Below, in pieces: positions 1-42,721 of a stretch of 42,721 nt of DNA. Within the stretch, counting starts at the first letter, position 1; every line of letters begins with the position of its first letter. Origin of the DNA: Rhodospirillaceae bacterium (GTDB lineage: Bacteria; Pseudomonadota; Alphaproteobacteria; UBA828); contig JABIXB010000265.1 of the NCBI GenBank assembly GCA_018666805.1, positions 1 to 42,721 of the forward strand, given 5' to 3'. A program made the translations under genes and the position numbers. Under the pieces are notes generated by a model that made no database searches, had not been told where the DNA came from, and was given only the letters and a program-made list of their open reading frames with translations.

Positions 1-107
1 ACGGCGACCGCCTCGCCGACCTCGCCACCATCGGCGAAGTTTTCCTGCAAAGCTGCGCGGACTGCGCTAAAGGCTGGATCGCAGGTGCCGAATATTTCCA
101 CCGCCAT
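1..107 (-). CDS. Serine hydrolase / beta-lactamase class C family protein (N-terminal fragment)
   Basis: An open frame starts with ATG at 107 and runs off the left edge, so only 35 codons are visible. It begins MAVEIFGTCDPAFSAVRAAL and continues with an F-x-x-GGEVG-x-AVA pattern. This is the typical start of EstB-like serine hydrolases of the class C beta-lactamase family. The catalytic SxxK and YxN motifs would lie outside the window. A GGAG/AGGGA-rich stretch sits just upstream (about 110-118 on minus). The start lies 12 bases after the stop of the preceding membrane-protein gene, so it is probably the distal gene of the same unit. Substrate cannot be inferred: members include esterases and peptidases. 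Confidence 0.6.
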   Translation of the reverse strand, partial: MAVEIFGTCDPAFSAVRAALQENFADGGEVGEAVA

Positions 108-119
108 GTTTCCCTACTC

Positions 120-1088
120 CTACATCATGGTGCGAATAACGTTCAGGCCTTCGAGCAGATCAAGAATGCGGGCGACGTAATGGTCGCGCACGGTGAAGCG
201 CGCTTCACCTTCGCCGCGTAATTCTTGCTCCAGGCTATTCAATAACTTTCTGAGGCGGCGCTGATGAATGCCAAGGCGGCGTTGCACTGGGTCGCTGATG
301 ACGCCGGAAAAAGCCGAGAACACCGCGCCGAATGCGACCAGCCCACCGGTCGCACCAACCGTGAGCGCCGCCGGCGCGACGGCGGGAAAAAGGCCGTACC
401 ACACACCGCCGATGCCAGCGCCCAAGGGAAACGAGGCAATGGCCGCACTTTGTACCAGCGCGTGCGCGGCAACGGGGCCAAGCGACATCATGCCCGGCGT
501 GAGTTGCTTGAAGGCAATCGCGCCGACGCCAGCGCCCAAGAGCGCATTGCTCATATCGGCCGAGGATACGCGGGTGCTTTGATAGGTGTTAAGCGCGCCG
601 CTCAGCCAGGCACGGAATTCCGGATCGTCGCCTTTGACACCAGCCGATTTCAACTGCTCGTTGATGGCGCCCTCGACACGCGGATCGCGCAGCAATTCCT
701 CCGCCAGGGCATCGCGCTCGCTCGTGCGCGCGCCTTGGGCGAAGGGCAATTCGAGGAAATCAACAAAGAGCCGCCATTCAAGCTCGCGCGCGACATCGGT
801 TTTGAGATAATAGCGCCGGCTCTCGATCCACTCGGCGGCTTCCTTGCGCCCGGCCTTGCGGCAACCTGCGGCGACAATGCGCGAGGTCAGGAACGGCGCG
901 CTCATGGCCAGATTGACCGGCGCGCGGATCATATCGAGGCCGACGGCATGGCGGTGCAGGCGGAGCGAGCCGAGAAAGCTGAAATTATCCCTGGCGAAAC
1001 TGTCGATCCTGCTTTCGCGCTTCTTGCAATAGCGCGTCACCGCCTCTTGGACGATCTCACGCGCCAGCGCTGCGTCCACGGCAGTCAT
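120..1088 (-). CDS. Conserved hypothetical membrane-associated protein
   Basis: The protein is 322 residues from the ATG at 1088. The open frame extends 14 codons further upstream, but the chosen start (MTAVDAALAREIV) lies 2 bases after the stop of the aminotransferase gene, which fits a tightly packed operon. Residues 1-175 are mixed and helical, with many charged residues. Residues about 180-265 form a Gly/Ala-rich hydrophobic region that could hold two or three membrane segments. The C-terminus (265-322) is basic and helical. I do not recognise it with confidence. It may belong to a domain-of-unknown-function family found in alphaproteobacteria. No catalytic motif is visible. It lies between an aminotransferase and a serine hydrolase. 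Confidence 0.7.
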   Translation of the reverse strand: MTAVDAALAREIVQEAVTRYCKKRESRIDSFARDNFSFLGSLRLHRHAVGLDMIRAPVNLAMSAPFLTSRIVAAGCRKAGRKEAAEWIESRRYYLKTDVARELEWRLFVDFLELPFAQGARTSERDALAEELLRDPRVEGAINEQLKSAGVKGDDPEFRAWLSGALNTYQSTRVSSADMSNALLGAGVGAIAFKQLTPGMMSLGPVAAHALVQSAAIASFPLGAGIGGVWYGLFPAVAPAALTVGATGGLVAFGAVFSAFSGVISDPVQRRLGIHQRRLRKLLNSLEQELRGEGEARFTVRDHYVARILDLLEGLNVIRTMM

Positions 1089-1090
1089 GT

Positions 1091-1987
1091 TCAGCCGTTC
1101 AAAACATCCTCGACCTTGGTGCCGTGCCAACCCTCGGCGCGCTTGCTCCAGTACAGCGCCTGAATGCGGCTGGTCAAAATACCCTTATGGCCGTTGCCGA
1201 TCGGTTTGCTGTCGAGCTGCGTTACCGGCATGACGCCGCCGGCGGTGGTGCTGCAGAATATTTCATCCGCCTCGTTCAATTCATCGCGCGAAATCTTGCA
1301 CTCCGCATAGGGAATATTTTCGAGCTCGCACAATTCGCGCACGGAACGACGCGTCACGCCTTCGAGGACATTGCTTTTCGGCGTCATGACTTTTCCGTCG
1401 CGCACCATCAGCACATTGTAACCCGGCCCTTCGGTGAGGTTGCCGTCCGGCCCGCACAGCAGGGCATCGTCGCAGCCATGGTCATAGGCCTCAAAGCGCG
1501 CCTGCACCAGATCGGCGCGGTTGTAGTTTTTGAAGCGCTGATCGATGGCATCGGACGAAACGCGCTCGACATGGGAGACAAAGAGATTGACGCCATCGCG
1601 GCACTTCTCCTCACCCCAAATCCACATATAAGGCATCGCGTAGGCGACAAACTGCGGATCACCGAGGCGCGGATCGCGCGATTGGGCGGAAATGACGCCG
1701 CGCGTGAGCTGCACTTTGATATAAGCGTTATCGACCCCAGCGCGCTCGACGCATTCGGCGCAGATCTTGCGCATCTCGTCATGGCTATAGGGGCTGGTCA
1801 GGCGGAAGCCTTCGATCGACTGCTGGAAACGCTCGAGATGCTCATCCAGCATAAAGATATAGCGCTTCCAGGCGGAGGTGACGTCATAGACTGAATCGCC
1901 CCAGACAAAGCCGGTGTCGAAGATCGACATCTTCGCCTCTTCCGGCTTCACATACTCACCGTCAATAAACACGACCCCGTCCGACAT
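1091..1987 (-). CDS. Class IV (fold type IV) PLP-dependent aminotransferase, similar to (R)-amine transaminases
   Basis: The protein has 298 residues. Fold-type IV transaminase features are visible: YDVTSAW at 34-40, the PLP lysine in RFKNYNRADL (K153), the cofactor-binding glutamate in LTEGPGYN (E186), GVTRRSV at 210-216, and TTAGGVMPVTQLD at 247-259. The family covers branched-chain and D-amino acid transaminases, 4-amino-4-deoxychorismate lyase and the (R)-selective amine transaminases. The YDV-x-S-x-W element, the IKN/FKN lysine region and the TTAGG-x-MP-x-T stretch recall the last group (from memory, no search). The exact substrate is open. It follows kdsA by 14 bases on the same strand and precedes the hypothetical membrane protein by 2 bases. 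Confidence 0.85.
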   Translation of the reverse strand: MSDGVVFIDGEYVKPEEAKMSIFDTGFVWGDSVYDVTSAWKRYIFMLDEHLERFQQSIEGFRLTSPYSHDEMRKICAECVERAGVDNAYIKVQLTRGVISAQSRDPRLGDPQFVAYAMPYMWIWGEEKCRDGVNLFVSHVERVSSDAIDQRFKNYNRADLVQARFEAYDHGCDDALLCGPDGNLTEGPGYNVLMVRDGKVMTPKSNVLEGVTRRSVRELCELENIPYAECKISRDELNEADEIFCSTTAGGVMPVTQLDSKPIGNGHKGILTSRIQALYWSKRAEGWHGTKVEDVLNG

Positions 1988-2001
1988 GGCTTCTCTCCGC
2001 T

Positions 2002-2838
2002 CTAGCTGGTTTTCTCCTTGGCCAGCTTATCGAAAGCGGAGAGCCTGTCCAACAGTGCCGGCATATCTTTGAGCGGCACCATGTTGGGGCCGTCGGAGGG
2101 GGCGCTGTCGGGATCGGCGTGGGTTTCCATGAAAACGGCGGCGACACCGACTGCCACGGCGGCGCGCGCCAGGACAGGGACGAATTCGCGCTGGCCGCCG
2201 CTCGTCGCACCTTGCCCGCCCGGCTGTTGCACCGAATGGGTCGCGTCGTAAACCACCGGGCAACCGGTGGCGGCCAATTCGGGCAGGCTGCGCATGTCGG
2301 AGACCAGCGTGTTATAGCCGAACGAGGCACCGCGTTCGCACACCATAACGTTAGGGTTTCCGGCATCCAGAATCTTGGCGGCGACATTTTTCATGTCCCA
2401 GGGGGCGAGAAATTGGCCCTTCTTGACGTTGATCGCCTTACCGGTCGCGGCGGCAGCAAGGAGCAAATCCGTCTGGCGGCAGAGAAAGGCGGGGATTTGC
2501 AATACGTCCACCACTTCGGCCACGGCCGCGCATTGCTCCGCCGTGTGCACATCGGTAATCACCGGGCAGCCCATTTCGGCGCGTACATCGGCCAGGATCG
2601 GCAGGCCTCTCTCAATGCCGATACCGCGTGCGCTCTCGGTACTGGTGCGATTGGCCTTGTCGAATGAGCTTTTATAGATCAGCGGAATACCGCGCGCGCG
2701 CGTCATCTCGACCAGCGCTCCGGCTGTCTCGAGCGCATGGCTGCGGCTCTCGATCGCGCAAGGCCCGGCGATCAGCGCCCAGGGCAAATCATTGCCAATA
2801 GAAAAATCGCCGACACGGACGTGGCGCTGATCGGTCAT
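2002..2838 (-). CDS. kdsA: 3-deoxy-8-phosphooctulonate (Kdo-8-P) synthase
   Basis: KdsA condenses phosphoenolpyruvate with arabinose 5-phosphate to form Kdo-8-phosphate, the precursor of the Kdo sugars of the lipopolysaccharide inner core, in the cytoplasm. The product from the ATG at 2838 is 278 residues, the usual length. The frame is open 39 codons further upstream, but that stretch overlaps pyrG, and the chosen ATG lies 5 bases past the pyrG stop. Visible family motifs are [10 protein letters not shown] near residues 22-31 and [11 protein letters not shown]. The cysteine of AGPC (C27) is the metal ligand of class II, metal-dependent KDO8P synthases, where the E. coli type has Asn. It is cotranscribed with pyrG by all appearances. 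Confidence 0.95.
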
Positions 2839-2843
2839 GACTT

Positions 2844-4493
<1,650 letters not shown>

Positions 4494-4565
4494 TCAGGCC
4501 AAGGCCCAAGCGGAAGGTCTAATTATTTTCAGCCAGTCGCGGAACCCCTCGCCTAGCAACGTTTC

Positions 4566-4988
4566 TCAGTCCGGCGCGGGAACAGCGGGCCCATCGTTTT
4601 GACCGGATTGCTCCGGCGACTCGGATTTTTTCTGTGAGGAATCGTCTTCCAACCCTTCCAGGGGCACCGGCTCATAATCTTCCGAATCAAGTGACCGCAG
4701 CGGATCCTGGTCTTCCTGAACCGGCTGGGTGGAGATATCCATCACCGAGATGCCTTCGTCCGAATTGCGACTGAGAATTGCCAGCACAAGGCTGAGGATC
4801 ATGAAGATCGCGGCAAGGCCAGCCGTCAGCCGGGTGAGAAAATTAGCCGAGCCACGGGCGGAAAACATGGCGCCCGGGCCGCCGCCGCCGCCAATGCCAA
4901 GTGCGCCACCTTCGCTCCGCTGAAGGAGGACGGCGATGATCATTGTCACGGTAACAACAACCAATATGACGAGAAGTATGGTTTCCAC
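4566..4988 (-). CDS. secG: Preprotein translocase subunit SecG
   Basis: SecG is the small accessory subunit of the SecYEG inner-membrane protein channel. The 140-residue product has two hydrophobic helices, METILLVILVVVTVTMIIAV at the start and about 52-70 (FLTRLTAGLAAIFMILSLVLAI). They flank the conserved cytoplasmic loop QRSEGGALGIGGGGG. The C-terminal tail (about 75-140) is acidic, rich in Asp, Glu, Ser and Pro, and longer than in E. coli SecG (110 residues). The start is GTG at 4988, preceded by GAGGCAAGG. It lies 44 bases after tpiA on the same strand. The tpiA-secG-pyrG order is common in proteobacteria. Confidence 0.93.
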   Translation of the reverse strand: METILLVILVVVTVTMIIAVLLQRSEGGALGIGGGGGPGAMFSARGSANFLTRLTAGLAAIFMILSLVLAILSRNSDEGISVMDISTQPVQEDQDPLRSLDSEDYEPVPLEGLEDDSSQKKSESPEQSGQNDGPAVPAPD

Positions 4989-5032
4989 CCTTGCCTCGCT
5001 AGATTTCGTGACGTTTCAGCCAAACACACATG

Positions 5033-5815
5033 TTAATGGCCGTAGTGGGCACAAATGCCCCAAAATTTCTCCGCCGACAGGCTTGCGCCTCCCACCAAGG
5101 CGCCGTCGACACCCTCAATCGAGAGGATGTCGGCAGCATTCTCAGCATTGACGGACCCGCCATATAGCACGCGCAGGCCGTCCACGTCGCCGGATTTTAA
5201 CTGTTTGAATAGATCGCGAATATGGCGGTGCATCTCACCGATCTGCTCGGCATTGGGTACGCGGCCCGTGCCGATCGCCCATACCGGCTCATAGGCGATC
5301 ACGATATCGCCGCTACCGCCCTGCTCCGGCAGCGATTTCCTGACCTGATCGCCGACCACGTCAAGCGCATCCCCGGCATCCCGCTCGGCCTCGCTCTCGC
5401 CGACACAGATGATGACACCCAACCCCGCCGCGAGCGCCGCGGCAGCCTTTTCGCCAACCGCTTCACTTGTCTCGCCATGGTTGGCGCGGCGTTCGGAATG
5501 GCCAAGAATGACATGGCTGCAGCCGCTATCGGCCAGCATCGGGGCACTGATATCGCCGGTATGAGCGCCCTTCTCCGCCGCGTGGCTGTTCTGGCCGCCA
5601 AGCGCAATGCCGGCGGCGGCCAACGTATCGTGCAGTTCAAACAGCAGTGTCACCGGCGGGCAGACAATGACGTCACAAGCCAATTCGCCGCCAGCCTGCT
5701 TGAGGCGCGCGATTCCCTCGGCCAAATCGCGGCCCGCGCGGCGCAGGCCGTTCATTTTCCAATTCGCGACAACGATTGGGCGCGCGGCACCCGCACTGCC
5801 CAGAGGCTCCGTCAT
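5033..5815 (-). CDS. tpiA: Triose-phosphate isomerase
   Basis: TpiA interconverts dihydroxyacetone phosphate and glyceraldehyde 3-phosphate in glycolysis and gluconeogenesis. The product is 260 residues, a full-length TIM barrel. The catalytic residues are visible: Lys in NWKMNG near residue 20, His in ILGHSERR, and Glu in AYEPVWAIGTGR. The phosphate-binding LYGGSVN and GALVGGASL segments are near the C-terminus. It is the first gene of the left minus-strand unit (tpiA-secG-pyrG-kdsA) and is divergent from ppiD across a gap of 192 bases. No convincing minus-strand promoter was picked out in that gap. Confidence 0.97.
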   Translation of the reverse strand: MTEPLGSAGAARPIVVANWKMNGLRRAGRDLAEGIARLKQAGGELACDVIVCPPVTLLFELHDTLAAAGIALGGQNSHAAEKGAHTGDISAPMLADSGCSHVILGHSERRANHGETSEAVGEKAAAALAAGLGVIICVGESEAERDAGDALDVVGDQVRKSLPEQGGSGDIVIAYEPVWAIGTGRVPNAEQIGEMHRHIRDLFKQLKSGDVDGLRVLYGGSVNAENAADILSIEGVDGALVGGASLSAEKFWGICAHYGH

Positions 5816-5927
5816 GACACACCGGTATTAATATGAAAAAGCGGCGCAGAATTAGCATAGGCCCCACGCGATTGCCAGCATGGGCGAAAGTAGTGGCGAA
5901 AGGTCCGCTTTCAGCGGCAATTGCGTA

Positions 5928-5956
5928 TTGCGGCCCCTCCGGTGCGCCTCTATGAT
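5928..5956 (+). promoter_or_regulatory. Candidate sigma-70 promoter for ppiD-trpE
   Basis: TTGCGG (5928-5933) and TATGAT (5951-5956) are separated by exactly 17 bases, and the -10 element matches the consensus at five of six positions. Transcription would begin near 5963, about 45 bases before the ppiD ATG at 6008. It lies in the tpiA/ppiD divergent gap. No operator-like dyad was seen beside it. Confidence 0.5.
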
Positions 5957-6007
5957 CCCAAACAGCGTTTTCGCGGGATCAACCCGCTGTTTCAATGGGT
6001 TACAACC

Positions 6008-7909
6008 ATGCTTAATGCACTCAGAAAAGGTTCAAAGACTTGGACCGGAAAAATCATCATGATTGTCGCCGGTATGGCGCTGGTCATATCGCTCGGCTTC
6101 GGCGATGTCTTTAGGTCTGGCGGAAGCTCGGCCGCGATTGCCAGGGTCGGCGATGTCGAAATCCCGACGACGCGCTTTGCCGCCGAATTCCGCCGCGAAA
6201 TGCAGCGCATTCAACGCAGCATCCCGACCCTCACCACTGAACAGGCCATATCGATGGGCCTTGTCGATCAGGTTATGAACCGCCTGGTAAGCGAAGCGCT
6301 GATCGCGGAAGAAGCCGAAAACCTCGGTGTCAGCGTTGCCGATATCATGGTGCGCAATGAAATTCTGACGCAAAACGTGTTTCTCAATGAAGACGGCGAA
6401 TTCGACCGCGAGCGCTATGAATTGGCCTTGCAGCGCGCCAGGCTCACGCCTGAAATCTATGAAGACATGATCCGCGCCGATATCCGCAGCGACCAGCTCA
6501 TTCATACCGTTGCCGGCAACCGCGCCGCGCCGAGAGCGCTTTCCGATGCGCTCTACCGATTCCGCAACGAGGCGCGCGCCGCCCGCATTGCCATCATTCC
6601 GAGCGACGCGGTGCATGATATCGGCACGCCGAGCGCATCTGAAATCGATACCTATTATAATGAACACGCCGCAAGCTTCACTGCACCCGAATACCGCGCC
6701 ATAACCTATTTGCTCCTGACACCGGAATCGATCCTCGGCGAAGTCGAGTTGAGCGATGCCGATTTAATGGCCCAGTATAACGCCCACGCGGCAGCCTATG
6801 ACACGCCCGAGCAGCGCGACGTACAGCAAATCCTGTCTTCCGACGAAGCGCTTATCCGCGAAGGCCGTAACATGCTGAACGCCGGCCAGTCGTTTGAGCA
6901 GGTGGCGGAGGCATTATCGGCGCGCGGCGCAACGGAGTTGGAGATGGGCGGTATCGAGCGCGCCGGATTGCCCGCCGAGGCGGGTGACGTGGTGTTTCAG
7001 CTTGCGGTCGGCACGGCCAGCGATTTGGTGCAGACGGCCCTCGGTTGGCACATCTTTCAGGTCGATGAAATTACGCCCGCCCGGCGTATCGCCTTCGAGG
7101 AAGTGCGCGACGACCTGCTGAGGGAAATGTCGTTGGATGCCGCTGTCGACAGCCTCTACCGCCTCTCCACCGTGCTCGAAGACGAGTTGGCTGGCGGTGC
7201 GTCCTTGGAGCAGGCCGGCCAGGCAATCGATATCGAAACGGTGATCATCCCCTCGCTCGACCAACGTGGCCAGAGTGCCAGCGGCAGCCCAGCGCTCGGC
7301 GAACTCCCCGATGCACGTGAAATCGTGCAAGCCGCGTATAACACCGAAAGCGGCGCCGATTCCGTCCTGGTTGAAACCGAGGCCGGAAACTATTTCTTGC
7401 TGCGTGTCGATTCCATCACCCCGCCGGCACTGCGCTCGCTTGATAGCGTCCGCCTGCAGGTTTTGGACGGCTGGAGCAAAGGAGCGCGCAACAATCAGGC
7501 CGAGCGTGCCGCCAACAGCTTGGCCGAGCGCGTGCGTGGCGGCGAAAGCCTGGCCGCCGCGGCGCAGGCGGCGCGCTACGATGTTGTCCTGGTCAATGAG
7601 CTGTTGCGCGACGGCGTTTCCGATGAACGCGGCGTTTCACGTGAAATAATCGCCGGCATTTTCGCGCAAAACCAAGCCGCGCCGGAGCCTGTCATCGGCA
7701 GGATCGCCGAAGGATATGCCGTCGCCATGTTGTCCGGCGTGACAGCGGCCGAACCGGCCAACGAAGAGACCTACGCCAAACAACTGAGTATCGAAATTGG
7801 CCGCGAGCGCGGCGCTGATATCTCCGCGCTCTATCGCTATTCGCTCAGCACACGCCATGAAATATCGACCAATCAGCAGGCCATGCAGGCGTTTTTGAAC
7901 ACACCATGA
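6008..7909 (+). CDS. ppiD: Membrane-anchored periplasmic peptidyl-prolyl isomerase / chaperone, PpiD type
   Basis: The product is 633 residues from the ATG at 6008. The frame is open 29 codons further upstream, but that stretch contains the candidate promoter. Residues 1-13 are basic, and 14-32 form one membrane anchor (KIIMIVAGMALVISLGFGDV), giving an N-in, periplasm-out topology. A SurA/PpiD N-terminal domain follows (about 40-190, with FRREMQRIQRS and RYELALQRARLTPEIYEDMI). After it comes a parvulin-like rotamase region near 270-375 with GWHIFQVDEI, then a long C-terminal domain. PpiD-type proteins assist proteins emerging from the Sec channel. Parvulin domains in this class are often inactive, and activity cannot be judged here. 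The stop overlaps the trpE start (ATGA). Confidence 0.85.
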   Translation: MLNALRKGSKTWTGKIIMIVAGMALVISLGFGDVFRSGGSSAAIARVGDVEIPTTRFAAEFRREMQRIQRSIPTLTTEQAISMGLVDQVMNRLVSEALIAEEAENLGVSVADIMVRNEILTQNVFLNEDGEFDRERYELALQRARLTPEIYEDMIRADIRSDQLIHTVAGNRAAPRALSDALYRFRNEARAARIAIIPSDAVHDIGTPSASEIDTYYNEHAASFTAPEYRAITYLLLTPESILGEVELSDADLMAQYNAHAAAYDTPEQRDVQQILSSDEALIREGRNMLNAGQSFEQVAEALSARGATELEMGGIERAGLPAEAGDVVFQLAVGTASDLVQTALGWHIFQVDEITPARRIAFEEVRDDLLREMSLDAAVDSLYRLSTVLEDELAGGASLEQAGQAIDIETVIIPSLDQRGQSASGSPALGELPDAREIVQAAYNTESGADSVLVETEAGNYFLLRVDSITPPALRSLDSVRLQVLDGWSKGARNNQAERAANSLAERVRGGESLAAAAQAARYDVVLVNELLRDGVSDERGVSREIIAGIFAQNQAAPEPVIGRIAEGYAVAMLSGVTAAEPANEETYAKQLSIEIGRERGADISALYRYSLSTRHEISTNQQAMQAFLNTP

Positions 7910-9417
7910 TCGTCTCGCCCGATTACGCCGCTTTTGCCCTGACCTATGATGCGGGCAAGCCGCAGGCTGTGTGGACGACATTTGTCGCCGATCTGGAAAC
8001 GCCGGTTTCGACCATGTTGAAATTAGCCGAAAGCCGGGCCAATAGTTTTCTGCTCGAATCCGTCGAGGGCGGTGCGGTGCGCGGCAGATATTCTGTGATT
8101 GGATTAAAGCCTGACCTTATTTGGCGCTGTTTCGGCGCCCGGGCGGAGATCAATGAGAGCGCGCGCTACGACCCCGACGCCTTTGTCGATTGCAAAGATA
8201 ATGCACTCGATTCCATGCGCGCGCTTATTCGCGCCAGCCACATAGAACTGCCGGAAAATCTGCCGCCAATGGCGGCCGGCCTTGTCGGTTATATCGGCTA
8301 TGACATGGTGCGCCATATGGAACGGCTGCCCGAGCCCAATCCCGACGTGCTGCATCTCCCCGATGCCATATTGATGCGCCCCACCATCATGGCGATCTTC
8401 GATTCAGTCGAGGATTTGGTCACCTTGGTGACACCGGTCTGGCCTGAAGAGGGCTTGAATGCGCGCGCCGCATATGGCCGCGCCGCCGAGCGTTTGGCTG
8501 ATACCGTCGCCGACCTCGAACGGCCGCTGCCGGTGCGCATCGAAGACGCACAGAACTGTGAGCCAGAGCCCGTGCCGCAATCAAATACCAGCGAGGCGGA
8601 GTATCACGGCTTCGTTAAGCGCGCCAAGGAATACATTGCCGCCGGCGATATTTTTCAGGTCGTGCCGTCGCAGCGCTTTTCCGTGCCCTTCACCCTGCCG
8701 CCCTTCTCGCTTTATCGGGCATTACGCCGGCTCAATCCGTCGCCCTTTCTCTATTTCCTCAATTTCGGCGGATTTTCCGTTGTCGGTTCAAGTCCGGAAA
8801 TCCTCGTCCGGCTGCGCGACGACAAAGTGACGATCCGGCCGATCGCCGGCACCCGGCCACGCGGTGCCAACCGCGCCGAGGACCAGGCCTATGCCGATGA
8901 TTTGCTCTCAGACCCGAAGGAACTGGCCGAGCATCTGATGCTGCTCGATCTCGGGCGTAACGATATCGGCCGTGTGGCGGAGATCGGAACGGTCGATGTC
9001 ACCGAGCACATGACAATCGAAAATTATTCGCACGTCATGCACATTGTTTCCAATGTCGAGGGCCGCCTGAGGCCCGATCTCGACGCGGTGGACGCCCTGA
9101 TCGCCGGCTTTCCGGCCGGCACCGTATCCGGTGCGCCCAAGGTGCGGGCGATGGAAATCATCGACGAATTGGAGAAGGAGCGGCGCGGCATTTATGCCGG
9201 CGCGGTCGGCTATTTTTCCGCCTCCGGCGCGATGGATACCTGCATTGCACTCCGAACAGCGATCGTTAAAGACGGCACGATGTATGTCCAGGCGGGCGGC
9301 GGCGTGGTCGCTGATAGCGACCCCAAAGCCGAGTATCAGGAAACTATCAACAAGGCGCGCGCCCTGTTCCGCGCCGCCGAAGAAGCAACCCGCTTCGCCG
9401 CACGCGGCGGCAACTGA
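7906..9417 (+). CDS. trpE: Anthranilate synthase component I
   Basis: TrpE, with ammonia supplied by TrpG, converts chorismate to anthranilate, the committed step of tryptophan synthesis. The 503-residue length fits. The N-terminal LLESVEGG (49-56) is the region that binds feedback tryptophan in the family, so allosteric inhibition is expected. The C-terminal chorismate-binding domain shows SSPEILVR, IAGTRPRG, LLDLGRNDIGRV, and PAGTVSGAPKVRAMEIIDEL near the C-terminus. The start overlaps the ppiD stop by 4 bases, so the two are probably translationally coupled. Its partner trpG is not next to it: trpG begins 6.4 kb downstream, past an opposite-strand copper block. The neighbouring deacetylase gene ends 10 bases away, tail to tail. 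Confidence 0.97.
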   Translation: MIVSPDYAAFALTYDAGKPQAVWTTFVADLETPVSTMLKLAESRANSFLLESVEGGAVRGRYSVIGLKPDLIWRCFGARAEINESARYDPDAFVDCKDNALDSMRALIRASHIELPENLPPMAAGLVGYIGYDMVRHMERLPEPNPDVLHLPDAILMRPTIMAIFDSVEDLVTLVTPVWPEEGLNARAAYGRAAERLADTVADLERPLPVRIEDAQNCEPEPVPQSNTSEAEYHGFVKRAKEYIAAGDIFQVVPSQRFSVPFTLPPFSLYRALRRLNPSPFLYFLNFGGFSVVGSSPEILVRLRDDKVTIRPIAGTRPRGANRAEDQAYADDLLSDPKELAEHLMLLDLGRNDIGRVAEIGTVDVTEHMTIENYSHVMHIVSNVEGRLRPDLDAVDALIAGFPAGTVSGAPKVRAMEIIDELEKERRGIYAGAVGYFSASGAMDTCIALRTAIVKDGTMYVQAGGGVVADSDPKAEYQETINKARALFRAAEEATRFAARGGN

Positions 9418-9427
9418 GCGCGGATTC

Positions 9428-10687
9428 TCAACACGCGCATTCCAACGCTGCGACCGTGCTGATCGGCACGAATTCGAAACCGCGCGCGCGTGCGTCAGGC
9501 AACCAACGCTTCAGCACTTCCATGGTTGCCGCATAGGGATGGCCAATCGCCACCGCACGGCCGGATTGACGCGCCACATTCTCAACAACGCGTAACTGGC
9601 GTTCGATAAAGCCCTTCTCGGCGACGCTGTCCAAAAAAACATCGCGCGACGCAAAAGGCATGCGTGATGCGGTTGCAACCGGCTCGCCGACCGTCGAACC
9701 AATGGTGACAGAATCGAGATAGAGCAAACCACGCGCCGCCAATTCGTCGAGCACCAATTTCATCGCGCCACGATCCTGCGAGAATTTACTGCCCATATGG
9801 TTGTTGATACCGACATAGCCTTCGAGGCGCGACAAATTATGCGCCAACCGGCGCTTCAGCTCTTCTTCGCTCAAGCTGGTCAACAACGCGTTCGGCCCCG
9901 GGTCGGCTGATGCATCCGTCGGCTCCATCGGCATGTGAACAAGAATCTCAAAGCCTTTTTGTCTGGCGCGGCGGGCAAATTCAGCAACCCGGTCGGTATA
10001 GGGTAGGAAAGCAAGAGTGATCCCTTCTCCCAGGGACATCGCGTGGGCGAACTCCCGCTCCGAATGGCCAAGATCATCGATCACAATGGCGATGATTGGC
10101 GCCGTTCCGGTTTCCTTGGAGAGCGCGGCAAAGCGCCGCCAGTCGGGTAAATCGGGCTCCTCGATTGCCACAGGCGGCGATTTCAATTTCGGCGCGGTCG
10201 CGGGTTCGTTGATTATTGGCTTTATCAAAACAACTTGATCGCTCTCAGTGCCACCGGCCAGGCGGGCTAATCTGGACTCATACCGGGCTGAGAGCTTTTC
10301 ATCTGGTCCGGCGAGAGCAGGCAGAAAATCGAATTCCATCTCGCCCTTGGTGCCGACAAGAATTGCCAGGGCAGTTTCCGAATCAACGCTCGGGGATTGC
10401 ACTCGATTGGACTGCGCGGACTGGTTGATTGCCTGCGCCACGAAATCCGGCGTGTCCGCTGTATCGGGTATTGAAGTGGGTTTGGCGGCAGGTTTGAGTT
10501 TGGCTAATTTTTCGACCGTGTTGCTAGCTTCCGAAACATTCTCGTGTGAGCCTTGCCAGGCAAATGCCCCGGCGGCCAACAACACAATGACTATAGCCGT
10601 GAGCGGTATCTGTGCCTGCCGCGCGGTCAGTTTGGACAAACGGATACGTCTAAACCCGGCAGCGAAAGCGGCCAGATATGATTTCAT
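9428..10687 (-). CDS. Divergent polysaccharide deacetylase family protein (YibQ-like)
   Basis: The protein is 419 residues. A basic N-terminus precedes one hydrophobic anchor (about 28-45). A low-complexity linker runs to about 190, followed by a catalytic-type domain with PIIAIVIDDLGHSE (197-210), ILVHMPMEP (248-256), INNHMGSKFSQD (294-305) and LLYLDSVTIGSTVG (321-334). These are the hallmarks of the DUF610/YibQ divergent polysaccharide deacetylase family, placed in the NodB fold. The Asp-Asp and the two His positions could bind metal. In other bacteria these genes usually lie near the murein hydrolase activator envC and ctpA, so a cell-wall role is assumed but not shown. Its ATG overlaps the stop of the CueR-like regulator (ATGA). 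Confidence 0.85.
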   Translation of the reverse strand: MKSYLAAFAAGFRRIRLSKLTARQAQIPLTAIVIVLLAAGAFAWQGSHENVSEASNTVEKLAKLKPAAKPTSIPDTADTPDFVAQAINQSAQSNRVQSPSVDSETALAILVGTKGEMEFDFLPALAGPDEKLSARYESRLARLAGGTESDQVVLIKPIINEPATAPKLKSPPVAIEEPDLPDWRRFAALSKETGTAPIIAIVIDDLGHSEREFAHAMSLGEGITLAFLPYTDRVAEFARRARQKGFEILVHMPMEPTDASADPGPNALLTSLSEEELKRRLAHNLSRLEGYVGINNHMGSKFSQDRGAMKLVLDELAARGLLYLDSVTIGSTVGEPVATASRMPFASRDVFLDSVAEKGFIERQLRVVENVARQSGRAVAIGHPYAATMEVLKRWLPDARARGFEFVPISTVAALECAC

Positions 10688-11094
10688 TCGCCGCGTACCC
10701 CGAGGGGGCCGTGCGCCAAGCCATCCAGGATGGGATATTCCGGCCGCTCATCGCCGTGGCATTTATCGGCCAAATGCAACAGTGTGTGGCGGATCGAATC
10801 GAGTTCCGCCATTTTCTGGTCAATCTCGTCGACATGTTCGAGCGCGATTTTCTTAACATCGGCACTGGCGCGTTCGCGGTCCTCGAAAAGCGTCAACAAG
10901 TTGCGCACATCCTTGATCGAGAAACCGAGACTGCGCGCCCGGCTGACAAAGCGGAGAATATCCACATCCTGCTTGTCATAGCTGCGGTAGCCACTATCCG
11001 TGCGCAGCGGCTTGGCAACCAGGCCGATTTCCTCGTAATAACGGATCGTCTTGGCCGGCACGCCCGAGCGCTCTGCCACCAGACCTATTTGCAT
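10684..11094 (-). CDS. cueR: MerR-family Cu(I)-responsive regulator, CueR/HmrR type, with C120 replaced by Tyr
   Basis: The protein is 136 residues from the ATG at 11094. The frame is open further upstream into uxaA, but MQIGLVAERSGVPAKTIRYY is the canonical MerR start. The winged helix-turn-helix (1-70) is followed by the dimerisation helix and a metal-binding loop. Numbering matches E. coli CueR exactly: Ser77, which marks monovalent-metal sensors, is present, and so is ligand Cys112 (ADKCHGDERPEYPI). The second ligand, C120, is Tyr (codon TAT). CueR proteins twist promoters with a 19-20 base spacer to activate copper-efflux genes, and such a promoter lies upstream of copA in this block. 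The gene overlaps the deacetylase by 4 bases and follows uxaA by 25 bases. Confidence 0.85.
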   Translation of the reverse strand: MQIGLVAERSGVPAKTIRYYEEIGLVAKPLRTDSGYRSYDKQDVDILRFVSRARSLGFSIKDVRNLLTLFEDRERASADVKKIALEHVDEIDQKMAELDSIRHTLLHLADKCHGDERPEYPILDGLAHGPLGVRGE

Positions 11095-11119
11095 CGCCCT
11101 CCTCCTTCGGCTTGCCCGC

Positions 11120-12652
11120 TCATAATACCGCCCCAATCTGCCACGGCACGAATTCCTCATCGCCAAAGCCGAAGGCTTCGCTCTTGCTCGGCGCACCCGA
11201 CGCGGTGTTGAGGATCAGTTCAAATATCTCGCGCCCGAGACCCTCGATATCAGCCTCGCCATCAACGATGCGGCCGCAATTGATATCCATATCCTCGTGC
11301 ATGTGCTCAAACATAGTGCTGTTTGTGGCAAGTTTAAGGCTGGGCGTCGGCTTGCAGCCGAAGACGGATCCCCGCCCGGTGGTAAAACACACCACATTGG
11401 CGCCGCCGGCCACCATGCCGGTGATAGAAACCGGATCGTAACCCGGCGTATCCATGAACACGAAACCCTTGCTCTCGACCGTCTCGGCGTAGCGATAGAC
11501 CGCGACCAAATTGCTGGTGCCGCCCTTGGCCGCGGCGCCGAGGGATTTTTCCAGGATCGTGGTCAGGCCGCCCGCTTTGTTACCGGGCGAGGGATTGTTA
11601 TCGACCACGGCGCCGTTCATTTTGGTGTAATCCTCCCACCAGGCGATGCGCTCGAGCAGTTTGCGCCCGACGGCTTCCGACTCCGCTCGCCTGATAAGCA
11701 AGTGCTCGGCGCCGTAAATCTCCGGCGTTTCGCCGAGGATTGCGGTGCCGCCATGGCGTACCAACAGATCGGCTGCGGCACCGAGGGCCGGGTTGGCCGT
11801 CACACCGGAAAACGCATCGGAGCCGCCGCACTCCATGCCTAATATTATGTGACTTGCGGGAACAGTTTCGCGCTTAACGTTATTGGCCGCCGGCAACATC
11901 GCTTCGATGCATTCGATGCCACGGCGCACCGTGGCATTGGTGCCGCCCTCGCCCTGGATCGTCATGGTATGCAGCATCTCGCCCGGTATCAGGCCGAGAT
12001 CCGCCACCATGCCATCAAGCTGGTTGATCTCGCAGCCCAGACCCAACAACAGCGTGCCGGCGATATTGGGATGGCGTGAATAGCCGGCGATTGAGCGGCG
12101 GAGATAATCCCAGCCATCGCCATGCGCCGCCGTACCGCAGCCCGAACCATGCGTGAGCGCAATCACGCCATCGACATTCGGCCAACGCTCCATGGCGGCG
12201 CCGCGAAAATGATCGCAAATGTAGCGCGCTACCGTGGCCGAGCAGTTCACGCTGGTAATCACGGCGAGGTAATTCCGCGTCGCGACGCGGCCATCGGCAC
12301 GTACGATGCCTTGAAAGCTGGCGCGCTCCGCCTCGGCGACGAATTCGGTGGGCGCCGCCTCAATGCCGAATTCATAGTCTCGCGCGAATTCCGCGAAGGC
12401 TAAGTTATGCTCGTGTACATGTTCGCCCGATGCGATATCGCGCGTCGCGAAGCCAATAATCTGGCCATATTTACGCACCGCATCACCGTTCTTAATGGCT
12501 TCGGTGGCGATCTTGTGGCCAAACGGGATTGGATCGCTCAGACGCAGCAGCGCGCCATTGTCAGATACCTCGCTGCCGGCCGGTATTTTGCACGTGGTGA
12601 CAATAACATTATCGCCCGCATGCAGCCGCATGGCGGTCTCTTCACGCTTCAT
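11120..12652 (-). CDS. UxaA-family (altronate/galactarate) dehydratase, full-length fused form
   Basis: The product is 510 residues from the ATG at 12652, preceded by GGGGAA. A second ATG at 12631 (MRLHAGDNVI) is also possible. The N-terminal SAF-like domain (about 8-100) is followed by the catalytic UxaA C-terminal domain. That domain has conserved Cys/His-rich stretches THGSGCGTAAHGDG, LLGLGCEINQ, GMECGGSDAFSG, TGRGSVFGCKP and MDINCGR. Family members dehydrate sugar acids such as D-altronate or galactarate with an iron centre. Relatives act on sulfolactate and other hydroxy acids, so the substrate is not fixed. No uronate pathway partners (uxaB, uxaC, kdgK) lie nearby. It sits 49 bases after the methyltransferase gene in the copper block, an unusual setting. 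Confidence 0.85.
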   Translation of the reverse strand: MKREETAMRLHAGDNVIVTTCKIPAGSEVSDNGALLRLSDPIPFGHKIATEAIKNGDAVRKYGQIIGFATRDIASGEHVHEHNLAFAEFARDYEFGIEAAPTEFVAEAERASFQGIVRADGRVATRNYLAVITSVNCSATVARYICDHFRGAAMERWPNVDGVIALTHGSGCGTAAHGDGWDYLRRSIAGYSRHPNIAGTLLLGLGCEINQLDGMVADLGLIPGEMLHTMTIQGEGGTNATVRRGIECIEAMLPAANNVKRETVPASHIILGMECGGSDAFSGVTANPALGAAADLLVRHGGTAILGETPEIYGAEHLLIRRAESEAVGRKLLERIAWWEDYTKMNGAVVDNNPSPGNKAGGLTTILEKSLGAAAKGGTSNLVAVYRYAETVESKGFVFMDTPGYDPVSITGMVAGGANVVCFTTGRGSVFGCKPTPSLKLATNSTMFEHMHEDMDINCGRIVDGEADIEGLGREIFELILNTASGAPSKSEAFGFGDEEFVPWQIGAVL

Positions 12653-12701
12653 TTAGTTCCCCGCACTGAATCTCTTTTCCAATCCCAGTATAAATTATTT
12701 T

Positions 12702-13307
12702 TCACGGACGCGCGACGATGAGGCGGACGATATCCTCGACCAAAAAGCGGTTTTCGACTTCTTCGAGCCCGGCATCGCCAAGATATTGATGGGTGTTGCG
12801 GTCGAACGCCGCGCCGTAAGCCCAGCGCACCCAGGGCGCCCAGAGTTTCATGACGAAACGCTTTCTCGGGTCCTGGGAGTAGCTGTATTCCAGCAGACGA
12901 ATTTCACCGCCCGGTTTGCAGATACGCGCCAATTCCTTGAGCGCCGGCAATTGATGCTCCGGTTCGAGGACGCAAAACAGGAAAGACGAGACCACGGCAT
13001 CGAAGCTGTTGTCTTCGAACGACGTGTGCATCACATCCATTTCCAGCAACTGCACCTCGCCCGCCACTTCCACCCGCCGGCCCTCGGCGCGCGCCAACAT
13101 GGCTGGGCTAAGGTCGATGCCGACCATCTCGCTGGCCTTGGGATAGAACGGAATATTGCGCCCCGTGCCGACACCGGCATCGAGAACCCGCCCCGACAGG
13201 CCCTGAAACAGCAGTGGGCGCAGCGGCTGGTAGCGTTTGCGCTCGAACGGCGCGTCGAGCAGATCGTACCATTTGGCGATACGTTGATAGGTGGCGCGTT
13301 TGCTCAT
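12702..13307 (-). CDS. Class I SAM-dependent methyltransferase
   Basis: The protein is 201 residues with one Rossmann-like methyltransferase domain. Motif I is VLDAGVGTGRNIPFYP (about 41-56), the acidic ribose-binding position is in VGIDLSPAMLARA, a motif II-like stretch is NSFDAVVSSFLFCVLEP, and motif III is KPGGEIRLLEYSYS. The pattern is of the UbiE/Methyltransf_11 type, close to small-molecule or lipid methyltransferases such as PmtA-like enzymes. The substrate is unknown. The ATG at 13307 comes 4 bases after the copA stop, with no good ribosome-binding site, so translation is probably coupled to copA. It is therefore likely to be induced together with the copper exporter. Confidence 0.85.
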   Translation of the reverse strand: MSKRATYQRIAKWYDLLDAPFERKRYQPLRPLLFQGLSGRVLDAGVGTGRNIPFYPKASEMVGIDLSPAMLARAEGRRVEVAGEVQLLEMDVMHTSFEDNSFDAVVSSFLFCVLEPEHQLPALKELARICKPGGEIRLLEYSYSQDPRKRFVMKLWAPWVRWAYGAAFDRNTHQYLGDAGLEEVENRFLVEDIVRLIVARP

Positions 13308-13311
13308 TTAT

Positions 13312-15615
13312 TTATAGTCTCGCGAACCGCAACCTGAGCGCGTTCGATATAACCGATACCGAGCTCAGGCTCATCGCCGCACTTGCGATCATCGGGTTCA
13401 ACAGCAGCCCGAAGGGCGGGAACAGAACGCCGGCGGCAATCGGAATGCCGAGGAAGTTATAGGCGAAAGCGAAAAACAGATTTTGCCTTATGTTGCGCAT
13501 GGTCGTGCGGCTGAGCCGCCGCGCCCGGGCAATACCGCGCAGATCACCGCTCAGCAAGGTGATGCCCGCCGCCTCGATGGCAACGTCGGTGCCTGTCCCC
13601 ATAGCAATGCCTATATGCGCTTCGGCCAAGGCCGGCGCATCGTTCACGCCATCGCCCGCCATAGCGACAATGCGCCCCTCGGCGCGCAATTTTTGCACCA
13701 CCTCGCGCTTTTGCGCCGGCAGCATTTCGGCCTGAATCTCATCAATGCCGAGGGCCGACGCCACTGCCTTGGCCGTCACCGCATTATCGCCCGATAACAT
13801 GACAACGCGCACGCCATCGGCATGCAGATCGCGCATCGCCTCGAACGAGCTTTCCTTGATTTTGTCGGCCACGGCAACCAGCCCGGCGGCGCTGCCGTTG
13901 GCGGCAACGAACATGACGGTACGGCCCTCGGCGCGGTGATGCTCAGCGCGGTCTTTTAGTTCGACTATATCGACCGCCATATCGGCAAACAGGCGCGCAT
14001 TGCCGAGCACAATATCGGCGCCGTCCACCCGGCCAACAACCCCGCGCCCGACTTTAGCCTGGAAATCACTCACCTCGCCCAAAACAAGCTGCTTTTCTTC
14101 GGCGCCGTCGGTAATGGCGCGCGCCAAGGGATGCTCGCTGGCGCGCTCGAGGCTGGCGGCAAGCTGCAGCACATCATCCTCGCGGAAACCAGCCAGCGCC
14201 TCGACCGCAGCCAGACGCGGCTTGCCTTCGGTTAACGTGCCGGTCTTATCGACCACCAACGTATCGACCTTTTCGAACAGTTCGAGCGCCTCGGCGTCGC
14301 GGATCAACACGCCGGCTTGCGCGCCGCGACCGACGCCAACCATGATCGACATCGGCGTCGCCAGGCCGAGCGCGCACGGACAGGCGATAATCAGCACAGC
14401 GACCGCATTGACCAACGCATAACCCATGCTCGGCGCCGGTCCGAAAATTCCCCAGACCATTGCGGTAACAATCGCCGCCGCAAGAACCGCCGGAACAAAT
14501 ATCCCGGCGACCCGGTCAGCGGTGCGCTGGATCGGCGCCCGGCTGCGCTGCGCCTCGCCGACCATTTGCACAATACGGAAAAGCAACGTCTCCGTGCCGA
14601 CATGCTCTGCCCGCATGATGAAGCTGCCCGAACCGTTCAGCGTGCCGCCGGTCACTTTGTCGCCTGTTGATTTTTCCAGCGGCAGGGATTCGCCGGTCAT
14701 CATCGATTCATCTAAAGCGCTGGCACCATCGGTGATCACCCCATCGACCGGAACCTTCTCGCCGGGGCGGACGCGCAAGCTGTCCTCCGCCGCGACCGCT
14801 TCCAAGGCAATTTCTTCCTCTGAACCGTCGGCGCGGACAATGCGCGCCACCGCCGGCGCCAGGTCGAGCAGCGCGCGCAATGCCTCGCCGGTCCTGGCGC
14901 GTGCTTTCAACTCCATCACCTGGCCGAGCGCAACCAGCACAATAATGACGCCGGCAGCTTCGAAATAAACCGGCACATCGCCCACGGCCGAGCGGAAAGC
15001 AGCGGGAAATATGTGCGGCACGGCGGTGGCGACAATGCTGTAGACATAGGCCACACCGGTGCCGAGCGCGATCAGGGTGAACATGTTGAGATTGCCACTC
15101 AGCACCGAACGCCAGCCACGTGCGAAAAACGGCCACCCACCCCACAGCACAACCGGCGTTGCCAGGGCAAACTGAATCCAGGTCCAGAACCGCACCGAGG
15201 CGATATGCTGCAACGGTTCGCCCGGAATTATATCCGACATGGCGATGAACAGCAGCGGCAGGGCAAGCGCACCGCCGAGCCAAAAGCGCCGGTTCATACT
15301 GATCAGTTCGGGGTCCGGCGCGGCATTCACCTGGATAACACTCGGCTCAAGCGCCATGCCGCAGATCGGGCAGTCGCCAGGCGCACTTTCCTCGATTTCC
15401 GGATGCATCGGACAAATGAATATTGTTTCGCGCAGTGGCAAGGCGGCGGCCTCCAGGGCCATGCCGCAACTCGGACAAATCCCGGGCCCGTCATTGCCCA
15501 CACCCGGACACATCGGGCAGGTATAGGCAGCGCCGCTGTCCGTATTGTTTTTATGGCTGTTTTCACTATGTCCCTGGTGAGAACCGTGGCAGCAAGTGGA
15601 GGGCGTGGAATTCAT
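13312..15615 (-). CDS. copA: Copper-exporting P1B-type ATPase with two N-terminal heavy-metal-binding domains
   Basis: The product is 767 residues from the ATG at 15615. Weaker TTG and GTG starts lie upstream. CopA-type pumps use ATP to move Cu(I) out of the cytoplasm. The N-terminus is Cys/His-rich ([16 protein letters not shown]). It carries two short heavy-metal-binding modules: YTCPMCPG...CPSCGMALE (31-55), whose first half is divergent, and FICPMHPE...CPICGMALE (67-90). There is no classical GMxCxxC HMA domain. P1B-1 signatures follow: TGES (307-310), CPC in the membrane (412-414), the phosphorylated Asp of DKTGT (D456), SEHPL (H494), GDGVND (654-659), YN (719-720) and MSLSS (748-752). 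A CueR-type promoter lies upstream. It heads the five-gene minus-strand block. Confidence 0.95.
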
Positions 15616-15684
15616 ATTGTATCGACCAATTTGGTATGGCTGCACGGCCTTGAGGACCGGCAAACTGTGAAGCAGGATTACCTA

Positions 15685-15715
15685 TATATGCTCATTCCAG
15701 TAACTGGAAGGTCAA
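15685..15715 (-). promoter_or_regulatory. CueR-type operator-promoter upstream of copA
   Basis: On the minus strand, TTGACC (15715-15710) is followed by a 19-base spacer and CATATA (15690-15685). An alternative TATATA lies 2 bases further on. The spacer holds a perfect dyad, TTCCAGT-T-ACTGGAA, at 15695-15709. A long 19-20 base spacer filled by a dyad with a CCTTCC half-site is the diagnostic layout of MerR/CueR-activated promoters. The first nine bases (TTGACCTTC) are the same as in the E. coli copA promoter as I remember it. Transcription would start about 60-65 bases before the copA ATG. The site lies in the copA/trpG divergent gap. Confidence 0.8.
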
Positions 15716-15802
15716 TAGGTTTAGAGCGCAAATTTTCCCGGCTATTGGGTAATCGGAAAAGGTCTGATGCATTTACGAAAAATAACGCTATAAATCCTTG
15801 AT

Positions 15803-16387
15803 ATGTTGCTCTTAATCGACAATTACGACAGCTTCACCTACAACCTCGTCCACTATCTTGGCGAGCTTGGCGCGGCGGTGGAGATTTATCGCAATGATGC
15901 GCTCAGTGCCGAACAGGCGTTGGCGCTGAAGCCGCGCGGTATTGTCCTTTCGCCGGGGCCGTGCGATCCGGACCGGGCCGGCATTTGCCTCGAGCTGATC
16001 GCGAAAAACGCCGGCGCCATTCCGTTGCTCGGCGTCTGCCTCGGCCATCAAGCGATCGGTCAGGCGTTCGGCGGCAATGTGGTGCGTGCGCCGAGCCTGA
16101 TGCATGGCAAGACGAGCGATATCCAGCATGACGGCAACGGCTTGTTTACGGGCTTGCCGGCGCCGTTCTCCGCCACGCGCTATCATTCGCTGGTGGTCGA
16201 GCGCGCGACGATGCCCGATTGCCTTGAAGTCACGGCTGAAACCGACGACGGTGTGGTGATGGGATTGACGCACCGGGAATATCCCGTCCATGGCGTCCAG
16301 TTCCATCCGGAAAGTATCGCCTCCGAGCAGGGCCATGAATTGTTGAAAAATTTTCTCACGATCGTAGAAGGCGGCAAGCCTGCATGA
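15803..16387 (+). CDS. trpG: Anthranilate synthase component II (glutamine amidotransferase)
   Basis: TrpG releases ammonia from glutamine and passes it to TrpE. It is a stand-alone class I amidotransferase of 194 residues, not fused to TrpD. The catalytic triad is visible: Cys79 in LLGVCLGHQ, and His168 and Glu170 in VQFHPES. The N-terminus [15 protein letters not shown] is canonical. No Shine-Dalgarno sequence precedes the ATG, and a TATAAA element lies only 8 bases upstream (15789-15794). The stop overlaps the trpD start (ATGA). Such enzymes sometimes also serve aminodeoxychorismate synthase (PabA), and this dual use cannot be excluded. Confidence 0.95.
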
Positions 16388-17415
16388 ATGAAAGCTTGGA
16401 TAATTTTCGCGGGCTCCTGGCCAGTGTTGCCGAGGGTAATGCGCTCACTGTCGAAGAAGCAGAGCGCGCCTTCGATATCATGATGGGCGGCGAAGCGACT
16501 CCGGCGCAGATGGGCGCCCTGTTGATGGGCCTGCGCGTGCGCGGCGAAACCGTCGACGAGATTACCGGCGGCGCCAGGGCGATGCGCGCCCGCGCCCTTG
16601 CAATGGACGCGCCGGCGGACGCAATCGATACCTGCGGCACCGGCGGCGATGCCAAAGGCACGTTCAATGTTTCCACGGGAGCGGCAATCGTGACCGCCGC
16701 TTGCGGCGTGTCGGTCGCCAAACACGGCAATCGCGCACTGTCCTCCAAATCCGGCTCGGCCGATGTGCTGACCGCGCTCGGCGTCAACATCGAAGCAGAT
16801 TTGGAACTGGTGCGCGAAGCGCTGTGGCAGGCCGGTATCGGCTTCCTGATGGCGCCGCGCCATCATGGCGCCATGCGCCATGTTGCGCCGACGCGCGTCG
16901 AACTGGGAACCCGCACCATTTTCAATTTGCTCGGGCCGCTCTCCAACCCGGCCGGCGCAAAGCGCCAGGTTATCGGCGTGTTCGATCAGGCCTGGGCCGA
17001 GCCGATGGCGGCGGTGTTGCGCAATCTGGGCTCGGAGCGGGTCTGGGTGGTGCATGGCTCGGACGGCATCGACGAGCTCACTATAACCGGCCCGAGCACG
17101 GTGGTGGAATTGAACGGCAGCGAGCTGCGCCAGTTCGAGGTTACGCCGGAAGATGCCGGTTTGGCCCGCGCCAAACTTGATGACATCAAGGGCGGCGACG
17201 CGGACGCCAATGCAAAAATCATGGCGGCGATGCTGGATGGCACGCCGGGGCCGGTGCGCGACATCGTGTTGCTTAACGCCGCGGCGGCGCTGATTGTCGC
17301 GGGCAAGGTCGAGACGTTGAGCGATGGTGTAAGAACGGCTGGCGAAGCGGTCGATTCAGGCGCGGCGCGGGCAACCCTCGATAAATTAATCGACATTACC
17401 AACCGTTCGTCATGA
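16384..17415 (+). CDS. trpD: Anthranilate phosphoribosyltransferase
   Basis: TrpD transfers phosphoribosyl from PRPP to anthranilate, the second tryptophan-specific step. The product is 343 residues, the usual length. The glycine-rich PRPP loop is [16 protein letters not shown] (84-99). [15 protein letters not shown] (113-127) and the metal-binding acidic pair in the later GSDGIDELT region are also present. The ATG overlaps the trpG stop by 4 bases, and its own stop overlaps the trpC start by 4 bases, so trpG-trpD-trpC should be translationally coupled. Confidence 0.97.
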
Positions 17416-18227
17416 GCGATATCCTCGCCAAAATTTGCGCCGACAAGCGCATCCATATCGCCGCGCGGAAGGAAAAAATTTCTCTCGCCGAGCTCGAAGA
17501 CGTGGTGACGGAAGCGCCGAGCCCGCGTGGATTCGCCGCCGCGCTATCTCGCGCGGCAAGCGATGGCGGTTTGGCGCTGATAGCCGAATTGAAAAAATCC
17601 TCTCCCAGCAAGGGGCTTATCCGCGCCGAATTCCACCCGCCGACACTCGCCAAGGCCTATCAAGCCGGCGGCGCGGCCTGCCTTTCGGTGCTAACAGATA
17701 AACCTTATTTTGACGGCGAAGACGGGTTTCTTGTCCAGGCGCGCGGCGCCGTCGACCTGCCTGTCCTGCGCAAGGACTTCACGCTCGACCCCTATCAGGT
17801 CGTCGAGGCACGCACGCTCGGTGCCGATTGTATTCTCCTCATTATGGCGGCGCTGTCCGACGATCAGGCGGGTGAGCTAAAGACCATTGCCGAAGCGCTC
17901 GGCATGGACGTTCTGGTCGAAATTCATGATGCGCCGGAGTTGGCCCGCGCGGTCGATATCGGCGCCACGCTGATCGGCATCAACAACCGCAATCTCAAAA
18001 CGCTGGCGGTCGATTTGGCGACGACGGAACGCTTGCTGCCCGATGTGCCGGCGGGAAGCGACGTGGTGTGCGAGAGCGGCCTCAACAGCCATGCCGATCT
18101 CATTCGCATGTCAAAGGCCGGCGCGAGACGTTTTCTCGTTGGTGAATCGCTGATGCGCCAAGCCGATGTGACGGCCGCAACACGCACCCTGCTCAGCGGC
18201 AGCGCACAGGCAAACGAAAAGGCTTAA
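17412..18227 (+). CDS. trpC: Indole-3-glycerol phosphate synthase
   Basis: TrpC closes carboxyphenylamino-deoxyribulose phosphate to indole-3-glycerol phosphate. The product is 271 residues, a single-domain TIM barrel not fused to TrpF. Motifs are [15 protein letters not shown] (about 58-72, catalytic Lys), [22 protein letters not shown] (substrate binding) and VCESGLN. It starts inside the trpD stop (ATGA) and ends 2 bases before moaC. No trpF, trpB or trpA gene is in the window, so the pathway is completed elsewhere. Confidence 0.97.
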
Positions 18228-18229
18228 AC

Positions 18230-18706
18230 ATGTCGTCATTCACTCATTTCGACGATCAGGGCAATGCCCGCATGGTGGACGTGTCCGACAAAAAAATAAC
18301 GGAACGCAGCGCCACGGCACAGGCCAGCGTTTTCATGCAGCGGGAAACCCTGCAATTGATCCTCTCGGGCGGGGTTAAGAAGGGTGACGTGCTGCAGGTC
18401 GCGCGCCTCGCCGGAATCATGGCGGCCAAGCGCACGTCGGATCTCATTCCGCTTTGCCATCCGCTCGGATTGGATGCGGTCGAAGTTGATCTCGCGTGCG
18501 ACCAGGAAAGATGCGCCGTTGATATTAGCGCTACTTGCCGCATCAAATCGCGCACCGGCGTTGAAATGGAAGCACTGACAGCGGCTTCCGTCACGGCACT
18601 CACGGTTTACGACATGTGCAAGGCGGTCGACCGCGCCATGCGCATCACGGATTTGCGCCTAACCCATAAAGCCGGCGGCAAGTCTGGTGAGTTTACGCAA
18701 GACTAA
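18230..18706 (+). CDS. moaC: Cyclic pyranopterin monophosphate synthase
   Basis: MoaC converts 3',8-cyclo-GTP to cyclic pyranopterin monophosphate in molybdenum cofactor synthesis. The product is 158 residues, the standard length. The family motifs [16 protein letters not shown] and [20 protein letters not shown] are present, with the catalytic Lys-Asp in KAVDRAM. It begins 2 bases after trpC and ends 14 bases before moeA. The trpC-moaC-moeA-lexA order is widely kept in alphaproteobacteria. Confidence 0.97.
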
Positions 18707-18720
18707 AGGATAATGTTCGC

Positions 18721-19935
18721 ATGATACCCGTTGCCGAGGCCATCCAACGCATCACCGATGCCTTCGATCCACTTACCGCCGAGACGGTATCACTTGCCGA
18801 GGCGAGCGGCCGCGTATTGGCCGAGGACGTCTTGGCACGGACGACCCAGCCACCGTTCGACGTTTCGGCCATGGATGGCTACGCCGTGCGTGCCCAGGAC
18901 CTGACACAAGCGCCAACAACGCTCAAACAGGTTGGCGCCGTGCCCGCTGGACAACATTTTGAGGGTGAGGTGGGCGCGGGCGAAACAGTGCGCATCTTTA
19001 CCGGCTCGCGCGTCCCAAGCGGCGCGGACACGGTGGTTATGCAGGAGAATACGACCACCGACGGCAAGCAAATCACAATCGTAAAAGTGCCGAATAAAGG
19101 ACAGTTCATCCGCGCCGGCGGGCTCGACTTCCGGGCCGGTGAAATTGGCCTCAAGGCGGGTCAAAGACTGACGCCGCGCGCCATCGGCTATGCCGCCAGC
19201 ATGAACCATCCTTGGCTTACGGTACGGCGCAAACCGCGCGTCGCCATTCTCGCGACCGGCGATGAAATTGTCATGCCTGGCGATCCGATCGGCGCCAACC
19301 AAATCGTCAGCTCGAACTCCCACGCCCTCGCCGCGGCTGTGCAAAGCTATGGCGGCGAGCCCTTCAACCTCGGTATCGCGCCGGATGAACGGCAAGGCCT
19401 GAAGACCATGGCGGCCGGCGCGCGCGGCGCCGACATATTGGTAACGACGGGCGGCGCTTCGGTTGGCGATCACGACCTGGTGCAAAGCGTGCTGGGCGAG
19501 ATCGGCCTCGAGTTGGATTTCTGGAAAATCGCCATGCGCCCGGGCAAGCCGCTGATATTTGGCCGCATCGGCGATACGCGCTTGCTTGGCCTGCCGGGCA
19601 ATCCGGTATCCGCGCTGGTCTGCGCGCTGATATTCTTGCGCCCCGCCATTTTCCGTATGCTTGGCTTGGCGGATTCAGGATCAACAATATTGCCGGCGCA
19701 AATCGACTGCGCGCTGCCGGAAAATGACGAACGGCAGGATTATTTGCGCGCAACATTGCAAAGAGCGGATAACGGTGCGCTCGCTGTCACGCCATTTAAA
19801 CGCCAGGACAGTTCGATGCTCTCTCTTTTGGCCAATTCCGAAGCACTCATCGTCCGCCCACCTTTCGACCCGCCCGTCTCCGAGGGCGACACGGTCAGTA
19901 TCATTCCCCTGGCAGCCGGCTTCCCCGAAATCTAA
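18721..19935 (+). CDS. moeA: Molybdopterin molybdenumtransferase
   Basis: MoeA inserts molybdate into adenylylated molybdopterin, the last step to active molybdenum cofactor. The product is 404 residues. Typical motifs in order are VSAMDGYAVRA near 56, IFTGSRVPSGADTVVMQE near 98-115, VAILATGDEIV near 175, TTGGASVGDHD near 241-251, MRPGKPLIFGR near 272, and LLGLPGNPVSALV near 288. A C-terminal MoeA domain IV follows. It is separated from lexA by 113 bases that hold the lexA promoter. Confidence 0.97.
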   Translation: MIPVAEAIQRITDAFDPLTAETVSLAEASGRVLAEDVLARTTQPPFDVSAMDGYAVRAQDLTQAPTTLKQVGAVPAGQHFEGEVGAGETVRIFTGSRVPSGADTVVMQENTTTDGKQITIVKVPNKGQFIRAGGLDFRAGEIGLKAGQRLTPRAIGYAASMNHPWLTVRRKPRVAILATGDEIVMPGDPIGANQIVSSNSHALAAAVQSYGGEPFNLGIAPDERQGLKTMAAGARGADILVTTGGASVGDHDLVQSVLGEIGLELDFWKIAMRPGKPLIFGRIGDTRLLGLPGNPVSALVCALIFLRPAIFRMLGLADSGSTILPAQIDCALPENDERQDYLRATLQRADNGALAVTPFKRQDSSMLSLLANSEALIVRPPFDPPVSEGDTVSIIPLAAGFPEI

Positions 19936-19974
19936 ATTCCATGTTAAAACGCGCTACTTGGCGCTGAATTCGTC

Positions 19975-20003
19975 TTGACAGCGAAAAAGAACTAAACTAG
20001 AAC
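19975..20003 (+). promoter_or_regulatory. lexA promoter with overlapping alphaproteobacterial SOS box
   Basis: TTGACA (19975-19980) and TAGAAC (19998-20003) are separated by 17 bases. The first is a perfect -35 element and the second an acceptable -10. The direct repeat GAAC-N7-GAAC, the LexA binding site known in alphaproteobacteria, lies at 19989-20003 and covers the spacer end and the -10 element. LexA bound there would block RNA polymerase, giving SOS autoregulation. Transcription would begin near 20010, about 40 bases before the lexA ATG, which has a GGAGGG ribosome-binding site. Confidence 0.85.
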
Positions 20004-20048
20004 ATTTCTTATTAGTTTCTATTTTGTTCATCGTCTGGAGGGCCTGCC

Positions 20049-20756
20049 ATGTTGACCAAGAAACAGCTCGAATTGCTGCTTTTCATCGACGGTCATCTCA
20101 ATAAACAGGGCACGGCCCCCTCTTTCGAAGAGATGAAAATGGCGGTGAACCTGAAATCCAAATCGGGAATTCACCGGCTTGTCACGGCGCTTGAAGAGCG
20201 CGGCTTCCTACGCCGCCTGCCGCACCGTGCCCGGGCTCTGGAGGTTCTAAAATTGCCGCCGTCACATGGCACGGAAGCTCCCCAGCACCAAAGCAAAGGC
20301 TTCCACCCGAGCGTCATCGAAGGGGATTTCAGCCAAAGCCGCAGCAATAATCGCGCCAGTGATGATTCGGCCAGCGTGTCCCTTCCTCTCTATGGCCGCA
20401 TCGCCGCCGGCATGCCGATTGAGGCGCTCCGCGACGAGACTAATTTTATCGATGTGCCGACCGGATTATTGGCCAAAGGTGATCATTACGCTCTCGAAGT
20501 CGATGGCGATTCGATGATCGAGGCCGGCATTCTCGATGGCGATACGGCGATTATCGAACGTTGCGAATCAGCTGAAAACGGCGCCATCGTTGTCGCCTTG
20601 GTGGACGAATCAGAAGTCACGCTCAAGCGGCTCCGGCGCAAAGGTGAATCGATCGCGCTTGAGCCCGCCAATAAGACCTATGAGACGAGAATATTTGGGC
20701 CCGGCCGGGTGCGCGTTCAGGGTCGCCTCTCCGGCATCATGCGCGACTACAATTAG
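20049..20756 (+). CDS. lexA: LexA, SOS response transcriptional repressor
   Basis: LexA represses DNA-damage genes and cleaves itself when RecA filaments form. The product is 235 residues. The N-terminal winged helix (1-68) has the recognition-helix region [21 protein letters not shown] long linker (70-112) is followed by the S24 peptidase domain, with the Ala120-Gly121 cleavage site in [12 protein letters not shown], nucleophile Ser155 in [10 protein letters not shown] and general base Lys193 in EVTLKRL. Its promoter carries a GAAC-N7-GAAC box, so it is autoregulated. The stop codon overlaps the stop of the opposite-strand comEC gene (20753-20756). Confidence 0.97.
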
Positions 20757-22990
20757 CGCTCCGGGCGCGGCGCCCACGGTCGGTTACCGCGCGCCTCGGC
20801 CACAGTTTGAACCCGCGCGCCCCCCGTTTCCAACCAGATCGCATGGGCGCCGTTGCGCCATAGGTCGAAACGGTCGATCACCGTGTGCGGAATATCGCAG
20901 CGGGTTTGCACCGGCACCAGGCTAACGACTAAATCCGCGCCAGCGCAATCCTCCGGCAGCGCACGTGCATCTTGCACGAAAGCGATTATTTGCCCGTCGA
21001 TCTCTTGAACGCAGCCAAGCGAATCGCAACGCATACCGGGTGGCGCAATTGTGCCTTCGCGCCACGGCCACACCGATGATTCCTCCTGCCCGGATCGGCG
21101 CAACCAGATATCTCCGGCAAACTGGGCCCGGCGCTTGGACGAAAGCCAGAGCTCGCCATTCTCCGCCCGCGTGGCGATTAAGCGGCCGTCGCCGTCGATC
21201 AAAATGTCGGGCGCGCGGTGGGTGAGCGCCAGAACCAGGCCAGGCACGGCAAGCGCGATGCCGGCGAGACGCCAGGGCTTGCGCCAGATACAAAGCCAAA
21301 CACCGCCTACCGCAATAAACGCGAGCGCCAGCGGCGGCATTGCGCCGGCATGAACCACGGAGCCCGGCAGACCCGCGACGCTACCGGCAACCCAATCCAT
21401 TGCTTCCAATCCGAGCCCCATCGGCACCAACGCCAATTGTTCGAGGCCGAATGGCATCAGCAGCAATGCCAGCAAGCCCCACGGCATGACCCAAAGACCA
21501 GTGAGCGGAACGGCGGCAAGATTGGCGAGCAAACCATATTCGGCGAAACGGTTAAAATGGTAGATCGCAAATGGCGCGGTGGCGCCGCCGGCAATGATCG
21601 ACGTGATTGCAACACCAAGAACATAAAGTAGCGGCCTGAATTTCAGAGAGGCGCCCGAGGCAAGCTTTGTCAAAGGCTGGCGCAATACCTCATAGGACGC
21701 GATCAGCGCCGCCGCAGCGGCAAAAGACATCTGAAAGCTCGGCCCCATCAGACTTTCGGGCCTGAGCAGCAAGAGAACAAATGCCGCGAGCGCGATCAGC
21801 CGCATCGAGAGCGACGTGCGATCCAGCATCACCGCCAGCAACACCAGACTGGTCATCATGAAGGCGCGCTGGGTCGGGATGCTGGCACCGGATAGAAGCA
21901 GATAGCATAAGGAGCCGATCAAGGCGGTTGCCGCGGCCCATTTCTTGATCGGATAACGCAGTGCAACCGGCTCAATGGCGGCCAGCAACAATCGGACAAC
22001 GACAAAAATAATGCCTGCGACCAGGCCGACATGAAGTCCGGAGATGGCCAGCAAATGGGCCAAGCCCGAAGCCCGCATATTCTCTAATGTGGTTTTTGGA
22101 ATGGCGCTGCGATCACCGGTCAAGAGCGCGGCCGCGAGGCCGCCGCTGCGCTCACCGAGCGCGGCAACAACACGGGCCGATATGCCATGGCGTAAATTAC
22201 GCAGCCATACGGCAAATCCACGCTCTTGATTATCGTTCGCCGGCTCGAGCAATTGCGCCGCACCGTATGAAAAGCCAACCGCGCCAACACCTTTAAACCA
22301 GGATTGCCGGGCGAAATCCCACGCGCCGGGCGCCACCGGGCCAGGCGGCGGACGCAAGGATGCGCGCATACGGATATAATCGCCCGGCACCGGGCGGCGC
22401 GCGACGGGTTCAGCGCTCTCCGCCGAAAGCGGCGCAACATGAACCGTGATGCGCACACGGCGAGGCGTATCTTCAAGCGCGAGGCCTCTAATCGAGAGAT
22501 CGTCCAAAATATAACGCTGCTGCCCAGCGCCAATTCCGCTTTCGACAAGGCGGCCGCGCACCTCGGTGGGGCCGATCTTTTCCGGCAATACCGGTGCAGC
22601 GACATGGGCACTGCGGAACTGCCCCGCCGCCACGCCGCAGCCGATAATGGCGACGCTGAGAAAGACCAGGACCAACCCCGTACGCCGGCGCGCCGCAATT
22701 GCCAGGGCAAATGCCAAACCCGCCCAAAGCGGCCCGAGCCAAATCGGCGGTTCGACGGGAAGTAGAAAATAACCGGCAACACCAAGGGCCAGAAATACTG
22801 GCGCCCACAGCAGCCAACGCTCACGTTCCGCCAGCAATATGCCACCGCCCACCCGCTCACGCGCGTGCGCAAAGGCACGGCCAAGAAAAATCAGGCCGCT
22901 GCTTAGGTTGGCTGCGGCCAAATCCATAGCGTATCCACACATGGTTGCGACATCGGATTCTTTACGCCCAAACATGCGAAGAGAGAACAT
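20753..22990 (-). CDS. comEC: ComEC/Rec2-family membrane protein (DNA-uptake channel homologue)
   Basis: ComEC forms the inner-membrane channel for single-stranded DNA in competent bacteria. From the ATG at 22990 the protein has 745 residues. The frame is open 299 codons further upstream, but that part lies antisense to gltX and is not protein-like. ATGs at 22975 and 22942 are alternatives. An N-terminal DUF4131-like part holds two hydrophobic helices and a soluble OB-like segment. The multi-helix Competence domain follows, with [38 protein letters not shown] and [14 protein letters not shown]. The C-terminal domain lacks the HxHxDH metal site of the beta-lactamase-like nuclease domain. No other competence genes are visible here. 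Confidence 0.88.
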
Positions 22991-23071
22991 TCCCCATCCC
23001 GCGTGGAATATGCTACATGCCGGGCTCCTAATCTGTTGCAACTCTAGCCTTAGAATGGTGACCAAGAAAGC

Positions 23072-24484
23072 ATGACCGTCATCACACGATTTGCCCCTTC
23101 GCCAACCGGCTTCCTTCATATCGGCGGCGCCAGAACGGCGCTGTTCAATTGGTTGTATGCGCGCCACAACAAGGGGAAGTTTCTTCTTCGTGTTGAAGAC
23201 ACCGACCGCAAGCGCTCCACCAGCGAAGCGGTTCAGGCCATATTTGACGGTCTGAGCTGGCTTGGCCTCGAGCATGACGGCGCTGCGGTGATGCAATCCG
23301 AGGGTGCCGAGCGCCATGCCGCGCTGGCCCATCAATTGCTGGACGCGGGCAAGGCCTATCACTGTTGGTGCACGCCCGAGGAGCTCAGCGAAATGCGCGA
23401 GAAGGCGAAGGCCGAAGGCCGCTCGATGCGCTATGATGGCCGCTGGCGCGAGCGCGACCCAGGCGAGGCGCCCAAGGGCGTGGCACCGGTCATCCGCTTC
23501 AAGGCGCCGCTCGACGGCGAAACCGTGATCGACGACCTGGTACAGGGTCCGGTACGCACCGCCAACGAGCAGCTTGATGACATGATCCTGCTCAGATCTG
23601 ACGGAACGCCAACTTATATGCTTTCCGTTGTCGTCGATGATCATGACATGCAAGTCAGCCATGCCATCCGCGGCGACGACCACCTCACCAATGCGGCGCG
23701 CCAAACACAGCTCTTTCTCGCCCTCGGCTGGAAAGTGCCGCGCTATGCGCATATTCCCCTTATTCACGGCTCCGATGGCGCCAAACTTTCGAAGCGCCAC
23801 GGCGCGCTCGCGGTCGGCGCCTATGCCGAGATGGGCATTCTCGCCGAAGCGATGTGCAACTATCTGCTTCGCCTCGGCTGGAGCCACGGCGACGATGAGA
23901 TAATCTCACGTGAACAAGCGACCGAGTGGTTCGACCTCGCCTCGGTCGGGCGCTCGCCGGCGCGCTTCGATATGGATAAATTGCTAAATCTCAACGGCCA
24001 CTATATTCGTCATGCCGAAGACAGCAGATTGCTGGCCGACATTAAGCCGCATTTGGCTAAGTTCCTCGGACATGACGCCGACCCGGCCGCATTCCCGCGC
24101 CTTAAATCATTGCTGCCGAGCCTTAAGCCACGCGCCAACAGTCTCGTCGAACTGGCTGAAAAATCTTTGTTTTTATTCCACCAGCGCCCGCTTGCTATGG
24201 ACAAAAAGGCAGCCAAGCTCATCCATGCCGGTAGCCAAGCGATAATTGCGAAACTTCTGATCGAATTGGAAGACGCCGAGCCATGGAGCATAGAGGGCTT
24301 GGAGGCGCTGATACGTAGCTTTGCCGATAGCCAATCATTGAAGGTTGGAATGGTTGCTCAACCCCTAAGAGCAATATTGACTGGAACAACTGCATCTCCT
24401 GGTATTTTTGAGGTGTTATTTTCACTTGGGCGTGAGGAATCGCTCAATCGCCTGAGAGACCATACCGGAGAAGTGCCCAGTTAA
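23072..24484 (+). CDS. gltX: Glutamate--tRNA ligase
   Basis: GltX charges tRNA-Glu with glutamate using ATP. The 470-residue product is a class I synthetase. The HIGH-type signature is FLHIGGART (14-22) and the KMSKS-type signature is KLSKRHG (238-244). The zinc-site region CWCTPEEL is near residue 98-105. The helical anticodon-binding domain fills the C-terminal third. Many alphaproteobacteria have two GltX copies, of which one mischarges tRNA-Gln. Which type this is cannot be told from sequence reading alone. It is divergent from comEC across 81 bases. Confidence 0.96.
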   Translation: MTVITRFAPSPTGFLHIGGARTALFNWLYARHNKGKFLLRVEDTDRKRSTSEAVQAIFDGLSWLGLEHDGAAVMQSEGAERHAALAHQLLDAGKAYHCWCTPEELSEMREKAKAEGRSMRYDGRWRERDPGEAPKGVAPVIRFKAPLDGETVIDDLVQGPVRTANEQLDDMILLRSDGTPTYMLSVVVDDHDMQVSHAIRGDDHLTNAARQTQLFLALGWKVPRYAHIPLIHGSDGAKLSKRHGALAVGAYAEMGILAEAMCNYLLRLGWSHGDDEIISREQATEWFDLASVGRSPARFDMDKLLNLNGHYIRHAEDSRLLADIKPHLAKFLGHDADPAAFPRLKSLLPSLKPRANSLVELAEKSLFLFHQRPLAMDKKAAKLIHAGSQAIIAKLLIELEDAEPWSIEGLEALIRSFADSQSLKVGMVAQPLRAILTGTTASPGIFEVLFSLGREESLNRLRDHTGEVPS

Positions 24485-24495
24485 GCTTCCGACAA

Positions 24496-24524
24496 TTGAT
24501 AAATCGAGCCTTCGGGCCTATCAT
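24496..24524 (+). promoter_or_regulatory. Strong sigma-70 promoter for gltA
   Basis: TTGATA (24496-24501) and TATCAT (24519-24524) are 17 bases apart, and each matches the consensus at five of six positions. The start of transcription would be near 24531, leaving a leader of about 75 bases before the gltA ATG. The promoter lies 12 bases after the gltX stop. No rho-independent terminator for gltX was found between them. Confidence 0.65.
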
Positions 24525-24606
24525 TGTAGGCAGAGGGCAACTAGTTCTCCGAGCGTTGAATCAGCCAGGATGCCGTTATTTGTCCAAATAATAATAAGGA
24601 TAGTTC

Positions 24607-25932
24607 ATGACCGCCGATGCACAGCGGGGCTCGACCCCCAATAACGCGACCTTTTCCCTGACGGACGATGCAACCGGCAATTCCACCGAACTACCGGTTA
24701 TCACGGGGAGCCTCGGACCATCTGTTATTGATGTCCGCAGCCTTTACAGCGCCACGGGTAGATTTACATACGACCCTGGATTCACCTCGACCGGATCATG
24801 TGAGTCCAAGATTACCTATATCGATGGCGATGAAGGTATCCTTCTGCATCGCGGCTACCCGATCAGCGAGCTGGCGGAGAATAGCGATTTTCTCGAAGTC
24901 TCCTATCTGCTCCTCTACGGCGAACTGCCGAGCGAAAAGCAGAAAAGGGAATTTGACGATACGATTACCCAGCACACCATGGTGCATGAACAGATCAACT
25001 ATCTGTTCCGCGGTTTCCGCCGTGATTCCCATCCCATGGCCGTGATGATCGGCGTGGTTGGCGCGTTAGCTGCATTTTATCACGACACCACGGACATTCA
25101 GGATCCGCGTCAACGGATGATCGCCTCGCACCGCCTCATCGCAAAGATGCCGACGATCGCCGCGATGGCGCATAAATATGCCATCGGCCAGCCTTTCGTG
25201 TATCCACGCAACGATCTGAGCTATTCCGAAAATTTCCTGCACATGTTGTTCGCCGTGCCGTGCCAGGATTATGAAATCAATCCGATTCAGGCGAAGGCGA
25301 TGGACCGCATCCTCATTTTGCATGCCGATCACGAGCAAAATGCATCGACTTCAACAGTGCGTTTGGCCGGCTCCTCGGGCGCCAATCCTTACGCCTGTAT
25401 CGCCGCCGGTATCGCAACGCTGTGGGGTCCGGCGCATGGCGGCGCCAATGAAGCGGTGGTGTTGATGCTCGACGAGATCGGCAGCGTCGAGCGTATCCCC
25501 GAATGCGTCGCCCGGGCGAAAGACAAGGACGACCCCTTCCGCCTGATGGGTTTCGGCCACCGGGTTTATAAAAACTATGATCCGCGGGCGAAGGTGCTGC
25601 ACAAGACCTGCCACGAGGTGCTCGACGATTTGGGCCTGGATCATGAAATGTTCAACATTGCGCGCGAGTTGGAGCGGATTGCGTTGGAGGACGAATATTT
25701 CGTCGAGCGCAAACTCTATCCCAACGTCGATTTCTACTCCGGCATCATTTTAAAGGCGCTCGGCATTCCGCCGCACCTGTTTACCGTCATTTTCGCCTTG
25801 GCGCGGACGGTCGGGTGGATCGCGCAGTGGAACGAGATGATCGAAGACCCGCACCAGAAGATCGGCCGACCGCGCCAGCTCTATACCGGCGAGAAGCAAC
25901 GCAGCTACGTTCCGGTCGGCCAGCGGGGATAA
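24607..25932 (+). CDS. gltA: Citrate synthase (type II)
   Basis: GltA condenses acetyl-CoA and oxaloacetate, the entry step of the TCA cycle. The product is 441 residues. It has the N-terminal extension of the hexameric, NADH-sensitive Gram-negative type (residues 1-60, with [14 protein letters not shown]). The catalytic residues are His277 in [10 protein letters not shown], His318 in [15 protein letters not shown] and Asp375 in NVDFYSGI. The ribosome-binding site TAAGGA precedes the ATG. A strong promoter lies in the 122-base gap after gltX. A small membrane-protein gene follows 2 bases after the stop. Confidence 0.97.
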
Positions 25933-25934
25933 GC

Positions 25935-26159
25935 ATGGGCGGGCGCGCAGGTAAAAAATTTCGCCGTAAAGCGGTCAAGTCAAGCGGGTCCGGTTCGCGC
26001 GCCCGCGCCGCCGACCCGTCTCGCGCTGCGCGCTATCCCTGGCACGCCTGGCCGGCCAACGACAACAAGCCGCCGGCCTGGCGCAGCGCGCTCGGCTGGG
26101 CGTTGGTCGGCATGGGAATCGGCTGCTTCGCCTTTGTTGCCGTTACGCTATTACTTTAG
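25935..26159 (+). CDS. Small hypothetical protein with a basic head and C-terminal membrane segment
   Basis: The product is 74 residues from the ATG at 25935, with GGGGAT upstream inside the gltA end. The frame is open further back, but that part lies within gltA. Residues 1-30 are strongly basic (KKFRRKAVK). The middle contains PWHAWPANDNKPPAW, and residues about 51-74 form one hydrophobic helix that ends the protein (GWALVGMGIGCFAFVAVTLLL). This suggests a tail-anchored inner-membrane protein with a cytoplasmic, perhaps nucleic-acid- or lipid-binding head. I do not recognise a family. It is probably cotranscribed with gltA and ends 12 bases from the convergent gloA gene. Confidence 0.65.
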   Translation: MGGRAGKKFRRKAVKSSGSGSRARAADPSRAARYPWHAWPANDNKPPAWRSALGWALVGMGIGCFAFVAVTLLL

Positions 26160-26171
26160 CGCCAATAACGC

Positions 26172-26579
26172 TCAGCTCGTCTCCACCAGTTCAATTTTAT
26201 AGCCGTCCGGATCATCGACAAAGGCGATGACTGTCGTGCCGTGCATCATCGGCCCCGGTGGGCGCGGCAAATTAACACCTTCCGCGGCCAATTGTTCGCA
26301 CGTGCCGTAAATATCAGGCACGCCAATGGCAACATGGCCAAATCCGTTGCCTAAATCATACGCATCGTCCTGATCCCAGTTATGGGTCAACTCAATGACT
26401 GTGTTGGACCCCGCATCGCCGTAACCGACAAACGCCAGGGTGAATTTTCCACCCTCATAGTCCGTGCGGCTTAGCAATTTCATGCCCAGCAGTCGCGTAT
26501 AGAAATCGATCGAGCTGTCCAGATCCTTTACCCGGATCATGGTGTGAAGCATCCGCGCTCCTGAGCCTTTATCGCCCAT
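26172..26579 (-). CDS. gloA: Lactoylglutathione lyase (glyoxalase I)
   Basis: GloA isomerises the hemithioacetal of methylglyoxal and glutathione to S-lactoylglutathione. The product is 135 residues from the ATG at 26579, chosen because AAGGAG lies 8 bases upstream (26588-26593), inside the end of lpxB. A shorter start, MLHTMIRV at 26552, matches the E. coli N-terminus and is possible. The four metal ligands align with His12 (LHTM), Glu63 (TVIELTHNW), His82 (GFGHVAIGV) and Glu130 (GYKIELVE). It is the last gene of the lipid A cluster, 2 bases after lpxB. Confidence 0.95.
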   Translation of the reverse strand: MGDKGSGARMLHTMIRVKDLDSSIDFYTRLLGMKLLSRTDYEGGKFTLAFVGYGDAGSNTVIELTHNWDQDDAYDLGNGFGHVAIGVPDIYGTCEQLAAEGVNLPRPPGPMMHGTTVIAFVDDPDGYKIELVETS

Positions 26580-26581
26580 AT

Positions 26582-27775
26582 TCAATTCTCCTTGTTCGGT
26601 TGGTATTTCTTAATGACCCGCAAAACCGCCTCAGCCGCCAATTCACTTGGCGCCGAGCCGCCAATGCCCAATTGCCGTGACACGTTCCGGAAGCATTCGA
26701 TTTGATCACGGCGCACTGTGGCGTCAAGCAATATGTTCTCCAGTGCAGGCGCAAGCTGTTCCGCGCTGCACGCCTCCTGAAGAAATTCCGGCGCAGCGCG
26801 GCGCCCGGCAACGATGTTTGCCAACGCCATGTGCGGCACTTTCACGATCCTCCGCGCCAAGGCGATGGTAATGGGGTTAGCGCGGTAAGCGACCACCATC
26901 GGCACACCCAAAATTGCCAGTTCCAATGTTGCCGTGCCAGACGATGTCAAGGCCGCGTTGCTTGCCGCCAAGGCGTCATATTTCGTTGATTGCACGCTGC
27001 CATCGACAATCAGCGATTTGACATTCCAGTGCGCTGCGGCGGCCTTGATCTCTGCCCTCAACGCCGGCATGGCCGGGATAACCACCCAGCGAAGGTCCCG
27101 GTGCGCCGCTACAGCATTTATCGTTTCGCCGAATATCGGCAAATGGCGTGAAATTTCGCCATGCCGGCTGCCCGGCAACATCGCCAACACGGAATCCTCA
27201 GCCGCTATACCATTGCGGCGGCGAAAGGCTGCGCCATCAGCATCTCCGACTTTTTCCTCGGCCAGCGGGTGACCGACAAAGGTGGTTTCGAGCCCCGTAT
27301 TTGCAAAACACTTTTCCTCGAAAGGAAAGAGCAACAACAGATGGGCCAGAAATTCGGCAATCTTCTGTGCCCGCCCGGCGCGCCAAGCCCAAACCTGCGG
27401 CGCAACATAATGTACAACCGGGATGCCGCTTCCTTTCAGGCGCTTGCCAACGCGAAAATTGAAGTCAGGCGCATCTATGGTGACGACCGCGCTAGCCGCC
27501 ATGTGTCGGGCCGCGCTCTCGGTTTGCCGGATGCGGCGAAGAAGTTTTGGGATATGCGGCAGGATCTCAAAAATGCCCATGAGCGAGAGTTCACGCATGG
27601 CAAAAAGACTTTCCAACCCCTCGCCTTCCATATGCGCGCCGCCGACACCGGCGAATCTGACTCGGCCTTCTGTCTGCTTTTTCAGCGCCGCCATCAAACG
27701 TGCGCCGATAATGTCACCAGACGCCTCGCCAGCGATCAGAAATATGAGCGGGGTATCGTCTGAGGCGTTTTGCAC
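26582..27775 (-). CDS. lpxB: Lipid-A-disaccharide synthase
   Basis: LpxB joins UDP-2,3-diacylglucosamine and lipid X to form the lipid A disaccharide at the inner face of the cytoplasmic membrane. It is a family GT19 enzyme of 397 residues. Motifs visible are LIFLIAGEASGDIIGARLM, APQVWAWRAGRAQKI, TTFVGHPLAEE, LAMLPGSRHGEI and SGTATLELAILGVPMVVAYR. No ATG is available, and the start is GTG at 27775, 2 bases after the lpxI stop. It uses the product of LpxI directly, so the gene order follows the pathway. Confidence 0.96.
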   Translation of the reverse strand: MQNASDDTPLIFLIAGEASGDIIGARLMAALKKQTEGRVRFAGVGGAHMEGEGLESLFAMRELSLMGIFEILPHIPKLLRRIRQTESAARHMAASAVVTIDAPDFNFRVGKRLKGSGIPVVHYVAPQVWAWRAGRAQKIAEFLAHLLLLFPFEEKCFANTGLETTFVGHPLAEEKVGDADGAAFRRRNGIAAEDSVLAMLPGSRHGEISRHLPIFGETINAVAAHRDLRWVVIPAMPALRAEIKAAAAHWNVKSLIVDGSVQSTKYDALAASNAALTSSGTATLELAILGVPMVVAYRANPITIALARRIVKVPHMALANIVAGRRAAPEFLQEACSAEQLAPALENILLDATVRRDQIECFRNVSRQLGIGGSAPSELAAEAVLRVIKKYQPNKEN

Positions 27776-27777
27776 GC

Positions 27778-28590
27778 CTAAATTCCGACGACGAACAAGC
27801 CAAGTCTGTTCGCTTCCGCAACAACCTCGGGGCGATCCAGAATAAGTGACTGGCCCGCCTCAACCGCAATACCGTTCAGCCCTGCCTCGGCGGCGTGCCG
27901 AACGGTATCGGCGCCAATCGTCGGCAAATCGGCGCGGCGTTCCTGCTGCGGTTTTTTAAGCTTTACCAGAACGCCGCCCTCGCCTTCCCGTTTCAGGGCG
28001 GCGCAGCGCTTGAGCAGCGCATCCGTCCCTTCCACCGCCTCAACGCCGAGCACAACGCCCTGCTGTACGACAACCGCCTGGCCGACATCCAATGCGCCCA
28101 AGGATTGGGCTACGCGCGCCGCCATTTCGATATCTGTGCGGTCGCCTTCGCTCGGGATTCGCTCGCTCATATTCCCGCCCGGTGCGGCAACGTCGCTTAA
28201 CAAATCATCCGCCCCGACAACGCGAAAATTCTCGCTTTCCAACTCCTCAACCAGAAGCGAAAGGATCGCATCGTCGCCCTGCCCGGCGGCTTTTCGTATT
28301 TTTCCCAGGAGTTTGATAGCGCGCATGTCGGGTTTGAGTTTGGAGAAAGATGGCCGGCGCACCGGTCCGGCGAGAACGACCTCCTCGCAATGCTCCGCCT
28401 TCAAACGCTTGATGGTCGTACCAATCTTACCAAGCGGAACCCACATATGAGCCACGCCTTCACAGGTCTTCGGGTCGGTCTCATTCTCAAAGGCGATTAC
28501 GAACACGTCGCGCCCCGACGTAAGGCATGACTGCACGATACGGGCCGGGAGCGGCCCGCCGCCAGCCAAAACCCCGAGTTTAGTTGGCAC
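27778..28590 (-). CDS. lpxI: UDP-2,3-diacylglucosamine pyrophosphatase LpxI
   Basis: LpxI hydrolyses UDP-2,3-diacylglucosamine to lipid X and UMP. It replaces LpxH in many alphaproteobacteria. The product is 270 residues from a GTG start at 28590 (MPTKLGVLAGGGPLPARIV). The open frame runs further up into lpxA, but this GTG has AAGGGGG a few bases upstream and matches the family N-terminus. It overlaps the end of lpxA by 11 bases. Conserved stretches include VVLAGPVRRPSF, GADDLLSDV and DLPTIGADTVRHAAEAGL. Its position between lpxA and lpxB supports the assignment. Confidence 0.93.
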   Translation of the reverse strand: MPTKLGVLAGGGPLPARIVQSCLTSGRDVFVIAFENETDPKTCEGVAHMWVPLGKIGTTIKRLKAEHCEEVVLAGPVRRPSFSKLKPDMRAIKLLGKIRKAAGQGDDAILSLLVEELESENFRVVGADDLLSDVAAPGGNMSERIPSEGDRTDIEMAARVAQSLGALDVGQAVVVQQGVVLGVEAVEGTDALLKRCAALKREGEGGVLVKLKKPQQERRADLPTIGADTVRHAAEAGLNGIAVEAGQSLILDRPEVVAEANRLGLFVVGI

Positions 28591-29380
28591 CGTCCCCCTT
28601 CGGCTGGCAAATCGGACGGGTGCTTTCCTTTTGGATAAAATCGACAATATCCATGACCGGTTCAATCGCGTTGAACAAATCAGACACGTCCGCCAAACGC
28701 TCCGTCATTGTGCCTTCCTGGGCAAACAGCAGACGGAAGGCGCGGCGCATGTCGTGGATGACATCCCGGCCAAAACCCCGCCGCTTCAGCCCGACCAAAT
28801 TCAATCCCGCCAGTCGCGCGCGGTCTCCCATTACCGACCCATAGGGAATCACATCGTGCTCAACGCCGCTCATACCGCCGACGATGGCGTGGCGGCCAAT
28901 GCGCACATATTGGTGGATGGCTGAAAGACCACCCAAAATGGCCCAGTCACCAACGGAAACATGGCCGCCAAGAGCGGCATTGTTGGCCAAAATAACATGG
29001 TCGCCGAGTTGACAATCATGCGCCACATGGGACGCCACCATAAAGAGGCAACTTTTGCCGACACGGGTGATCATGCCACCACCCTCGGTGCCCGGATTCA
29101 TGGTCACATGTTCGCGAATGACGTTGTTCGCGCCGATCTCCAAGACCGACGGTTCGCCGGCATATTTCAAATCCTGCGGCGGCAGCCCGATGGAGGAAAA
29201 CGGATAGATCACCGAACCTTCGCCCACATTCGTATGACCATCGACGACCACATGCGAAATGAGGCGCACGCCGGCGGACAGGTTTACATTTTCGCCAACA
29301 ACACAATAGGGGCCGACAATCACATCTTCGGCAAGCTCAGCCCCAGGGGAAACAATCGCAGTGGCGTGAATGTCCGTCAT
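28580..29380 (-). CDS. lpxA: UDP-N-acetylglucosamine O-acyltransferase
   Basis: LpxA transfers a 3-hydroxyacyl chain from acyl carrier protein to UDP-GlcNAc, the first step of lipid A synthesis. The product is 266 residues. The N-terminal two thirds are left-handed beta-helix hexapeptide repeats of the [IV]-G-x type. The catalytic His is His121 in SHVAHDCQLGDHVILAN. The C-terminal third is helical. Its ATG overlaps the fabZ stop (ATGA) and its end overlaps the lpxI start by 11 bases. Confidence 0.97.
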   Translation of the reverse strand: MTDIHATAIVSPGAELAEDVIVGPYCVVGENVNLSAGVRLISHVVVDGHTNVGEGSVIYPFSSIGLPPQDLKYAGEPSVLEIGANNVIREHVTMNPGTEGGGMITRVGKSCLFMVASHVAHDCQLGDHVILANNAALGGHVSVGDWAILGGLSAIHQYVRIGRHAIVGGMSGVEHDVIPYGSVMGDRARLAGLNLVGLKRRGFGRDVIHDMRRAFRLLFAQEGTMTERLADVSDLFNAIEPVMDIVDFIQKESTRPICQPKGDGAN

Positions 29381-29847
29381 GTGTCTTCCAAAATCATCGC
29401 GGCATAAGTCGCCTCGGCCGCTACTTCGCCGTCAACTTTTGCGACCGCCTCAAACTTCCAGACATTACGCCGCTTGTGTTTTTTTATCACATGCACAAAT
29501 AGCTGATCGCCGGGAAATACCGGCCGGCGAAAGCGGCAATCATTCACGGACATGAAGTAAACAAGCTTGCCGGCCATGGCAGGCCCCAGCGTTTTAACAA
29601 CGAGCACGGCCGCCGTCTGCGCCATCGATTCAATGATCAAAACGCCGGGCATGACAGGCCGGCGCGGAAAATGCCCCTGAAAATATGATTCATTGATCGA
29701 CACATTTTTTAGACCGATAGCACTTTCATCCGGTACGACCTCGACAACCCGGTCAATCATTAAAAAGGGATATCTGTGCGGTATCGCCTCTATGATCTGC
29801 TCAATATCGAGGCTTTCAACCACATCATTCTCTTGTGATTCGCTCAT
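29377..29847 (-). CDS. fabZ: 3-hydroxyacyl-ACP dehydratase FabZ
   Basis: FabZ dehydrates 3-hydroxyacyl-ACP during fatty acid elongation. It competes with LpxA and LpxD for 3-hydroxyacyl-ACP, so sharing an operon with them balances lipid A against phospholipid. The product is 156 residues with a single hot-dog domain. Catalytic residues are His59 in YFQGHFPRRPVMPG and Glu73 in LIIESMAQ. It begins 4 bases after lpxD and overlaps lpxA by 4 bases. Confidence 0.97.
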   Translation of the reverse strand: MSESQENDVVESLDIEQIIEAIPHRYPFLMIDRVVEVVPDESAIGLKNVSINESYFQGHFPRRPVMPGVLIIESMAQTAAVLVVKTLGPAMAGKLVYFMSVNDCRFRRPVFPGDQLFVHVIKKHKRRNVWKFEAVAKVDGEVAAEATYAAMILEDT

Positions 29848-29851
29848 AAAT

Positions 29852-30871
29852 TCATTTGTCCTTATTTACCAACCTGGACAGCATAATGGATTGGCGGTGC
29901 CAGTCCGTGATTGGTACGGCCGGTGTGCCGCCCATCGTGGCGCCCGGAGGAATATCTTTCGTCACACCGCTTTGCCCCGCGATCTTTGCGCCCGCACCGA
30001 CCGTGACGTGACCAATCACGCCGACCTGCCCGGCAATAAATACAAAGTCACCAAGTTTCGCGCTTCCGGAAACGCCTGCCATCGCCGCAATCACACACCC
30101 TCTACCCAGTTCCACGTTATGCGCAATCTGAACCAGATTGTCGAGCCAGCACCCTTGGCCAATAACGGTATCATGGCCACTGCCCCGATCAACCGTCGAA
30201 TTAGCGCCAATTTCCACATCATCGCCGATGATGGCGCGCCCCAATTGAGGTACCTTGGTATGTCCTGCCGGATCCGGAAAAAAACCGAACCCTTCCTGAC
30301 CAATACGCACACCGGGAAATATATGCGTGCGGCTGCCGACCAGACAATGGCTGAGTGAAGAACAGGTGCCAACGGTTGTATTGTCACCGATTTCGACCGC
30401 CGGACCGATCACGACATTGGCTTCGATCAGGCACTTTTCTCCGATAACGGCGTTGGCGCCAATTACCGCGCCGTGTTCAATGCGGCTCGATTTACCAACC
30501 ACCGCGCCTTGCTCAATAAATGCCGTTTCTGCGATCCCCGGTTCCGGCGGCAAAACGGGGTAGAATGCCCGCGCCGCCAACGCATATGATTTGTAGGGCT
30601 GCTTCGAAAGCAGCAGCGCTATCCCCTCGGGCGCACGATTAGCCAGTTCTGGAGCGACAATACAAGCCGCAGCCTTTGTGTTTTCAAAGCTTGAAATATA
30701 TTTTCGATTATCGAGAAAACTCAGCTGATCGGCACCGGCATTTTCCAATGGTGCGACATCGGACAACAGCATACCTGGATCGCCGCTCGCGCCAATCTCA
30801 GCCTCCGCAACGTCAGCCAGTTCGGCTAGCGTAAAAGGTCCCACACGTGTATGAAAACGCGGATCCGCCAT
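29852..30871 (-). CDS. lpxD: UDP-3-O-(3-hydroxyacyl)glucosamine N-acyltransferase
   Basis: LpxD adds the N-linked 3-hydroxyacyl chain in the third step of lipid A synthesis. The product is 339 residues. An N-terminal uridine-binding domain (1-105, with [21 protein letters not shown]) is followed by hexapeptide beta-helix repeats (about 112-320). The catalytic His is His251 in [15 protein letters not shown] short C-terminal helix ends the protein. It lies 9 bases after the skp/ompH gene and 4 bases before fabZ. Confidence 0.97.
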
Positions 30872-30880
30872 GATCGCTTG

Positions 30881-31450
30881 TCAGTTCAGCCCGAATTCCA
30901 GCGTTAGGTCGGGTAATCGCTCGTCCAGGCGTTTAAGAACCTCGCGCGAAATTCTTAGTTCTTTGTCGACATAAAGTGTCTGCGCCTGAGGAAGAACCAA
31001 TGTAATTCCTTTTTCTTCCGCAATCTTACCTATGATTTTCGAAATTTCGACCTGTAGAAGCCGCACCCCGCCGGCATAAGCTTGATCCAGTTCGCGGCGG
31101 CGGTCCGCGACGATACGTTGAACGGTCGCGACATCGCCCTCAAAGTCACGTCTGCGCTTAGCGTAGGCTTCAGGTGAAAGCACCGAGCGTTGCTTGGCAA
31201 GTTCTTGTTCAAGCTCGCGCAAACGCCCCTTTTCTGCGGAAATTTCGCCCTGATACCGCGTCCGCCGCGCCTCAATTTGTCCCTGAATTGATTTTGCCGC
31301 CAAAGCCTCGCGCATGATGGCCTGTATTTCCACGATGCCAATGACGGCCGGCTTAATGTCTTGCGCATTCGCCAGGGACACAAAGCTTTGAGGCAAAAGC
31401 GCTGTAAACAAGAGCAGGGACAGGACAGCGAAATATCGGACAATTCTCAA
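30881..31450 (-). CDS. skp: OmpH/Skp-family periplasmic chaperone
   Basis: Skp holds unfolded outer-membrane proteins in the periplasm for delivery to BamA. The product is 189 residues. A signal peptide (about 1-28, MRIVRYFAVLSLLLFTALLP, cut after ANA) precedes a small beta core and a long charged coiled coil (about 50-130, with RTRYQGEISAEKGRLRELEQ). The start is TTG at 31450 and overlaps the bamA stop (TTGA). GGAG lies 9 bases upstream, and no ATG fits the signal peptide. It lies between bamA and lpxD, the usual order. Confidence 0.9.
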   Translation of the reverse strand: MRIVRYFAVLSLLLFTALLPQSFVSLANAQDIKPAVIGIVEIQAIMREALAAKSIQGQIEARRTRYQGEISAEKGRLRELEQELAKQRSVLSPEAYAKRRRDFEGDVATVQRIVADRRRELDQAYAGGVRLLQVEISKIIGKIAEEKGITLVLPQAQTLYVDKELRISREVLKRLDERLPDLTLEFGLN

Positions 31451-33735
31451 AATCTTGCTCCAAAACTAAATCTGAAATTTTCAGTTTCGTCGAAACTCTC
31501 TTTCTTCACGGCGCGCGCATAATCGATGCGAATTGGGCCGAAGGGAGACGCGTAGGAAACGCCAACGCCAATTGATGCCCGGGGTTTCCCCGAATCCAAC
31601 ACATCGGAGCCAGTATCATCTATATCAGAAAGCGCACCAACATCTGCGAATAGAGCGCCATCCACATCCAGATCTTTGGTCAAATTGAGCGGCACCGTCA
31701 CCTCTGCTGTGGCGGCGTAAAACATGTTTCCGCCAAGTGAATCGCCGGTATTGCGATCTCGCGGACCAACACCGCCAGGCACAAAGCCGCGCAAATTGGA
31801 GCCGCCCAAAAAGAATCTATCATTGATGCGCACGTCTTCACCCAGGCCGACAATATAGCCTTCTTTCAAACTGGCATTGGCAATCAAATTCGACCAGAAC
31901 GGCCAATGATAGGTATAGGTCAACGTATGCTTTAAATAATGTACGTCGCCGCCAAGGCCCGCCCCTTCCTGGCCAAATTGAATCATAAAGCCTTCTGTCG
32001 GCTTGATGCGGCTGTCGCGTTTATCGAGGGTGAGGGTATGGCCGAGCGAAGAGGTTGTCGACGTACCTTCCTGGTCTTTGACTATTCTTGAAGCGTCATC
32101 ATCGACATTGCTGATTTTGTCCTGGCGCAAGGTATACACCACCCCGTGGCGAAGGTCTTCCGCGACGGTGTAGTTGGCGCGCAAACTTGAACCCAAGGTA
32201 TCCTGATCAAACGAACTCTCATCTTGGAAGTCGACATTCTTGCGGAACACGTCGAAACCGGCAGCGATATCGCGATCGAGGAAATATGGTTCGGTAAAAT
32301 TGAGATCAATCTCCTGGCGACGCGTTGAGAAAGTTAGCCCGAGGCGCAAATCTTGCCCTCGCCCCAAGAGATTACGCTCGCGGATACTGACATCGCCGAG
32401 GAAACCGTCGAGTGTAGAGATGCCCGCGCCAAAACTCAGTTCACCGGTCGATTTTTCCGCCACAGCGACAGTTAGAATGGATTGGTCCGGTTGCTCGCCT
32501 TGCTCTGAATCGATCCTTACCTCTTCGAACAGACCTAAATTTCGGATATTCTGACGCGACCGTCTAATTTTAGCAGCGTTGAAAGCATCCCCTTCCACGA
32601 GGCGGAATTCCCGCCTAATAACTTTATCCAGAGTGCGCACATTACCAATAATATCGATACGCTGAACATAAACGCGCGGCCCCTCGTCAATCTCATAGGT
32701 CACATCAATCAAACGCTGCTCGCGATCGCGCTTTATCCGGGGGCGAATATCCACGAACGCGTAACCTAAATTACCGACTGAATCGGTCAGTGCTTGAATT
32801 GAATCTTCTACTTCATCGGCATCATACCAATCGTCCGATGTAGTGGTCAGAGCCGGCAGCAGAGACGCCGCATTTAAATCGCGCAACTTACTGTTGATAC
32901 TAAGATTGCCAAACCGATAACGCTCGCCCTCTTCAATCGTAAAGGTGACATAAAAATCTTTTCTGTCGCGCGTTAATTCCGCAACCGCGGAGATCACGCG
33001 AAAATCCGCATATCCCCGGCTTAAGTAGAATTTTCTCAGCAGCTCACGGTCAAACGTCAAACGATCCGGATCATAGGTATCGTCGCTGGTCAGGATTCGC
33101 CACCAAGCAGACTCTCGCGTTTGAATTTCGTCACGCAAATAGCCATCGTCGAAGCGCTTATTGCCGACAAAGCTAATACGCCGCACGCCGGTCAACGGCC
33201 CTTCGTCAATTTCGAACACCAAATCAACTCTGTTTTGCGCCAGTTGAATGACTTTAGGTTCGATTTGGGCAGCGAATCGTCCGCTTCTGCGATAGACCTC
33301 GATCAATCGCTGAACATCACTCTGCACGCGGGTCCGGGTATAGACAACGCGCGCGCGAAGCTGTGTCTCAGCCTCGAGCGCTTCATCATCAATGCGCTGG
33401 TTGCCCTCGAAGGCGACGCGGTTGATGATCGGATTTTCGACCACCCGCACGATCAACGCTTGGCCTTCTCTACGAATTGTCACATCGGCGAAAAGACCTG
33501 TGGCGAACAGGCCTTTTAGGGAGTCGTTGATTTCCCTGGCATCGAACACGTCCCCCACTGCAGTCGACAGATAGGAGCGAACGGTATCCGCCTCGATGCG
33601 TTCATTGCCCTCCACCAACACTTCATTGATAACGGATTGGGCTCTGGCATTGGGTACGGAAAATCCGACCAATACAGCCAGAGCCAGAATCATAAGCCCT
33701 GCTGCGCAGCGAGAGAAATATCCAAATCTAGACAT
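31447..33735 (-). CDS. bamA: Outer membrane protein assembly factor BamA
   Basis: BamA is the central barrel of the outer-membrane protein insertion complex. The product is 762 residues. A signal peptide (1-32, cut after ARA) is followed by five POTRA domains (about 33-420, e.g. INEVLVEGNERIEADTVRSY and VQRIDIIGNVRTLDKVIRRE). The C-terminal 16-strand barrel has the conserved lid-lock motif in FFLGGSNLRGFVPGGVGPRD and a terminal aromatic (FSFGARF). It begins 32 bases after rseP and is joined to skp by a TTGA overlap. Confidence 0.97.
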   Translation of the reverse strand: MSRFGYFSRCAAGLMILALAVLVGFSVPNARAQSVINEVLVEGNERIEADTVRSYLSTAVGDVFDAREINDSLKGLFATGLFADVTIRREGQALIVRVVENPIINRVAFEGNQRIDDEALEAETQLRARVVYTRTRVQSDVQRLIEVYRRSGRFAAQIEPKVIQLAQNRVDLVFEIDEGPLTGVRRISFVGNKRFDDGYLRDEIQTRESAWWRILTSDDTYDPDRLTFDRELLRKFYLSRGYADFRVISAVAELTRDRKDFYVTFTIEEGERYRFGNLSINSKLRDLNAASLLPALTTTSDDWYDADEVEDSIQALTDSVGNLGYAFVDIRPRIKRDREQRLIDVTYEIDEGPRVYVQRIDIIGNVRTLDKVIRREFRLVEGDAFNAAKIRRSRQNIRNLGLFEEVRIDSEQGEQPDQSILTVAVAEKSTGELSFGAGISTLDGFLGDVSIRERNLLGRGQDLRLGLTFSTRRQEIDLNFTEPYFLDRDIAAGFDVFRKNVDFQDESSFDQDTLGSSLRANYTVAEDLRHGVVYTLRQDKISNVDDDASRIVKDQEGTSTTSSLGHTLTLDKRDSRIKPTEGFMIQFGQEGAGLGGDVHYLKHTLTYTYHWPFWSNLIANASLKEGYIVGLGEDVRINDRFFLGGSNLRGFVPGGVGPRDRNTGDSLGGNMFYAATAEVTVPLNLTKDLDVDGALFADVGALSDIDDTGSDVLDSGKPRASIGVGVSYASPFGPIRIDYARAVKKESFDETENFRFSFGARF

Positions 33736-33767
33736 GTCGGCCTAACGTACTTTCTCATTGCAAGTCG

Positions 33768-34877
33768 TCACGAGGCCAACCCAAGAATATCCTTGCCTGT
33801 CACCCAGACCATCAACGCGATTATTAGGACCAAGCCTACAGTTTGGCCAATATTTTGAATTTGCGGCTTGAGCGGCCGTCCCATCAGGGCTTCGAAGAAG
33901 TTAAACAACAGGTGGCCGCCATCCAGAACCGGGATCGGCACGAGATTAATCAGCCCGAGACTAATCGAAATGACGGCCAGAAAAAACGCCAATCCTGCTA
34001 TTCCGCCAGCCGCCACTTGGCTTGACATGACGGCAATACGAATGGGACCACCTAAGTCACTAGTCGAGCGCGACCCGGCAATCATTTGCCCGACTGCCTT
34101 GCCGGAGGCAGTGATGACATAAACGGTCTGTTTCACGGCCTGCCATATGGCGGTACCGGGATCATGCTTTGTGAATGCGACCCCTGGTACGCTTATGCCG
34201 AGTTGCGGCCGTTCCGTTTGGTTGCCAAAGGTGTCTTGTGCGGCGACCATGCGCGGCGCCGCTTGCAGCGCCACTTCACTACCATCGCGTAGCACAACGA
34301 TATCAAGCGTATCGCCCAAATTCATTTGGACTGTCGCCTGAATATCTTCAAAACGGGTTATTTCCTGCCCGTTGATTCTGATAAATTCATCCCCGGCGAC
34401 CAGGCCGGCTTCATCGGCGGCGCTATCTTCAAGAACGGCGCCAACGATGGCCGGTGTGAACTGCTGGCCAACGGTGGCAAATAGGACTGCGAAAATTGCG
34501 ATCGCCAGAATGAAGTTTGCCACCGGCCCGGCGACCGCGACGGCAGAGCGCTGACCGACACTTTTATTGTGGAAGCATTTTGCCGATTCTTCCGGCGACA
34601 TTTCCTCCACCGTCTCGGCTGGCGTGGTGCTCGCGGCATTGGCGTCGCCGACGAATTTCACATATCCGCCAAGCGGCAGAAGGCTGAATTTCCAGCGCGT
34701 GCCATGACGATCATTGATGCCGAACAATTCCGGGCCAAAGCCGATCGAAAAAACCTCGACACTTACCCGGTTCGCGCGCGCGACCAGATAGTGACCAAGC
34801 TCGTGGAAAAACACCACCGGCGTAATCACGGCTAAAAACGGCCAAATATAGTTCAGCTTTTCGACAATAATATCCAT
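33768..34877 (-). CDS. rseP: Site-2 intramembrane zinc protease RseP
   Basis: RseP cuts membrane-bound anti-sigma factors and remnant signal peptides within the membrane. The product is 369 residues. The zinc motif is HELGH at 25-29 (VVFFHELGHYLVARAN). One PDZ domain lies near 120-215 (AGLVAGDEFIRINGQEITRF). The C-terminal LDG motif is in NLVPIPVLDGGHLLFNFFEA. It is shorter than the 450-residue E. coli protein because it has one PDZ domain instead of two. The 218-base gap upstream separates it from the patatin gene. It may contain a promoter, but no clear one was picked out. Confidence 0.95.
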   Translation of the reverse strand: MDIIVEKLNYIWPFLAVITPVVFFHELGHYLVARANRVSVEVFSIGFGPELFGINDRHGTRWKFSLLPLGGYVKFVGDANAASTTPAETVEEMSPEESAKCFHNKSVGQRSAVAVAGPVANFILAIAIFAVLFATVGQQFTPAIVGAVLEDSAADEAGLVAGDEFIRINGQEITRFEDIQATVQMNLGDTLDIVVLRDGSEVALQAAPRMVAAQDTFGNQTERPQLGISVPGVAFTKHDPGTAIWQAVKQTVYVITASGKAVGQMIAGSRSTSDLGGPIRIAVMSSQVAAGGIAGLAFFLAVISISLGLINLVPIPVLDGGHLLFNFFEALMGRPLKPQIQNIGQTVGLVLIIALMVWVTGKDILGLAS

Positions 34878-35052
34878 TTTGACCTATCGATATGAACGTG
34901 ACAGCGATATGCAAGCCACTCTGGCAACTCCAGCCAAGCTATACATGACATTTTATCACCGGCACGCAAGGGCCACTCGATATCACCGATTTTAAGCCAC
35001 TTTCTCGGCAACGAATCCGTTTCCCCGGGCAGGCATGAGTCTAGGTTCCAAA

Positions 35053-35082
35053 CCGGTGCATTTCAAGGCTGGCCTGCACCGG
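35053..35082 (-). terminator. Candidate stem-loop terminator after the patatin gene
   Basis: An 8-base perfect stem (CCGGTGCA/TGCACCGG) encloses a 14-base loop and lies 13 bases past the patatin stop on the minus strand. It is followed on that strand by only three T residues, so it may be a weak terminator or an RNA-stabilising hairpin. The rest of the 218-base patatin-rseP gap shows nothing else definite. Confidence 0.35.
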
Positions 35083-35095
35083 CTAAGAGATTGAT

Positions 35096-35986
35096 TTAAG
35101 GAACAGATACGCCAAGGGCGCGAAATACATCCTGGCGCGCCATTTGGGCACAGTCCCACAATTCACGGCGCCCCCGCGTGGTTCGCCTGGCGAGACGCGA
35201 TTCGTCACTCGGAGAAACCAGGGTAATCCGTATTTTACCCGCCAATTCGCTGGAATCTTGCAGCAAATCCATCGTTTTGTTGAACAATTTATCTTCATTC
35301 AGCAGCTTCTGGCGCAATGCCTCAGGGTGGAACGCAAGTACGAGCCTGCCCAGGGCACGAAGAAATCCCTTCTTGCCGTTACGCCGGAAGTTCAGATTGC
35401 GCGTCGTCACAACAGTGATATCCGTGCATCCCGCCGCAATTGCCCTCAACAACGGAATTGCGTCGCTTACCCCGCCATCAACGTATTTTCCGCCGTCAAT
35501 TTCCACCACACGATTATAAAATAGCGGCAGGGCTGAGGTCGCACGAAACAACTCATACATGAGATTGCCACTCGCATCCCAACCGCCTATGTCCTTGCTC
35601 GTCACTTCAACGGGCTCAGCCGTGAGCCTATCCGTCACGACAACATGTAATATTGTGGGCGATTTGATTACCGCTTTCACATCGAGCGGAAACTCGGCGT
35701 GGCGCAGTACCTTGTCGACGAGATGATCAATATCAACGATCTTGTTAAGCCGCCAATAGCGAATGAAAGGCGAGGATTTGTTGAGGTGGTCGGCATAACC
35801 GGCAGCGACCAGGTCTGTTTGCCCGGACATCAAATATGCGGCGTTAATTGCGCCGGCGGAGGATGCAAATATGTGTGAGAAACTGCCGGCCATCCCGGCA
35901 TCCGCGAGTGCGCTCATGGCGCCGGCGGAATATATACCGCGCATGCCGCCGCCTTGCACGACGAGGCCCCGGACTTCAGCCGCCAT
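35096..35986 (-). CDS. Patatin-like phospholipase family protein
   Basis: The protein is 296 residues with a single patatin domain. The oxyanion loop GGGMRG is at 12-17. The nucleophile elbow reads ASSAG (41-45) with Ser43, where most members have GxSxG. The dyad Asp is Asp170 in KYVDGGVSDAIP. No signal peptide or membrane segment is seen, so it is probably cytoplasmic or membrane-peripheral. YjjU/RssA-like patatins are lipid acyl hydrolases, and the substrate is unknown. It starts 3 bases after the cdsA stop and is followed by a stem-loop. In most alphaproteobacteria this position, between cdsA and rseP, is held by dxr. Confidence 0.9.
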   Translation of the reverse strand: MAAEVRGLVVQGGGMRGIYSAGAMSALADAGMAGSFSHIFASSAGAINAAYLMSGQTDLVAAGYADHLNKSSPFIRYWRLNKIVDIDHLVDKVLRHAEFPLDVKAVIKSPTILHVVVTDRLTAEPVEVTSKDIGGWDASGNLMYELFRATSALPLFYNRVVEIDGGKYVDGGVSDAIPLLRAIAAGCTDITVVTTRNLNFRRNGKKGFLRALGRLVLAFHPEALRQKLLNEDKLFNKTMDLLQDSSELAGKIRITLVSPSDESRLARRTTRGRRELWDCAQMARQDVFRALGVSVP

Positions 35987-35989
35987 ATT

Positions 35990-36847
35990 TCAGTTTCCGG
36001 TCCAAGTTAGCAGCGTCGCGGAACCACCAGCTAAAAGAACTGCAAAGGCGAGTATCGGCGCAACCAGTATCAAGCTGTCGAGCCGATCCAAGGCGCCGCC
36101 ATGGCCGGGCAGCCAGGTGCCACTGTCCTTCACGCCAAAATATCTTTTCACGCCGGATTCGGCCAAATCGCCGACTTGGGAGCATAGCGAGAGAAGCGCA
36201 CTTGCAAGCGCAATAAGCAGCAATTCCACGCTGCCCCCAAGCAGACCCACGGCTTGCAGCAATAATGTTAAAACAACGCCCATAAGAGCGCCCGTCGCCA
36301 ATCCGCCAATCGCCCCCGCCCATGTTTTCTTCGGACTGATACGGGGCGCAAGACTGGCGCCACCGATCAATTTTCCAAATATATAGGCGCCGGAATCAGT
36401 TGCCCACACGACGACAAACAACCAATAAACCGTTGCGAGCCCGAGCGCCTCTTCTGCTCGCAGCCATATGATCGAAACCATCGATAAAATAAAAATAAAT
36501 ACACCGGCTGCCGTCCAGAGCGGGCTGTTGCGCTCAAACCTGGCAACTGCCCCGACGGTAACGGCACCGCCTGCGCCCACCACCAACGCGATCTCGGCGT
36601 CCCAAACCGCAAATACAGCACCGCTCAACGCCACAGTCGCGATCGCCAGCAGCAAAGTTCCGGGCGAACGGCGTGGACAACACATCCTGATCCACTCAAA
36701 TGTGACAATGGCCGTTAGCCCCGTGACCACCGCCAAAAAGGTGATTCCACCAGCATAGACGGCAGCCACTGCCGAGATCGCCAAAATTATCGCTGTGAGT
36801 AAGCGCGGGCCCAGCGAAGCCGAGGCCTGTCTAATCGCCGCTGCCAC
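35990..36847 (-). CDS. cdsA: Phosphatidate cytidylyltransferase
   Basis: CdsA makes CDP-diacylglycerol from phosphatidate and CTP, the branch point of phospholipid synthesis. From the GTG at 36847 the protein has 285 residues. The frame is open 99 codons further upstream, but that part lies within uppS in another frame. The start overlaps the end of uppS by 17 bases. About eight membrane helices are visible. The CTP-transferase signature is SGVKRYFGVKDSGTWLPGHG followed by GALDRLDS. The catalytic Asp region is VWATDSGAYIFGKLIGG. Confidence 0.93.
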   Translation of the reverse strand: MAAAIRQASASLGPRLLTAIILAISAVAAVYAGGITFLAVVTGLTAIVTFEWIRMCCPRRSPGTLLLAIATVALSGAVFAVWDAEIALVVGAGGAVTVGAVARFERNSPLWTAAGVFIFILSMVSIIWLRAEEALGLATVYWLFVVVWATDSGAYIFGKLIGGASLAPRISPKKTWAGAIGGLATGALMGVVLTLLLQAVGLLGGSVELLLIALASALLSLCSQVGDLAESGVKRYFGVKDSGTWLPGHGGALDRLDSLILVAPILAFAVLLAGGSATLLTWTGN

Positions 36848-37565
36848 CGTATCGGCGCTCGCGGCGCTGATATTCCTGAACGGCCTGCTCCAGATGTTCG
36901 TGCTTAAAGTCCGGCCACAAAATCGAGGTAAAGACAAACTCGGTATAGGCCGACTGCCAGAGCAGGAAATTACTGATCCGTTGCTCACCGCTGGTGCGAA
37001 TGATGAGGTCAGGATCCGGCAGCTCCTGCGACTGCAGATAGCTTTCCAACAATGGCTCGCTGATATCTTCAGGCGCATGACTGCCGGCACGAACATCATC
37101 AGCGAAGGCGCGAACCGCATCGAGAATTTCCTGCCGGCCGCCATAATTGATGGCGACGGTGAAATTCAGCCCCGTATTGTCTTTGGTATTTTCTTCGGCT
37201 TCCACGATAAGGCGGTTGATATCGCTATCGAGTCTTGAGCGGTTTCCGATAAAGCGAATGCGCACACCCTCGCGGCCGAGACTCGCTATTTCGCGGCGGA
37301 TATAAAGCCGTAGAAGACCCATAAGGTCGTCGACTTCACTCGCCGGGCGCTTCCAGTTTTCCGACGAAAACGCATAGATTGTCAGATATGAAATTCCGAT
37401 ATCTTTGCAGCTTCGCACGGTAGAGCGCACCGCCTCCGCACCCTGCTTATGCCCGGCAATACGCGGCAAACCGCGCGCGCGCGCCCACCGGCCATTGCCA
37501 TCCATGATAATCGCGACATGGTTCGGCACCGGTTGCTGGTCATCAAAGGCAGGTGCTACAGCCAT
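36831..37565 (-). CDS. uppS: Isoprenyl transferase (undecaprenyl diphosphate synthase)
   Basis: UppS extends farnesyl diphosphate with isopentenyl units in cis to make the C55 lipid carrier for peptidoglycan and O-antigen. From the ATG at 37565 the product has 244 residues. The frame opens 16 codons earlier inside frr. Motifs are HVAIIMDGNGRWARARGLPR (Asp22 binds Mg), LTIYAFSSENWKRP, and DLIIRTSGEQRISNFLLWQS followed by AYTE. It begins 4 bases after the frr stop and overlaps cdsA by 17 bases. Confidence 0.96.
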   Translation of the reverse strand: MAVAPAFDDQQPVPNHVAIIMDGNGRWARARGLPRIAGHKQGAEAVRSTVRSCKDIGISYLTIYAFSSENWKRPASEVDDLMGLLRLYIRREIASLGREGVRIRFIGNRSRLDSDINRLIVEAEENTKDNTGLNFTVAINYGGRQEILDAVRAFADDVRAGSHAPEDISEPLLESYLQSQELPDPDLIIRTSGEQRISNFLLWQSAYTEFVFTSILWPDFKHEHLEQAVQEYQRRERRYGGSGD

Positions 37566-37569
37566 GCCC

Positions 37570-38130
37570 TCAGACCTGGAGAATTTCGCTTTCCTTGCCT
37601 TCATGCGTTTCAACTATTTTCTTAATGACGTCGTCGGTCATCGTCTGAATTTCATCCGACCAAATCTTGGCGTCGTCCTCACTGAGATCGCCGGCCTTTT
37701 CCATTTTTTTCAACTTGTCCATGCCATCGCGGCGCACATTGCGCACGGACACTTTTGCCTGTTCAGAATATTTACCGGAAATTTTGGCCAGTTCCATACG
37801 GCGCTCTTCATTTAGCTCAGGAATGGGAATGCGTAGATTTTGTCCGTCAATGATGGGATTGAGGCCGAGGCCCGAATTCTGAATAGCCTTCTCGACCGCC
37901 CGAACCTGCGATTTGTCCCATACTTGAATGCTGATCATCCGAGGTTCCGGCACGTTAATGGTCGCAACCTGGTTTAACGGCATTTCGGCGTCATAGGCGA
38001 TTACCACGATCGGCTCGACCAGGCTCGCCGATGCGCGGCCGGTTCTCAGGCCGGAATATTCCTGCCGCAATACCTCCAGCGCGCCGTTCATGCGGCGTTG
38101 TAAATCATCAATATCTGGTTCTTCTGCCAT
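37570..38130 (-). CDS. frr: Ribosome-recycling factor
   Basis: Frr splits post-termination ribosomes together with EF-G. From the ATG at 38130 the product has 186 residues, the standard length. A frame extension upstream into pyrH is ignored. Typical stretches are [50 protein letters not shown] and the helical C-terminal half [14 protein letters not shown]. It begins 4 bases after pyrH. Confidence 0.97.
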
Positions 38131-38134
38131 TGGA

Positions 38135-38860
38135 TCACTCCCGCTCGCCAATGATTGTAAAAGCACCCTCGCCCTTCACGACGGCAGCCAAACCGCCGGG
38201 CCGGCGAATGGAGAATACGACAATAGGAATTTTATTTTCTCTCGCCAATGAAATCGCCGAGGCATCCATCACCTTGAGATCACGCGCCAGCACATCCAAA
38301 TAACTCAAACTGTCGAAGCGTTCCGCGCTGCTGTCTGTTTCGGGGTCGGCGGAATATACGCCGTCAACCTTGGTCCCTTTAAAGAGGGCATCGCAACCCA
38401 TTTCAGCCGCTCTCAACGCTGCCGCCGAATCCGTCGTGAAAAAAGGATTTCCGGTGCCTGCGGCAAAGATAATCAAACGCCCCTTATCCATGTGGCGAAT
38501 GGCGCGGCGGCGGACATAGGGCTCGCACACGGTTGCCATCGGAATGGCCGACAAGACGCGCGTCTGGATGTCTAATTTTTCCAGCGCATGTTGCATGGTC
38601 AACGCATTCATCACGGTGGCCAACATGCCGACATAATCGGCGCTGGCGCGTTCCATGCCAGCAGCGGCGCCGGAGATGCCGCGAAAAATATTGCCGCCAC
38701 CGACGACGACGCAAACCTGTACGCCCTGGCGATGAACTTCCGCGATGTCCGCGGCGATGCGATTTACCGTTTCGCTGTCGATGCCGTATGAATTATCCCC
38801 CATCAGCGCTTCCCCGGAGACCTTGAGGAGGATGCGGTGAAATTTATTGCCAGGGCTCAT
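38135..38860 (-). CDS. pyrH: Uridylate kinase
   Basis: PyrH phosphorylates UMP to UDP and feeds the PyrG reaction. The product is 241 residues, an amino-acid-kinase fold. Motifs are [41 protein letters not shown] and [17 protein letters not shown]. The 193-base gap upstream, between tsf and pyrH, contains no open frame of note and no promoter I would defend. The tsf-pyrH-frr order is standard. Confidence 0.97.
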
Positions 38861-39053
38861 ATCTTCTCCACAGCAGCATCGCCGTTTATTGCGGTAACCG
38901 CTTATTTACGAGCCGGTATTTCCGCTGGGGGTGCGGAATTAACGCGCCGGCCGGTTCCAACCCGAATCGTTCGAACCGTTACAGTTTTACACCAAAGAAC
39001 GCACGGCCTCCATGGTTCAGAACATGCAGCACAGAACAGTAAATCAGTGACAG

Positions 39054-39977
39054 CTATTTTAGTTGCGCCGCCACTTCACTGGCGAAGTCGCTTTCTTCGC
39101 GCTCGATACCTTCTCCGAGTTCAAAGCGCTCAATAGCGCTGACCTCAACGGCAGTGCCCAAATCCTTTTCGGCCTGCTCCACAATTGCTGAGACTTTAGA
39201 TTCACCATCGATGACAAAGGTCTGATTTAGAAGAACAACCTCTTCATAGTATTTACGCAACCGTCCCTCAACCATCTTTTCGACAATCTCGGGCGGCTTG
39301 CCTGAACCTTCCGCCTGATCGCGCAGAACGGCGCGCTCACGATCGAGTTCCGCACTGTCCAGATCGGCGACCGAGATCGCTGTCGGGTTCGCCGCCGCCA
39401 CATGCATGGCGAGCTGGTGCCCGAGTTTGCTCAATTCGGCGCTATCGCCCTCTGAGCTGATCGCCACCAATACGCCGATCCGGCCCAATCCCGGCGCCGT
39501 CGCCGCATGGATATAACTACTGACAACACCCTTCTCTACCGAAAGGCCCGCCGAACGCCGGAGATTGATATTTTCGCCGATCGTCGCCACCAGTTGCTTT
39601 ATCTCGCTGTCGACGTCGCGCCCGGTACCCGGATAGTCGGCGACACGCAATTTATCGATATCACCGCCGCAGCTCAGCGCCAGGGCGGCGGTTTCGCGCA
39701 CCGCGGCCTGAAAATCCTCATTGCGCGACACGAAATCGGTTTCGGAATTGACCTCGACCAATGCGGCTGAATTATCGCCGGCGGAGAGACCGATCAGCCC
39801 TTCCGAAGCAACGCGCCCCGCCTTCTTGGCGGCGGCGGCGAGGCCCTGCTTGCGCAGCCAATCAACGGCCGCTTCGATATCGCCCGATGTCTCGCCCAGC
39901 GCCTTTTTGCAGTCCATCATCCCGACGCCGGTTTTCTCACGTAGTTCCTTGACCAGTGCTGCCGTAATCTCGGCCAT
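39054..39977 (-). CDS. tsf: Elongation factor Ts
   Basis: EF-Ts exchanges GDP for GTP on EF-Tu. The product is 307 residues. The N-terminal UBA-like domain is [20 protein letters not shown]. The core signature is [17 protein letters not shown] (about 74-90), followed by two dimer-core subdomains. A strong AAGGAG site (39987-39992) precedes the ATG. A hairpin separates it from rpsB. Confidence 0.97.
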
Positions 39978-39997
39978 GGTTCCTAACTCCTTAGCTC

Positions 39998-40020
39998 ATG
40001 CTCCGGCGGTGCCGGAGCAT
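39998..40020 (-). promoter_or_regulatory. Intergenic hairpin between rpsB and tsf
   Basis: A perfect 10-base stem (ATGCTCCGGC/GCCGGAGCAT) with a 3-base loop lies 22 bases after the rpsB stop and just upstream of the tsf ribosome-binding site. There is no T-run after it on the minus strand, so it is more likely a partial attenuator or RNA-end stabiliser that tunes tsf relative to rpsB than a full terminator. Confidence 0.5.
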
Positions 40021-40042
40021 CCGCTCAATAAATTATTGTGCC

Positions 40043-40945
40043 TTACTCAGCCACGCTTGGCGTTGCTTCCGCCGTTTCTTCGGCTGCCGCCTTAGCGGGC
40101 TCAGCCGCAACTTCCACGACGGGTTCTGCTGCAGGCTCCGGTGCTGCTTCCGCTGCACTTTCAGCCGCCGGTGCCGCATCAGGTTCAGCAACCTCGGCCG
40201 GCAGTTCCTCCACCGGCGCCTCCTCTGCTTCGCCGATATCGACGCCGGAATCGACCATTTCCTGCTGCAGCCCGTCAATAATGGCGCGGGCAAAGAGATC
40301 GCAATAGAAATTCACCGCCCGGATGGCGTCATCATTTCCCGGAATGGGATAGTTGATCAATTCCGGGTTGCAGTTGCTGTCGACGACGGCGACAACCGGG
40401 ATACCCAATTTGCGCGCCTCCATGACGGCAATATCTTCTTTATTCGTATCTATCACGACCAAAATATCCGGCACGCCGCCCATATCCTTGATACCGCCGA
40501 GCGCCCGGTCCAGCTTGTCGCGCTTGCGCGTGAGCTGTAGCACTTCCTTCTTGGTCAGGCCGAGATTTTCGTCGCCAAGCTGTTCTTCGAGGCTGATCAG
40601 GGTCTTGATCGAACCGGAAACCGCTTTCCAGTTCGTCATCATACCGCCGAGCCAGCGGTGATTGACGTAATATTGGCCACAGCGCCGCGCCGCATCCGCG
40701 ACCGGCTCCGAGGCCTGGCGTTTGGTGCCGACAAACAGCACCCGGCCACCGCCGGCGGCAACATCGCGCAGCGCGCCCAGCGATTGATGCAGCAAGGGAA
40801 CGGTCTGCTGCAAATCGAGAATATGTACGCCATTACGCACGCCAAAAATATAGGGGCCCATCTTCGGGTCCCAGCGGCGTGTTTGATGACCGAAATGAAC
40901 GCCGGCTTCCAATAGCTGGCGCATGGTGAACTCTGGCAGAGCCAT
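40043..40945 (-). CDS. rpsB: 30S ribosomal protein S2
   Basis: S2 is a structural protein of the small ribosomal subunit. The product is 300 residues, against 241 in E. coli. The core (1-232) begins [20 protein letters not shown] and shows [17 protein letters not shown] and [20 protein letters not shown]. Residues about 233-300 are a low-complexity tail of Ala, Glu and Pro. Such acidic tails are common on S2 of Rhodospirillales-like bacteria. AAGGAAG lies upstream of the ATG. Confidence 0.96.
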
Positions 40946-41057
40946 GTGACTTCCTTCTCCGGTTATGCGTCCGCGGAGTTGGTCCGGAGCGATCCTCCGA
41001 ACACCGGAGCGGCAGACGCCATATCACGGCGCGCACCGCATATCCGCGTGCGAGATG

Positions 41058-41074
41058 CCCGTGCACAGCACGGG
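41058..41074 (-). promoter_or_regulatory. Hairpin in the dnaE-rpsB gap
   Basis: A perfect 7-base stem (CCCGTGC/GCACGGG) with a 3-base loop lies 8 bases downstream of the candidate rpsB -10 element. No T-run follows. A second 5-base stem (CTCCG/CGGAG) is at 40995-41009. They could be parts of an S2-responsive leader or a dnaE 3' end. This cannot be decided from sequence alone. Confidence 0.35.
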
Positions 41075-41081
41075 TGCGGGT

Positions 41082-41110
41082 TAAATACGCCTGAGCGGCC
41101 CAATAGGCAA
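41082..41110 (-). promoter_or_regulatory. Candidate rpsB promoter
   Basis: TTGCCT (41110-41105) and TATTTA (41087-41082) are 17 bases apart on the minus strand, directly after the dnaE stop. The -35 element matches the consensus at four of six bases and the -10 at three. The leader would be about 130 bases and hold the hairpins noted in this gap. Confidence 0.35.
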
Positions 41111-41111
41111 G

Positions 41112-42721
41112 TCAATAAGGTGCGTTTTGCAGGTCTTTTACGCTTAAAACCCCAGGAAGTGCGTCAATTTCGGCGCGAACTGCCGGTGACAGCGCATAGC
41201 TCTCTTTGAGGGTCAATTCGACATCGCCGCGCTGCGGCGTCTTAACCACGAACATGATCCGCCCGGCTCCTGTTCCTTGCCGCTCCAATATGGATTTGAG
41301 CGGCGCCAGAGGCGTGCTTTCGGCGAATTGAATCTCGAGCCCCTTCATGCGGACCACCGCCTTGCGCTCCAGATCCTCCGCACCCTGGGCAGTGAGCTTC
41401 ACCGAATCGCCTTCCGCCCGGATATTCGCCCGAATCAACAGAAAGCGGCCGGGCTCAAGATGCTCGCGCGCGCTGCTGAAGGCTTCCTGGAAGAAGGCAA
41501 CCTCATAACTTCCAGTGGGGTCCGATAATTGCACAAAGGCGAAGCGGCGGCCGTTTGAATCGCGCTCCTGAACATTGAGCACGACCCCAGCCACCTGAAC
41601 GCTGCTCACGCCGTCATTGGCGCGTTCGACAAGCTGCGCACATTCAGTGGTGTTGAGCCCGTCCAACACTGTCGCGTAGGCCTCAAGCGGATGTGAGGAA
41701 AGGTAAAAACCGATGGCTTCCTGTTCATAATTCAGGCGCTCAAGCGGCGGCCAATCCGGGATATCGGGCAGCACCGGCTCCGGCATACCCATATTGGGGC
41801 CGGAGCCGAACAAGGAATCCTGGCCGCTATTGCGGTCCGCGCTCTCGCCATGACGTATAAGCAGCTCGACGGCTTCGAAGAGTTTGCGCCGATTAGGCTC
41901 CAAATTGTCGAACGCACCGGCGCGCACCAGGTTTTCCAACTGGCGCTTATTGACCACACCGGCACCCATGCGCGATGTGAATTCAAACACGCTTTCAAAC
42001 GCGCCGCCGGACTCGCGCTCGGCAACAACGGCGCGCATCGCCGCATCGCCAACATTCTTTACCGCCGCCAGGGCGTAGCGAATGGCCGTACCATCCTCGA
42101 CCGAAAAATTCACGCCCGACGCATTAATATCCGGCGCCAGAAGCGTAATGCCGATGCGTTCCAACTCCTGGCGGAAAACGGCAATTTTGTCGGTGTCCTT
42201 GAGTTCGAATGACATCGAGGCAGCCATGAATTCGACCGCGTAATTGGCTTTGAAATAGGCCGTCTGATAGGCCACCAGGGCATAGGCCGCCGCGTGCGAT
42301 TTGTTGAAGCCGTAATCGGCAAATTTCGCTACCAATTCGAAAATCTGGCTGGCCTTTGCTTTGGCGATGCCGCGATCCATCGCGCCCTGCACGAAGACCT
42401 CGCGCTGCGCATCCATCTCCGATTTGATCTTCTTGCCCATGGCGCGGCGCAACAGATCGGCTCCGCCGAGGCTGTAGCCGGAAAGCACCTGGGCGATCTG
42501 CATGACCTGTTCCTGATAGACAATAACGCCGTAAGTCTCGCGCAATATGCCTTCCAGACTTTCATGCATATAGTCCGGTTCTTCCTCGCCATGCTTACAG
42601 GCGATGAATTTCGGGATATTTCCCATCGGTCCCGGCCGGTAGAGGGCAACGAGGGCGATAATGTCTTCGAATGTGTCGGGCTTCATGCTGCGCAGCACAT
42701 CGCGCATGCCGGAGCTTTCCA
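41112..42721 (-). CDS. dnaE: DNA polymerase III alpha subunit (C-terminal part)
   Basis: DnaE is the replicative polymerase. The frame enters from the right edge (ESSGMRDVLRSMKP) and the last 535 or so residues are visible, so the PHP domain and the first two catalytic Asp residues are outside. The palm portion includes IIALVALYRPGPMGN and KHGEEEPDYMHES, whose Asp aligns with E. coli D555, and VIVYQEQVMQIAQVLSGYSL followed by GGADLLRRAMGKK. The fingers/tau-binding helices, helix-hairpin-helix region and OB domain (VQVAGVVLNVQERDSNGRRF) follow. The gene lies upstream of rpsB in the same orientation. Confidence 0.96.
   Translation of the reverse strand, partial: ESSGMRDVLRSMKPDTFEDIIALVALYRPGPMGNIPKFIACKHGEEEPDYMHESLEGILRETYGVIVYQEQVMQIAQVLSGYSLGGADLLRRAMGKKIKSEMDAQREVFVQGAMDRGIAKAKASQIFELVAKFADYGFNKSHAAAYALVAYQTAYFKANYAVEFMAASMSFELKDTDKIAVFRQELERIGITLLAPDINASGVNFSVEDGTAIRYALAAVKNVGDAAMRAVVAERESGGAFESVFEFTSRMGAGVVNKRQLENLVRAGAFDNLEPNRRKLFEAVELLIRHGESADRNSGQDSLFGSGPNMGMPEPVLPDIPDWPPLERLNYEQEAIGFYLSSHPLEAYATVLDGLNTTECAQLVERANDGVSSVQVAGVVLNVQERDSNGRRFAFVQLSDPTGSYEVAFFQEAFSSAREHLEPGRFLLIRANIRAEGDSVKLTAQGAEDLERKAVVRMKGLEIQFAESTPLAPLKSILERQGTGAGRIMFVVKTPQRGDVELTLKESYALSPAVRAEIDALPGVLSVKDLQNAPY

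Follow-up and report, generated by a model that had tools for sequence, protein, structure and literature searches.

The vacant dxr slot between cdsA and rseP in an alphaproteobacterial genome: probable relocation of dxr within the order and a gap in the assembly

Introduction

The question raised by the present locus is what became of dxr in a genome where a patatin-like hydrolase gene occupies its usual place. The stretch of DNA analysed here (the window; 42,721 nucleotides from a Rhodospirillaceae bacterium) carries on its minus strand the series rpsB-tsf-pyrH-frr-uppS-cdsA-[patatin]-rseP-bamA-skp-lpxD-fabZ-lpxA-lpxI, in which uppS, cdsA, the patatin-like gene, rseP and lpxI were checked against Pfam and the remaining names come from translations and synteny. 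The canonical proteobacterial string reads rpsB-tsf-pyrH-frr-uppS-cdsA-dxr-rseP-bamA, and apart from dxr its genes stand in the same order in the window. According to one part of PMC6411480, rseP often neighbours cdsA, uppS, dxr, frr, rpsB and bamA. A preliminary description of this DNA had offered two readings, namely that dxr has moved, or that isoprenoid precursors are made with another enzyme such as a DRL-type reductoisomerase.

Results

The locus in the window

On the minus strand, uppS (36831..37613; PF01255, E 3.4e-88) is followed by cdsA (35990..36830; PF01148 (CdsA), E 2.2e-53), the start codon of which is uncertain, since no obvious start codon opens its frame directly after the uppS stop. 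The cdsA stop codon occupies 35990-35992, and after a gap of 3 bases read directly from the sequence (35987..35989, minus strand) comes the ATG of the patatin-like hydrolase gene in the usual dxr slot (35096..35986, minus strand; 296 aa; PF01734, E 5.1e-22). A spacer of 218 bases (34878..35095, minus strand) then leads to rseP, the gene of a site-2 protease (33768..34877, minus strand; M50 domain PF02163, E 4.3e-65), behind which lies a bamA-like frame (31447..33735, minus strand; ORF list and tblastn synteny) that was named from its translation and position and served as a synteny marker. Open reading frames, sequence and Pfam searches hence bear out the succession of cdsA, 3 bases, patatin, 218 bases and rseP, without dxr, that had been described. 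The earlier statement that the window holds no Dxr-like frame stands as well, the Dxr domain PF02670 having found no match in a profile search of all contigs of the assembly, the window included. As a separate observation, the rpsB frame of the window (40043-40945) has a long Ala/Glu/Pro-rich C-terminal tail.

The location of dxr in relatives

The search for PF02670 covered 191 genomes, the window's own (hereafter G000) among them, and found the domain in 154, G000 being without a match. All five other members of the genus have dxr, as do 19 of the 21 relatives sampled from the same order (G001-G020 of family f1 and G021 of f2); the two without a match, G008 and G019, are 78% and 67% complete. 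In each of these 19 relatives dxr adjoins hpnC, which fits the suggestion that dxr has moved, and in 18 of them mfd and hpnD are found at dxr too. Eighteen of the 19 loci were fetched, with hpnC in 18/18 and both mfd and hpnD in 17/18, the eighteenth contig being only 3.5 kb long.

The best view of the new place is given by the congener G002, where dxr, hpnC and hpnD lie on the same strand with short gaps and dxs is about 6 kb away. The relocated Dxr of G002, the one protein scanned, reached 458.9 bits against TIGR00243 and thus passed the equivalog cut-off of 315.7 as a standard Dxr; its neighbour HpnD scored 294 bits with TIGR03465 (cut-off 278.6), and the HpnC-like protein 245.5 bits with TIGR03464, just under the cut-off of 250.45. 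HpnD and an HpnC-like protein, known from the hpnC-hpnD-hpnE squalene route of hopanoid clusters, are likewise found here beside dxr, and the string of the order relatives differs from such clusters in that it includes dxr. Portions of two hopanoid papers (PMC12583986, PMC5462960) count dxr among the precursor genes, and in those portions the dxr-hpnC-hpnD arrangement is not shown. Additionally, less than 10 kb of the G002 locus (L091, G002:C3:70000-88000, positions 1-9721) hold dxs, a PagL-like gene, an epimerase, a CDP-alcohol phosphatidyltransferase, an NTP transferase, hpnD, hpnC, dxr and phhB, a stretch which, by its predicted gene content, is an isoprenoid and lipid gene neighbourhood.

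The cdsA-rseP slot across genomes

The slot itself was compared in G000 and 59 relatives, an RseP match at E 1e-30 or better being required. Outside the order, 25 of the 28 genomes with both RseP and Dxr keep dxr in the usual slot (24 with rseP and dxr no more than 3 kb apart on one contig, and G023 with the two halves of the slot on two contigs); the others are G024 and G053, at contig ends, and G041, with the genes on different contigs. The same picture emerges from the 30 best-scoring Dxr loci, 29 of which come from outside the order and, with the exception of G143, have cdsA upstream of dxr (28/29). Within the order, dxr and rseP are both found in 16 genomes and share a contig in 0/16, so that dxr never lies by rseP.

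The slot between cdsA and rseP is assembled in 12 order genomes, G000 included, and dxr is in none of them. A patatin gene sits there in five of the 12, namely in four members of the genus (G000, G001, G002 and G004) and in G007 of another genus, where it lies about 230 bases away from cdsA; in the other seven (G006, G008, G009, G011, G012, G014 and G021), 230-330 bases separate the end of the cdsA match from rseP. Compared with the canonical string, the order thus has a slot without dxr in all 12 genomes, filled by patatin in two genera. The preliminary description had asked whether relatives share the cdsA-patatin-rseP order, and these five, counting G000, do. It had also named, as an outcome that would speak against its own reading, a slot without dxr across the whole clade, and in the order this held for each of the 12 genomes whose slot is assembled. 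In seven g6 genomes bamA and rseP are neighbours, with no cdsA match upstream in the fetched stretch. Two further genus members, G003 and G005 (94% and 86% complete), gave neither a strong RseP match nor a patatin match, probably because of missing contigs. A second, partial RseP-like match in G007, with 44-45% identity and located at a contig end (L129, G007:C325, 8454-9227), may be a paralogue or a foreign contig.

Why dxr looks absent in the genome of the window

The assembly of G000 comprises 317 contigs and 3.92 Mb and is rated 98.28% complete, and a whole congener Dxr used as query found no match in it. The 13.5-kb dxr region of G002 was used as a query against G000. Its positions 1-340 and 1601-5924 correspond to 7986-8326 and 9127-13355 of contig C205 (13389 bases), and its positions 9935-13501 correspond to contig C102 from base 1 onwards. 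What lies between, 4.0 kb of G002 (query 5924-9935), carries the start of hpnC, dxr, phhB and most of mfd; the place where a Dxr frame would be expected is a contig gap. By tblastn, C205 ends in hpnC, matched from residue 22 onwards, and the match to mfd residues 1-451 reaches the first bases of C102. No G000 match was reported for the missing 4.0-kb stretch (40 of 106 first-look candidates were scored), and the sole other match of the G002 region in G000 spans 40 bases elsewhere in the query.

Since the break also cuts through mfd, an assembly gap is a better explanation than a deletion. It is thus most likely, on the evidence of the contig ends, that dxr of G000 lies in the gap of about 4 kb between C205 and C102; dxr itself is seen in no G000 contig, and its existence in the unassembled gap is the most likely reading of the congener region. 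Of the genes that the preliminary description had proposed to look for, dxs (on C205), ispF, ispG and one encoding a DRL-domain protein are present in G000, and neither dxr nor HMG-CoA synthase found a match there. A mevalonate route as replacement was set aside on account of the unmatched HMG-CoA synthase.

The spacer upstream of rseP

A promoter scan returned 2 sites against 1.1 expected by chance, and one of them, TTGAAA-N17-TAGACT, lies in the spacer upstream of rseP (35038..35066, minus strand). The related pattern CTTGNNN-N17-TANNNT occurs no more than 260 bases upstream of rseP in 12/12 order genomes with the assembled cdsA-rseP slot, against 0.11 expected from dinucleotide shuffles, a comparison of 12 with 0.11 that overstates the case, since the genomes are relatives of one another and the pattern was picked after viewing their sequences. 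The seven g6 genomes of the family, in which rseP stands apart from cdsA, yielded no site with a similar pattern. We predict from the sequences that in the 12 order genomes the spacer site is probably a promoter belonging to rseP itself.

The stem-loop that had been described between patatin and rseP does exist (35053..35082, minus strand), its arms CCGGTGCA (35082-35075) and TGCACCGG (35060-35053) forming 8/8 pairs with G-T counted as a pair, and it overlaps the promoter-like site. In three congeners 5, 6 and 6 of the 8 positions pair, so the stem is not conserved. In addition, a terminator scan that allowed loops of 3-8 did not list the stem-loop, and Rfam gave no match at gathering score in the whole window; on these three grounds a terminator or an RNA element was rejected.

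The patatin-like gene

The patatin-like protein of the window scores 79.4 bits with PF01734 and passes the curated Pfam cut-off of 27.7. In an alignment of 23 sequences (the window copy and 22 of 26 loci, four loci with partial matches being left out), the glycine loop G12-G14, R16, Ser43 and Asp170 are invariant in 23/23. The protein accordingly has the patatin domain, the oxyanion glycine loop and the Ser and Asp of the dyad that are found in patatin-like phospholipases, from which it differs in its nucleophile elbow, ASSAG and not GxSxG. The best match among solved structures has an E value of 7.3e-5, and none is close.

A patatin search in G000 and the same 59 relatives matched five at E 1e-10 or better, the same G000, G001, G002, G004 and G007, once each and in the slot, the four slot orthologues being 61-84% identical to the window copy. 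With one match per genome, always in the slot, the gene was apparently not moved from elsewhere within these genomes. Among the 26 loci of patatin homologues in named genomes, the cdsA-patatin-rseP order appears in three (L140, L141 and L145), which look like contigs of G004, G007 and G001; at the other 23, no window marker protein was matched in the fetched flanks of up to 8 kb. One of the patatin loci (L153) shows a weak match to mfd, a gene of the dxr locus. An anti-phage patatin, of CBASS or another kind, was also considered and dismissed, the NCBIfam scores being 30.3 bits against a cut-off of 400 and 25 against 200. In the literature searched, patatin, cdsA and rseP were not found together in any paper.

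Discussion

We consider, with a probability of about 0.93, that dxr has been neither lost nor replaced, and that it was relocated in the order and is hidden by an assembly gap in G000. The observations on which this rests are the gene orders, the contig breaks, the presence of dxs, ispF and ispG, and the lack of an HMG-CoA synthase match. Within the order, dxr would have left the uppS-cdsA-dxr-rseP-bamA string and now heads a tight dxr-hpnC-hpnD string next to mfd and near dxs, and rseP would then probably be transcribed from its own spacer promoter, whose function is a prediction. Later, in the genus of the window and in one neighbouring genus, a patatin-like gene would have come into the vacated slot, and in G000 dxr would have fallen into the gap between C205 and C102. 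In the window the newcomer would have settled 3 bases behind cdsA, a spacing which suggests co-translation or otherwise coupled expression with the CDP-diacylglycerol synthase. The protein may act in phospholipid turnover by deacylating phospholipids, a role proposed earlier that is a reasonable guess and nothing more.

Judged from gene order, dxr-hpnC-hpnD could form an operon tying precursor supply to squalene/hopanoid synthesis. A more ambitious version joins both ends of the story: dxr would have been recruited into a dxr-hpnC-hpnD operon in which the committed step of the MEP route shares its regulation with squalene/hopanoid formation, and the envelope operon that it had left would later have acquired the cdsA-coupled patatin, which would remodel phospholipid or phosphatidic acid. 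We give this version a small chance; if it were true, two linked changes would rewire the membrane lipid supply.

The rival that the preliminary description had itself brought up holds that a DRL-type (DXR-II) enzyme replaced Dxr in this organism. G000 does encode one PF21135 (DRL_cat) protein (E 2.7e-57; contig C168, L109 (G000:C168), 5114-6463), of the same domain family as DXR-II/DRL of Brucella (PDB 3upy, 3upl) and about 34% identical to the structure 3upy (alignment over residues 3-414 of 449, E 1.1e-60). Lys191, Gly121 and His250 (Brucella numbering) are kept in it, its changes of Thr229 to Ser and Arg320 to Lys are conservative, and PMC3847144 reports Alphaproteobacteria that have lost DXR-I and retained DXR-II. 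However, where the Brucella enzyme has K, K, T and R at 191, 193, 229 and 320, the G000 protein has K, T, S and K; Lys193, Thr229 and the Arg320 of the dimer interface are all exchanged, and the conserved Gly121 tells little, as it is kept in most of the other 49 PF21135 proteins. According to PMC3847144, Lys191, Lys193 and Thr229 anchor the inhibitor fosmidomycin in DXR-II, Thr229 is absolutely conserved in DXR-II and replaced by Pro, Ser or Ala in DLO2, such sites set DXR-II apart from two families of DXR-II-like oxidoreductases (DLO), and four tested DLO members failed to complement a dxr mutant. Coexistence speaks against replacement as well: PF21135 is matched in 49 of the 191 genomes, G000 included, and 46 of the other 48 also have a Dxr match (the exceptions being G085, 68% complete, and G098), while in the genus all six members searched carry PF21135 and the 5/5 congeners have dxr too. 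Moreover, the C168 gene stands between an oxoprolinase/caprolactamase-like fusion and a dioxygenase-like gene. Among the 50 PF21135 proteins compared, taken from 57 places, the full DXR-II residue set is found in one, L174 of G098, from a genome with no Dxr match, and is missing from the 49 others, that of G000 among them. By residues, coexistence with dxr and gene context, the proposal of a DRL-type reductoisomerase was rejected, and we rate it very unlikely; the protein of G000 is probably a DLO-type (DXR-II-like) oxidoreductase, as its residues and context indicate. A DRL_cat domain match is, with 1/50 carrying the full set, usually not an alternative reductoisomerase. As for G098 (95% complete), its L174 protein is 56% identical to 3upy over 218 columns, and this organism is likely a true DXR-II user.

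Another rival is a genuine deletion of dxr confined to this species, with isoprenoids coming from elsewhere. An assembly rated so complete and lacking any Dxr match would agree with it, but the dxr region is where C205 and C102 both break off, with mfd truncated at the same point; furthermore, dxs, ispF and ispG are kept with HMG-CoA synthase unmatched, and in G001 the assembly breaks in the same region, one part of dxr lying on contig C374 together with hpnC and hpnD and the other on contig C99 next to phhB and mfd. We find such a deletion highly improbable, and since dxr is unseen in the G000 contigs, we leave the slightest of chances to a true deletion that happened to coincide with the contig break. 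The remaining rival parts from relocation of the native gene on a single point, where the gene came from: the dxr now found beside hpnC would be of foreign origin and would have displaced the native copy. In a FastTree of 55 Dxr sequences, built with no outgroup from another class and with class sequences taken from the best-scoring loci and not by random draw, 16 of 17 order members form one group with a support of 0.959, and G021 falls elsewhere (L094, of the 18 order loci, was dropped by filters and is absent). The order Dxr are thus not one group, as a foreign origin might have it, and the placement of G021 possibly reflects a second relocation or weak resolution; the neighbourhood common to the order, G021 included, favours one relocation. 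Against a foreign copy, the order Dxr share a mean identity of 0.606 with other alphaproteobacterial Dxr, similar to the 0.58 among the latter, and their best solved structure is 1r0k (458.4 bits vs 371.7 for the next), from the alphaproteobacterium Zymomonas mobilis. A foreign copy therefore appears unlikely to us, and we prefer the relocation of the native gene.

The enzymes are ordinary, and it is the gene order that is a real variation at the level of the clade, dxr having most likely moved from a conserved proteobacterial string into one with squalene-forming genes. Furthermore, an essential gene seems to be lost from a draft rated 98% complete just where the assembly breaks, a coincidence that only the mapped neighbourhood of congeners brought to light.

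Two minor observations from the domain searches may be added. Nine small genomes of the class (G026, G027, G034, G051, G059, G068, G079, G089 and G103; 95-100% complete) have no Dxr match and are not PF21135 carriers. The control search with PF02670 gave a match over the cut-off in Methanocaldococcus jannaschii, in which Dxr is not expected.
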